Assembly: GCA_964017235.1 (NCBI GenBank)
Contig: OZ024929.1
Span: 107,493,793-107,557,792, forward strand
Direction: 5' to 3'
From: Sabellastarte sp. h YS-2021
Taxonomy: Eukaryota; Annelida; Polychaeta; Sabellida; Sabellidae
Length of the DNA stretch: 64,000 nucleotides
In this document: positions 1 to 64,000 of the stretch, in pieces
Numbering within the stretch: the stretch's first letter is position 1
Layout of the letters: each line of letters starts with the position of its first letter
Notes under the pieces: generated by a model
The model's database searches: none
What the model saw: only the letters and a program-made list of their open reading frames with translations
Told to the model about the DNA's origin: nothing
Position numbers and translations under genes: made by a program

Positions 1-374
1 CCCTGGATTGTATGAAAGTGATCCAATAGATTGAAACCCCCAAAATATTTTCATCATTTTGACTGGGTTAGTCTCAATTGCTGGAGTCCTACTATCAGAG
101 GGACAAAACCCAGGCCCCCTCCCTTTCCCCCCTCATTAATCCAACTTCACAGGCTAAGCCTGTTCATAAAAACAAGATCTTATGTGTACTATGTGTTTTC
201 TTTTTTATGTACTACTTCAACATCCAGCATTACACACAGTATGAGAAAAACAATGTAAACTACTCTGTCAAAAAAAATAGTTACAGTTAAAAGCAGTCTA
301 GCTTAAGACTCAAATTTGTATATATATTTTTAAGATGCACACAAAAAAATGGTTTTAAACAGATTTATAATTCT

Positions 375-1493
375 GGGCCGGGATTCACAAAAGGTCTTAG
401 ACAAAAAAATGTCTTAACTTTAACAGAAAAGTCTTAACTGTGCAAGAATTTTGTCATAAAGTTAAGACTTTTTTTGGCTTAGACAAAATGGGATTCACAA
501 AAGGTCTTAGACAAAAATTTGTCTTTGATTTTGTCATAACTTTAAGACCACTGCAGGGCAGACTTAAGTCATTTTTAAAATATTCCATTGTATGTATTTA
601 CATTTTACCCTTTGTTATGCCAACAAAAATATACTATGATGATCTATACTTCCTATAAAAGTCATTTCTGTAGATTGTAATAGAAATTTGCATCATTCAG
701 TTACATATAAATTTTCACATTTTACCTTCTTGTGGTAAAATATTGTCATAAAAATGGCTGACTCACAATAAAACACAAAAACTACTATTTTTACATAATT
801 TTACAAAAAAAGTAGAAAATTTGTTTTATAATTTTGAAGAGAATGTTTGGTGTATTTATCGATGAAAATGTTTCGTTTTACTAAAATTTGTTAATTTGAA
901 TTCAAAGTAGTTAAGACTTTTTGCACAAATTTTGTCTCAGCTAAGATTTTGCTGAGCACTTTTTGTGAATCCCAATTTAAGAGAAATCTTAGCTAAGACA
1001 AAAGTCATAACTTTAAGACTGGTCTAAGCAAAAAAATTGCCTAAGACTTAAAGCCCAAAGTCGAGGGGTCAAAGAGCATTTAAGAACCTTCATTCCTCTG
1101 TCAATTGTGATGCTATAATAAATAAACTAGCTAATGTTACATGGCAAAGTGCATTGTAATGTACACTTATCTCAGATAATTAACAACTGCCATGTACAGA
1201 AGGACTTATGTGGGAATCTGCTGTTGAAAATGTAACTAAATTTTGTGTACTTTAAAACAGTAAAAAAAACTGCATCAAGTATCAAAATTCCTTGAGAACT
1301 TATGCCTTTTTAGTCTGGAAGGAAGAGTTTATCAGTGCTGTCAAAGGTGATATGTTATATCCCAGTAGGCTGTGGTGTTTGTTGATATTTGTATATGAAG
1401 ACTTCAAATGTATGATCTTTGTAATTTGAGGAGATTTTCGTCCCGGGTCGAAAACTTTATTTCCCCTTTAAGACCTTTTGTGAATCCCGGCCC
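375..1493. mobile_element. MITE-like element with 23-bp perfect terminal inverted repeats
   Basis: The left end (375-397, beginning GGGCCGGGATTCAC) is the exact reverse complement of 1471-1493. The interior is non-coding and repeats the terminal motif: a second direct copy starts near 489, and an inverted variant lies near 955-975. Words such as GTCTTAGACAAA recur on both strands, so the element should fold extensively. No clear target duplication is seen. A related end occurs near 3945-3975. It is a non-autonomous DNA transposon by structure; the superfamily is not assigned. Confidence 0.75.
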
Positions 1494-2035
1494 TGGATTA
1501 AAAGCGGGCAAAGCCTAAATTTTCTGATTAAATAGGAAATATTTAAAATATTCCATTGCAAGAAAATAAGAAACCAATTTAATATTAATGCATATTTTGT
1601 AGAAATTCAGACATAAAAAGCTGTTTAAAATGTATAAAAATTACTTAAGTTATGTATTGCTAAGCAAGATGTTTTCCAATCTTTTTTGGCTCATCTAGCT
1701 GATCCTTCCTTCGTGGATACAGACTTCAGCCAAAGATCAGCTGAGCCACCTTTTTTATCCTAATGATCTTGACCTAATTTTTCACTTAGCTTGATCTGTA
1801 TCAGTGAACACAGGCATAAATGGCCTTATCAATAAAATAATTAACACTGTCATGTATGAGTACATAATGATTAGCTTTGAAACAAGATACTAAGATCTAT
1901 TGTTACTCCAACTTTATTTTTTATCTGTGAAATAAAAAGGGTTTTTCTCCTTTCCAACAAAATAATTACACTTATTTACAGCTAACATAAGGCTGTATTT
2001 TTCTTTGAAGTGTTTGAAAACTGACATCAAAGTTT
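1494..2035. other. Non-coding interval with one imperfect hairpin
   Basis: No gene is seen. An imperfect hairpin is formed by 1688-1707 and 1732-1747 (arms close to GGCTCATCTAGCTGATC and its complement). The remainder is AT-rich sequence without a recognisable feature. Confidence 0.4.
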
Positions 2036-2167
2036 ATAAGACCGGTTGTTTACGTACATCTGCTCCCCCCCAGTGACCTGATCATTGTTTATACAAATTT
2101 GATAAGACCGGTTGTTTACGTACATCTGCTCCCCCCCAGTGACCTGATCTGTGTTTATACAAATTTT
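2036..2167. repeat. Two-copy tandem duplication, 66-bp unit
   Basis: The block starting ATAAGACCGGTTGTTTACG at 2036 is repeated at 2102, including the same run of seven C. The copies differ at only a few bases near their ends, which suggests a recent local duplication. Confidence 0.8.
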
Positions 2168-3840
2168 GAAAAAGTAGTGATACAATGTGGGGGGAAACAT
2201 TAAATTTCCTTCCTGTTTATGTATTTAAAACAATCTAAATACACGGTAAATATTGAGAGAAGCCTTGAAGTGAGTATGATGCATTCTATATTTTGCGGTT
2301 GTCAAGAAGGCAGTTTGTGTGTGTGAATTCATGTGTCTGTATGTCTTTTACAGTGGGGAGGGGTGTGTGTGTATGTCTATTTGGCCATGTGAAATTGTGA
2401 TGGACAGATTGACTTCTAAGAATCACAGGCCAGTACTGTATTGATTTTTGTATGTGTGGCTATGTGTATGGCTCCACAGATGCCTTCTAGAAGGGTATAT
2501 TTAGCAAGATGAATTTCAAATACTTTGCAAGTTGTCAGTCTAGGTGGAGTCGGTCGGTACAAAAGTAAATAAATTGCCTGTGACTGTTTTTTTATTCTGC
2601 CGGGAGCAAAACAAGCCTGTCGGCGGATTTGAAATCCAACTTATCAAAAAACGACCGCCTAATAAGGGAAAACAAGCCAATTTGAGAAAACAACCCCCTT
2701 TGATAGTGCTTCAATCAAATTTGATAGTGCTTACATTGGAGTATTTCTATACAAGCTAAAACATATCCCCAAAATAGCTAAAAGGTTTCTCTGGGAACTT
2801 AAAGAGATTCAAGGTCAAATTTCTGTAGTTTTATAGAGAGATGTATCAAGAAAACTAAAACAAAAACAATCATACAATAAATGAAAAGGCAAAAGGAAAT
2901 AGTGTGACCTTGAAACAGGGTTCAAAGCCCAATGACCAATATTTAGGGAGACATAAGGCCTTTTTGGAATGTTGATCCAAACCAACCTTGAAACAGGATC
3001 AAATGGTCAAATTCAACACTTGGAAAACATTCATAGGCCATGATTCATCATGAGCAAATTCCAAATTGCTCATGATTCGCTGTTTTCACATTTCAATGGC
3101 CTAGGACCAGTAATAAGGGAGACACAAGGCCTTTTAAGTATGAGGAAGGTCAAATTCAACACTTGGAAAAGATTCATGGGACATGATTTCTCACAAGTTG
3201 TTTTCACGTTCCAAACCCCTAGGACTAATGATAAGGGGCTTTCCTACACTATACATTTTACGTGTATCTAATGGAGCTAGCTGTAATATTTTAAGTTTAA
3301 CACCATCCCCTTCTTGACTTTGACAAAAAAAATTGAAAGATTTTAGCAAAGGAACTCACAAGTATTGATGTAAACTTACTTGAGCATTAGCTACCTGAGA
3401 ATAACTATAAAGATATAGCAAAAACCAAATACTACCAACAGGTACTTGATTGTTCGTAAAGGCTAGGTAACTGATTAACAAATTAACAAATTCATCAGGA
3501 TAGGGGACAAACAAATGCCAGGCATTTAATGAAGGATATCTGTCACCAATAGTATAGTTTGAATAGAAAAGAAAGGTCACATGACACAGAAAACCACTGA
3601 AGTTCTTAACTTTTTTTCCAGTTCCAAATTTGAAATGGCTGTAAATAAAGTATAAATACAAGAACACCTCCCTAATATAGTGTTTGGGAAGATTTTATGT
3701 GGTAACAAGCTTTTCCATTCAAAACAGCACTTATCCTTAGATAAAATGAGTTAAATAAGGGATATTTGTCACCAATATTATAGTTTGAATAGCAATAAAA
3801 TGTAACATGACACAGAAAACCACTGTGGTTATCTGAAAAA
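2168..3840. other. Non-coding interval with diverged repeats
   Basis: No coding region can be supported. Between 2810 and 3260 there are diverged copies of phrases such as AAGGTCAAATTCAACACTTGG and GACCAATAATAAGGGAGA, which belong to the same broad repeat family as the 147-bp array at 4.4-5.0 kb. A GT-rich stretch lies near 2310-2390. Confidence 0.4.
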
Positions 3841-3976
3841 ACTTGGACTTAGTGAAGCCACCCTTTGTGAAGCCACCCATTTAAGTCCCAGACCTAACTA
3901 AGACCAAAGTCTTAGACTTAAGTTCCTGACTTAGCCAAAAACTTGGCTAAGTCTAAGACCCTTTGTGAAACCAGCC
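3841..3976. mobile_element. Terminal fragment of a MITE related to 375-1493
   Basis: The stretch is full of CTTAGACTTAAG-type words and ends in AAGACCCTTTGTGAAACCAGCCCC-like sequence, close to the terminus of the 375-1493 element. No matching left end was found, so it is called a fragment. Confidence 0.4.
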
Positions 3977-4378
3977 CCAGCTTTTTGTTGTGCAAATACA
4001 AGGATTTTCTGGCATGAACTTCACAAGTGGCTAAAATCCAATTCTGAGCTTTGTATAGTTCCAACAATATGTGAAACATTGTTTGGCATACCATTTGACA
4101 AGGATCTTTCTCTAGTGAACATCAATTACATGTTTTTGTTGAGTAAGTGGTTTATTAATGATAGAAAATTCCAAAATAAACCAATCAACTTCATACATTT
4201 CCTGATTACCTTGAAAAATAAACTCAAAGCTCTCCAGGACATTTTCAAAGGAACTTTTCTTAGACACTTTCAACAAGTCATTCTGAAAAATCTTAGACAT
4301 ACTGGAAAGAAGAAATGTATTGACAAATTACCAGAATTAAATGTATGCATTGGTTTTTTTATAATATTGGATAACTAG
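3965..4378 (+). pseudogene. C-terminal fragment of a non-LTR retrotransposon polyprotein
   Basis: The open frame encodes about 137 residues, but no start is credible because the first methionine lies inside the preceding MITE end. The peptide has a cysteine followed by FWHELHKWL near residues 10-25, then LFGIPFD and a hydrophobic NYMFLLSKWFI segment, then a lysine-rich tail. This order (Cys/His region, FW..L..WL, LFG.., LL.KW.I) is what I recall from the C-terminal end of L1/Tx1-type LINE proteins. No reverse transcriptase domain remains upstream. The assignment is by pattern only and is moderately uncertain. Confidence 0.42.
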
Positions 4379-4414
4379 ACCTACACATCGGAGAACCAAT
4401 GCAAATTTGTATCC

Positions 4415-5010
4415 ACCAAAAAGACAACTCACCAAAGCCACTGAACAATCGTTTGACCTTGAAGGAGGGGCCAAAGGTCAAATCTGACATCAGAAGATTC
4501 CCAGGCCATGATATCCTATAAGTTGGTTTCACATTGCAAACCTCTAGGACCAATAATGAGTGACTTATAAGCTCTTTTAAAGTTTGGCTGTCATCATATG
4601 ACCTTGAAGGACTGGTCCAAGACCAAACGTGACCACATCAAAAGATTCCCAGCCCATGATTTCCTATAAGTTGGTTTCACATTGCAAACCTATAGGACCA
4701 ATAATAAGCGAGTTATAAGCACTCTTTAGTTTGGCTATCCTCGTTTGACCTTGAAGGAGGGGTCCAAGGTCAAAATCTGATCACATCAGAAAATTCCCAG
4801 CCCATGATTTCCTATAAGTTGGTTTCACATTGCAAACCTATAGGACCAATAATAAGCGAGTTATAAGCACTCTTTAGTTTGGCTATCCTCGTTTGACCCT
4901 GAAGGAGGGGTCCAAGGTCAAAATCTGATCACATCAAAAGATTCAAAGCCCATGATTTCCTATAGATTGGTTTCACATTGCAAACCTCTAGGACCAATAA
5001 TAAGGGAGAT
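4415..5010 (+). repeat. Tandem array, about 147-bp unit, roughly four copies
   Basis: The phrase CATGATTTCCTATAAGTTGG recurs near 4507, 4657, 4804 and 4951 (spacing 147-151). Each unit also carries GACCTTGAAGGAGGGGTCCAAGG and GGACCAATAATAAG. The same family lies at 21.63-21.87 kb and, in the opposite orientation, at 56.2-57.0 kb. Confidence 0.8.
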
Positions 5011-5418
5011 ATAGGCACTTTTAAAATCTGCTACGTGGGGTACTTTGGCACTCCGTGGATGACCTTGAATGAAGAGCTTCAAGCTCAAATGTTTGCAAGG
5101 TTGTAGAGGACATGTATATGTGTTATACATATCACCTATGAAGAGATTCAACCTTCTACCTAGGAGAACCAACCAGTAGAAAAAGGTATATAATTTTCAA
5201 AGAAATGCAAGCGGCGGCCATCTTGTTTTTCAGAATGAGGCTAATTTCAGTTCCGGAGAAGCTTACCTCCCAAAAAAATATCCTGCAAATTTGGTGAACC
5301 TAGCTGGTGTAGTTTTCCTCTCAGAGCATTAACACTGAAAATCTCTGTACCCTGTATAACAAATATATGTTACAGTAAATATATGAAATCAGTTAACACG
5401 TGTATTTACTGAAATTTT

Positions 5419-6522
5419 CCGAAACTAGAAATAGGACGCCCTGTTGATAGTGGCTGCGACATATGAATAGAAACAGGATAGCATAGAAGAACATACATTA
5501 TCATGTGTAATGTCCACCCCATGAACCTTTTGCAAAAATTGTACAGTAGTCTTACAAGACCCTGTTTCATTTGTAAAATATATCAATGATGCTTACATAT
5601 TTATTAGTATACATGTAAATTATTTTAGCTTCATGCCTTTTTGCATTGGTTGGGTCAAAAATTTCGACGAAATCTCTCTATCTCGCACGGTTAAGGAGAT
5701 AGAAGCAAATTTATGTTTTTCAATTTTCGGCAAAAATTCGAAAATTCAAAATGGCCGCCATTTTTGGGAAGAGGATAATTTTTTGAAAATTGCCAAGAAT
5801 ACATTGTCTAGATACCCTGGGGGTCGAAAATTTCGACGAAATCGCTCTATCTCGCACGGTTAAGGAGATAGAAGCAAATTTGTGTTTTGCCATTTTTGGC
5901 CAAAATTCTAAAATTCAAAATGGCCGCCATTTTTGGGAAGAGGAAAATTTTTTTGAAAATTGCCAAGAGTACATTGCTCAGATACCCTGTGGGTCGAAAA
6001 TTTCGACGAAATCGCTCTATCTCGCACAGTTAAGGAGATAGTAGCAAATTTATGTTTTTCCATTTTTTGGCAAAAATTCGAAAATACAAAATGGCCACCA
6101 TTTTTGGGGAGTGGAAATTTTTTGAAAATTGGCAAGAGTACATTTCTCAGATACCCTGTGGGTCGAAAATTTCGACGAAATCGCTCTATCTCGCACGGTT
6201 AAGGAGATAGAAGCAAATTTGTGTTTTCCATTTTTGACAAAGTAGCTAAGTAGCTATTACTCAGTCAGCTATATAGCTATTATCACTAAAACCAATCCCA
6301 AGCAAGCTATCGAAAAGAAAAAGAAACAAAAGAAGTACACAAAAGCAGCTAAGTAGCTATTACTCAGTTAGCTATAGACCTATTTTCACCAAAAGCAATC
6401 CCATGCAAGCTATTAACCCAATAAACACCCATACCAAATTTGGTAAAGATAGGATAAATACTTTTCCTTCAAATGAGCGGAAACCAAGCGTCCGGACGCC
6501 AGAAAAAGCAAAAATAATATGC
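5419..6522 (-). mobile_element. Short 'pearl-like' element with about four 169-bp core repeats, flanked by a 17-bp direct repeat
   Basis: The core (about 5640-6240) has about four copies of the 169-bp monomer that forms the large array at 39.5-49 kb, but in reverse orientation. Both flanks match that large element. 5419-5640 corresponds to 49000-49214, and 6395-6520 corresponds to 39048-39240, including the GGTTTCCGCTCATTT and CACCAAATTTGGTAT words. Immediately outside lie identical 17-bp direct repeats GTATTTACTGAAATTTT at 5402-5418 and 6523-6539, which look like a target duplication. No protein is encoded. The structure of unique ends plus a variable tandem core resembles bivalve pearl elements, which are thought to be Helitron-like; that link is an inference. 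Confidence 0.75.
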
Positions 6523-6599
6523 GTATTTACTGAAATTTTAAGTAAATATGTGTATTTACTGATTAGACACATTAACTGTAACATATAAAGCACCCTGCT

Positions 6600-7922
6600 G
6601 AATATTCAAAATGATATTCTTCTTAACATGGCCAAGGGTGCTGTCACTGCCCTTACCCTTCTGGATCTATCCGCCGCTTTCGATACCATTGACCACACCA
6701 TTCTCCTGGACAGACATAATGTTTATTATGGATTCAGTGAGCTTGCACTTGGCTGGGTCAAATCATACCTGTCGGGAAGGACACACTCGGTCAAGGTAGG
6801 CAGTACAACTCTCGCACCCTGCTACGCTCCATTATGGAGTACCCCAGGACTCTGTCCTTGGACCAATCCTGTTCTCTCTCTACACTAACCCAATCAGCTC
6901 AATCATTCATTCCCACAGTAGCATCAACTACCACTTTTACGCCGATGATACCCAGTTATACATAACACTTTCACCAGAAAATTTCTCTCACTCTATCCAA
7001 AAACTAAAGAACTGCCTAAACGACATTCAAAATTTCATGTTCGCAAATAAATTAAAACTTAACCCAGACAAAACTGAGTTCATTTTTATAGGCTCCCAAA
7101 AAAATCGTAACCAACTCCTCCCTCAATTCCCTATCAATATTCTGGGAAATCAGGTCTCGACTCTAATTTCAATTTCTCAAACCACGTGTCACAGGTCATT
7201 AAGTCCACTAGAGTACAAGCAAGAGATCTACAGAATCCGTCCCCTTCTAGACCTGAATACATCAGTGCTGTTAGCAAATGCTTTGGTGAGCAGCAGGCTG
7301 GACTACTGCAATTCAATCTTCTTATCGCTCACTGATTTTGAGTTAAGGAGATTGCAGCTAGTCCAGAACTCACTCTGCAGGGTTGTCACCCATTCCTCTA
7401 AATTCTCACACATTACCCCTCAACTAAAAAAACTTCATTGGCTACCAGTCAAATACAGGGTACAATTTAAAATTGGTCTTATTACATATAAGATTCTCAA
7501 CCAGGGTCAACCAGTTTACCTAAGAGGATTAATCCACCCCTGCACCTCTTCTAGAAACACAAGGCGAAGTACCCCCAAACTCAAGTTCCTTCAAGCCCCC
7601 ACTTTTGATCGTAAAGTTTACAAATCAATTAAACACTTTTCTAATTCCTTCAGTCACTATGCCCCTGTCCTTTGGAACTCTTTCCCTTTCCATGTAAGAA
7701 ATAGTCCTTCTGTTACATCTTTTAGGAAGCACCTTAAAACTCACCTCTTCAGCTCTAGCTTCCCAACTTAGTTTTCCTTCCCTCCCGGTCACACCCACAA
7801 TCCTGGATTACCGACCTTGAATGCCCCTCGACTTTCATATGAAAATGATTTTGTTTAATTAGTGCACTGAGTTCCCCATTGTGAGGAAGATATTGCGCTT
7901 GCAAAGCAGTAGATTAGATTAG
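6600..7922 (+). pseudogene. 5'-truncated CR1/L2-like non-LTR retrotransposon, reverse transcriptase with frameshifts
   Basis: From 6628 the frame encodes LLDLSAAFDTIDHTILLD, a core reverse transcriptase block of CR1/L2-type LINEs, then LSGRTHSVKVGS. The SVLGPILFSLYT block (about 6855) and YHFYADDTQLY, the catalytic motif (about 6928-6960), lie in another frame, so there is a break near 6850. The longest frame, 7037-7771, starts FANKLKLNPDKTEFIF and runs through SRLDYCNSIF to an LHWLPVKYRVQFKI block, ending FRKHLKTHLF, a typical C-terminus. The 3' end has an ATTAG-repeat tail at about 7910-7922, as expected for this group. The endonuclease is missing. It is a dead copy. Confidence 0.85.
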
Positions 7923-8300
7923 AACATATACATTGCAGCAATTATCCCTGTATTTTGATTTTTGAGACGTTGAAGTGTCAATTACTGTCTTATGTTATTT
8001 GTAGTGTATTGTCTTATGTAATGTTATAAAGAAAAATAAAAAAAAAGTTTACACCATCTTAATGATTTCCAAAAAATTGGTTGGTGCGGCTATTTTTTTT
8101 CTTTAAAGGAAGTCAAGAGGATTTGTTTTTATCAATAAATTGTTTATTTATTTATTTTCAAATTTTTGTCACAATAAAACAAATATTCGTTATTATATAA
8201 TTTCTTATTCTATGCTCCAACCAATCATTTATAATACATGTCCTTTCTCGTATATCTTAAAATACTCAACGTTTACATTTGATTTCCCGCCATTTTCGCC
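7923..8300. other. Non-coding flank of the CR1-like copy
   Basis: AT-rich sequence with a short A-rich run near 8030-8046. No gene or clear repeat end is seen. Confidence 0.35.
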
Positions 8301-8339
8301 ATTTGTTTGTCCGACAAGGTCTGACAAAAATATGATAAA

Positions 8340-8530
8340 CCAGGAAGTGGGCGTGGCCTATGTCCCTACCAAGTATCAACTTCCTACACGTTACAGTTTC
8401 CGAGATATAGCCCGGACAAGATTTTATAGGTCAAGGTCACTACGGCAAGGTCAAAGGTCAAATCAAGGTCAGACCATGACGTTGCATACCTACACCCCCT
8501 AACCAATGTCCCTACCAAATATCAACTTTA
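8340..8530 (+). repeat. Dispersed repeat unit rich in AGGTCA words
   Basis: The stretch ACCAAGTATCAACTTCCTAC...AGATATAGCCCGGACAAGATTT...CAAGGTCACTAC is a single unit of the repeat that appears in tandem at 16.24-16.6 kb. It contains AAGGTCAAAGGTCA (about 8447-8460), a perfect direct repeat of AGGTCA with one base of spacing. Confidence 0.65.
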
Positions 8531-8833
8531 TTTATTTATATCATAAATACATTTGACAATGTACAAGCAGATTTTTCTCTGATGAAGATTACACAATGCA
8601 AACACAAATTGTATCAGGGTATGAATGTGGACTGTTAGTGTTTAAGTGTTGCAAAGGAAAAAGGATTCAGCGGGAGGCAAGATTTTTTTTTTATTTGGGG
8701 AGGAATTGCAGTTATAATATACAAGCATAATGAAACACTCACATGTTACTTAATTATGGCCCCATTCATGTTACTATTGTAATTAACAGGCCTAATTGCA
8801 ATAGACAGGAGATAATAGGATGGGTTTAAGATG
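8531..8833. other. Non-coding interval, no recognised feature
   Basis: Low-complexity AT-rich sequence between the AGGTCA-rich repeat and the palindromic DIRS-related unit. Nothing coding is supported. Confidence 0.35.
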
Positions 8834-9149
8834 AAATTGGAAATTTTAATTACTTAAATGTAGCTTTTATAAGCTACAAGCTTACCATGTGGGACTTAAT
8901 GCTGATCTCGGGTTGCCACACCCGGGGCCAACGTCTTAGAAAAAAAGATCGTTCTTGTTAGCCACCGGATATACTGGTAGTTGTCGTCACGTGATAACTT
9001 CTGACCAATCGTCCTACTTTCTCGTTGAAATTTTTTAAACCTACCCCTCAGCTGTAAACAGCGGGGAGGCAGGGTGGGACTCTTCTAAGTCCCACATGGT
9101 AAGCTTGTAGCTTATAAAAGCTACATTTAAGTAATTAAAATTTCCAATT
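8834..9149. repeat. 316-bp palindromic unit carrying a DIRS terminal-repeat segment
   Basis: The two arms, about 8834-8899 and 9085-9149, are near-perfect inverted copies of about 65 bp containing GTAGCTTTTATAAGCTAC and ACCATGTGGGACTTA. The centre (about 8891-9030) matches 14929-15075, the right terminal region of the neighbouring DIRS element, in inverted orientation with about one difference noticed in 140 bp. It may be a non-autonomous DIRS derivative or a displaced terminal or internal complementary repeat of the same element. Confidence 0.6.
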
Positions 9150-9549
9150 TTATTACGCTACAATAGCTTACCATGTGGGACTTAATGCTGAATTCAACCG
9201 CCCGGTGGCGGGATTACAGCTGAGACTGGAAGGTATGTCATTTTTTTCTAAGATTTTGAATTAAACGTATAGAATAGTGCCAGAAATACCAGTCTGAGTC
9301 CCATTTACAGTGCCCCGATCCCGAAGGCTGGGCCTGTAACGAGCCAAAAACCTAAGAAAATGAGAGTCAGTGCTAAAACTGTCTAGATGTTTTATTGTAG
9401 GACGGAAGTGCAGCAGTGCTCACTCCGAGGTCTGAGGGTCCAAAAGGGCCCTTCACGTATGACTGACCAACCCAGTGGTTGGGCATCTCATAAAATTTTT
9501 ACAACCTGAAAATGAGATTAATGACAACTAAATAAGTCCTTAATAGAAA

Positions 9550-10650
9550 TTACTTGATAATTAAAGGATAAAATGACCTTACCCGTAACATCTTGAAGGT
9601 AAAGGAATACCTAGATCCTGGGAAAGACTCCTGAAGACTTGGTTGTAGCGGATGTGCCCCCCCCCCCCCCCCCCTTTTTTCTTTCCGAGGACAACTGGTC
9701 TGAGGGGAAGGATCTAGGACTTGTTGTGCAGCCACTACGGGTCCCAGGTACAAATTGTTGTCGGTGTCCGACCAAGTAAGGTCCTTTAGGTAAAAATTTG
9801 TAAATGTGTTGTGAGCTTTCCAGTGACAGGCTTGCATGATTTGTCCACCGATACCCTACCGTAAAAGGCCTTAGAGGCCGCGAAGGCCCGGATGTCATGC
9901 GCTTTGACTTGGACCAGGTCCAAGGCTTGTTGATCTGCTTGTTTGTAACAAAGTAAAATGGTTTGTTTCAACCATGAAGAGAGTGTAGCGGGTCTGATGT
10001 CTGAGGTATGTCCTTTCTTAAAGGAGATGAAAAGGAGAGAACGAGACCCTCTGAGGTCTTTAGTTCGGTCCAAATAAAACCTCAGGGCCCGCACGGGACA
10101 CAGGGTCCTGTCTTCTTTAAACTGTCTATCTACAATGGTAGTCAGAGCAGGGATAGTCACCGGAGACACACTTTGAGAACCTTCTCTTGCTAGTTGGTTT
10201 TTGGCTATGAAGTCAGAAGAAGGGAACAAGGCAACCTTTTCCCATTGGCCTAGATTAGATACTTTGTTAGCGACCCAGGCATGGATTTCGCTGCGGCGCT
10301 TGCCGGAGGCCAAGGCTAGCAAGAAAGCAGTTTTTAAAGTGAGATGTTTGAGGTCTGTGTCTTTCATGGGCTCAAAAGGTGCTTTGGTGAGCTCGTTAAG
10401 GACAACAGAAAGGTTCCACTTGGGTAAGTTTCTGGAACTTTTAGGACGATCCCTGTGAAAACTGGAGAGTAACCTATGAAGGTCTGCATTGTGTGCAATA
10501 TGTTGGGCCGAATTTTCTCTGCACCATTTTTCAAATAGGGCCCACTTTGACTTGTAGATGGTCCTTGTTGATGACCGCTGAGGGGCAGCAATTCTCTCTG
10601 CCACCTCCACAGAGAAGCCTTGTTCCTGGAGTTGTCCGCTCCTAGACACC
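9550..10650 (-). pseudogene. DIRS tyrosine recombinase (YR), one frameshift before the catalytic Tyr
   Basis: The recombinase part starts around EVAERIAAPQRSSTRTIYKS (about 10560-10615) and continues in the frame that ends at 9786. Seen in order: an N-terminal helical region with RDRPKSSRNLPKW, then FLLALASGKRRSEIHAW, where the Arg after GKR fits the first catalytic arginine, then LCPVRALRFYLDRT, then AHDIRAFAASKAFYGR, the H-x-x-R box. After VDK the frame breaks near 9845; the remainder, ACHWKAHNTFTNFYLKDL with the expected nucleophilic Tyr, is in the next frame and ends at 9550. One missing base in a short A run explains it, so this may be a real mutation or a sequence error. YRs of this class integrate the circular cDNA. 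A run of about 18 C near 9658-9675 lies downstream. Confidence 0.85.
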
Positions 10651-12789
10651 AGGCGTGGAGGTTCAGGTGGTGGGGGTTGTTGTGGAACACCAGCTTGTGG
10701 GACTGTTTGAGTAAGGTTGTTGACACTGGGAGTTGCAGTGGGATCTCTGTTGAGAGCTGCACTAGGTCCCAAAACCAGGGCATCCCTGGCCAGCCTGGGG
10801 CTATTACGATGATCAGGCACTGGCATTGCCTGATCTTTTGGATCACCTTGTGAAGGAGAGCCGTAGGAGGGTACGCATATGCTGTGAGGTTGGTCCAGTT
10901 TATGTTCAGAGCATCTATGTCCCAGGCCCTTGGGTCTGGGATAGGAGACACGTAGAGAGGGAGTTTGTGGTTCAGGTGAGTGGCAAATAAGTCTACATGA
11001 GGTGTGAACCACTTCTGGCAGATCTGTTTGAAGACCTGTGGGTGCAGAGACCATTCGGTTGACTGCACTTGGTTGGACCTGGATAGCAGGTCGGCCATCA
11101 CATTCAGGCACCCTGGAATGTGCCTGGCTTTCAATGTTATGTGATAGTGATGGCACCAGGTCATGATCTTCCACAGGAGAGCACACATCTCTGCCGAGTG
11201 TGTTCCTCCTTGTTTGTTGATGTAGGCTACCACTGTTGAGTTGTCCGTCGCAACCAACACTGTTTGATTCTGGCACTGGTCCTTGAAGTCTCGAAGGGCC
11301 AGGGAGACCGTCTTCAATTCTAGGACATTTATGTGAAGCCTTTTTTCCCGATCTGACCACAGACCCTTTGTAGAATTTTGGTCTAAGTGAGCGCCCCAAC
11401 CTTCGTTTGAGGCGTCGGTAAAGAGTTGGATACTGTGGTCTTTGGGATGAAGGTCTGCACCTTGCATCACATTGGAGGGATTTTGCCACCAATCTAGGTG
11501 GGCTGCAATGGCTTCTGTCCAGGGAAGGAGGTTGTCCAGCGACTGAGGATATCTCCAGTGCTCCTTGAGGTGAAACTGAAAGGGCCTCATGTGAAGGCGT
11601 CCCTCCGGGACCATTTTCTCCGTTGAGGCTAGCAACCCAATTAGAGACATCAAACATCTTGCAGTCAAAACACGTTTTGACTTGAGTCGTAGGATCAAAT
11701 CCTGAAGTTTGAGCCATCTCTCTTGAGTGGGTTTTACAAGGGCTGAATCTAGGTGGTATTCGTAGCCCACGAACGAGAACACCTGTGTAGGTTTCAGTTC
11801 TGATTTTTCCTGATTGATTATCCACCCCAAGGACTGAGTCAGTTCTACTACTGCCTGAGTGTTCACTTGGGCTTCCTCCTGAGACTGGGACCTGATCAGC
11901 CAGTCGTCCAGGTATTGGTGAATTCTGAGTCCTCTTGAGAGGGCCATTAGTTTCACCTCCTTTACGATCATGGTAAAGACCTGGGGGGCTGTGGCTAGTC
12001 CGAACGGGAGGGAGGTGAACTGGAACACCTGAGCCTTGTAGCAAAACCTTAGGTATTTCCTTGAGCTTGGGTGGATGGGGATATGCAGGTAGGCGTCCGA
12101 CAGGTCTATCGACGCTACCCACTCCCCTGGAATCAGGGAGGTCCTGATGGACTCTGGAGTTTCATTTTGAACTTTTCTACGTATAGAAAAGTATTGAGCC
12201 TGCTTAAGTCTATGACTGGCCTCCACCTTTGGTGAGGCTTGGGTACTAGGAACAGGCGACTGTAAAACCCGAGAGATTTTACATTGTCTACCCTTTCGAT
12301 AGCGTTCTTTGACAGGAGAGACTGGATACAAGTAGCCAAGGCTTGGTCTTTTTGTTGGGCCTTGTACTCTGACAGAATCAGAGGAAATCTGATCAAGTTT
12401 GGCTTTGAACGGAATGGCAGAACGTAGCCATTGGTGATAATGTTTAACACGTTTTGAGAACATTTGTTTGTGAGCCAGTCTCTCCTGAAAGAACGGAGGC
12501 GACCTCCTACAGGTGGACTGAGTGAGGCTTTGGAGGAGTCATTGGGGAGGGGGGTTTCCACGCCCCCTTCCTCTATGGTGGGGTCGAAAACGACCCCTGA
12601 AGCCTCTGAAGTTGGATTTTCCTCTTCCCGAGGGAAAGGACTGGTTACTGCTTTGAGAGGTATTGCCCCCATAGGGGCGTTTCCTGTAGGAGCCTCTTTT
12701 CTTGTGGGGACCACGAAAGGGCTTATTCTGGTAGGGTGCAAAACCCTGAGAATCTTTTGAGGTGCCTTTTTTGAGAAGGAAGTCCTCAC
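10364..12789 (-). pseudogene. DIRS reverse transcriptase / RNase H, one frameshift
   Basis: The first part (12789 down to about 12165) encodes a proline-rich leader, then GGRLRSFRRDWL, IERVDNVKSLGFYSRLFLVP and WRPVIDLSRLN, the first RT blocks of DIRS proteins. After VEKFKM the frame shifts by one base. The second frame continues with GEWVASIDLSDAYLHIPI, the FTSLPFGLATAPQVFT block and the catalytic YLDDW, then RNase H with FTDASNEGWGA, LELKTVSLAL and VATDNSTVVAY. It then has the conserved post-RNase H region (VDLFATHLNHKLP, APGWPGMPWF) and ends at 10364, overlapping the recombinase frame. Apart from the single shift near 12165-12175 all catalytic residues I can check are present. It copies the retroelement RNA into DNA. 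Confidence 0.88.
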
Positions 12790-14704
12790 CTTCCTTCACT
12801 AATTGAGACTCGAACAAGGAAGGGCCCCAAAAGGACGAGTTCCCGAGTTCTAGACGTCTCGTTTCTCCTAATTGTGGATGTAATAAAGTCATTTCGGCTT
12901 CGCGCCTGAGCAAGCCGGTATTAGCCATAGAGTATAATTCCCTCTGCAAAATATGGGCTAGAGATTTGCTGAGACAAGTGAGGGCCCTGTGTTGAACAAG
13001 TACTGTCTTGTTCCAAAAATCTAAGTAGTCAGCTACTTCCTCATATCCGCGCTTTGCCGCTTTCTCAGGATTGGCACCTTTCTGAATCTGAGACTTTATC
13101 TTCTTGACCGTAGACTTGATGCTATGTTGGCATTTCTCCAATGAAGCATTGCAAGAAGAGGAGGTTTTGGCAAATGCAGCGGTGAAGTTGAGGGTAGAGA
13201 TGTTTTGTCTAGCCTGAAGTTCTAGCTCCTTGAGAACTGGCAGGGGAACTCTGGCTACTGGGGGCCCAGAAGGTCTAGGAGTAATACAGATCTTAGCAAA
13301 GTCCATATTCAACTCCTGAATTTTGTCCTGAAAAGTTGGTTGTCCCACCTTGTACCACTTTGAAGTTGAGGGAGGAGGCCTGACATATTTTCCCTCAGAT
13401 AAGTTGGCAGCCTTAAAGTCATGTTGGAATTTATCAAAGGCGTCCTTGATAACTGAGCTAAGTGGAAGAATAGAGGAGGGACCTCTAGGTCTGAGCTCTT
13501 GACGGCCTTTTTCATCATCCAGACCCAACACTGAGGTGGACGACCTGGGCATAGATTCCCTGGGGTCAGGGAGAGACAAAATACGCCTGAAGGTGTCCAC
13601 TTCTTCAGAGTATTGTGAGGGCATGTCAGACAAAGCTACTTCCCTATAATAAGGGGGGTCTGGATCATGTTGTGGGAGGTCTTGATCAGAAGCTACTCCT
13701 GAGAGCTGAGCCCTAGAGGGCTTAGAAGACCTGTGTCTGGTTTCAGGGGAGTGTTCCTCCTCTGAGGTAAATGACACGTATCTAGATCTTGATTTATGTT
13801 TGCTCTTGTCAGAGTGTTTTTTGGATCTAGAAGAAGGGATCCGAGGTTCATCGGAATCCTCATTTAGTTGGTCCGAGGCAGAGCTCGGGTCAACTGGCTG
13901 CCTATGGCTTTGCTTTTTGTGAGTGTACGAGACCTCTTCGGGATGATCTTCAGAGGGGGCAACGTACTGATCCGAGGAAGCTTGAGTGGGTACAAGACGA
14001 GGAGGGAGTGCTGGACCGAAGTCCACATCCATAGCCTCACTTGGGATATTAGTACCCGATCTCGGAGGGGGCAAATCCAGAGGGGCAGCAGTGTTACTGG
14101 ACGAACCAGGTTTGGAAGCAAGAAGAGAGGGATCTACCTCGACTTTTTGTTTTGCAGCCAACTCCTCTCGGAGTGACTGAAAAGCTTCCAACATGGATGC
14201 CTGGAAGGTACCCATTTGCTGCTGTAAATGTATATTTAAGGAATCACCGAGTGATTTCTCTAGGTTTTTCTGGATTTTATTTTGCAAAGCCGTACCAGGG
14301 GTGGGTGGAATAGTCTTGGCTGGCGTTTTCAAGGACAGGGAACTGAAGGCAAGAGGTTGTGGACGGGGGGGTGAGGTAAAAAGGCTATCAGCAGCACACT
14401 CGAGGTCTGCATTGGACCCTGTGAAGGAGTCCCCGTCGCCTTCACCCAAAAGATCTAGTTCATCTTTGGAACTAGTTGTCGCTTTCTGCTTTTTCAAATA
14501 CCGTTTCCGGTTTTGGATTTTCTGTAGTTGCTCATCTGTGAAAGACGTGCAAATTTCACAAGGGGTTTCAAAGGTGACACAGGGGTCATCTCCCTTGCCA
14601 GCCTCCCTACAGGTAGGGCAGAAATTATGTGTATCAAAACTAAAGCAGAAATGGCGGCATTTCTGCGCTCTCGGTTTGTCTTTATTTGCTTGATGAGACG
14701 ACAT
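12539..14704 (-). CDS. DIRS gag-like protein (721 aa)
   Basis: This uninterrupted 721-residue frame is the first gene of the DIRS element. The start MSSHQANKDKPRA lies about 390 bp inside the right terminal repeat. Near residues 16-55 there is a Cys/His cluster (CRHFCFSFDTHNFCPTC, then CEICTS) that could bind zinc. The middle is acidic, serine- and proline-rich, with RSKKHSDKSKHKSRSR near residue 295. The C-terminus is very basic and rich in Gly-Arg (GRGKSNFRGFRGRFRPHHRG), like an RNA-binding tail. Its 3' end overlaps the start of the RT frame by 250 bp. A structural, nucleic-acid-packaging role is inferred from position and composition. Confidence 0.8.
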   Translation of the reverse strand: MSSHQANKDKPRAQKCRHFCFSFDTHNFCPTCREAGKGDDPCVTFETPCEICTSFTDEQLQKIQNRKRYLKKQKATTSSKDELDLLGEGDGDSFTGSNADLECAADSLFTSPPRPQPLAFSSLSLKTPAKTIPPTPGTALQNKIQKNLEKSLGDSLNIHLQQQMGTFQASMLEAFQSLREELAAKQKVEVDPSLLASKPGSSSNTAAPLDLPPPRSGTNIPSEAMDVDFGPALPPRLVPTQASSDQYVAPSEDHPEEVSYTHKKQSHRQPVDPSSASDQLNEDSDEPRIPSSRSKKHSDKSKHKSRSRYVSFTSEEEHSPETRHRSSKPSRAQLSGVASDQDLPQHDPDPPYYREVALSDMPSQYSEEVDTFRRILSLPDPRESMPRSSTSVLGLDDEKGRQELRPRGPSSILPLSSVIKDAFDKFQHDFKAANLSEGKYVRPPPSTSKWYKVGQPTFQDKIQELNMDFAKICITPRPSGPPVARVPLPVLKELELQARQNISTLNFTAAFAKTSSSCNASLEKCQHSIKSTVKKIKSQIQKGANPEKAAKRGYEEVADYLDFWNKTVLVQHRALTCLSKSLAHILQRELYSMANTGLLRREAEMTLLHPQLGETRRLELGNSSFWGPSLFESQLVKEGEDFLLKKGTSKDSQGFAPYQNKPFRGPHKKRGSYRKRPYGGNTSQSSNQSFPSGRGKSNFRGFRGRFRPHHRGRGRGNPPPQ

Positions 14705-14928
14705 TTTATACGCAATAAAAGACGTACAATGTACTTGCCTGAACCGAGGAAAACTCAGAACACGCGACAGAAATCAAAATACTTATCCTGTGAAAATTAA
14801 AATTTTACAGAATGATCTATGATATATATTACAAGAAATATGCAAATATTAGCCTCCAACAATAAGTAAAGTCTGAGAAATAAATGAAAATGTCTGTATA
14901 TTTACAAACTGCTACCAGTCAATCGTGG

Positions 14929-15096
14929 CCAACGAGAAAGTAGGACGATTGGTCAGAAGTTATCACGTGACGACAACTACCAGTATATCCGGTGGCTAAC
15001 AAGAATGATCTTTTTTTCTAAGACGTTGGCCCCGGGTGTGGCAACCCGAGATCAGCATTAAGTCCCACATGGTAAGCTATTGTAGCGTAATAAAAT
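14929..15096. repeat. Right inverted terminal repeat of the DIRS element
   Basis: The outer 44 bp pair with 9150-9193, and a longer stretch (14929-15075) pairs with about 8891-9030. It should hold the element's promoter, since transcription must start here for the minus-strand genes. No TATA box was recognised. Confidence 0.75.
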
Positions 15097-15481
15097 CAAA
15101 TTTTCTTAATGTTACTTTATTTAAAATAATTTAAAACTACTCACAAATTACTCAATTTTGGTCCAACCACCCCCTAAATCTAATCAGCTTCAGATTTTGA
15201 TAATGTTACCATGCATGTAAAAATCACACCCGACTGCAGTAAATAATTTTATGATGAGTGGCTGGACTAAAAAATCATGTAATCATGTGACCTTGATGAA
15301 GGTCAAAGGTCAAATGTAAGCATGTCCAAACACTTTCTCACACCCGGGTAAGTGCCAAAATAGTTGGAAAGCAGCCACTAATAAGGGAGATACTGAAGGA
15401 AGACCATGATGCAGTGGTAATGACAGGGAAACTCAACAACAAAAATTGCCCTTTTCAGGGATGCTTAAATATGGGACTTAC
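15097..15481. other. DHCR24 intron 3 beginning, non-coding
   Basis: AT-rich intron sequence between DHCR24 exon 3 and the DIRS element. It has one AAGGTCAAAGGTCA word near 15299-15312. The splice donor of exon 3 (GTAAGT on the minus strand) is at 15476-15481. Confidence 0.6.
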
Positions 15482-15605
15482 CAACTGTGAGATCATCTAA
15501 TTCTGGCACTATGGGTAGTGTCCATCCCAAGGGATTGAGAGTGGCTGTGACTAATCCCATAGAAGCTAAGGGTTCAACCTTTACCACTTTTCTCTTAGCA
15601 TCCAC
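15482..15605 (-). CDS. DHCR24: DHCR24 exon 3 (FAD-binding region), partial gene
   Basis: On the minus strand the exon encodes [17 protein letters not shown] followed by [17 protein letters not shown]. This closely follows the vertebrate delta-24 sterol reductase segment with [16 protein letters not shown], part of its FAD-binding PCMH-type domain. It is 124 bp, opening in phase 0 after a TATAG acceptor and ending in phase 1 before a GTAAGT donor, splitting the second Gly codon of the GG pair. The enzyme reduces the C24 double bond of sterol side chains at the endoplasmic reticulum using FAD and NADPH. The remaining exons were not found to the left and should lie outside the window. Confidence 0.93.
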
Positions 15606-16239
15606 CTATAAAATGTAAAATAAATGAATATTTATAACAATGCCTTATTTTTAAAATTGCATGTGAGCTACGCATTTCTTTTAATAATAGATTCTGCCTA
15701 GTCATATCAAACATATTACCACAGAGGCCATCTCTTATGACACAGCCATTACTTAGGTATATTCTGTGTGATATATTACAACGTGTAGGTATACATATCA
15801 GATGTTTCACTACTTAAGATAAAAATAGCATGAGATGTCCGTACCCCACAGTCTGGGGAAATAGTTTTCATCACCAAGAGATATAGAAGTAGTGAATCAG
15901 TACAAAGATCTGGATACTTTCAGAGCAGTGACAGTTATATAAAGGTCCAAATAATGTTTAAGTACACAAAATAACGTCTAAGAGAAGGAAAATGTTTGTA
16001 AAGATAAAGTATTAAAACAAGACAATTTCAACAGCAAGATGACAGCATTAATCAGTAAACTAAAAATTATGGAGTTGTGAAATTTATTAATTGTAGAATA
16101 TCTGTCAATGGAAATAAACAATCATGCAAAAGTACATATAATAATCAGTTGCAGCAATCCATATATCTCCATATATATTAACATGTCTCAAACATGGCAG
16201 GTGGACACACTTTGGCAGAGGTCACACAATGATGCACAC
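15606..16239. other. DHCR24 intron 2, non-coding
   Basis: AT-rich intron without a supported gene or clear repeat boundary. Confidence 0.4.
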
Positions 16240-16600
16240 CTATATCCCCTAACCAGTGTCCCTATCAAGTGTCAACCTTCTGCAAATTATGGAATCCAAG
16301 AAACGGCCCGGACAGGATTTTAGAACTCATGGTCACTATGACAATGTCAAAGCTCAAATCAAGATCACACCATGATGTTGCACACCTACAGCCCCTAAGC
16401 AATGTCCCTACCAAATATCAACATCCTACACTTTACGGATGCTGAGATATAGCCCAGACAAGATATTAAAGGTGAAGGTCACTACATCAAGGTCAAGGTC
16501 AAATCAAGGTCAAACCATGTTGCACACCTACACATCCAACAAATGTCCCTACCAAGTATCAAACCCTACACCTTACAGTTTCCATGATATAACCCAGACA
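16240..16600 (+). repeat. Tandem units of the AGGTCA-rich dispersed repeat
   Basis: About two and a half copies of the unit GTCCCTACCAA-TATCAAC...GATATAGCCC-GACAAG...AAGGTCACTAC...CCATGTTGCACACCTACA are seen, spaced about 145-150 bp. It is the same family as 8340-8530. The units are rich in AAGGTCAA words. Confidence 0.75.
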
Positions 16601-18800
16601 AGCCCTCTGCTGGTCTGTTGTCATGTCCTTCCTCCTCACCTTCTTCTTATGGTGAAGACTAGGGAGGAGCTATCAAGAGCTGTGCAGCCACAAAGGATCC
16701 TGAGCGAAAGGTACTGTCTATCTGGTTTTGTCCTGACAGGTCCTTGAGACAGAATAGAGTGAATGCATATTGTGATTTCCAATGGCAGGCTTGCATTATT
16801 TCATCTGGTGAAAGGCCTTAGAAGCTGTAAATGCTGAAGCCCCTATCTGGTCCAGGTCTGCATCATCCATCTTAGAATAACTTCAATATTAGTGTTCTTG
16901 ATCCATGCCATGACAATATGCTGGAACACTAAATATCCTTAGTGTCGCCCTGTTTATGGGAAGTGCATAGACATAGTTTGTTGTCATACATGTCATCTTA
17001 TCTAGGTATGCAGAAAGGGCTTGCATGGGGCAAAATAGAATATCTGTGTCCCTGCTATCTTATGAGTTCTTCAAGCCAGGCACAACCACAGTAGAAACTA
17101 CTTGTGGTCCATCTTTTGCCAGTGATTCTTGGCAATGAAAGCAGGTGAAGGGGTGATGTGGATCTGTTCCTGCCACCCAGGCATAATAACCTGTCTGGGT
17201 CCAGGCATGAATTTCACTACGCCTCTTTCCTCAGGCTATAGCCAGGAGAAAAACCATCTTCCAAGTAAAAACTTTTCTTGATACCTCCTCTAAGGGTTCA
17301 AATAGAGGCTGGGCAAGCTTGTGTAAAACTAAGATTAGATCCCACTTGGGTAACGTCCTGACACTTTTGGGTTTATCCCTTTGGAAGCTGGCTATAAGTC
17401 TGGCTTTTTCCATTATTAATATTCATGGTGGCCTAAAGTGCCTTCAATCGCTCTCCTGTATCCTTCAACAGTGAAGGGACATCTGCCTTTCTCCTTAAAT
17501 AAAAACCACACAAAATTGGAGATGTCAGCTATAAGAGGAACACCTGAATTCCACCTGTTTATCCATGCACCATCATTGGAAAACTGTCCATTTTGAGGCA
17601 TAATTCACTCCAGTAGAAGAGAGTCTTTGAGGTGCAACAATCCTGTTTGCCACTTCTGCAGAGGAGTCTTGAGCGTCTGATACCGTATGTGGAGATTCAG
17701 GGATTCGGATTTATTGTGGAAGTAGCTGTTCAGTGGTTGTTAGACCAGGCAGTGTTCTGATAGGTATTGGGTCTGTCGGTCAAGTGACAGTTCCACTAGA
17801 TCCCAAAACCATAGTTTGATAGGCTAGCCTCGGGCTATTACAATTAGCCGGCAAGTTTGAGAAAGGAATTTCTTAACTACCCAGGATAGTAGGGTCATGG
17901 TGTGGAATTGATGTAAACCAGTTCTTCCAACAGATGTTCAGGATGTCCACCATCGACATTTGGGGATCTGGAGGTGTTAATAAGTGCTTGGTGAGGGTCC
18001 TGGACTACTGTTTCTGAAGAGGGCATGATAAACCAGTCATACAGATATTGGTGCAGCCAGATATCTCCCTTTAGAGTCATGATTTTTACTTCCTTTACCA
18101 GGGAGGTAAGCACCAGAGCAGCTGTGGCTAGGTTAAAAAAGAGACTGGGGAATTGGTAGAAGACTCTTTTGTGGTGGAATCTAAGGAATTTCCTTGATTG
18201 TGGGTGAATAGGAAGGTCAAGGTGTCTTGAGGTCTACAGACATGACCCAATCCCCATGAGAGACCTCGCTGGTTTCTGGAGTCTCCATTTTGAATTTTGG
18301 TACAGTGAGGAAATGGTTGGGGGAGATTTAGTCCACAACAGGCTTGTGGACAAGGACCAGTTACCAGTTAGTATCATTTTATCCATTCTATGGGATTTTT
18401 GGTTTAAAGTTCCTGAATAGAAGGAACTGTCTTGGTTTTGATTATACAGGTTGTTGGCATTTCAAGGGAAAAAATATATCTGTACCAAGTAAGAAGCACT
18501 TGTTGAACCTGATGGCACCCTTGCCTTTCCCATTGGTGTGCAAACTGCAAAGTAACATTGGCCTGTGAACCCATTTAGTCTGTCTCCTACTGGCAGGACT
18601 TTTAAACTCTCTTGTATCGATACATTTAACTGTACATATGGAATCTTTCAAACCTCCAGTGGGGCAGTATACACAGTCTTTGCCCTCTCAGGTAGAGACA
18701 TAATACTGGGAGTCTTTACCCCTCAGGTTGGGTTCAAGAATTGTTGTCTTAAAAGGGTGGAATGATTTTGTCCAGGAGTCTTGGAATGAAATGAAATCAG
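16600..18800 (-). pseudogene. Decayed second DIRS-like element (recombinase and RT remnants)
   Basis: Reading on the minus strand, 17231-17413 encodes FQRDKPKSVRTLPKW and a following LVLHKLAQPLFEP segment, parallel to the intact recombinase at 9.5-10.6 kb. 16740-16800 encodes a stretch parallel to ACHWKAHNTFTNFYLKDL, in which the Tyr is now Cys. 17895-18113 encodes LVKEVKIM...LHQYLYDWFI, matching the RT catalytic region with YLDDW changed to YLYDW. Many stops and gaps separate these parts. The order and orientation match the complete element, so this is an old inactive copy inside DHCR24 intron 2. The right limit is uncertain. Confidence 0.82.
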
Positions 18801-19840
18801 AAATTACTCATTCGGGCTGCTGCTGTTGTTGGGATTGCTAATTACCAGAGTCCTTGCTGCATCCACTGCAGGCAACCCTCGCCTCTTCCTAAGCCATGAA
18901 AACCACCTCTCTGGTGGGGGGCAAATAGGTATGTAGACCAAGTACAGAGAAACCAGGACTGGTACTTGATAATACACCCATTGATGGTAAAGAACCCTTG
19001 CTTCTGTCTTTGGACTCCTTCTGGACTTGGGAGTAGAGGTAGAAATGCCTTCCTTGTTGGCTCCCAGTTTTGCATACCCAGGCCAATGAAATGCTGCTTG
19101 TACATAAGCAAAAGGAAGCATTGGAATAAATCTAAGCCAGAGATAGGAGCTGCTCTAAGTTTCTAAAGATGATAAGCATCCAGGCTGTTGTGGGCATTTC
19201 TGACCTAGGCGTCCCAGCAGATGACGACCACATTGATTAAGATATGAAGAAATTTGTCCAAGAGGTGCTGGTATGATACAATTAGAGATATTTTTCTTTA
19301 CCCACACTTTCAAAACCCAATCTGACGGATATGCTCACGAGTTGTACAGTCCACAAATACTGTTATATTTGATCTCCAACCAAATATATATTTCAAAGTT
19401 ATATCTTTTTTTCAAAAATAAATAAAAAGCAAATGTACTGTTATATTGTCTCTCCCCATGTTTCTACTTCTAGATTACAAGATATATAATAGGAAAACGT
19501 CCCAAAAGACATACACATGTACAGAAAAAATATATCATGAATGAAAATCACAATATTATATGAGTACGGAGCATGAGTATTATATTATTAATCTTCATGA
19601 GTTATTATCTACCATTTTGTATGTTTTATGACTTAAATAAATCCATATTTAAAGAAAGAATGCAAAGAATTCTTTCATATATACAGGGTCACCAGTGAAT
19701 ATAAAACCTCAATCTTTAACTTGCGATTTCTGCATGGATTTTTATGCCACAAATACCAGCAGAATGTGCTATAAAAGACCGGTCTTATGATATACACATG
19801 TAATACATATTTCTAGGTTATACAGTTTCTGAGATATATT
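18801..19840. other. DHCR24 intron 2, no recognised feature
   Basis: Short open frames on both strands (18.8-19.2 kb) have no family resemblance I can defend. They may be the eroded gag part of the neighbouring DIRS copy. The rest is AT-rich. Confidence 0.3.
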
Positions 19841-19842
19841 AT

Positions 19843-20181
19843 TATTATTTATTATTATTATTTATTATTATGTATATATACTCAGCGTAATATCTCCATA
19901 TACTACAGGACTCAAAGCGCTATTTAACCAATCCGACTGTACAGGTGCAGCCCCAACTCACAAATAACTGACATTCCCCTAACTTGAAGATAGAGGCTCA
20001 AGGATGATCATTTATCAACGGCCTTGAGGTTCTTTAACCTGCCACTGGGGATAGGACCCAATGACAGAGGACCGCCATTTTAAGTGGTCATCCGAGCCAC
20101 TATGTATCTGCCTGTACCTGGTATTGAACCCACGTCCTCTGAGTTCCTAGACAAGTGTGTTACCCGCTAGGCCACAGTGGC
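19843..20181 (-). mobile_element. tRNA-derived SINE with ATT-rich tail
   Basis: Reading on the minus strand from 20181, the head GCCACTGTGGCCTAGCGGGTA contains a perfect RNA polymerase III A box (TGGCCTAGCGG, 20164-20174). A good B box (GGTTCAATACC, 20120-20130) follows 44 bp downstream. A body of about 240 bp follows, and the element ends in a tail of ATA/AAT repeats (about 19843-19872). A-B box spacing, head and tail are what a tRNA-derived SINE should show. It is too long and unstructured at the 3' side to be a functional tRNA gene. Confidence 0.85.
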
Positions 20182-20822
20182 ATGGGATATAGTGGAAAAC
20201 TGGAAATTATTGACACTAACGATTCAACCTACGGGAAAAAAAATTAATGTAGTGATGTTATTAGAGTACTGTGGATTTCTCACATCAAAAGAGCCTTCCA
20301 TTAACAGTTTAACTGGATGAAAATTAATGAAAAGAACTGCTAATGTGATATTGATTTAAGTATTTGATGAAAGGAAGCAGATTTCTCTTTATATGCCCAA
20401 TTGAAAATCATAAACTGTCTCTTGACTAAGTTGACTTTAATTATCACTCAAAATTCATTATATTTGGAGGAAGCCTCACGTGTCCCATGAAGAATATCCC
20501 ACCTAAATTTGAACACTAGTAATGCTGTAGTTTTGGAGTTATAAGGTCAAGACGGTACACAGACAGGACATAAAACAGAACAAGATGCAAACTGATTACA
20601 ATAACCCTCACTTATCACCCAGCATTAATTATTTTTAAACAACTTCAGTTTAAATTAAGCAGATGAATGTGATCTATGAGTTGAAACTTAATTTACTTGT
20701 AGTGAGAACTCATCCCAGCATAACTGCTTAGAGAGGTACAGGGCTACAAGTGGTCAAAAGTACATTTTTAACCTTAAGCTGTAAGTTCAATACTGAGATT
20801 ATTCAGAGCAGTTTCTACGTAC
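20182..20822. other. DHCR24 intron 2, non-coding
   Basis: AT-rich intron sequence with no supported gene or repeat. The donor of exon 2 (GTACGT on the minus strand) is at 20817-20822. Confidence 0.5.
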
Positions 20823-20960
20823 CTCAACCACATCAATGAGATTGACCCGGATGTTATGCATGGTGCTCTTGTACTTTGCAACACGGAAACTGACTGCTTG
20901 CCAGCCTGGTCTGGCAGTACACATAGTTGTCTTCATTCCACTATCCCTCCATTCTCTCAC
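20823..20960 (-). CDS. DHCR24: DHCR24 exon 2
   Basis: The 138-bp exon encodes 46 residues beginning [20 protein letters not shown], then a VSFRVAKYK segment and INLIDVVE-like end. This aligns residue by residue with the vertebrate segment VREW...MCTGRPGW...VSLRVGKYK, the start of the flavin-binding domain. It opens after TTGTTCAG and ends before GTACGT, with both boundaries in phase 0, matching exons 1 and 3. Sequence to the left in the same frame reads into the intron and is not coding. Confidence 0.94.
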
Positions 20961-21629
20961 CTGAACAATAGTACATAAAGTAAAACAATCACAAAAATAA
21001 AAGAATAAAAAATCCAGGTAAATATTAGGCATATTTATAAAGTACATAGAGGTTTGAAGAAAGTTACTAAATAACTGCTCCCACTAAAACTTGGCACAAC
21101 TTTAATACTAAAACACAGTTGGATCACCACTTAACCAAAATACCACCCCAGAATGGCCAATATTAAAATTACTGTTAAAAAAATGTGGTAATCAAGTGTA
21201 TGAAATTAGGTCTAGACCAAGGGCTCACCTGTAGCCAGATGCAAGATGTATCCACCAGAAAAAGGACAACTAATGCGGTTTTGAAGATAAACAGCATTTT
21301 TCAAGATGGCGGCCATAAATTATGAAAATCCTAAATTATTAATAGGAATTAAAGGAGTAGGCCCTATTGTCCAGTGGGATCAACCTTTGGTCAAAATCGC
21401 CCTGTGTTACACTTTTCTAGATAAATGACATTTTTCATTTCCCCCAAAGTTCAAGATGGCAGTTGAAATTCAGAAAAGTCTTAATTTTTCAGAGGTCCTA
21501 GAGGAGTAGTCCTTAGCCCCAAGGGAATTCCCTATTTGCCCAAAATCACTCTATCTCTCACAGTTTTCCAGATAAACGACATTTTCCACTGGTGCCAAAA
21601 TTCCAGATGGCAGCCGAAATTTGGAAAAG
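20961..21629. other. DHCR24 intron 1, diverged repeat sequence
   Basis: Non-coding. 21240-21620 contains repeated phrases such as CAAGATGGCGGCC and AGATAAACGACATTTTTC that look like diverged copies of a tandem-repeat family, but no clean unit was delimited. Confidence 0.35.
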
Positions 21630-22500
21630 TACAGGTTGGTTTCACATCCCAAACGTCTAGGAGCAATAATAAGCAAGTTATAAGCACTTTCAAGTTTGGT
21701 TATCCTCTACTGATCATGAAGGAGGGGACCAAGGTCAAATTTGAATACATCAGAAGACTCCATTTCCATGAGTTACTATACATTGGTTTCACATTCAAAC
21801 CTCTAGGACCAATAATAAAGGAGATATAGGCACTTTTATAGTTCGCTACATGGGGTACTTTGGCCCTCTGTGGATGACCTTGAATGACGAGCTTCAAGGT
21901 CAAATGTCTGCATGCTTGTAGAGGACATAAATATCTGTTATACACATCACCTATGAAGAGATTCAACCTTCTAGTTAGGAGAACCAGCCAGTAAAAAATG
22001 TCGATAATTTTCAAAGAGATGCTCAGGGTGGCTGTCATATTTTTCAGAATGAGGCTAATTTCTAGGGGTGTGACGAGTACAAATAATTCAGGTCGATTAC
22101 TCGCAGATAAAAACTCGACTCGACATCGAGCCCTCGCGACATTTAGTATCCACCATAACAGGAAACGACATCCAATATGGCGGCTCCCGTAAACGGAAAA
22201 AAATATAAAGATAAAAGCTTTGAATCGCTTGAATTAGCTATTGTCAGCACATAATATCAATAATATTATGTTACAAATGGTGGATTATGTGATTTAATGA
22301 AAGTAAGGTATGTTATTTATGTTTTATTAACTAAAAAACGTAACCAGTTCTATAGGTTGTTATATATACACGAGCGCTCGACTCTAAGGCTTGGGGTCGA
22401 ATTTTCGTGAAATTCGCCTCGCTCGGCAAGTGTCGACTGCTCGGTCGCACCCCTACAATTTCAGTTCCAGAGAAGCTTACTTCCCAATGAAGATATCCTG
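21630..22500 (+). repeat. Diverged copy of the 147-bp repeat region, paralogous to 4.7-5.3 kb
   Basis: The stretch parallels 4.66-5.33 kb: TTGGTTTCACATTC, GGACCAATAATAA-GGAGATATAGGCACTTTTA, CTACATGGGGTACTTTGG and the downstream TTTCAGTTCC-GAGAAGCTTAC follow in the same order. The parallel is interrupted by a hAT-type MITE at 22063-22454, so the other copy preserves the empty site. Confidence 0.75.
22063..22454. mobile_element. hAT-type MITE (TAGGGGTGTGACGAG ends)
   Basis: Ends TAGGGGTGTGACGAG and its inverted match TCGGTCGCACCCCTA bound a 392-bp non-coding element. Outside, CTAATTTC on the left and CAATTTC on the right form an imperfect 7-8 bp target duplication. The uninterrupted paralogue at about 5241-5254 confirms the insertion. 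Terminal sequence and duplication length fit hAT. Confidence 0.8.
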
Positions 22501-22737
22501 CAAATATGATGAAGCTAGCTGGTCTAGTATTCCACTGAGTCGGGATGGTGTAGTGAAACCCTAAATCAAAGTACCCACCAGATGGATCTGGTGGATACAC
22601 TTAATATATATTACTGAATTCCAATTCCAATTCAACTTTTATAGCGCTTAATCTCTGCCGAAGTGACAGACTCTAAGGCGCAAAATCATAAGCATAGTTA
22701 CAAAAATCATTGTCCTTATCCATAGCTATGGTCGACA

Positions 22738-23697
22738 TCACGGAGAACGCCATATGAGGTGGAAAATACTAAGGAGGATAAGCTTGGCAGAATAGGTATG
22801 CCTTAAGTTTTTTCTGAATGAAGCAATAGAAGTGGCAGATCGTACATCATCAGGGAGTTCATTCCATATTTTGGGAGCATCATATGCAAAGCTTAGACCA
22901 AACTGCTTTGTGGATTTGTAAATAGATGGTTGGTATTGAGGAACATGTAGAATTATACCATCAGATTGACTCAACTGAGTATTATAGGCACATTGTCTAA
23001 CTTTGAGAAATGGGCTGAAATATTTTGGACAGTTAGTATGTAGGTATTTATATACCAACAAGGCAGTCTTGAAGATGCAACGGTGCCTTATGGGTAGCCA
23101 ATGAAGGGCTTTTCTTAGTGGAGTGGTGTGAGAAAGACATGTGGTTCTACAAACAATTCTGGCCAGACTGTTTTGAATCCATTGTAGCTTGCGTAGGTTA
23201 GCAACAGATAGACCCCTAAACAAGGAGTTACAGTAGTCAAGCCTACTCCCCACAAGTGCGTTTGCAGCCGTAAGAGCAGCATCACGAGTCAAGTACTGTC
23301 GAATTTGTCTAAGATCCCTCATCTGGATGAAACAAAGTTTACATACATTTTTAACATGTTTGGTGAAGGAAAAGTCTGAGTCAAACCAGACACCCAAATT
23401 CTTAACGGCATCTGAAGGTATCAGTGATTCACCCAATATATTTACTGGAAAGAATGGGTTAAACTTTTCTTGTTGAGACTTGGCGCCAAATATAATAAAA
23501 TCGGTCTTATCAGCATTCAGCTTTAGTTTATTTGCACACAACCACAGTTTAACATCTTTGAGGCACTTTCCTAGCCGATCGAAGGCAATTTTTGCATTTT
23601 TGTGTTTGAGGTGAATAAACAGCTGTGTGTCATCAGCATAGAAGTGAAATTTGACATCTGGATGTTTAGAGATTACTAGTGCTGAAAGAGAAGACAA
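22738..23697 (-). pseudogene. CR1-like reverse transcriptase, C-terminal half
   Basis: The 319-residue frame carries the RT catalytic motif FHFYADDTQLF near residues 17-27, the LCANKLKLNADKTDFI block, a SRLDYCNSLFRGL block, and the terminal ALHWLPIRHRCIFK plus FRKNLRHTY region of CR1/L2 proteins. Its first ten residues come from the inserted element at 23676-24020, not from the LINE. It is the largest surviving piece of this LINE and would not be translated alone. Confidence 0.85.
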
Positions 23698-24020
23698 AAA
23701 TTGTGGTCGAATTCCGCATCCCAGAATTCAGAAATTTTCGAATATTCATTTGGCGTGTTTTAGCTATGTCCATTTATTTTGCCGAAATACCCAAATGCGG
23801 TTGTTGGTACAACCGCATGAAAAATGTCATAAAACATAAATAAACGAGGTATATTTCTCTAAATTTTAATGATTTATTATGTTATTTGACAAAAATCATA
23901 GTTAGTTGTGCTATATTGCGTTTTGATGCCTCATTTCTGTACATATACCGAATATTTGTTTGCTCATGATGCGGAAAGTGCAGACCGGAGAACGAATAAT
24001 GCGAATATCCCTTTCAGCTC
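23676..24020. mobile_element. 345-bp insertion in the LINE with 9-bp target duplication
   Basis: Identical TAGAGATTA copies flank the insertion at 23667-23675 and 24021-24029. The ends share an inverted GCTGAAAG(A/G)GA motif (left CTAGTGCTGAAAGAG, right inverted GAGCTGAAAGGGA). Removing it rejoins the RT between the PLSK block and the HFYADD block without loss. A 9-bp duplication suggests a Mutator-type family, but terminal similarity is short, so this is tentative. Confidence 0.75.
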
Positions 24021-25256
24021 TAGAGATTATTTTGCTCAAAGGTGTGGTATACAACGAAAAAAGAATAGGACCAAGAACTGAACCTTGCGGTACACCAAAC
24101 TTAAGCTTTCTAGCCTCAGAGAGAACAGAACCAATCTTGATGCATTGGGTACGACAAGCAGCACCACAGCTGTGGCCTCACGTCTGGCTAGAGATAGGTG
24201 AATCTGATTCTTTATAGACAAAAGAGCTGTTTCAGTTGAATGGCCATGTCTATAGGCAGATTGATACTCGTTTTCCAACCCATGGAGAGAGACATGTCTA
24301 TTGAGTTGTGAGGCAACTACACATTCCACAAGTTTTGAGATAAAGCTCAACCCAGTCCCAGACACAGGGCGATAGTTTTTTAGTTCATCCTTTGATAAAG
24401 AAGATTTCTTTATCAGTGGAGTGACAACAGCACTTTTGAAGCCATCTGGGACAGCACCTTCCAACAAAGAACAATTGACAAGTTTTGTGATAGAAGGAAG
24501 CAGTATATCAAGGCAATCCTTAACTAGGAAAGTGGGCCAAGGATCCAGAAGACAGGATTTTGTAGGTGAATTTTCGATTACCTTCGCAATATCGTCAGGT
24601 GAGGCATCATCAAATTTGACAAGTCCTGGCGGATTCACTGGAGATAGCAAGGAAAAAGATGAACTGGAAAAAGACTCTCGGATTTTAGCAATCTTATTGG
24701 TGAAAAAAGCGGCAAACTGATCAGCCAGTTTTTTTTTGTGAACTATTTGATGGAAGAACCTTGTCAGGGATACGGTGTAAGGCAGAACGCAGAACTTGCC
24801 ATAGTTTTTTAGGGTCATCACCGTTTTCATTAACAAGAGCTCTGTAATATGTGGCTTTGTCTTTATTGGCAAGTGAATTACACCTGGCAATTTGTTTGCG
24901 GAGCTTTGCACAGTTAAGAGTTTTCTTTTAACGCCAGATGCGTTCAAACTGTCGTCGAATGGATTTGGCATTTTTGTAGGTATCTGATAGCCACTTTGCT
25001 GGCTCCTTGGCAAGACAGCGAGTAACCTCTGGAGCATGTTTATCCAGAAGGTTGGAAAGATCATTAGTATATTGATCATACAGTTTTTTCGCAGTGTCAC
25101 CCGGACAAGCAACAAAGGAGCAATTGCTCAAGTCATTGCGTAGAGTGTCCGTGTTTATTTTATGATATCTCCTGTAAGTCACTCTGTTAGCTTGTGATTT
25201 AGCAGTTGTTGGAGTTTCAACTTGTCATTTGATCATTGCATGGTCGGAGATGTAGT

Positions 25257-27366
25257 TGTTGGAGCCCAACTTAGGAGTCAGCCCATCTTAAGATGGGCTA
25301 TAGCCCAACTTAGGATCCTAAGTTGGGTAGCCTATCTTAAGATGGGCTAAGCCCATCTTAAGATGGGCTAGAACATATTAGCCCAACTTAGGATAACTAA
25401 ACTCAGGAATGATTTCAGCTAAAATTTAATATTAACCAGCTAGTTTAATATTAATTTGTTATGTCATACTCCAGTGGTAGTTTTAATTATGAATATAACT
25501 GTGCTAGTTTATTTAAATACTTATACTTAAATTTTAGATTTTTTGTGTTTATCTCATCTTAAGATTTGGTTACAGTTATTAGCCCAATTTATAATTTGCA
25601 CACATAGTCTTTATTTTTTAAATTGAATTAATATTATTTACTTATTTTTCTACTTAAATGTTACTTCTTTTCTTTACATCATAATGCATTGATAGGATTA
25701 ATCTTAATCACCTTATTGTTCCAAGACTCTGTCTCAGTTAATTTGACAATGGGAGGGTCATTAGGTCATAAGGTGTCTATTGTTGAACCACTGCTTTCAA
25801 CTTGATTTGTTTAATTTGTGGGGAGTGATTAGGCAACTGGATTATATTGTGATGTATCTTTTGTTTCAACATTCCTCAAGTTGATTTGTTCGACTATGCC
25901 TATGACTTGGGAAACTGGATTAGTTTTAGATTTGCCTTTTGTTCTAGCATTCTTTTGTACTTGATTTCTTTCACCTCTGGTTGAGTGACTAGCTAACAGG
26001 ATTAATTGGGCATTGTTGTAAGACTCATTTAAGGTATTTGGGGTGATATTTTACACGTTTGTAAACAAACTGATTGATTTAATCATAATTTTCAAATGAT
26101 TTATGTTAAGTCTTAAATGGACATTTACCCATATAACCTAACAGAAAACACCAATTAGTGCTGGTATTGTTTATCGATATTGAAATATTTATCGATTCAC
26201 GCTAAATTTGCTGATATCAATAATGTAGAGTGCCATATCAATATCGAAATATACAACTTAACAGGTACAAATATGGGGTTTTTCATTAAAATAAAGGACA
26301 ATATCTGAAGAATATATTAGTTTTCATATAATTTTGTCAACTTTCACTTACCGCTAAACCGGAAACGCCATATTTGTTTACGTTTCGGGAAATACTAAAC
26401 CTCGCGAAAGAGTTTGGAAGGTCTCTCCCAGGAAAGCATCTAATACCCCGATATTTCAATATCGATCGATACGAAAGGCAAAAATATGGTTTGATATCGA
26501 TGTGCATATTATCATTCGATACCAGCACTAACACCAATTTAATATATAATGTGTATTTTATTATTTTTATCAATTTTATGCATCAGTGTGTTGTTTGGCT
26601 AAATTAATCAAATTAAGTTGTTTGGATTTAATTACATTTTCCAATTAATTAATGTAACTGAGCTCCAAAGATAAAGCGCTTTATAAATGCTGTTTAAATG
26701 CTATTTAATGATACAAAAAAGTAATTTTATTATTTGTTGTTAAACTTAAAATATATAATCAGGCTCACCCATAAAATCACCCACTATATTTGGCTTTCCC
26801 CCTTATAGGTTTAATAGAATTAAGCCTCATTATATTGAGAGATTACTTTGATGTTGATTTGTTTCACTTTATGATTTGGGGTATTTCCTATTGTGTACTT
26901 CACCCACCCCAAGTGAAACAAATCAACATCAATAAAATGTTGAAACAATAGGCACAAATCCAATTAAGAAATCATTCCAATGAAAGACAATTGAATCAAC
27001 ATCAAAGGAATATTTTAATGCTTTAAAGGCTCATGAAACAAAATTCATTTTAGTTTCTGCAATTAAACACTTTTTGTTGAGGTTAGATATGTTCAACATA
27101 TTGATATAAAATAAAAAAGAAGTGCAAAATACTTCTGTACAAGGGTCAGTTAAACTTATCAATGTTAATATCATCTTTTTCATGAAAAATAATTCCCTTG
27201 TAAATAGTAAATATTATATTCTGCATAAAAATTATTCTTGAATTTTATTATCTCAAGTTGGGCTGATATGTTCTAGCCCATCTTAAGATGGGCTACCCAA
27301 CTTAGGATCCTAAGTTGGGCTATAGCCCATCTTAAGATGGGCTAACTCCTAAGTTGGGCTCCAACA
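25257..27366. mobile_element. 2.1-kb non-coding element, palindrome-built terminal inverted repeats, 4-bp target duplication TAGT
   Basis: The element starts TGTTGGAGCCCAACTTAGG at 25257 and ends in the inverse at 27366, flanked by TAGT at 25253-25256 and 27367-27370. Excising it with one TAGT restores the LINE endonuclease motif across the junction. The terminal repeats (about 110-135 bp) are a chain of perfect palindromes: the 20-bp AGCCCATCTTAAGATGGGCT (25280-25299) and a 24-bp palindrome centred on GGATCC (25304-25327), with matching copies at the right end (27296-27319). The left arm has one extra palindrome of about 20 bp. The interior is AT-rich, carries no transposase, and hosts a hAT MITE at 26156-26530. 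Superfamily not assigned. Confidence 0.88.
26156..26530. mobile_element. hAT-type MITE (TAGTGCTGGTAT ends), nested
   Basis: Ends TAGTGCTGGTATTG and CGATACCAGCACTA flank a 375-bp element rich in ATCGATAT words. Perfect 8-bp target duplications ACACCAAT are at 26148-26155 and 26531-26538. It sits inside the 25257-27366 element, which itself sits in the LINE. Confidence 0.9.
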
Positions 27367-28059
27367 TAGTCACTGACAACCACATTTGAAACCAGAGAAC
27401 TATCAGAAGTAAGGATGAGATCTAGGGTATGGCCATGAAGATGGGTAGCAGAGTGAACATGTTGAGTAATATTGCAGGAGTCCAGAGTGTTAAGGAAATT
27501 AACACTATCTCTTGATATCTCTTGTACTGAAACTGTTAAAAGACACAAATGTGGGAGGCAATTAGGGATAATATTATGTAACTGAAGATAGGAATCAGCG
27601 AAGGCAATCTGAACTCTTTTATCACATTGAAGATCAATAATTATTGCCAAAAATTGCCTTCAAAATGGTATAAACGTCATGCCTAGCTTAAATAAAACAG
27701 CCACACAAACCTTTTTTCACGGAAATTCTAAAAAGATGGAGCACGTCAACTGAGATATTTATTATTACAACAGAGATTATTCTGATAGTTTTCACTGCAT
27801 TAAAATCCACCAACAAATAAGGGAGAAGTTTATTTTAATTTAAACCTAAGTGTGGGGCATGTGGTATGTTACAATCCTAACAAGCAACCAGTACCCAAGA
27901 ACGGGCTCTGTTTCAGCTGACCATATGTTTTGAGTTTCTGAGTAGAAGTGAAAGAAGAAAAGGACACAAAAGTTGTGCCCTGCAAATGGTATTCAGAAGT
28001 AAAGTTCCACGTTAACTATTAAGGTGTTAAAAGTAGGTAAAACAAATTTAAAAAATACT

Positions 28060-29130
28060 TCAAAAAAAAATGCCATAGTTTTGGAGTTACAAGTGATTTA
28101 CTCAATAGTGAGAAGCTTAAAGTAGTTTTTGCTCAGTTATGCACTGAGCTACCCCCAAAGTAGGTGAATAACATAAAGAAATTACTCTAAATTAACGCTA
28201 ACTGCCTTGCTTTATGTTCAGATGCGCCTTAGAGTCCATCAGTGATGGAGATTAAGCGCTATAAAAGTCCACATTAGATTAGATTAGATAAAATCATAAA
28301 TGCAATAGTTTTCAAGTTACAAGCAATTTACTCAATAGTGAGAACATCAAAGTAGCTTTTGCTGAGCTATGCAATGAGCTACAGGTCTGCAATTTCACTA
28401 TGTTATAGCTGACCCAAAAGTAGGTGAATAACATATTTAAAAAAAATACTCTAAATGCAATAGTTTTCAAGTTACAACTCATTTATCACGTTGATATTAA
28501 ATATCAACAGTGAGAACCTCAAAGTAGCCATTGCTCAGCTATGCCATGAGCTACAAGTCTGCAATTTTAGTATCTTATAGCTAACTGAAAAGAAGGTGAA
28601 TAACATATTCAAAGAAAATACTCTAAATGCAATAGTTTTCAAGTTACAACTGATTTACTCAACAGTGAGTTGACTAGCTGACCCAAAAGTAGGTGAATAA
28701 CATATTTTAAGAAAACACTTTAAATGCAATACTTTTCAAGTTACAAGTGATTTACTCAACAGTGATAACATCAAAGTAGATATTGCTCAGCCATGCCACG
28801 AGCTACAGGTCTACAATTTCACTATGTTAAATGAGCTATTGCTCAGCTATACAATTAGCTACAGGTCTGAAATTTTACTATGTTATTGCTGACCCAAAAG
28901 TAGCTGAATAACAAATTTAAACAAAATTCTCTAAACACAATAGTTTCAAGTTGCAAGTGATTTTACTCATTGTGGGAGGTACTGAAAAATCAGAAAGTAG
29001 CTATTTCTCACTTAGCTATTGGGATAGACTTCCAAGTTACTCACCATGTTGTAGCTATAGAAAAAGTAGCATATTTTACACTAGATGCAATACTTTTCAA
29101 GTTATAAGTGATTTTGTGCATGATTTCATA
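28060..29130 (-). repeat. Tandem repeats, about 155-bp unit, reverse orientation of the 54-56 kb array
   Basis: Phrases GCAATAGTTTTCAAGTTAC, GATTTACTCAACAGTGAG and AGGTGAATAACATA recur about every 150 bp, complementary to the units at 53.96-56.17 kb. The array is more diverged here and is interrupted by a LINE 3' end at about 28195-28291. Confidence 0.8.
28195..28291 (+). mobile_element. 3'-end fragment of a CR1-like LINE
   Basis: The fragment GATGCGCCTTAGAGTCC...GATTAAGCGCTATAAAAG followed by an ATTAG-repeat tail matches the 3' end of the LINE at 22.6 kb. It is a severely 5'-truncated insertion within the 155-bp repeats. Confidence 0.75.
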
Positions 29131-29779
29131 AATTTCAATGCATTAAAAATTAGTTCACAAATTTATAAAAAAAATAATTTAGAAAGATCCAGTCCTGGTA
29201 CTCACACAAGGGAATCTATTAGTGGCATAGTACATGTATGCAAGACAAGAGAGAAATCCGTCAATGAGAAAATTGTGATAAAGTGTCGAAATTTTCACAC
29301 TTTGGGTGGGAGTACCTCACTTGTAATGGCTCTGGGGAACAGACAAATGAACAGATCTGAATGTCTTGAACTATTTTCATCCTCAATAGATAAGGCATTT
29401 AAAAAAGGCTGTTCATGTGGATGTGGACACCAACGCCACAGTGATGCCATACAAGTCAGCTGACATAAATACCGTAGTGTTAATCATAACAAACACACAC
29501 TCCTGTTTACGATACAAACTAGACGTGGTTACCTCGGCTCCACTTTACTTGCGCGTAGAGCCGTGGCACGACCCCACATACTGCCTTGCTACCAATTATC
29601 GCCGGCTACTAATTATCGCCAGACAGAATTCAAATAGATATAACTCCACCAGAGTAGCATCCCAAGTTTAGCAAATAAGGTAAAACTATTTCCAAAGTGA
29701 ATGGAACAAATACACAACAAAAAGCTTTCAAAATATATCACCATTACTGAAATATGAATGTTTTATTTTCTGGTGGCGA

Positions 29780-31359
29780 TGTGAAATGACGGCATTTCGA
29801 CGAGATTCGTGGTGAATTTCGGTAGTTCCGTTTTCGGTCAAGAGATTTGAGATTTAGTAGTAACCATTTACGTACACATCCTGTTAAAATGACGTGATTT
29901 GAACGGTGATTTTGAGTCTTAAAAAGGGTAGGATTTTGTACTTTATAATAGGTTTTATAGGTTTTCATGTAGTTTAATGTATTACCTATTTCATTCCTAA
30001 TGTTGCTGCTAATTATCAGGCGCTAGATAAATGAATTACAGCACTTTTATAAGTTGTATTGTTTAAAATCTGTGATGTCATAATACAGTTTATCAGTTGT
30101 CAATTTGTGGTCAGCTGTAGGTACAGGCATCTTAACAACCATGATTAGGTCATAGGGTGATTTGATTTTAAAATCAATCTGGGTTTGAATCTTGGGGTGG
30201 CAGGAGGTGTTTTTGACAAGCTAAGTCTGGGTTTGAATCTTAAAGTGACAAGACGTATTTTTAGCATGCTAATTCTGGGTTTGAATCTGTAAGTGATAGG
30301 GAGTATTTTTAAATAGGCTGAGTTTGGATTCGAATCTTGAGGTTAGTAAAAGTGTTTTTACTGGGTTGTTTATAATTAGATTGGAGTTTGATATTATTGA
30401 AAGTGTTGTACCAGTTGTGAAGTGTTTTACCAGAAGGTGATTTGCTGGATTGAAGTGCAGTACCAGATTTAGGTTAGTAATTTACATCCGGAATTGTTAT
30501 TTATTCTTAGTGATAATATATTGTGTATTATTCAGAAACCGTAAAGTCGGATACTGTTTAATAGGGTTTTAATCAGTATATTGGTAATTATAGACAGAGA
30601 CCGTAAAGTCGGAGACTGGCTATATATTCGGTATCAGAGATCGTAAAGTCGGAGACTGTGTCGGTGGTATACGTGATTAATTGTTGGTTTCAGTATATTT
30701 ATCGCTATAGTTGGCAATACATTCCGTGTTGTATAGGTGATACTTTATCTGGTAACTGTCACATTTCGGTTGAAGACTAAGCATTTGGTTTAACTTGTAA
30801 TACCCGTATTTGTGTAACGAATTTACACAGGTTTCTTGGATCAAGAACACAGGTATTGTGTTCGTTTGGAATTACAACAGATTGTTGTTATAACGGTAAC
30901 AGGTTGTAATAACAGTGATATATTGTGGAAACGGTATTGCATATATTAGGGTAATTATAGGTTATTATCAGTAGCAGTAGTAACTTTGTAGTTTGAAACT
31001 TGGTTTCTAGGAATATTTATATTTCGTATCTGTAACACAGTAATACGATTTAATTTAGATTTGCTGTGTATTCTTGTATTTGTATTGCTGGATATTTTAT
31101 ATTAGATTTAATAAATGTCAAATTTATATTTATACGGTGTTATTAATAAGTTGTTACATTAAATCTAAAGATTTTAGTGGTATTATTCTCTTGCGAAGAT
31201 TAAGGTCAATCTTCCTTCGTTAGGAGTCAGGTCAATGAACTCAGGCAATTTTAAGGTTGTTGCGTAACATATTGGAGATTAAAGTTTTGTCCTAACAAAT
31301 TGTTAGGTGGGGGCTCGGAGCTGGGATTTGTTAAAATCTTGTAGGGCGCAACCTTCACA
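29780..31359. mobile_element. LTR-like insertion (TGTGAA...TTCACA)
   Basis: The 1580-bp block begins TGTGAA and ends TTCACA. It is flanked by GCGA (29776-29779) and GCAA (31360-31363), an imperfect 4-bp duplication, and interrupts MITE copy A at a point known from copy B. It has an AATAAA near 31109 and internal short tandem repeats. No protein is encoded. These features fit a solo long terminal repeat, but there is no second copy in the window to prove it. Confidence 0.5.
30166..30660. repeat. Short tandem repeats inside the LTR-like block (two families)
   Basis: CTGGGTTTGAATCTT-type units recur four times between about 30178 and 30345, spaced about 50-62 bp. Downstream, GACCGTAAAGTCGGA-type units recur three times at about 30537-30660. 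Confidence 0.7.
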
Positions 31360-31671
31360 GCAATAATTGGTAGCAAGGCAGTAGAACTGGAGATTTGCAT
31401 AAAACACATATTCCATACAAATGTGTACAAACAAGTGTTCCTACAACTATTTTGTTATATATCCTTCAACCATCAGTCAACATGCAAACATATAGTTAGT
31501 GTAACTAAAAATAAAAGACATTTCCTCATTTTCAATGTTTTTTTACAATTTCTCTAAAAATTTGAAAATGTTCTTTTATTATAAAATTTGTGTACAATAG
31601 CATGTATTTTATACACATGCTGTATTTACTGTGTCCTTAGCTTAAAATCAATTGTTTTTAACTACATTATA

Positions 31672-33035
31672 CTGCCTTGCTACCAATTATCGCCGGGTAC
31701 CAATTATCGCCAGACAGAATTCAAATAGATATAACTTCACCAAAAGTAGCATCCCAAGTCTCGCAAATAAGGTATGGTGATCCATGGGGTTTTCATGCTA
31801 TTAAAAATGTCCGAGTTCCATTAGTGCTCTTACAAATTAATTCCAAATATACAACATATTTAATGAATATAAATTTGTATATAGTTCGAAGCTACAGAAT
31901 AGAAATAAATATTTTTACTTTTAAAACCTATTTTGAAGCCAAAAATATTATGAGAATAATTGACATATAAAGATATTTACTGTGGAGTTTTCGTGTTACA
32001 TGCTAATTAGTCAATTTGCAGGTGCTCTGGATTGTATCTTCCAAAAATATTGCTCATCAAAATGTAATTCATATAGATTAATATACTATCCGAATAGCAT
32101 GGGGTCATGTGACAACAGCAAAAAATAGAATTTTCTTATTTAAGTTAAAGCATCCATTAATCACATAAAAAACAATGTGTCAAGCAGCACTTCTCTGTAA
32201 AATTGTTTTTCCGTGATATTTTTATTGAAACTACTATTTCCAATGATAAAAATATTACATTGTGGCTTCAGAACAGTCACTGACGGATCGGAAAACAATC
32301 CCTTTCAGAACCGCCAATGGAAATGGCTCATAAGATTATAAATTATTTGCTTTAAGACCCGTTTTAAAGAAATATGTCTTTACCTTGATCTATTTTATAA
32401 ATGTTTTCATAACAAAATCAGAACCGCAAAATTTCTGTTCTAACATTACATTTTAGAATATCTTTAGTTTTGAAGCTATTTTGTAGAAGAATATACAAAC
32501 TTTGTTATACTTGGTCTCAATTATAAGTGAGGTTTTAGTAACAAAATATTTCATTGGTTAATGAAATTAATCACGTTTGCAGACGAAAAGTTATACTTGG
32601 TCTGAGTGAGGTATCAGTACGTAACAAATTATTTCATTGGTTAATGAAATATTAATCACCTTTGCAGATGAAAAGTAGACTGGTTTCCTGGTTTTATGTA
32701 TCTACATATCAAATAGTTATAATATGAAGGGGACGGTTCTGAAATTAAAAGAATTGTGACCCGTCCTTGTCGGTTCCGAAGACACTCTGAAAATATTAAT
32801 GCAAGGAAAGTTTCAGAATATTACAGCATAATTTATATTCAAACCCACAGAAAATGGGATGCACGAAAACACCATTGACACGAAAATACCACAGATGCCC
32901 ATACAACTATTTCCAAAGTGAATGGAACAGATACACAACAGAAAGCTTTCAAAATATGTGACCATTACTGAAATATGAATGTTTTATTTTCTGGTGGCGA
33001 TAATTGGTAGCCGGCGATAATTGGTAGCAAGGCAG
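31672..33035. mobile_element. CTGCCTTGCTACC-type element, copy B
   Basis: Inverted ends of about 40 bp each contain two ACCAATTATCGCC words; TA flanks both sides (31670-31671, 33036-33037). The interior is non-coding. It includes a two-copy tandem repeat of about 80 bp at about 32505-32670 (ATTTCATTGGTTAATGAAAT in both). A third, damaged left end occurs at 35465. Confidence 0.8.
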
Positions 33036-33171
33036 TACAATTTCCAGTCATTTCATCAAGTTTTATTCAACAGAAAATGATTTTATGCAAATCTCCAGTT
33101 TCATTTGGGGTCGTGCCACGGCTCTACACGCAAGTAAAGTAGAGCCGGGGTAACCACGTCTAGATACAAAC

Positions 33172-33354
33172 CTGACGTTGGACATCTTTTACTTTCTCAT
33201 CATGCTTGTGTGGGGCACTATTCATCATAAATATGAATTTACTTCGAAAGTAAAAGTACGTGTCATAAATGAGTGAAAGGGGCATCAGGAAAAAAATAAC
33301 AAACATCCAACGATAATTTATTAAAACATATTCTAATAACCCAGATTTCCCCAT
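33172..33354 (-). CDS. DHCR24: DHCR24 exon 1 with start codon (membrane anchor)
   Basis: The 61 codons begin MGKSGLLEYVLINYRW and continue with a hydrophobic stretch FVIFFLMPLSLIYDTYFYF (about residues 18-36), then SAPHKHDEKVKDVQRQ. This matches the N-terminal membrane segment of vertebrate DHCR24 (EFVLI..RW, PLSLI.D, SAP..H...V.D.Q.QV). The ATG is chosen because the match begins within a few residues of it and no earlier in-frame ATG extends it. The exon ends in CAG before GTTTGT in phase 0 and joins VREW of exon 2. The donor lies exactly at the target duplication of a 3.6-kb transposon. Function: FAD-dependent sterol side-chain reduction at the ER membrane. Confidence 0.94.
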
Positions 33355-34200
33355 TTTTCAATAATAATAATAATAACTTTCCCTCCAAACTGATACTTCC
33401 TGTAGTTGGTGACAGCAAAAGGTCAAGGTTGTACGTAAATGTTGTTGAAATTCCGAAAATATATATCAGTGCGGTAAATTATAAAACCCGGACTTCCGGA
33501 GGTGCTATCGAATTCTAAAAGCGAAAACAAGAATGAAAACAAAAAGACATGATAGGGACTTACTGGATATATTACTTAATACCTAATTTATCTATCTAAG
33601 ATAAATTATCAGGGTGTCAAACAGACTTGTTACCAAATATACTAATCAGTAACAAAAATTGTTTGTTCTGTTTTTTAGGAACTCAAGAAAGAAATGCATA
33701 TAGCCTTGAAGGTATATAGCCAAATGATAGAAAGTTTTGATTACAAAAAAATAAAATAGATTATGGTTTGTAGTCTTTGCACAAATGGATGTGCCAGTTA
33801 AGCTACTTGTGTTAATTACATAGATTTTTTTTTTCTGAATGACCAAATTGTGTAGATTTTATTTTTTTTCAGCTGTTTGAAATTATACACGTGTATATGT
33901 AATTTCTGAGGCAAACAGCACAAATCTGAGATTTTTCTCCTTTAAAATTAACGTTTGATATATTTCTTTTAAATAATTAATGCTTACACATGATAAACAT
34001 TAGGGACTCTAAAGGCTTGTTTGGGACTCATTAGGTCGCACTATTGAGGCCTTGTACACACAACAAGTCATTTTCTTTTCTTCGCTGAAGACTCATCTCT
34101 CAAAACCACCACCTAGTATTGAGGAAGGGTCTAACCCAAGCTAAATCCTCCAAAAAGATCATCTGGATTGCAAATCATTTATTTTACCTTTCAAGATGCA
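33355..34200. other. Shared upstream region of DHCR24 and UHRF1, DHCR24 side
   Basis: Intergenic DNA between two divergent genes. It holds a short TAA repeat at about 33361-33374, an ETS-type motif at 33492-33499 and otherwise AT-rich sequence up to the inverted-repeat element. No TATA box for DHCR24 was recognised. Confidence 0.55.
33492..33499 (-). promoter_or_regulatory. ETS-type motif CCGGAAGT upstream of DHCR24
   Basis: The minus strand reads CCGGAAGT, the classical ETS/GABP core, 138 bp upstream of the DHCR24 ATG. It lies in one of the few CG-containing stretches of the intergenic region. A role in transcription is inferred from position only. Confidence 0.5.
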
Positions 34201-34206
34201 CAAATT

Positions 34207-34949
34207 TACGGAGCCCCTAATAGGACATGCTAAAATAGAAATTACAAGAAAAATAAGTGGTGTGTATGAGATGATCTCATTATCACAAGAAAATAACTTG
34301 TGATAATGAGATCATCTTGTGCACACCACTTATTTTCTTGATATCACAAGATGATCTTGTGCTCACTAGATAAAGTGGTGAGCTCCAGATGAAGTGGTGA
34401 TAACGACTTAATAAGTGGTGAGCACTAGTTGATGTGGTGCTCACTACTTATTTTCTTGTTATCATAAGATGAAGTAGTGATCACCACATCATTTAGTTAT
34501 AACCAGATCATCTCATACTCACCACATCATCTGGTGATAACAAGAAAATAAGTAGTGAGCACCACATCATCTGGTGATAACAAGAAAACAAGTAGTGAGC
34601 ACGAGATGAACTAGTGATAACAGAATGATCTGGTTAGCACCAGATTATGTAGTGCTCACTACTTCATCTGGTGATAACAAAATAATAAGTAGTGATCACC
34701 ACATAAACTAGTGCTCACTACTTATTATGTCGTGATAACTACTTCATCTGGTGATCACCACTTTATCTAGTGAGCACAAGATCATCTGGTGAGCACGAGA
34801 TGATCTTGTGATATCAAGAAAACAAGTGGTGCTAACGAGATCATCTCATTATCATGACTTATTTTCTCGTTATCATGAGATTATCTTGTGCGCACGGCTT
34901 AATACATGGTGCAATATTTATTTTACCATGTCCTATTAGGGGCTCCGTA
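34207..34949. mobile_element. 743-bp inverted-repeat element made of permuted palindromic words, upstream of UHRF1
   Basis: Ends TACGGAGCCCCTAATAGGAC (34207) and the exact inverse ending at 34949 form inverted repeats of about 31 bp with one mismatch. CAAATT flanks both sides (34201-34206, 34950-34955), a likely 6-bp target duplication. The interior is built almost entirely from a handful of words (AGTGGTG, AGTAGTGAGCAC, GATGATCT, CATCTGGTGATAAC, AAGAAAATAAG) in many orders and both orientations, so nearly any segment can pair with another. No coding capacity. It ends 155 bp before the UHRF1 ATG. Confidence 0.88.
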
Positions 34950-35024
34950 CAAATTCCTTATTCGGCTGTAAAGTATTTTCGTTTGTGCGTACATATAGTA
35001 GCCTTGACCTATGCGTGGTAAAAC

Positions 35025-35032
35025 TTTCGCGC
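35025..35032 (+). promoter_or_regulatory. E2F-type site TTTCGCGC upstream of UHRF1
   Basis: TTTCGCGCC at 35025-35033 matches the E2F consensus TTTSGCGC and lies 72 bp upstream of the UHRF1 start codon. Vertebrate UHRF1 is a known cell-cycle, E2F-responsive gene, so conserved S-phase control is plausible. Confidence 0.65.
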
Positions 35033-35104
35033 CAGTTTTTCTCTTCACAAAAAATAATAACATTAGCAAACGCCGTTGTCTTAATAAATTACCAACAAAA
35101 CAAA

Positions 35105-35257
35105 ATGTGGATCCAAGTAAGAAGTATGGATGGTAAAAAGACCATCCGTTTGGATAACCTGTCTAAACTTACAGCAATCGAGGAAGTTCGTGAAAGACTT
35201 GTTGAGCATTTCGATGCTCCTGTGGAACGACAAAAGTTATTCTACCGTGGCAAATTG
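35105..35257 (+). CDS. UHRF1: UHRF1 exon 1 (ubiquitin-like domain, first part)
   Basis: The exon encodes 51 residues starting MWIQVRSMDGKKTIRLDNLS and ending LFYRGKL. It matches the N-terminal ubiquitin-like domain of animal UHRF1 (MWIQVRTMDG..., RLFYRGK). The ATG is chosen because MWIQVR is the conserved protein start; the open frame extends 40 codons upstream without family resemblance. The exon ends in TTG before GTTGGT, phase 0, and exon 2 continues with VDGHKLFDY. UHRF1 binds hemimethylated DNA and H3K9me and recruits DNMT1 during replication; the UBL supports its ubiquitin ligase activity. Confidence 0.93.
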
Positions 35258-35552
35258 GTTGGTGTATTTATTCTTCACCACCCCTTGTAATATCACGTAG
35301 CCTTTACATTGTCTTTGTCCCTTAAAAATAAATAAAAAGGGTTCGCAAATTCAGTGATTGAAGAGTGTCAATATGGAAATGCAATGGGCTCAACTAAGTG
35401 AGAACTTAATCTGTCCTTTTTTATTCTCACGAATCCTTATCCACTGTTGTCGCCTTGTGATGGGACTGCCTTGCTATCAATTATTGCCGGGTACCAGTTA
35501 TCGTCAGACAAACTTCAAATAATATAACTTGTCCAAATGGGTATACGAGCAT
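35258..35552. other. Start of UHRF1 intron 1 with a damaged MITE end
   Basis: Non-coding. At 35465 begins CTGCCTTGCTATCAATTATTGCCGG, a diverged left end of the CTGCCTTGCTACC family. Its internal sequence (AACTAGCAGCCCAGGTCTAGC) resumes after the 35553-36938 element at about 36957, so that element interrupted it. Confidence 0.5.
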
Positions 35553-36938
35553 CTCGTAACCACGGCAGCTCGTGACCAACAACTTGTACTCACAACTCGT
35601 TCCAATGATTTTTTTTAAGGCAGAGGATATTTACACCACCGCTGTGTACGCAATGCCGAAAAGTCGTCTTATGTACACCACCGCTGTGTACATAAGCTAC
35701 ATATGGTTCCTTATGTACACCACCGTTGTGTATATTAGCCAGATAATGTCTCTTATGTACACCACCGTTGTGTATATTAGCCAGATAATGTCCCTTATGT
35801 ACACCACCGCTGTTTATGTAAGCTAGATTGAATATCTTGTGTACATATGCAAGATATTTGGGATATTTTGTGTAACACTAAAATGTAGGTAAGCTAATGT
35901 ACATGGTCTTCTACACCACCTTATTGTGCATGCTATGTCAGTCCCCCTAGAAATGGGATGAGTAGTCTTCCCCACTGTTGTACTGTGGAAACTAAATTAA
36001 ATTTCTTATACACACCTTGTTGTGTACCCAGCCAGGTAAAATTTGTTACATAATTAGCCTTTTGATCCCCACAGGTCGAATAGTTGTGGCTTAACTTGGG
36101 TTGGATGACACTTAGATGACAAAGACAGTGAAGATGTGATTTTTTATTGTTTCATTATTTATTCATTATACACATGGAACAAGAATAATACAAGTAACAT
36201 ACATTACAAATGTACCAGGTTCTAATGGCATGAAAGCCTCTACACACGACCATCTACACACCTTACAAAAAAGTGATATATAGCAAAAATACAAAAAGAA
36301 AAACATTCTTTTTAAGATTCTATATTTCTCACTAAATACATATCCATGGAGAGTGAACAGGACAATGTCAACTTATTTTTTGCCTTTCTGTTTCAACTTT
36401 ATAACATTAATCAAATATATTCTTGTAAAAGAGAGAAATTGCATTTATTTTCAAACTAACACTGATAAAACAGCTTTTGTTTTACTTTATATTATTGTAG
36501 TGCATTATTGCATTACTCGACAGCTGTGGTGTACATAAAGAACTGAAATACCCTTATGTACACAGCCGTGGTGTAAATAACCAGTTCGTTTTTTTAAATA
36601 TTGCAGGAAACCCCACAGACTTCTGTCTCATCACATTTTTTTGTAATTTGCATATTTTATTTTATGACAGTAGAAAAAACCCCTACGGAAAGTACGAGAA
36701 TTTGAAGTACATGATCTCGAACTGAACAGACTTTTTGCATAAAATACTCGCTCTTCATTTCTGTTGATTAAATATAATACATTGTTAGAAAACCCCGCGT
36801 AATTGGGTGATCTTGTATTTCTTCTCATATAACTATGAGCTACATGTACAAGTATTTGACATTCAAGCAGAAATAATGTTTATTCTTATAAAATTTTTGT
36901 GTACGAGTTGTTGGTCACAAGATGCTGTGGTCACGAGT
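35553..36938. mobile_element. 1.4-kb inverted-repeat element (CTCGTGACCACAGC-type ends)
   Basis: The left end CTCGTAACCACGGCAGCTCG...GACCAACAACTTGTAC matches the inverse of the right end GTACGAGTTGTTGGTCAC...GTGGTCACGAG over about 38 bp with several mismatches. Near each end there are GTACACCACCG words in opposite orientation. No transposase seen and no certain target duplication. Confidence 0.65.
35633..35842 (+). repeat. 42-bp tandem repeat, five units
   Basis: Units beginning ACACCACCGCTGTGTA start at 35633, 35675, 35717, 35759 and 35801. The 42-bp length keeps one frame open (repeated MYTTAVYIS), but this is probably a by-product. Inverted copies of the word occur near 36520-36580. Confidence 0.85.
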
Positions 36939-37520
36939 TGCATGTTAATCGACCAAAACTAGCAGCCCAGGTCTAGCAAATAAGTAGACCGAGTTTCGGT
37001 TTCGAAGTTGCATACCATCAGTTTATCAATGGCAATTGGCGACGGGATTAGGTTTGTTTTTTCAAAGTGATCAGGTGCCAGACAAATAATGTTGGTATTG
37101 CATGTCAGTTGCTAGTGATTGTGGTCTGATCATCAGGAGTTATTTATCAGGAACCTGACTGATAACTTCTTGCCTAAAAATATTGAAATTTTATTTTGAA
37201 CTACAAAATATACATTTTTAAATACAAGGTTTGTTTTTGAACTTCTCTTTTTGTGACCGGAGAGAAGTCGTGCCTGTGACCTTCTTAACTAAACTCCAGT
37301 GAAACCAGGGGATGGGGAAAGGAAGGAGAAAAAGACAGCAGGCTTATCTAAGATTTTAATCGCTCAGATCTATGGACACCAGCAGTTACAACAATCAGCA
37401 GCCACATGTAAACTGAGTTGTTAAACTACTGCAGACCAAGAAACACCTGCAAAGACATTGTACACACTTATGGAATGGCAAAACCGGAACTAAATTAAAT
37501 ATTCACACGCTTAATGTTAT
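36939..37520. other. UHRF1 intron 1, no recognised feature
   Basis: Apart from the resumed MITE remnant near 36957-36990, nothing coding or repetitive could be supported here. Confidence 0.35.
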
Positions 37521-37528
37521 ATTATAAC

Positions 37529-38045
37529 TAGTGCTGGGACAATGTTTGCAAACTTCGGTATTATCGCTCGCTGGCTCATTGCCGATCAATGATCGGTAAA
37601 ATTTAAGTACAACCGATGTTTGCTAAACTGTCTTGTTTGTAGCCCTTTGGCCATAATAAAACACTAACTAGAACAATGTTTTGTAAAAATCTGAAAGATT
37701 AATCAGTGAAAATCATAAAACTAGTCGTGAATGCAATAAAAATAACGTAACAAGAAACACCTTGGGGTTTTCCCACTGTTGTCAAGGTAATCACAAAATC
37801 AGCCAATCACAAACGAGGATACATCAAGCATGGTCTGTTAGTGAGGGAGACGTCTGTGAATGGCTTTTAGGATATATTTGGTTATATTTGTGGTAATTTG
37901 TGTGTATTTTACTTGTTAGCATTTAATATTTGATTTTTCTGTCTGGTTTACACTTTCGACTCCATGATCGGAAATGTTCGAAGTTTGTTTACAAATTTCC
38001 GATACAAACATCGACAGTTAAAATCATGGCGATCTCCCAGCACTA
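37529..38045. mobile_element. hAT-type MITE (TAGTGCTGGGA ends)
   Basis: The ends TAGTGCTGGGA and TCCCAGCACTA bound a 517-bp non-coding element. The flanks ATTATAAC (37521-37528) and ATAATAAC (38046-38053) form an 8-bp target duplication with one mismatch. Same family type as 26156-26530 and 57395-57805. Confidence 0.88.
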
Positions 38046-38337
38046 ATAATAACATTAAAAACTGCCATCCCCTTGTAACTACATCACAGACTAATAATAA
38101 TTAGATGTCCAAAGATATCACATGCATACGAATAAATTAAATAAATTAATTTAGTATGTACAAATAAAACAACTGCTACGGCAACTACAAGCACCATTCG
38201 TTCTGCATTGACTAGATTACTGTCAGACTAGTTTTTAGCACTACAGTGTAAATACAATAAATTCTGTGAAATAATTACTGAACTACAATCACAAAATATT
38301 AGAAATCAAGGACACATGAATAAATCCATCACTACCA

Positions 38338-39040
38338 GTGTTCGAAACTGCGCGGGCCCGGTGGCCAGGAACTACCAAGTTCTGCTCCGGGCCATCTCTT
38401 TTCGCAAATGCATAGCCCGGCTGGCCATTTGATACTCTGGTTCCTGATTAAATGCGAAGAAAAATATTGTACAACAACCAGTCAAAATACTCGAAACGTT
38501 TTATAATTGAGAGAACTTCACAGAATTTCTGCTTCCCGGTGATAACGTTTTGAATGCAAATATGCTCTGGTTCCTGATTAAACGTGAAGAAAATATTGTA
38601 CGACAACCAGTCAAAATACTCGAAACGTTTTAAAATCGAGAGAACTTTGCAGAATTTCTGCTTTCTGATTGCAACGTTTTGAATGTAAACACACTAGTAC
38701 AGGGGACGTCTTCGTTTTTAATGATTTGGAAATAAGATTTTTATCAATATGTAGTCTACGAAAGCAAAGTCAAGACCTGTATGGTTTTGTTTTAAAGATT
38801 TCTTCGTTTTTTGGTGGAGTTGGGCAATATAACAATAATGTTTAATTTTTATCAGTACTGACTTTATGTACTGAGTACTCTACAGTCACTAGCGGATCCA
38901 GGAGGGTTCAGGGGGTTTGAACCCCACCCCACCCCCCACCCCCATCCCCCTGAAAAATAATGTAAAGGGATTCAACCCAAAGTACAAAATTATTTCTTGA
39001 GAGTGGTGTTAAATTTACAGGAAATACCCTATATTTATGT
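38338..39040. repeat. Repeat region left of the satellite element, with a 130-bp tandem duplication
   Basis: From CCAGTGTTCGAAAC (about 38338) the sequence carries GGGCCAT/GGCCA words that recur to the right of the satellite element at 49628-49670. Two 130-bp units start at about 38435 and 38565 (CTCTGGTTCCTGATTAAA). At about 38886 begins a second set of ends (CACTAGCGGATCCAGG, C/G-rich palindrome) whose probable counterpart is 49236-49330. This suggests the satellite element was inserted into a MITE already nested in another repeat. Confidence 0.5.
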
Positions 39041-39084
39041 CCACCCCCCTGGGGGGTGGATATATTATTTTTGCTTTTTTCGCC

Positions 39085-39143
39085 GTCCGATGTCCGATGT
39101 CCGTTGTCCGATGTCCGATGTCCGGCGTCCGATGTCCGGCGTC
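39085..39143 (+). repeat. Heptamer tandem repeat (GTCCGAT)n
   Basis: About eight 7-bp units GTCCGAT with variants GTCCGTT and GTCCGGC follow the terminal hairpin. The short element at 6.5 kb has only one such unit, so this block also expanded. Confidence 0.85.
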
Positions 39144-39479
39144 ACGCATGGTTTCCGCTCATTTAAAGGAAAAGTATTAGAGCTATTGTCACCAAATTTG
39201 GTATGCAGGCTTATTGGGTCAGTAGCTTGCTTGGGATTGCTTTTGGCTGTTGTACCTCTTTTGCTTACTGAGTAATACTTAAGTACAGCTATTTTCAGTA
39301 CCCATTGGTTTCCGTGCATTTAAGCCAAAATAATTAAAGATATTTTACTACAATTTTGAATACAAGATTGTTATGTCCATAGCTCGCTTGGTATTGCATT
39401 TGGGACTGATAGCTTTGTCAGTACATGAGTAATAGCCATTTAGGTACTTCATTGTGTATTTTCAGTACTACTTTTGAGT

Positions 39480-42400
39480 AATTTGCTTCTATCTCCTTAA
39501 CCGTGCGAGATAGAGCGATTTCGGCAAAATTTTCGACCCACAGGGTATCTGAGGAGTGTACTCTGTGCAATTTTCAAAAAATTTTCCCCTCCCCAAAAAT
39601 GGCGGCCATTTTGAATTTTCGAATTTTTGCCAAAAATGGCAAAACACAAATTTGCTTCTATCTCCTTAACTGTGCGAGATAGAGCGATTTCGTCGAAATT
39701 TTCGACCCACAGGGTATCTAAGGAATGTAATATTTGCAATTTTCCAAAAATTTTCCCCTCCCCAAAAATGGCGGCCATTTTGAATTTTCGAATTTTTGCC
39801 AAAAATGGCAAAACACAAATTTGCTTCTATCTCCTTAACCGTGCGAGATAGAGCGATTTCGTCGAAATTTTCGACCCACAGGGTATCTAAGGAATGTAAT
39901 ATTTGCAATTTTCAAAAAAATTTCCCCTCCCCAAAAATGGCGGCCATTTTGAATTTTCGAATTTTTGCCAAAAATGGCAAAACACAAATTTGCTTCTATC
40001 TCCTTAACCGTGCGAGATAGAGCGATTTCGTCGAAATTTTCGACCCACAGGGTATCTAAGGAATGTAATATTTGCAATTTTCAAAAAATTTTCCCCTCCC
40101 CAAAAATGGCGGCCATTTTGAATTTTCGAATTTTTGCCAAAAATGGCAAAACACAAATTTGCTTCTATCTCCTTAACCGTGCGAGATAGAGCGATTTCGT
40201 CGAAATTTTCGACCCACAGGGTATCTAAGGAATGCAATCTTTGCAATTTTCCAAAAATTTTCCCCTCCCCAAAAATGGCGGCCATTTTGAATTTTCGAAT
40301 TTTTGCCAAAAATGGCAAAACACAAATTTGCTTCTATCTCCTTAACCGTGCGAGATAGAGCGATTTCGTCGAAATTTTCGACCCACAGGGTATCTAAGGA
40401 ATGTAATATTTGCAATTTTCAAAAAAATTTCCCCTCCCCAAAAATGGCGGCCATTTTGAATTTTCGAATTTTTGCCAAAAATGGCAAAACACAAATTTCC
40501 TTCTATCTCCTTAACCGTGCGAGATAGAGCGATTTCGGCAAAATTTTCGACCCACAGGGGATCTAAAGAATGCAATCTTTGCAATTTTCCAAAAATTTTC
40601 CCCTCCCCAAAAATGGCGGCCATTTTGAATTTTCGAATTTTTGCCAAAAATGGCAAAACACTAATTTGCTTCTATCTCCTTAACCGTGCGAGATAGAGCG
40701 ATTTCGGCAAAATTTTAGACGCACAGGGTATCTAAGCAATGCAATCTTTGCAATTTTCAAAATATTTTCCCCTCCCCAAAAATGGCGGCCATTTTGAATT
40801 TTCGAATTTTTGCCAAAAATGGCAAAACACAAATTTGCTTCTATCTCCTTAACCGTGCGAGATAGAGCGATTTCGTCGAAATTTTCGACCCACAGGGTAT
40901 CTAAGGAATGCAATCTTTGCAATTTTCCAAAAATTTTCCCCTCCCCAAAAATGGCGGCCATTTTGAATTTTCGAATTTTTGCCAAAAATGGCAAAACACA
41001 AATTTGCTTCTATCTCCTTAACCGTGCGAGATAGAGCGATTTCGTCGAAATTTTCGACCCACAGGGTATCTAAGGAATGCAATCTTTGCAATTTTCCAAA
41101 AATTTTCCCCTCCCCAAAAATGGCGGCCATTTTGAATTTTCGAATTTTTGCCAAAAATGGCAAAACACAAATTTGCTTCTATCTCCTTAACCGTGCGAGA
41201 TAGAGCGATTTCGTCGAAATTTTCGACCCACAGGGTATCTAAGGAATGTAATATTTGCAATTTTCAAAAAAATTTCCCCTCCCCAAAAATGGCGGCCATT
41301 TTGAATTTTCGAATTTTTGCCAAAAATGGCAAAACACAAATTTGCTTCTATCTCCTTAACCGTGCGAGATAGAGCGATTTCGGCAAAATTTTCGACCCAC
41401 AGGGGATCTAAGGAATGCAATCTTTGCAATTTTCCAAAAATTTTCCCCTCCCCAAAAATGGCGGCCATTTTGAATTTTCGAATTTTTGCCAAAAATGGCA
41501 AAACACTAATTTGCTTCTATCTCCTTAACCGTGCGAGATAGAGCGATTTCGGCAAAATTTTCGACGCACAGGGTATCTAAGCAATGCAATCTTTGCAATT
41601 TTCAAAATATTTTCCCCTCCCCAAAAATGGCGGCCATTTTGAATTTTCGAATTTTTGCCAAAAATGGCAAAACACAAATTTGCTTCTATCTCCTTAACCG
41701 TGCGAGATAGAGCGATTTCGTCGAAATTTTCGACCCACAGGGTATCTAAGGAATGTAATATTTGCAATTTTCAAAAAAATTTCCCCTCCCCAAAAATGGC
41801 GGCCATTTTGAATTTTCGAATTTTTGCCAAAAATGGCAAAACACAAATTTGCTTCTATCTCCTTAACCGTGCGAGATAGAGCGATTTCGGCAAAATTTTC
41901 GACCCACAGGGGATCTAAGGAATGCAATCTTTGCAATTTTCCAAAAATTTTCCCCTCCCCAAAAATGGCGGCCATTTTGAATTTTCGAATTTTTGCCAAA
42001 AATGGCAAAACACTAATTTGCTTCTATCTCCTTAACCGTGCGAGATAGAGCGATTTCGTCGAAATTTTCGACCCACAGGGTATCTAAGGAATGTAATATT
42101 TGCAATTTTCAAAAAAATTTCCCCTCCCCAAAAATGGCGGCCATTTTGAATTTTCGAATTTTTGCCAAAAATGGCAAAACACAAATTTCCTTCTATCTCC
42201 TTAACCGTGCGAGATAGAGCGATTTCGGCAAAATTTTCGACCCACAGGGGATCTAAGGAATGCAATCTTTGCAATTTTCCAAAAATTTTCCCCTCCCCAA
42301 AAATGGCGGCCATTTTGAATTTTCGAATTTTTGCCAAAAATGGCAAAACACTAATTTGCTTCTATCTCCTTAACCGTGCGAGATAGAGCGATTTCGGCAA

Positions 42401-45400
42401 AATTTTAGACGCACAGGGTATCTAAGCAATGCAATCTTTGCAATTTTCAAAATATTTTCCCCTCCCCAAAAATGGCGGCCATTTTGAATTTTCGAATTTT
42501 TGCCAAAAATGGCAAAACACAAATTTGCTTCTATCTCCTTAACCGTGCGAGATAGAGCGATTTCGTCGAAATTTTCGACCCACAGGGTATCTAAGGAATG
42601 CAATCTTTGCAATTTTCAAAAAAATTTCCCCTCCCCAAAAATGGCGGCCATTTTGAATTTTCGAATTTTTGCCAAAAATGGCAAAACACAAATTTGCTTC
42701 TATCTCCTTAACCGTGCGAGATAGAGCGATTTCGTCGAAATTTTCGACCCACAGGGTATCTAAGGAATGCAATCTTTGCAATTTTCCAAAAATTTTCCCC
42801 TCCCCAAAAATGGCGGCCATTTTGAATTTTCGAATTTTTGCCAAAAATGGCAAAACACAAATTTGCTTCTATCTCCTTAACTGTGCGAGATAGAGCGATT
42901 TCGTCGAAATTTTCGACCCACAGGGTATCTAAGGAATGTAATATTTGCAATTTTCAAAAAAATTTCCCCTCCCCAAAAATGGCGGCCATTTTGAATTTTC
43001 GAATTTTTGCCAAAAATGGCAAAACACAAATTTGCTTCTATCTCCTTAACCGTGCGAGATAGAGCGATTTCGGCAAAATTTTCGACCCACAGGGGATCTA
43101 AGGAATGCAATCTTTGCAATTTTCCAAAAATTTTCCCCTCCCCAAAAATGGCGGCCATTTTGAATTTTCGAATTTTTGCCAAAAATGGCAAAACACTAAT
43201 TTGCTTCTATCTCCTTAACCGTGCGAGATAGAGCGATTTCGGCAAAATTTTCGACGCACAGGGTATCTAAGCAATGCAATCTTTGCAATTTTCAAAATAT
43301 TTTCCCCTCCCCAAAAATGGCGGCCATTTTGAATTTTCGAATTTTTGCCAAAAATGGCAAAACACAAATTTGCTTCTATCTCCTTAACCGTGCGAGATAG
43401 AGCGATTTCGTCGAAATTTTCGACCCACAGGGTATCTAAGGAATGTAATATTTGCAATTTTCAAAAAAATTTCCCCTCCCCAAAAATGGCGGCCATTTTG
43501 AATTTTCGAATTTTTGCCAAAAATGGCAAAACACAAATTTGCTTCTATCTCCTTAACCGTGCGAGATAGAGCGATTTCGGCAAAATTTTCGACCCACAGG
43601 GGATCTAAGGAATGCAATCTTTGCAATTTTCCAAAAATTTTCCCCTCCCCAAAAATGGCGGCCATTTTGAATTTTCGAATTTTTGCCAAAAATGGCAAAA
43701 CACTAATTTGCTTCTATCTCCTTAACCGTGCGAGATAGAGCGATTTCGGCAAAATTTTCGACGCACAGGGTATCTAAGCAATGCAATCTTTGCAATTTTC
43801 AAAATATTTTCCCCTCCCCAAAAATGGCGGCCATTTTGAATTTTCGAATTTTTGCCAAAAATGGCAAAACACAAATTTGCTTCTATCTCCTTAACCGTGC
43901 GAGATAGAGCGATTTCGTCGAAATTTTCGACCCACAGGGTATCTAAGGAATGTAATCTTTGCAATTTTCAAAAAATTTTCCCCTCGCCAAAAATGGCGGC
44001 CATTTTGAATTTTCGAATTTTTGCCAAAAATTGCAAAACAAATTTGCTTCTATCTCCTTAACCGTGCGAGATAGAGCGATTTCGTCGAAATTTTCGACCC
44101 ACAGGGTATCTAAGGAATGCAATCTTTGCAATTTTCCAAAAATTTTCCCCTCCCCAAAAATGGCGGCCATTTTGAATTTTCGAATTTTTGCCAAAAATGG
44201 CAAAACACAAATTTGCTTCTATCTCCTTAACCGTGCGAGATAGAGCGATTTCGTCGAAATTTTCGACCCACAGGGTATCTAAGGAATGTAATATTTGCAA
44301 TTTTCAAAAAAATTTCCCCTCCCCAAAAATGGCGGCCATTTTGAATTTTCGAATTTTTGCCAAAAATGGCAAAACACAAATTTCCTTCTATCTCCTTAAC
44401 CGTGCGAGATAGAGCGATTTCGGCAAAATTTTCGACCCACAGGGGATCTAAGGAATGCAATCTTTGCAATTTTCCAAAAATTTTCCCCTCCCCAAAAATG
44501 GCGGCCATTTTGAATTTTCGAATTTTTGCCAAAAATGGCAAAACACTAATTTGCTTCTATCTCCTTAACCGTGCGAGATAGAGCGATTTCGGCAAAATTT
44601 TAGACGCACAGGGTATCTAAGCAATGCAATCTTTGCAATTTTCAAAATATTTTCCCCTCCCCAAAAATGGCGGCCATTTTGAATTTTCGAATTTTTGCCA
44701 AAAATGGCAAAACACAAATTTGCTTCTATCTCCTTAACCGTGCGAGATAGAGCGATTTCGTCGAAATTTTCGACCCACAGGGTATCTAAGGAATGCAATC
44801 TTTGCAATTTTCAAAAAATTTTCCCCTCCCCAAAAATGGCGGCCATTTTGAATTTTCGAATTTTTGCCAAAAATGGCAAAACACAAATTTGCTTCTATCT
44901 CCTTAACCGTGCGAGATAGAGCGATTTCGTCGAAATTTTCGACCCACAGGGTATCTAAGGAATGCAATCTTTGCAATTTTCCAAAAATTTTCCCCTCCCC
45001 AAAAATGGCGGCCATTTTGAATTTTCGAATTTTTGCCAAAAATGGCAAAACACAAATTTGCTTCTATCTCCTTAACCGTGCGAGATAGAGCGATTTCGTC
45101 GAAATTTTCGACCCACAGGGTATCTAAGGAATGTAATATTTGCAATTTTCAAAAAAATTTCCCCTCCCCAAAAATGGCGGCCATTTTGAATTTTCGAATT
45201 TTTGCCAAAAATGGCAAAACACAAATTTGCTTCTATCTCCTTAACCGTGCGAGATAGAGCGATTTCGGCAAAATTTTCGACCCACAGGGGATCTAAGGAA
45301 TGCAATCTTTGCAATTTTCCAAAAATTTTCCCCTCCCCAAAAATGGCGGCCATTTTGAATTTTCGAATTTTTGCCAAAAATGGCAAAACACTAATTTGCT

Positions 45401-48400
45401 TCTATCTCCTTAACCGTGCGAGATAGAGCGATTTCGGCAAAATTTTCGACGCACAGGGTATCTAAGCAATGCAATCTTTGCAATTTTCAAAATATTTTCC
45501 CCTCCCCAAAAATGGCGGCCATTTTGAATTTTCGAATTTTTGCCAAAAATGGCAAAACACAAATTTGCTTCTATCTCCTTAACCGTGCGAGATAGAGCGA
45601 TTTCGTCGAAATTTTCGACCCACAGGGTATCTAAGGAATGTAATATTTGCAATTTTCAAAAAAATTTCCCCTCCCCAAAAATGGCGGCCATTTTGAATTT
45701 TCGAATTTTTGCCAAAAATGGCAAAACACAAATTTGCTTCTATCTCCTTAACCGTGCGAGATAGAGCGATTTCGGCAAAATTTTCGACCCACAGGGGATC
45801 TAAGGAATGCAATCTTTGCAATTTTCCAAAAATTTTCCCCTCCCCAAAAATGGCGGCCATTTTGAATTTTCGAATTTTTGCCAAAAATGGCAAAACACTA
45901 ATTTGCTTCTATCTCCTTAACCGTGCGAGATAGAGCGATTTCGTCGAAATTTTCGACCCACAGGGTATCTAAGGAATGTAATATTTGCAATTTTCAAAAA
46001 AATTTCCCCTCCCCAAAAATGGCGGCCATTTTGAATTTTCGAATTTTTGCCAAAAATGGCAAAACACAAATTTCCTTCTATCTCCTTAACCGTGCGAGAT
46101 AGAGCGATTTCGGCAAAATTTTCGACCCACAGGGGATCTAAGGAATGCAATCTTTGCAATTTTCCAAAAATTTTCCCCTCCCCAAAAATGGCGGCCATTT
46201 TGAATTTTCGAATTTTTGCCAAAAATGGCAAAACACTAATTTGCTTCTATCTCCTTAACCGTGCGAGATAGAGCGATTTCGGCAAAATTTTAGACGCACA
46301 GGGTATCTAAGCAATGCAATCTTTGCAATTTTCAAAATATTTTCCCCTCCCCAAAAATGGCGGCCATTTTGAATTTTCGAATTTTTGCCAAAAATGGCAA
46401 AACACAAATTTGCTTCTATCTCCTTAACCGTGCGAGATAGAGCGATTTCGTCGAAATTTTCGACCCACAGGGTATCTAAGGAATGCAATCTTTGCAATTT
46501 TCAAAAAATTTTCCCCTCCCCAAAAATGGCGGCCATTTTGAATTTTCGAATTTTTGCCAAAAATGGCAAAACACAAATTTGCTTCTATCTCCTTAACCGT
46601 GCGAGATAGAGCGATTTCGTCGAAATTTTCGACCCACAGGGTATCTAAGGAATGCAATCTTTGCAATTTTCCAAAAATTTTCCCCTCCCCAAAAATGGCG
46701 GCCATTTTGAATTTTCGAATTTTTGCCAAAAATGGCAAAACACAAATTTGCTTCTATCTCCTTAACCGTGCGAGATAGAGCGATTTCGTCGAAATTTTCG
46801 ACCCACAGGGTATCTAAGGAATGTAATATTTGCAATTTTCAAAAAAATTTCCCCTCCCCAAAAATGGCGGCCATTTTGAATTTTCGAATTTTTGCCAAAA
46901 ATGGCAAAACACAAATTTGCTTCTATCTCCTTAACCGTGCGAGATAGAGCGATTTCGGCAAAATTTTCGACCCACAGGGGATCTAAGGAATGCAATCTTT
47001 GCAATTTTCCAAAAATTTTCCCCTCCCCAAAAATGGCGGCCATTTTGAATTTTCGAATTTTTGCCAAAAATGGCAAAACACTAATTTGCTTCTATCTCCT
47101 TAACCGTGCGAGATAGAGCGATTTCGGCAAAATTTTCGACGCACAGGGTATCTAAGCAATGCAATCTTTGCAATTTTCAAAATATTTTCCCCTCCCCAAA
47201 AATGGCGGCCATTTTGAATTTTCGAATTTTTGCCAAAAATGGCAAAACACAAATTTGCTTCTATCTCCTTAACCGTGCGAGATAGAGCGATTTCGTCGAA
47301 ATTTTCGACCCACAGGGTATCTAAGGAATGTAATATTTGCAATTTTCAAAAAAATTTCCCCTCCCCAAAAATGGCGGCCATTTTGAATTTTCGAATTTTT
47401 GCCAAAAATGGCAAAACACAAATTTGCTTCTATCTCCTTAACCGTGCGAGATAGAGCGATTTCGGCAAAATTTTCGACCCACAGGGGATCTAAGGAATGC
47501 AATCTTTGCAATTTTCCAAAAATTTTCCCCTCCCCAAAAATGGCGGCCATTTTGAATTTTCGAATTTTTGCCAAAAATGGCAAAACACTAATTTGCTTCT
47601 ATCTCCTTAACCGTGCGAGATAGAGCGATTTCGGCAAAATTTTCGACGCACAGGGTATCTAAGCAATGCAATCTTTGCAATTTTCAAAATATTTTCCCCT
47701 CCCCAAAAATGGCGGCCATTTTGAATTTTCGAATTTTTGCCAAAAATGGCAAAACACAAATTTGCTTCTATCTCCTTAACCGTGCGAGATAGAGCGATTT
47801 CGTCGAAATTTTCGACCCACAGGGTATCTAAGGAATGTAATCTTTGCAATTTTCAAAAAATTTTCCCCTCGCCAAAAATGGCGGCCATTTTGAATTTTCG
47901 AATTTTTGCCAAAAATTGCAAAACACAAATTTGCTTCTATCTCCTTAACCGTGCGAGATAGAGCGATTTCGTCGAAATTTTCGACCCACAGGGTATCTAA
48001 GGAATGCAATCTTTGCAATTTTCCAAAAATTTTCCCCTCCCCAAAAATGGCGGCCATTTTGAATTTTCGAATTTTTGCCAAAAATGGCAAAACACAAATT
48101 TGCTTCTATCTCCTTAACCGTGCGAGATAGAGCGATTTTATCGAAATTTTCGACCCACAGGGTATCTAAGGAATGTAATATTTGCAATTTTCAAAAAATT
48201 TTCCCCTCCCCAAAAATGGCGGCCATTTTGAATTTTCGAATTTTTGCCAAAAATGGCAAAACACAAATTTGCTTCTATCTCCTTAACCTTGCGAGATAGA
48301 GCGATTTCGTCGAAATTTTCGACCCACAGGGTATCTAAGGAATGCAATCTTTGCAATTTTCCAAAAATTTTCCCCTCCCCAAAAATGGCGGCCATTTTGA

Positions 48401-48992
48401 ATTTTCGAATTTTTGCCAAAAATGGCAAAACACAAATTTGCTTCTATCTCCTTAACCGTGCCAGATAGAGTGATTTCGTCAAAATTTTCGACCCACAGGG
48501 TATCTGAGCATTGTACTCTTGGTAATTTCTAAAAAATTTTCCCCTCCCCTAAAATGGCGGCCATTTTGAATTTTCAAATTTTTGCCAAAAATGGCAAAAC
48601 ACAAATTTGCTTCTATCTCCTTAACCATGCGAGATAGAGCGATTTCGTCGAAATTTTCAACCCACAGGGTATCTAAGGAATGTAATCTTTGCAATTTTCA
48701 AAAAATTTTCCCCTCCCCAAAAATGGCAGCCATTTTGAATTTTCGAATTTTTGCCCAAAATGGAAAAACACAAACTGGCCTTAACCGTGCAAAATAGAGT
48801 TATTTTGTTGAAATTTTCGACCCATAGGGTATCTAAGAAATGTACTCTTGGCAATTTTCAAAAAAATTTCCTTTTCCCAATAATGGCGGCCATTTTGAAT
48901 TTTCAAATTTTTGCCAAAAATAGAAAAACAGGAATTGGCTTCTATCTTCTTAACCGTGCAAGATAGAGTGATTTCGTCAAAATTTTCAACCC
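39480..48992 (+). repeat. 169-bp satellite array, about 56 monomers, with higher-order repeats
   Basis: Every 169 bp the sequence repeats TTTGCTTCTATCTCCTTAAC...GAGATAGAGCGATTTCG...CGACCCACAGGG...AAAATGGCGGCCATTTTG...GCCAAAAATGGCAAAAC. Monomers fall into a few classes by shared variants: GTCGAAATTTTCGAC or GGCAAAATTTTCGAC, AGGGTATC or AGGGGATC, AATGTAATATT or AATGCAATCTT, and units with GACGCACAGG and AAGCAATG. Classes recur in fixed order, giving a 10-monomer and a 13-monomer block, and this 23-monomer pair is itself repeated (40472-44356 and 44357-48243). Edge monomers are diverged, as usual in satellites. One monomer near 44035 has lost 2 bp. Short open frames on both strands are by-products of the period. 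Confidence 0.95.
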
Positions 48993-49214
48993 AACCAATG
49001 CAAAAAGGCATGAAGCTGAAATAAATTACATCTACACTATCAAATATTTAAGCATCATTGATATATTTTACAAATGAAACAGGGTCTTGTAAGACTACTG
49101 TACAATTTGGGCAAAAGGTTCATGGGTGGACATTACACATGATAATGTGTGTTCTTCTATGCTATCCTGTTTCTATTCGCATCTACTATCAACAGGGCGG
49201 CCTATTTCTAGTTT

Positions 49215-50082
49215 TACCAAAAATTTATTTTTTCCCAGGGGGCATGCCCCCCCAACCCCCTTAGTTATGGTATATGTCTGATGTGAACCCCCACCTTACT
49301 TAAAGGCTAGATCGGCCCCTGACAGTAGTGTTGAAAAAAAATGTACTGCAGACCTTGTTCTCTCTATGGCCCACTTGCTTTAAAAATAAGGCACAAAGCT
49401 CAAAATTTTCAGGGGATAAATTTGATAAATACATGCATGGTCCTTTAGTCCAGGTCAGTGGTAATTGATTTGAATTTTGTTAAAAAAAAATTTGGCAAAA
49501 CTTTATTCCTATTTTTATTTTTTTTTTCCTATCTAAATTTCTAAACCACTTGATGATTGGTTATAAAATGGTAATTATTACAGAAAATAAAGAGATTTAA
49601 TTTTATTGGGCTATTTAAATTTCGTACGGGCCATCAAAAGTGAAAAGTTAATGGCCCTGTTGGCCATGTGGTTTCGTAAGGTAGTTCATACACTGATCAC
49701 TACAGATATACACATCTAAAATCCAATCCCTGAATACAAATTTAGTCAAATCAGAACCTGTATGTAAACACAGTGTGTAAATGTAACCAACCAACCTGCA
49801 AGTCTGCTACACTGTTGAAACACTCCAACAAACCAAGTATGCAATACTAGCAACCTTTCCTAACAGTTGTTCACCATAATCTGACCAAATGACCACTGAA
49901 ATTCCCGCGGTTTTCACGGGAAAAAAAACGTCACTCTCACTAAAAGTGTAAACATTCCAGCCAGCAAAAAGCAAATATAATAACACAACCGCTTAACTCT
50001 GCCGCGATTGCCGTGGTCACACTTGGAGTGAAAAAAGGAACTACTTGTTGTAAATGTGTAAAATTTTGTTTATTTGATACAG
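49215..50082. other. End of UHRF1 intron 1
   Basis: Contains the likely right parts of repeats interrupted by the satellite element (C-rich palindromic GGGGGCATGCCCCCC near 49238-49252, GGGCCAT words near 49628-49665), then unremarkable AT-rich intron. The splice acceptor TTTGATACAG ends at 50082. Confidence 0.5.
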
Positions 50083-50214
50083 CTTGTAGATGGCCACAAA
50101 CTCTTTGACTACGATGTCAACAGGAACGATCTCATTCAGATTTTAGTCCGTCAAGCAATCATAGAAACTCCTAAACCAGAAATATCAGAAGACCAGGATT
50201 CTACTGAAGTTACA
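50083..50214 (+). CDS. UHRF1: UHRF1 exon 2 (end of ubiquitin-like domain)
   Basis: The 132-bp exon encodes 44 residues: LVDGHKLFDYDVNRNDLIQI, then LVRQ, then an acidic linker ending STEVT. It completes the UBL fold begun in exon 1; vertebrate UHRF1 has DGHTLFDYEV..ND.IQLLVRQ at the same point. It starts after TACAG and ends before GTAAGC, both in phase 0. The intron separating it from exon 1 is 14.8 kb, most of it the satellite element. Confidence 0.94.
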
Positions 50215-50493
50215 GTAAGCATTTGTCTTAGTGACATAAATTGATTTATTTATGTAGTAATGCCACTGTTACAGCACATTTTCATGCAAATGCTTATGTA
50301 TACAAATAACATCCATGTTTATGTTGTTGTTTTTTTTAAATATGTTAAAGAATTAATATTTATTCTCTTATATATGATCAATCAAGAGTCTTATATTTTG
50401 ACTTGTTTCAGACTTTCAGTGTAGCTTTCTTAGTGTAACAAACCCCCAAAATGACTTTACATGAGATTTTAATAGGGTATCATTTAATCTCAG
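50215..50493. other. UHRF1 intron 2
   Basis: A 279-bp AT-rich intron with donor GTAAGC and an acceptor ending CTCAG. No other feature. Confidence 0.85.
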
Positions 50494-50598
50494 AAAGAAG
50501 AATCCCAAAAGTCAGATGAAAAACCTGTGGATGACTGTACTAGTAGTCAGGACAGTGGCTTTGAAGAAGCTGTATGTACAGATGGAAGCACTTACAAG
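50494..50598 (+). CDS. UHRF1: UHRF1 exon 3 (linker before the tandem Tudor domain)
   Basis: The 105-bp exon encodes KEESQKSDEKPVDDCTSSQD followed by SGFEEAVCTDGSTYK. It is an acidic, Ser-rich linker; vertebrate UHRF1 has a similar linker ending in a YK just before the tandem Tudor domain. The frame continues exactly from exon 2, with acceptor TCTCAG and donor GTGGGC, both in phase 0. The donor is less canonical, so the exon end is slightly less certain. No Tudor, PHD, SRA or RING exon was found before the window ends. Confidence 0.82.
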
Positions 50599-52305
50599 GT
50601 GGGCCCATTTCTTTATTTAATTTATGAACTGTGAACAGCTATCACCAGTTTTGTCAGAGTTTTTGTTGGTAAAAACCCAAATTAGAGCTGAAGTGAGCAG
50701 TAATTGAAAATCCAGTACAAGTTTGGGGCCAGTCATTTGAATGGTGCACAGAAAAAACGCCTGATAGACAAAATGACAGTGGAAAGAAAGCCTGGTGGAA
50801 AGAAAGCCTAGTGTGTTTTGAAAAACATGTGGAAAAAACCTGGTGTTTCTTTTTTTCTTTACATATCACGATTAATGATGAAGTAGAACTAAAACATTAA
50901 TTTATTCTGATCATTTTATTCAAGCAAGAAATACAAAATAACACTTTATGCATACTCTACAAACTTTTATACATATACCTGCTTAGGATTGGGTCTTGAA
51001 CATTGATTAAATCTTTTCATTACTGTCAAAGGGAATGAGAAGTCTTTCCAGTACCAACTGTGGACTTCAGCACAAAGAAATCAGACTAAAACCATTGGTT
51101 GGATATAGTTGCAATTAGTAATTTATACATCCCACAATTAGGTGTTCCACTGTTAGCCTGAAACAAACTTTAATTGAAAATACAGAAACCCTTTATTGTA
51201 AGGTGATAAAAGAACACCAGAGCACACTAGTACTATTGTATCTACTCAGGATTGGGTTTTCAACATGGCAAATTGGCAGTACCTACTTGCAATTAGTGAC
51301 CTCCACATCCAGCATTTTCCTGGGAATCCAACCATAATTGCATGTTTAGAAAAAAGTTTCAATTTCTTTAGTGATATACTGACATTATTTTAAAACAACC
51401 TCTAAAAGAATAATAAATTTTACATACTTTTGTATTCTATTTTGATAAAAATGTACTAGAAAAATTATTTCTAAAACACATTTTTAAATCAAATGGTTGA
51501 AATGGTAATCAGTTGAAATAGTCGGTTAGTTTTACTTCATCATTGATCTTGATATGTATCAAACCTAAAAAAAGACACCAGACTTTTTTTCCATCTTTTC
51601 CAAAACAGACCAGTAGGGACGTCATCGTGCACCGTGATATCGTGATATCGCCGATGTTTAAAGTCCGCACTTTTTTTCCCGGATTCCATTTGAGTACAAC
51701 CAAAGATCTGAGCCCAAATAAAATACAGTTCTCAAAATGGTATTTTGGCAGTTTTGAGCAGTATTAATTGCTGTTTTCAGTACTGCTTTAAAAATTTATA
51801 ACTCGCAAGCCTTGTGACTTAGACATTATTCAGTTATATTAATTAAACAATTTTAGGACAAATTTCTTCCACTGACACAGATAGTTGAAATTGAAAACAG
51901 GATGCAAATGTCTTGATCTTTATGTCATTGGACATGGACAAGTAGTGACTAAAGCTACATGGAGGTATTTTTAATTTAATAGTTGCTTGACCATTTCCCA
52001 AAGTCTTAGAACCTGTTCTGGGGTATTGAAACAAAATCTGGTATGTTATACGCTTGCCACTGATTGGTGAAAATTAATGGAAACATACATAAACCACAAT
52101 TTAAAAACAGGAATTGTATTCGTGAGATATCTTCAAGTTAAAAAATTCATTTAACAAATCAGGGTTGGGTACAAATACGTATTTGTATTTAAATACATCC
52201 AAAAACATGTATTTGTATCTGTATTTGCAATTTTTAAAATCTCTGTATTTGTATTTGATCATTGTATTTAGGTGTACAAATACATATCAAATACCCAAAT
52301 ACGGG
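50599..52305. other. UHRF1 intron 3, first part
   Basis: Non-coding. A degenerate element end (CATCGTGCACCGTGATATCG) lies near 51620, and GTATTTGTATTT-type repetitive sequence typical of another MITE lies at 52160-52300. No gene supported. Confidence 0.4.
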
Positions 52306-53586
52306 GATCATAAAAAAAACCACCATTAAAATCCCCACCTTTTTTGGCCAACCCATAAAAAACCTCACCTTCAAAATTTCAGGGAGCATAAAAAAAACCA
52401 CTGTTACAATTTTTGGCTCCATTTACATTGCTTAAAATTAGGGATATAGATGGAAGAGAGAAATATAATATGAACATATATACAACATTTATTGACTGAG
52501 CCACCCCATTTTTCCACAAACTGAAAGACTTGCAGTTATTGAAGGATTAGGATTATGAAAGTGGGGTTTCATATGTACAATTAGTATAGGGATCGAGAGC
52601 CATGTTGAGGATCTATATCGAATGAAAATTTAGGGTTGTGGATTGATCGATATTTCAATATTAGGACCGTTAACGTAAGTCGTGGGCGAAAATACAGGTT
52701 CTTTGAAAACGTGCACATATAAATTCACGAAAATATATAAATTCACGAAAATATCAAAAGATACTACTTATGCACCAAAAATATATTTCTGCAATATAAA
52801 ATTAAATAAAATGAACAAAACGTACATTAAACAAGAGTTTTCGTGCTTTCCTGTGTACTAGCTGTCAGGTTTTGTATCTCTTCCGTGAAACAGGAAGTAG
52901 GTCACTGGCAATGTAAACAAAGATGGCGCCAGACTTGACCCCGTTTTTTTTTCAGTTGTAAATGTGCCTTTTAATGATTTTATACAATAATATGCGTTTA
53001 AGCAGTAAAATTACCATTTTTTAAAAAAAATTTGTGTTTGGTGTATGTTATTTCGATATTGAAATGCTGGTAGTATGTGTCGATATCGGCAGTTCTGTGG
53101 GATGATCGACTGATATTGAAAGATCGAGCATCAAGCCCTATACTATGTACAATGCGGTATTTAATCTTTTAATAGAAATGACTGCAAAAAGAATTGACTA
53201 ACAATGAGTGCATAATGCAATTACAAGTTATCCCATGAGAAGCCATCCAGTAATCTGACTATTGTTTCATTATATTTATCTATGGTTTCTTGAAATATAG
53301 AAGGGTTTCCCATTGAACAGCACATGCAACATAAGGTATGTCTGTTTAATTATATTCACCACTGAATCACCTGTGAAATAATAATAAGAAACAATATACA
53401 ATATACCTACTTTCTCTGATGAAATCCAAACAATCCCTCAGTGTATTGTATTTTCTCCTAAAATTATCAATTCTGTTAGAGTGGGGTTTTTATGCCCCAG
53501 AAATTTTGAGGGTGGGGTTCTTTATGGATTTTCCAAAATCAGTGGGGTTTTCAATGCTGGTGTTTTTTACGGTGGTTTTTTATGTC
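52306..53586. mobile_element. 1.3-kb element with long, diverged AT-rich inverted repeats
   Basis: 52306-52410 (GATCATAAAAAAAACCACCA..., CAAAATTTCAGGGAGCATAA...) pairs with the inverse of 53478-53586 over about 105 bp with many mismatches. The interior carries the hAT MITE at 52582-53145. No coding region. Confidence 0.6.
52582..53145. mobile_element. hAT-type MITE (TAGTATAGGG ends)
   Basis: Ends TAGTATAGGGATCGAG and inverted TAGTATAGGGCTTGATG bound a 564-bp element rich in ATCGAT words. The 8-bp target duplication TGTACAAT is perfect (52574-52581, 53146-53153). Confidence 0.9.
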
Positions 53587-53714
53587 AGCTGACTTGTCAG
53601 TCAGCTGGCATTATGTCGTCACTCTGCGGCGTGGGCGTACGCGTCCGCGTGAACAACTTCTCCAAAACTACAAGGCCTAGAGACGTGCTGTTTTTTTAAA
53701 AAGATACCTTATCT

Positions 53715-56170
53715 ATCGAGGATGAAAAATTGTTCAAGGCATGCAAATCTGTCTGTTCGTCTGTTTGCTAGAGACATTACAAGGGGGGTACCCCCACCAA
53801 AAGTGTGAAAATTTCAACACTTAATCACAATTTTCTCAGTGACTATTGCAGGGATTTCTCTCATATCTTGCATATATGTACTAGGCCAGAGGTAGATTCT
53901 CTTGTGTGAGTATGAGACCTGGATCTGCCTTATTTTTTTTTTTATAAATTTTTTTAATAATTTTTAGTGCATTAACATTCATGAAATCATGCACAAAATC
54001 ATTTATAACTTGAAAACTGTTGCATCTAGAGCATTTTGTTAAAATGTGTTATTCAGCTACTTTTTTCATAGCTACAATATGGTGAGTAAGTTGGGTGCCT
54101 GTCTCAATAGCTAAGTGAGTAATAGCTACTTTTGGGCTTTTCAGTAACTTCCATCATGAGTAGAATCACTTGTAACTTAAAAACTATTGCATTTAGAGAA
54201 TTTCGTATAGATATGTTATTCAGCTACTTTTGGGTCAGCTATAACATAGTAAAATTTCAGACCTGTAGCTCATGGCATAGCTGAGTAATAGCTACTTTTA
54301 GGTTATCACTGTTGAGTAAATCGCTTATAACTTGGAAACTATTGCATTTAGAGTATTTTGTTTCAATATGTTATTCACCTATTTTGGGATCAGCTATAAC
54401 ATAGTGAAGTTTCAGATCTGTGGCTCATTGCATAGCTGAGTAATAGCTACTTTGAAGTTCTCACTATTGAGTAAATCAGTTGTAATTGGAAAACTATTGC
54501 ATTTAGAGAATTTCGTATAAATATGTTATTCAGCTACTTTTGGGTCAGCTATAACATAGTAAAATTTCAGACCTGTAGCTCATGGCATAGCTGAGTAATA
54601 GCTACTTTTAGGTCATCACTATTGAGTAAATCAGTTGTAACTTGAAAACTATTGCATTTACAGTATTTTGCTTAAATATGTTGTTCACCTACTTTTGGGT
54701 CAGCTATAACATAGAAAAATTTCAGACCTGTAGCTCATGGCATAGCTGAGTAATAGCTACTTTTAGGTCATCACTATTGAGTAAATCAGTTGTAACTTGA
54801 AAACTATTGCATTTACAGTATTTTGCTTTAATATGTTGTTCACCTACTTTTGGGTCAGCTATAACATAGTGAAATTTCAGACCTGTAGCTCATTGCATAG
54901 CTGAGTAATAACTACTTTGAGGTTCTCACTATTGAGTAAATCAGTTGTAATTGCAAAACTATTGCATTTAGAGAATTTAGTATAAATATGTTATTCAGCT
55001 ACTTTTGGGTCAACTATAACATAGTAAAATTTCAGACCTGTAGCTCATGGCATAGCTGAGTAATAGCTACTTTTAGGTCATCACTATTTAGTAAATCAGT
55101 TGTAACTTGAAAACTATTGCATTTACAGTATTTTGCTTAAATATGTTATTCACCTATTTTGGGGTCAGCTATAACATAGTGAAGTTCCGGACCTGTGACT
55201 CATTGCATAGCTGAGTAATAGCTACTTTGAAGTTCTCAATGTTGAGTAGATCACTTGTAATTTGAAAACTATTGCATTTAGAGAATTTAGTATAAATATG
55301 TTATTCAGCTACTTTTGGGTCAGCTATAACATAGTAAAATTTCAGACCTGTAGCTCATGGCATAGCTGAGTAATAGCTACTTTTAGGTTATCACTGTTGA
55401 GTAAATCACTTATAACTTGAAAACTATTGCATTTAGAGTATTTTGTTGCAATATGTTATTCACCTATTTTGGGGTCAGCTATAACATAGTGAAGTTCCAG
55501 ACCTGTGGCTCATTGCATAGCTGAGTAATAGCTACTTTGAAGTTCTCACTGTTGAGTAAATCAGTTGTAATTGGAAAACTATTGCCTTTACAGAAATTTG
55601 TGCAAATATGTTATTCACCTACTTTTGGGTCAGCTATAACATAGTGAAATTACAGACCAGTAGCTCATGGCACAACTGAGCAATAGCTATTCTCAGGCAC
55701 TGACTGTTGAGTAAATCAGCTATAACTTGAAAAATATTGCATTTGGAGTATTTTGTTAAAATATATTGTTCACCTACTTTTGGGTTAGCTATAACATAGT
55801 GAAATTATAGACCTATAGCTCATGGCATAGCGGAGCAATAGCTATTTTCTGGTTCTCACTATTGAGTAAATCAGTTGTAACTTGAAAACTATTGCATTTA
55901 CAGTATTTTGCTTAAATATGTTGTTCACCTACTTTTAGGTCAGCTATAACAGAGCAAACATTCAGACATGTAGCTCATGGCATAGCTGAGTAATAGTTAC
56001 TTTGAGGTTCTCACTCTTAAGTAAATCAGTTGTAACTTGAAAATTATTACATTTAGAGTATTTTGTTAAATATGTTATTCACAGACCTTTTGGTCAGCTA
56101 TAACATAGTGAAATTGCAGACCTCTATGTCATGGGATAGCTGAGCAATAGCTTCTTTCAGGTTCTCACTG
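53715..56170 (+). repeat. Tandem array, about 155-bp unit, about 14 copies
   Basis: CAGCTATAACATAGTGAAAT recurs about every 155 bp from about 54236 to 56100, with GAGTAATAGCTACTTT and TTGAGTAAATCAGTTGTAAC in each unit. The leader at 53715-53960 has a short GGGGGGTACCCCC hairpin, resembling the left ends of the other tandem-core elements. The same unit occurs reversed at 28.06-29.13 kb. Confidence 0.88.
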
Positions 56171-56189
56171 TTGAGTAAATCATTGTATC

Positions 56190-57000
56190 CAACCTGTAGG
56201 AAATCATGGGCTGGGAATCTGTTAATATGGTCCGATTTGACCTTGGAACCATCCTTCAAGGTCAAACGAAGATAGCCAAACTTAAAGTGCTTATAACTCG
56301 CATATTGTTGGTCTTGGAGGTTGGAATGAAAACCAACCTATAGAAAATCATGAGCTGGGAATTTTTTGGTGTGGTCGGATTTCACCTTGGACCCCTCCTT
56401 CAAGGTCAAATGAGGATAGCCAAACTTAAAAGTGCTTATAACTCACTTATTATTGGTCCTAGAGGTTTCGAATGGAAAACCAACCTATAGAAAATCATGG
56501 GCTGGGAATCTTTTGGTGTGGTCGGATTTGACCTTAGACCCCTCCTTCCAGGTCAAACGAAGATAGCCAAACTTTAAGTGCTTATAACTCGTGTATTATT
56601 GGTCTTGGAGGTTTGGGATGGTAAACCAACATATAGGAAATCATGGGCTGGGATTCTTTTGGTGTGGTCAGATTTGACCTGGGACCCCTCCTTCAAGGTC
56701 AATTGAGGATAGCCAAACTTACAATTGCTTAGAACTCGCTTATTATTGGTCCTACAAGTTTGGGATGGTAAACAAGCTACAGGAAATCATGGGCTGGGAA
56801 TTTTTTTGTGTGGTCGGATTTGACCTTGGACCCCCTCCTTCAAGGTCAAACAAGGATAGCCAAACTTAAAAAGTACCTATGACTCACTTATTATTGGTCC
56901 GAGAGGTTTGGGATGGTAAACCATCCTAAATTCTTTGGCTGGGAATCTTTTGGTATGGTCAGATTTGACCTTTGGACCCCTTCATGGTCGAACGAGGATA
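56190..57000 (-). repeat. Tandem array, about 147-bp unit, about five to six copies
   Basis: AAATCATGGGCTGGGAAT recurs near 56203, 56346, 56492, 56640 and 56786. It is the reverse orientation of the family at 4.4-5.0 kb and directly abuts the 155-bp array. Confidence 0.85.
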
Positions 57001-57298
57001 TTGCATTTATAGTATTTCTTTAAATATTTTTAACCTACTTTTTACCCTTAAACAATTACCTTGTTACTTTATTTCATAATACCATTTGCAGGGCACAACT
57101 TTTTTGTCCTTTTTCTTCAGCTTCGGAATATCTTTCGAACATGCTGTTCAGTTACCATTTACTGTATTTCTGTACAGCCCTTTCCCTGATAATTATGCTT
57201 TCCTCTCATTATCACCATCACAAATCAAAAACATTCAGTCAGCTGACACAGTGCCCGTTCACGGGCACTCTCCTCTTGTTTAATGTAAATCCTAACCT

Positions 57299-58058
57299 CA
57301 AGCAGACTGGACTGATAGTCCAGCCTGAGCTTCTTTCACTGAGGCAACAGGTACCTGGGGTTGAGGGGGTTGTTTAATTTGACACTGTACAAACTAGTGC
57401 TGGGAGTCGCCTCCCAATTTTCATGGTCGATTATTCGTCTATTTTTCTGAGCGATGATCGACCCATAATCGATTATTTTACTCCATTATTGTTTATTATT
57501 TAAGAAACACTTTCCGAGATAAGGTATAGGTCAATCTGGTAAGAATAACAGTGTTCCGACATTTAGAATCTACTGAAAGCACCCACTTCCTGTAAATATG
57601 GCGGTAGACGTAAACAAACTTGAAACCCAAGACAAAACTGTCAGTTTATTAAGTAAAAATACCTAAAATACATGGATATTGATATAAATCAGGAAAGGTA
57701 AGATATAAGCTTAATAATCGATCATTAGAAAATGTCAGTGACCGACCGCGATTCTACACTGTCACCGACGATTAATCGACAATACGTCTAATCGCCACAC
57801 CACTAGTACAAACAATGCTACTTGTGAATGACTGGGAACATTTATCTACTTCTCACTTTGCCTTTAGTAGAAAGCTTAAGTAAATGGAGTAACATTTAAG
57901 GTGTCTATGACACAAGGAATAATATCTGTATTTGGGGATTTACAAAAAAAAAACCCACAGAGGGAAGCCACAACCCCCTCAACCCCAGGTACCTGTTGTC
58001 TCAGTGTAAGAGGCTCAGGCTGGTCTCAGTCCAGGTGATCAGTCCAGTCTGCTTAATG
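57299..58058. mobile_element. Foldback-like element with about 85-bp inverted repeats
   Basis: 57299-57375 (AAGCAGACTGGACTGATAGT...AGGTACCTGGGGTTGAGGGG) pairs with the inverse of about 57970-58058, with a small insertion in the right arm. A hAT MITE (57395-57805) sits just inside the left arm. Confidence 0.7.
57395..57805. mobile_element. hAT-type MITE (TAGTGCTGGGAG left end)
   Basis: The 411-bp element starts TAGTGCTGGGAGTCG and ends ATCGCCACACCACTA. The 8-bp target duplication GTACAAAC is perfect (57387-57394, 57806-57813). Confidence 0.9.
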
Positions 58059-58240
58059 CAGGTGTTCCACTGGAGCCGACAGGCCGGTAACTATGCATTT
58101 TTGGAGAGTCGGAAACAATGTTTACATGGTCGGTTAGTAGAGCTGAAACGATTATTCGTACTAATCGATTAGTAGGTTATCAAAGCGCTAGTCGACGCCA
58201 ATTTTATGAAATCGGTTAATTGTTTTCGTGTGCATATCAC

Positions 58241-58990
58241 TAGTGCTGGGACGAGTTGACGGTAACTCGAGTCGTAACTCGGTGGGAGATACTTGGGGAT
58301 AGCATCGAGTTACGCAATATAAACTCGAGTTTTCACAAAATAAATAATGATAGACTTACCTTGTCTCAAAGGGACATTTTTGGAACTTATCAAACCATCA
58401 AAACTTAAAACTCAATAATTAATGGCCGTTTTAATATTAACCTTAGCTGCGTGGCTGTTCCATGACGTGCACGTACATACCTGCACACTTTAAATGGCAA
58501 AAAAATATTAAAAATTCAACAAAAAGCACTGAAATCTCGTGAGAATACCCGAATTTTTGCATGAATTACTGTAAGCTGGATGTATTAAATAAAATAAACT
58601 CACTTCCATGTCTTTCTCACCTATTTCTATGAGGAAATATGTAAGTCGTCGCTTCCGATAATAGACAAATTTCTTTGGTCAGTAGTTGTTTTGACTGTTT
58701 CACCTGTGAAACTATATACAGAAGACGAGTTAAAAACTCAATAAAAAGCACTGAAATCTCGTGAGAATACCGAATTCTCGCGAGAATTACTGTAAGCTGG
58801 ATGTATCAAATAAAATAAACTCGCTTTCATGTCTATCTCACCCATTTCTATGAGGAAATATGTACGTCGTCGCTTCCGATAGTAGACGAATTTCTTTGGT
58901 CAGTTTTGAGTGTTTCCCCGTGTTTCGCCTGGTAGCGACAGTGCAGACGCGTTGGTGAGTTGGTTTTGTGACAACTCGCCCCAGAGTGTG
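58241..58990. mobile_element. Probable hAT-type MITE with an internal 222-bp tandem duplication
   Basis: The left end TAGTGCTGGGACGAGTTGAC starts at 58241; the best right end is AACTCGCCCCAGAGTG near 58974-58989, which is imperfect, and no target duplication was found. Inside, a 222-bp unit beginning AAAAAGCACTGAAATCTCGT is repeated at 58521 and 58743. It interrupts GACAGGCC-type sequence seen at 58076-58140 and again from 59040. Confidence 0.5.
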
Positions 58991-59039
58991 TACAAACTCA
59001 CGAAATCGCGCTCGAGAGCGAACACTGCTGTTGGTTACA

Positions 59040-59380
59040 CTTCCCGGCTTGTCGGTTAATCAAACAGGCCTGTCTGTAACAAGTATCCGGCTTGTCCCAA
59101 ATATGGACTTCCAGACTGTATGTGATGACTCATCGACCGTGCGGGAAGTGTTACAGTACAGTTGGTAACTTTAGCCGGCCTGTCTGTAAGTGTTCCCGAC
59201 AGGCCTGTAAAGTTTACAGGCCGGTCGGTAACTTTAACAGACTGGGTCCTAGAGTCGGGAAAATTTGTAACCGACAGGCCTTAAACTGAAACAGACAAGC
59301 CGTAAACAACAACAGACAAGCCGGGAACTGTAACAGACAGGCCGGCAATATTTTTGCGTCTTACGGCCTGTCGGTTTCAA
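59040..59380. promoter_or_regulatory. Cluster of about a dozen GACAGGCC-type motifs upstream of a MADF-like gene
   Basis: Variants of CCGACAGGCC(T/G)GTAA occur on both strands near 59045, 59066, 59088, 59173, 59197, 59216, 59270, 59292, 59312, 59335 and 59363, with another at 58078. They crowd the 330 bp before a TATA box. Such clustered, bidirectional words are typical of subterminal transposase or regulator binding sites. Confidence 0.6.
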
Positions 59381-59390
59381 AATCTGTGGG

Positions 59391-59397
59391 TATAAAA
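59391..59397 (+). promoter_or_regulatory. TATA box (TATAAAA)
   Basis: TATAAAAGGG lies 206 bp before the first ATG of the MADF-like gene and directly after the GACAGGCC cluster. Transcription would be expected to start near 59420-59430. Confidence 0.65.
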
Positions 59398-59596
59398 GGG
59401 CGAGTCGGTAGACAATCTGCGTATATTCGGGCTTTGACTTGTCGAGAGACAACTGGTGTGCAGCTTTTCTCTTTCTTTTTGGAAATTTGCTTAAGTTTTG
59501 AGCTAGGCTGGACTGGTTGGGAGTGAAATCTGTTCTGTGAGGTTTCACTTTTATTCTAAGTTTTTGTTTTTTAAAACAAGCTGTGCAATTGATTAA

Positions 59597-60696
59597 TTGA
59601 TCAGCATGCCAAGGGGCAGAAGGAGAAAGGTTGAAGTACCAACTGACACTCAACTACAGTTTGAGTTAGGAGATACAGCTGCGAATATAGAAAGAAGGAG
59701 GAGGGAAAGAGAGGAGAGGGATGAGAGAGGATTGAACAGGAGGAGAGGGACAGAGAGAGGATGGAGAGAGAGACGGAAGAGAGCCCAGCAAGAGGAGAGA
59801 AGCGAGTGCGAACTGACACGGATACTGATGTAGAATCAACTCAATCCAGACAGAAGAAGGGCCAGATGAAGTCCATTTTCCTGAGTGATTCAGACGAAGA
59901 AGCCATCGTGGAGTTCGTTAAACAGCACGAGGAACTGTATGACAAGACCAACAACAGTTTCAAAGACCAGCAGAAGAAAGAAAGACTTTGGGAGGAGCTA
60001 GCAGCTACCAGAAATCAGATGAGGTGGATGATTTCCACATTTCTGGGTGCACGTCTGGACCCCACTCCAAGTCCTAGACAGTCGTTCTGCAACTATCTTC
60101 ACTCTGAGATTGAAAACCTGGAAGAAAGGGAATTTTTAACCTTTAGGAATGAGACAGTGAAGCTTCTCAGTGAAATACAGTACAAGGCAGAAGAACGCAA
60201 GTGACAGGTCACCAAAAGTCAAGAGGTCACTACATATCAACTTCCAGAAGCATCACAGGCCACAGCAGGACGTGAATACATACTCACCATACCGGAAACT
60301 CAACCAGTCTCCATTCCAGTTGTGCAGCCTACACAGACAGCCACAGGAGAACCTGTTACAGTGATTGCCAAAGTACAGCAACCGCCAAGGCAACAGCCAA
60401 CTTCTTACGTAGTTGTGGATGACCAACAGCCTGGGACTTCCGGACAGATGCTTTTCAACCCACCTTCAGTTGCACCTTCACAACAGGAGGAAAGTCAGCA
60501 CAACACTTCTGGATTATCCAGTCTCTTTGCAGCGATTCCCAGTGTGCTTACGTATCAGCAGATGGACACACCACAGCCATTTTCACCCTCTCAACTTCAA
60601 CCAGCACCGTCACCAGTGCCATCTTCCACTCATTGGGAACAGTCAAGACCTCCCAGCCAGTCCAGCCAGCAGAGTCAGCCCAAATCAGCGGATTAG
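59597..60696 (+). pseudogene. Intronless MADF-like gene, broken by a frameshift and a stop; probably transposon-derived
   Basis: The first frame (59597-59833) encodes a basic start MPRGRRRKVEVPTDTQLQF, then an Arg/Glu-rich stretch. In the GA-rich region around 59690-59820 the reading passes to another frame, which encodes SIFLSDSDEEAIVEFVKQ, a helix with HEELYDKTN, and WEELAATRNQM. This W-spaced helical pattern resembles a MADF (Myb/SANT-like) DNA-binding domain. It is followed by FLTFRNETVKLLSEIQ, reminiscent of a BESS-type interaction helix. A TGA at 60202-60204 stops it, but the same frame continues open as a Gln/Pro/Ser-rich tail to 60696. A TATA box and AATAAA frame the unit. MADF proteins often accompany DNA transposons; that origin is inferred. 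Confidence 0.65.
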
Positions 60697-60878
60697 CCCG
60701 CACAAGTCACAACAAACCCGGCCCTTTTTAGGGCCACCCGAATCATCCAAAAACAATTAACAAGCTACACGTCTGTGCCCAAAAACATAAACAGCACGCC
60801 GTCCAACACTTACACCTCCCCACAGTACACAAAAAAAAAAAATTGTGTGAATGACTGAGTGAATGTTAAACCAATATT

Positions 60879-60884
60879 AATAAA
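60879..60884 (+). terminator. Polyadenylation signal AATAAA
   Basis: AATAAA lies 183 bp after the end of the MADF-like open frame and about 1.5 kb after the TATA box, a reasonable 3' end for the unit. Confidence 0.45.
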
Positions 60885-61218
60885 GTTCCACCACACAACA
60901 AAACAAAAAAATAATAACAAAGAAAATTCCCTTAAGACAAAATAATCCCCTAAGAACTCAAGGTAAAACCAACCCCACCCCTCAAACAAAATCAAATTTT
61001 AAATAAACAATCCTCACCCCTAAAAAAACATAATCCAGACTCAAACCCACATCCCCCAAATTCAAGATGCAGACTCAAACCCAAGTCCCCCAAAATCAAG
61101 ATACAGATGATGGCCTTACATTTATTCAAGAGTGATATGAAAGCACCATTATAAGTGTGGGCAATGCATTATACACCCATAGAAAACTACATCACACAAT
61201 CCACTTTTCCAGTTATTA
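60885..61218. other. Non-coding A-rich interval
   Basis: A/C-rich sequence with a short two-copy repeat (AGACTCAAACCCA near 61031 and 61071). No gene supported. Confidence 0.35.
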
Positions 61219-62549
61219 ACGCTCGACGATAGGAGAGGGTTATTGTAATCAGTTTGTTTCTGTCAGTCTGTCTGTCTGTCTGTCTGTGCACCGTTTTGCC
61301 CTTATAACTCAAAAACTATACCATCAATCGAGCTCAAATTTGGTGGGTAGATATTTCATGGGGTACAGACGGAATCTTCCAAATTTGGTGTAATTTGTTT
61401 GAAAATTAAAGTCAGGAGACAGGTTTTTTAATTTTTAATTGGGTATATACAGTGAAACCTACTTGTCTTCAAAAATCAATATCATGATAGGATTTCCTCC
61501 TCATAATTTCTTGCCTCATCAGATATCCTCTGTGTCTGTGAGTGTAATGTGTAGAACTTGTAATCTCATGGTTGGGGTTCAATACCAGTCAATTCTAAAT
61601 TTTTTTTTTTAATTTTTGTTTTTAGGTTTTTTTAGCAATTTTTTAAAGGTCTTTTAAAAAGAAAAGAAAAAAACACAGCATCTAAAATTTTACTGTTCAA
61701 AAAAAAACTTTAACCAAGATAAAGTGTTCAACTTGATGGACAATAATAGATCAATTGGGCATATACAGAGAAATCTGATTTTCTTTATTGCATAAGTAAA
61801 AAAATCAATATTTTGCTGTCTGATGATGTCATTACTTAATGATGTCACAATGCAATTGTCATTGTGAGGTCACAAAACCTAGCTTGTGATACGTGTGATA
61901 TACTTCTTCTCATTAAATTTATGTCTTGAAATTGACATAAATACAATTGAGAGGGAAGTGGTGTATTTGTCATGTTTATTTATTTCTGTTTTTTTTTTGT
62001 TTTTTTTTTGTTTGTTTGTTTCAATTTCTTGACAGTCCATCACAAAAATTTACCCCGAGTAATTTTGACCAAGAAGTGGCTTTTAACCAATATTTTTACC
62101 TCTACCAGGAATTTATGTTTGTTGTGTGCTTTTTTGTCTATTTGTCTGCCTGTTTTTGGTGTTTAGATTACTCCAGAACTAATGAACAGATCTTTATAAA
62201 AAATTTGTGAGTAGGACCTGGTGAAAGGAAGAAATTACTAATTTTGGGGAAAGGCGTGGATCATATTTTGGATACAAAAAAATCATGAATTTTCATAGGT
62301 CCCATTTCTATGTATTTTAATGATTTTAGCTTTCTACTTCATATTTCTTCAAAAGTAATTAATAAATTTTGATGTCAAATTTGAAGTAGGAAGGGACTAG
62401 CCATGGGAAGGAGTGATTATGGCGTTTAGGAAAGATCCAATTAATATATTGGATACCAAGAAGCCTCCCGAATTTCTGGAAATGCCACCATGATGGATGT
62501 GTGTTATACTTTATAACACTTGTGAGACTGGTCACATTGAGTCGAGCGT
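61219..62549. mobile_element. Possible 1.3-kb element with ACGCTCGAC ends
   Basis: ACGCTCGAC at 61219-61227 is the inverse of GTCGAGCGT at 62541-62549. Just inside the left end is a (TCTG)n run (about 61262-61286), then sequence such as CTCAAATTTGGTGGGTAG that resembles the flanking parts of the tandem-core elements. Only nine bases support the ends, so the call is weak. Confidence 0.4.
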
Positions 62550-62878
62550 TTTGCTCTCTCTGAGTGCATCTTGTTTTATTGAAGGATTAAGCATAGATTT
62601 ATGAATGTTGTTTTTTTCTACCAGAAACCACATACACTGCCCCTATACCAAGACTCAATTGTTTATCTTTATAATCCACTATTTCCAGTTATTCTATTGA
62701 AGGATTAAAAATGGTGCTTGAATGGTGACTTTTAATAACCAGAAGCCATATATTCCCCATTTATAATATATCTTTCAAAAGAGTAACTAGAAATAGTGGA
62801 TTACAAAATAAACAATTGAATCTTGGTATATGGCCAGTGTGTGGCTTCTCAGTAAAAACTTCAATCCAAATGTAATTT

Positions 62879-64000
62879 ATCTCCCGCCCGGCTCGCCGGC
62901 AGGAGATTATAATTTGCACCGTGTGGTCACGCAGTTTTCTCTCAAACTACTACAGTTACACATTTTTGGTAAATTACTTGTCCTAATGAATTTTTACTCT
63001 CTTCAATATTTTTGGGGTTTGGTGAACTTTGGCCTACTTTTGAGTGAGTGATAGCACTTTTACCTAATATAATTAGACTTATAACTCTCAAACTATTGCA
63101 TTTAGAGTATTTTGTTCCAATATAATGTTCAGCTACTTTCTCCACAGCTACAACATGGTCAGTAGTTTGGAAGTGTATCTCCATAGCTAAGTGAGTAATA
63201 GCTACTTTGTCAATTTTTAATGATAACCATAAGGAGTAAATGACTTATATCTTCAAAAGTATTGCAGCTACACAATTTTTCTCAAATTTGTTGTTCATCT
63301 ACTTTTTTGTGAACTGTAACATATTTAAGTTTCACAACTGTTGCTCAATGTACAAGTGAGTAATGGCTACTTTATTGCTACTTTTAGTGAAAATGTGAAA
63401 AATCACAAATATCTCGCAAACCGTAAGAGATAGAGCAATTTCGAGCGAATTTTTGACCCACAGGGTAGTACAAGAGTGTCCTATGCTAAGGGGGAAAATT
63501 TTAATTTTCGCTACTTTTGGCGGCTACTTATGAGTAATAGCACTTTTACCTAATATAATTATATGATTTATAACTCTCAAACTATTGCATTTAGAGTATT
63601 TTGTTCCAATATGTTGTTCAGCTACTTTCGCCACAGCTACAACATGGTCAGTAGTTTGGAAGTGTATCTCCATAGCTAAGTGAGTAATAGCTACTTTGTC
63701 AATTTTTAATGACAACCATAATGAGTAAATGGCTTATATCGTCAAAAGTATTGCAGCTACACAATTTCTCTCAAATATGTTGTTCATCTACTTTTTTGTG
63801 AACTGTAACATATTTAAGTTTCACAACTGTTGCTCAATGTACAAGCGAGTAATGGCTACTTTATTGCTACCTTTAGTGAAAATGTGAAAAATCACAAATA
63901 TCTCGAAAACCGCAAGAGATAGAGCGATTTCGAGCGAATTTTTGACCCACAGGGTAGTACAAGAGTATTCTATGCCAAGGGGAAAAATTTCAATTTTCGC
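62879..64000 (+). mobile_element. Tandem-core element at the window edge, about 489-bp unit
   Basis: A GC-rich hairpin, ATCTCC...GGAGAT (62879-62907), starts the element, as in the satellite element at 39041. Two units of about 489 bp follow (AACTATTGCATTTAGAGTAT at 63091 and 63580). Each unit joins 155-bp-type text (TCCATAGCTAAGTGAGTAAT) to 169-bp-type text (GAGATAGAGC-ATTTCGAGCG, TTGACCCACAGGGTA). It runs off the window. Confidence 0.75.

Follow-up and report, generated by a model that had tools for sequence, protein, structure and literature searches.

The window, the 64,000-nucleotide stretch of Sabellastarte DNA analysed here, holds a long copy of a repeated element, copy B, and a related short copy, S, in the opposite orientation (Table 1). 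The body of copy B is an array with a 169-bp period and 95% matches. The original prediction had put the monomer numbers at about 56 and about 4; the measured values are 56.4 and 3.5. None of the 26 stop-to-stop open reading frames of at least 110 amino acids in the window lies inside copy B, and one of 112 amino acids (5525-5863) overlaps part of S.

Table 1. Features of the two copies and their flanks in the window
Feature	Position	Strand	Description
Copy B	39036..49212	+	complete HINE-type element (non-autonomous Helentron, very probable); 10,177 bp, TATGTCC...CTAGT, between T and T
B 5′ subTIR and inverted repeat	39037..39063	+	ATGTCCACCCCCC and complementary GGGGGGTGGATAT, forming a hairpin
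B microsatellite	39084..39138	+	GTCCGAT / GTCCG tandem repeat, period 7
B spacer	39139..39479	+	microsatellite to core; contains a diverged tandem pair
B core array	39480..48993	+	56.4 monomers of 169 bp, higher-order repeats
B 3′ subTIR	49122-49133	+	ATGGGTGGACAT
B palindrome	49135-49150	+	ACACATgataATGTGT, adjoining the 3′ subTIR
B 3′ terminus and target T	49201..49213	+	CCTATTTCTAGT, then T; T after CTAGT in 30/30 loci, flanks beyond dissimilar
Copy S	5423..6520	-	short, 5′-truncated, without the 5′ subTIR hairpin
S 3′ subTIR	5510-5520	-	
S palindrome	5493-5508	-	one base changed
S core	5651-6241	-	3.5 copies of the 169-bp monomer of B, orientation opposite to B
Left 17-mer	5402..5418	+	GTATTTACTGAAATTTT, left flank of S; module of a host palindromic repeat
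Right 17-mer	6523..6539	+	right flank of S; same host module

The ends of copy B, first placed at 39041 and 49214, lie at 39036 and 49212. Both match genome-wide families and conservation stops there, and zero-gap tandem junctions at other loci place the element boundaries at the same points. The 5′ hairpin is stable as folded DNA (z = -3.92, equalled in 1 of 200 shuffles); the last 69 bp contain no unusually stable hairpin (z = -0.23). The two subTIRs of copy B agree over 10 bp. The 5′ subTIR starts 1 nt from the terminus as set in this analysis; a distance of 2-4 nt is given for mite HINEs in the available text of PMC4067079. The 3′ subTIR and the palindrome lie farther from the 3′ end, at ~79 and ~62 bp, than in the mite HINEs described there (38-60 and 8-35 bp; PMC4067079). 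These distances do not exclude copy B from the class, because the ranges are given for mite families and are not a definition. The diverged pair in the spacer (39149-39246 and 39306-39403) matches at 74%. Of the GC-rich palindromes at the two sides of copy B, both at first considered as host repeats, the left one is in fact the 5′ subTIR hairpin, and its counterpart on the right is not part of the element.

The original prediction took the array for a mobile-element core; the genome bears this out. The right-end motif occurs at 9,499 places in the 1.79-Gb genome and its reversed control at none. The prediction had named absence of the ends from most arrays as the result that would count against it; in the end-to-array direction, in which the comparison was run, the right end leads into a 169-bp array at all 30 sampled loci, with 174-353 bp between it and the start of the core. 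In 29 of the 30 the 3′ subTIR and palindrome are present with at most 2 mismatches each, and the base after CTAGT is T in every one. The 5′ hairpin is found at about 7,267 places in its general form and at 5,656 in the subtype of copy B (controls 0). Three further loci (L041, L042 and L117) hold complete elements with two ends each and dissimilar flanks; microsatellite followed by tandem core recurs in L041 and L042. No target duplication was seen at copy B or at these three loci, where both sides were read. The ends are fixed at T|T, the HINE substructures are in place and the element is dispersed in thousands of copies.

We consider it very probable that copy B represents a complete member of a HINE family of very high copy number, with the 169-bp monomer array as its body. 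The family is a known kind of element, in a group that includes the bivalve pearl elements. The comparison with pearl elements made in the original prediction was apt, since PMC7492417, in the text available, classes them as HINEs; by description CvA, CvE and CvG share the layout, the ~160-bp central repeats and the class, but have up to six central repeats (PMC7492417, PMC11136912, both in part). Cg_HINE of Crassostrea gigas is described in passages of PMC7492417 as having a 5′ subTIR with complementary inverted repeat, a 3′ subTIR with palindrome and core monomers of 140-180 bp, and several oyster HINEs there carry GTCY, GTCC or GTCK microsatellites. By layout, Cg_HINE resembles our family in its 5′ subTIR/inverted repeat, GTCC-type microsatellite, tandem core and 3′ subTIR/palindrome; it also shares the T-rich target, lack of target duplication, occurrence in both orientations and insertion into other repeats (PMC7492417, same passages). 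The DINE-1/HINE elements of Drosophila and mites have subTIRs, an inverted repeat (in Drosophila), a 3′ palindrome and T|T insertion, and some copies contain tandem repeats (PMC4067079, in the portion available). CgiSat01/Cg170 is similar in setting, its monomers lying mainly inside Helitron-type elements (PMC8268682, available part).

It is improbable that the element belongs to the canonical Helitrons instead of the Helentrons. That alternative is suggested by the end in CTAG, like that of bat Helraiser as given in the available text of PMC5876387, followed by TT, and by gap-free head-to-tail junctions, which the same text reports for Helitrons. However, the combination of 5′ and 3′ subTIRs, 5′ complementary arm, 3′ palindrome, GTCC microsatellite and T|T insertion is that of a HINE (PMC7492417, PMC4067079, as far as their accessible text goes), and the final 69 bp lack the stable hairpin. 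A SINE/LINE-type retroposon with a 17-bp target duplication is hardly credible. Identical 17-mers do flank S, starting at 5402 and 6523 as originally noted, but the sequence occurs at 712 places in the genome (reversed control 2) and stands elsewhere, at L116, in tandem with a 29-bp period; four complete elements lack a target duplication. The 17-mers, first read as a target duplication, are most likely a module of the host repeat. Their assignment to the element terminus was also considered and dropped.

The original prediction held that S and copy B share both ends and differ in copy number alone. On the side opposite the microsatellite the end is indeed shared, with 89.6% identity over 241 bp (49226-48994 and 5412-5650), and no further match to it turned up within the window at an E-value under 1e-3. 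The microsatellite side is less alike, 78.8% over 146 bp plus AAAAAGCAAAAATAATAT, and is not wholly unique, part of it being a diverged tandem pair. The pair in S (6239-6310 with 6342-6413) is related to the spacer pair of copy B; part of it also gives short matches to a 155-bp array region at 54.1 kb. The difference is not in copy number alone: S lacks the 5′ hairpin, its microsatellite is almost absent, and its 3′ end is of a form that contains an additional GACATATG-type stretch and is seen at 6 of the 30 loci, copy B having the commoner form. The proposal that S is the small ancestor of copy B is not supported; S is an unlikely seed because its 5′ end is missing and its 3′-end variant is a different one.

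The higher-order structure claimed for the array was recovered. The 56 monomers of copy B fall into 23 exact types, which read from the element 3′ end as ABCDEFGHIJHIJKLHMNOJHIJKLHMNKPHIJHIJQRHMNOJHIJKKHSNKTUVW. The longest exact internal repeat, at a 10-monomer lag, measures 1,734 bp; mean monomer identity peaks at lag 23 among lags 1-24. The first four monomers recur exactly elsewhere, type A at 4 loci, B at 1, C at 3 and D at 3. L117, the same locus as L038, lies on contig C1; its 42 monomers include eight of the 23 types in another order, with the type pair HM also present. None of the three further complete arrays in the comparison has the interior order of copy B, 11 of the 23 types (L, N and O among them) occur in no other locus fetched, and L041 and L042 have no exact monomer in common with copy B. 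Across loci, the first monomer from the 3′ end has an identity of 0.934 between loci versus 0.864 within the same array, the second 0.899 versus 0.838, and from the third inwards the gap is small. Since edge monomers recur exactly and the interior order differs, the array moves together with the element and undergoes rearrangement later. Interior similarity in copy B is 0.968 within the array versus 0.943 to other loci; in L040 the relation is the other way round, with 0.908 within the array versus 0.922 to other loci. Homogenisation is therefore not found in every array, as L040 and the lack of exact copy B monomers in L041 and L042 illustrate.

Array length was surveyed in end-to-end pairs with exact, and so probably young, ends along the initial 31 Mb of contig C1. 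Pairing ends by position yields false long pairs (probes showed that 3 of 4 at 8-10 kb were not continuous core), and 57 of 59 pairs were kept after those of 8,003 and 9,933 bp were dropped as wrong. Their cores have 3 to about 100 monomers, with 3-5 in six pairs; pairs with the left-end subtype of copy B have a median of 3,852 bp (41 pairs). Elements with about 38 and 42 monomers were read from end to end, and probes were placed along five more measuring 7.7-17.7 kb. Contrary to the original supposition, a length of ~10 kb is not exceptional, nor is copy B a record, because three of the 57 pairs are longer (maximum 17.7 kb, at C1:15.60 Mb) and the longest element-associated array of oyster CgiSat01/Cg170 has 89 monomers (PMC8268682, in the text available). 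Cg_HINE cores, in contrast to the 3 to about 100 monomers here, mostly have at most 5 (at least 5 in 9%, longest 29; PMC7492417, in the part available).

How the array of copy B reached its present size is a separate question. A short S-like element of ~4 monomers with a 17-bp target duplication may have inserted and its core expanded in place, which would amount to the seeding of a satellite. The monomer and ends common to S and copy B, the types found in copy B alone among the loci fetched, its long exact segmental duplications and the existence of elements with 3-5 monomers are all consistent with such a history. We nevertheless think it rather unlikely: S itself is truncated and of the other 3′-end variant, the pairs with the same left-end subtype have a median far from that size, and the edge types of copy B recur elsewhere, eight of its types being present in L117, which makes it probable that a multi-monomer array was already present in their common source. 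Seeding of a free-standing satellite by the element is a hypothesis. The structure is extremely improbable as an ordinary satellite whose shared ends are chance neighbours or co-amplified flank. The array is long, largely homogeneous and built of higher-order repeats, as such a satellite would be, but every one of the 30 dispersed ends runs into an array with dissimilar flanks past the terminus, and L041, L042 and L117 are complete with two ends in dissimilar surroundings; for copies with ends, this reading is already contradicted. It is also very improbable that the length and higher-order structure of copy B are assembly artefacts. Such arrays are hard to assemble and copy B is known from the assembly alone, but the other long elements read or probed are alike, and monomer order differs among the complete arrays compared.

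Under the HINE reading, the Rep-helicase of an autonomous Helentron would nick the element, rolling-circle synthesis would copy it with its array, and the product would insert at T|T, creating no target duplication. After insertion, segmental duplication within the array, by unequal exchange or replication slippage, could change its length and build copy-specific higher-order repeats. Copy B probably arrived with an array already present and was then reorganised, and probably lengthened, in place, because its edge monomers are exact across contigs while the interior order differs, together with the proposed duplication after insertion. Growth in its source copy would also fit the evidence. A search for the helicase partner with Helitron_like_N gave 24 matches in the genome and none in 14 control genomes. 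No autonomous partner with the family ends turned up: the 20 Rep loci fetched (of 24) contain neither end, though they extend ~1.5 kb past the domain, too short a span to reach element ends. L059 among them has a single core-like match, and a further 12 kb next to one Rep locus gave only a weak match of 37 bp. A viral contig collection yielded 0 matches. A search of bacterial genome contigs returned 1 match, L001.

Whole elements also stand in tandem. Searches for zero-gap head-to-tail junctions gave 14 exact matches, spread over 11 distinct places that include a four-match cluster (control 0), where about 0.02 would be expected under uniform placement. A further 15 have 1-2 mismatches (control 0); 11 junction loci were read, and most of the 15 near matches are identified by motif match alone. 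Two tandem whole-element units differ by a single 1-bp indel. Some junctions join different end variants, which fits either insertion at the terminal TT of another element or a concatemer. The gap-free junctions are a possible test of the rolling-circle route. As a tentative extension, which we lean slightly against, the ordinary transposing unit may be the long-array element, with ~20-100 monomers moved whole by rolling circle, each copy then evolving its own higher-order structure and whole elements also forming a second-tier satellite in tandem. If so, satellite birth and turnover would be replicated independently thousands of times in this genome, each time within fixed boundaries.

The origin of satellites from transposons has usually been argued from few cases; the title of a study of DINE-TR1 in Drosophila reportedly announces satellite emergence from a Helitron-type element. 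The present family offers thousands of copies whose ends are fixed, and the edge of the array is recognisable in the copies compared. With cores in the sample of 3 to about 100 monomers, the growth of arrays, the formation of higher-order repeats and the transposition of long arrays could therefore be measured copy by copy. Its many copies and the great differences in array length recommend the family for studies of how satellite DNA arises from mobile DNA.

The element that contains the 169-bp array of the window is a real, long copy of an already known kind, a non-autonomous Helentron (HINE) with a satellite-like core. As the original prediction proposed, the array is the core of a mobile element: at 30 of 30 right-end (3') loci the sequence runs into the core at 174-353 bp from the end, and similarity ceases at the terminus. 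The complete copy in the window, B, begins on the + strand with the 5' subTIR TATGTCCACCCCCC directly after a target T, with GGGGGGTGGATAT as its complementary arm. Inward from this hairpin lie a GTCCGAT microsatellite, a spacer and the core. The core is followed by the 3' subTIR ATGGGTGGACAT, the palindrome ACACATgataATGTGT and the terminus CTAGT, adjoined by a T. The 5' hairpin is much stabler than shuffled sequences (z = -3.92), and the 3' region taken whole is not (z = -0.82). The order of parts is that of the HINEs described in oysters (PMC7492417) and in Drosophila and mites (PMC4067079), although the 3' subTIR and palindrome of the mite elements lie nearer the 3' end (PMC4067079). The CTAG terminus is reminiscent of the Helitron Helraiser (PMC5876387). 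Satellites linked to Helitrons or Helentrons are on record in oysters, Drosophila and others.

Features of the window, with the complete (B) and short (S) copies of the element
Feature	Position	Strand	Copies or remark
B	39036-49212	+	10,177 bp
169-bp array	39480-48993	+	56.4 copies
Part of B spacer, microsatellite to core	39149-39403		contains its own diverged dimer
S	5423-6520	-	5'-truncated
Short array, same 169-bp monomer	5651-6241	opposite to 39480-48993 array	3.5 copies
Part of S spacer	6239-6413		contains its own diverged dimer
High-copy host repeat around S	5355-5418, 6523-6580		17-mer at 5402-5418 and 6523-6539
155-bp array	54157-56187
148-bp array	56189-57000		directly adjoins 155-bp array
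Stretches related to 148-bp repeat	4449-5324, 21635-22539		unique end in common; second broken by ~400-bp insert (22062-22457)
Long ORFs, one with reverse transcriptase (RVT_1)	9786-14773	-
Exon-like ORF, ubiquitin domain	34940-35290
Long inverted repeat	34207-34949		own reverse complement matched at 76% over ~740 bp

The family is abundant in this genome (1.786 Gb in 647 contigs, of which C3 contains the window). A pattern of 27 bases from the end common to B and S, allowing up to 3 mismatches, hit 9,499 places, and its backwards-read control none. The left end (5' hairpin with the microsatellite behind it) was found at about 7,267 places in its general form with 3 mismatches and at 5,656 in B's own form with 2 (controls 0). 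The 30 right-end loci are biased to young copies, since all are exact matches and were taken first in order along contig C1. Their core continues beyond the 1.5 kb read in 21 and terminates within it in 9.

B and S had been predicted to lie in opposite orientation with common ends. The orientation stands, as does one end (89.6% over 241 bp, with no further match within the window); the microsatellite-side ends are only loosely alike (78.8% over 146 bp). The 17-mer on both flanks of S had been read as a target duplication. It occurs at 712 genome places, against 2 for the reversed control. At the 8 loci read (some overlap), it is part of a palindromic repeat of the host whose modules resemble CAGTAAATACGCGTATTTACTGAAATTTT, and at C1:140727420 the module containing it is tandem at 29 bp. 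In loci L002-L009 and L116 and around S, this repeat has CAGTAAATACGCGTATTTACTG-type palindromic modules and TGTTACAGTAAATATG-like ends. Because the 17-mer belongs to a host repeat that is sometimes tandem, and S is without the 5' hairpin, S most likely sits between two host modules. The two 17-mers may instead be a genuine 17-bp target duplication. T directly follows CTAGT in 30/30 right-end loci. At B and three other loci read on both sides (L041, L042 and L117), a T stands on either side and no longer duplication was found, which together with the abundance of the 17-mer speaks against that reading.

The B core has 56 monomers of 23 exact types. Read from the 3' end, with spacing ours, their order is ABCDEFG HIJ HIJKLHMNOJ HIJKLHMNKP HIJ HIJQRHMNOJ HIJKKHSN KTUVW, and exact internal repeats reach 1,734 bp. 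At the 3' edge, monomers 1 and 2 are closer to their positional counterparts in other copies (0.934 and 0.899) than to the rest of the array they belong to (0.864 and 0.838). The difference is small at positions 3 to 7 (0.003-0.021) and reversed at position 8 (3 pairs only). With L038 and L117 treated as a single locus, exact copies of type A are present in 4 other loci, of type B in 1, and of types C and D in 3 each. In the interior, similarity among monomers of one array exceeds that to other loci for B (0.968 vs 0.943), L041 (0.954 vs 0.942) and L042 (0.951 vs 0.941); L040 shows the opposite direction (0.908 vs 0.922). No exact monomers common to B and L041 or L042 were found. L117, on C1, has 42 monomers. 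It contains eight of B's types (C, D, H, I, J, K, M, T), differently ordered, and carries five repeats of JKT. Since exact types are common and their order differs, the monomers suggest that the common ancestor of at least B and L117 already carried a multi-monomer array, and that the order was rearranged separately in each. Array growth would have taken place after insertion. The proposal that S seeded B fails as far as tested, with S being 5'-truncated and that ancestor apparently multi-monomer.

Exact ends among those listed on C1 were paired: 100 right ends (0.9-31.3 Mb) with 49 left ends of B's subtype and 36 of another. This gave 59 pairs; 38 right ends lacked a left end within 25 kb, and another 3 used the left end of a nearer one. 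Pairs of 8,003 and 9,933 bp were removed after probes proved both false. The remaining 57 span 1,174 to 17,739 bp, the length of most resting on end-to-end distance. The 41 pairs with B's subtype, 5 of them from one tandem cluster, have a median of 3,852 bp; the other subtype keeps 16 of its 18 pairs (median 2,024 bp, computed on all 18). Three of the 57 exceed B (10,736, 11,040 and 17,739 bp), so a length of 10 kb is not exceptional as had been supposed. All 19 probes inside these three and the 7,664- and 7,774-bp elements were core, as was one in a 3.9-kb element (20/20 across six elements), and 3/3 in a 9.0-kb element. At a distance of 3 kb from further right ends, 4/8 probes were core, all four from pairs above 4 kb. 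Read end to end, L041, L042 and L117 have about 25, 38 and 42 monomers.

Whole elements also occur in tandem. The gap-free junction of CCTATTTCTAGTT with ATGTCCACCCC was found exactly at 14 places in 11 separate sites (control 0), with about 0.02 expected under uniform end placement, a figure that ignores TT preference and clustering. Another 15 places have 1-2 mismatches (control 0), some of which may be chance matches. At C1:17.09 Mb (G000:C1:17091005-17105048), four junctions spaced 4,674 or 4,673 bp apart mark a tandem of whole 4.67-kb elements, two compared units of which are identical except for one 1-bp indel. A second such tandem lies at C5:47.70 Mb (G000:C5:47702948-47708947), where three near-match junctions stand 2,988 bp apart, one of them read (L115). 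Reading of 11 junction loci outside the C1 cluster, 10 of them exact and 1 near, showed a full 3' end in 9 and a different or deleted one in 2 (L108, L114); at several, the end variants that meet are of different subtypes. The identical units fit either rolling-circle concatemers or unequal exchange, and the mixed-subtype junctions are compatible with a copy having inserted at the terminal TT of an element already in place.

Elsewhere in the window, a GC-rich stretch with a CAGCTGAC hairpin-like sequence lies at ~53.6 kb, and 53600-57000 has the appearance of another HINE-type element, this one with two cores. The dimer in the S spacer has short matches to 155-bp repeats at 54.1 and 63 kb, hinting that parts may have been exchanged between element families. 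The reverse transcriptase element presumably resembles the DIRS/Ngaro type, and we take the ubiquitin-domain ORF to resemble the start of UHRF1.

As for an autonomous partner, Helitron_like_N has 24 matches in this genome and is present in 0 of 14 control genomes. Family ends were not found in 20 fetched Helitron_like_N loci, though these stretches are too short to speak against a partner; one of them (L059) holds the only core-like match. The unusual point is that a single genome has so many long-core copies with fixed ends, so that the growth of arrays becomes measurable.
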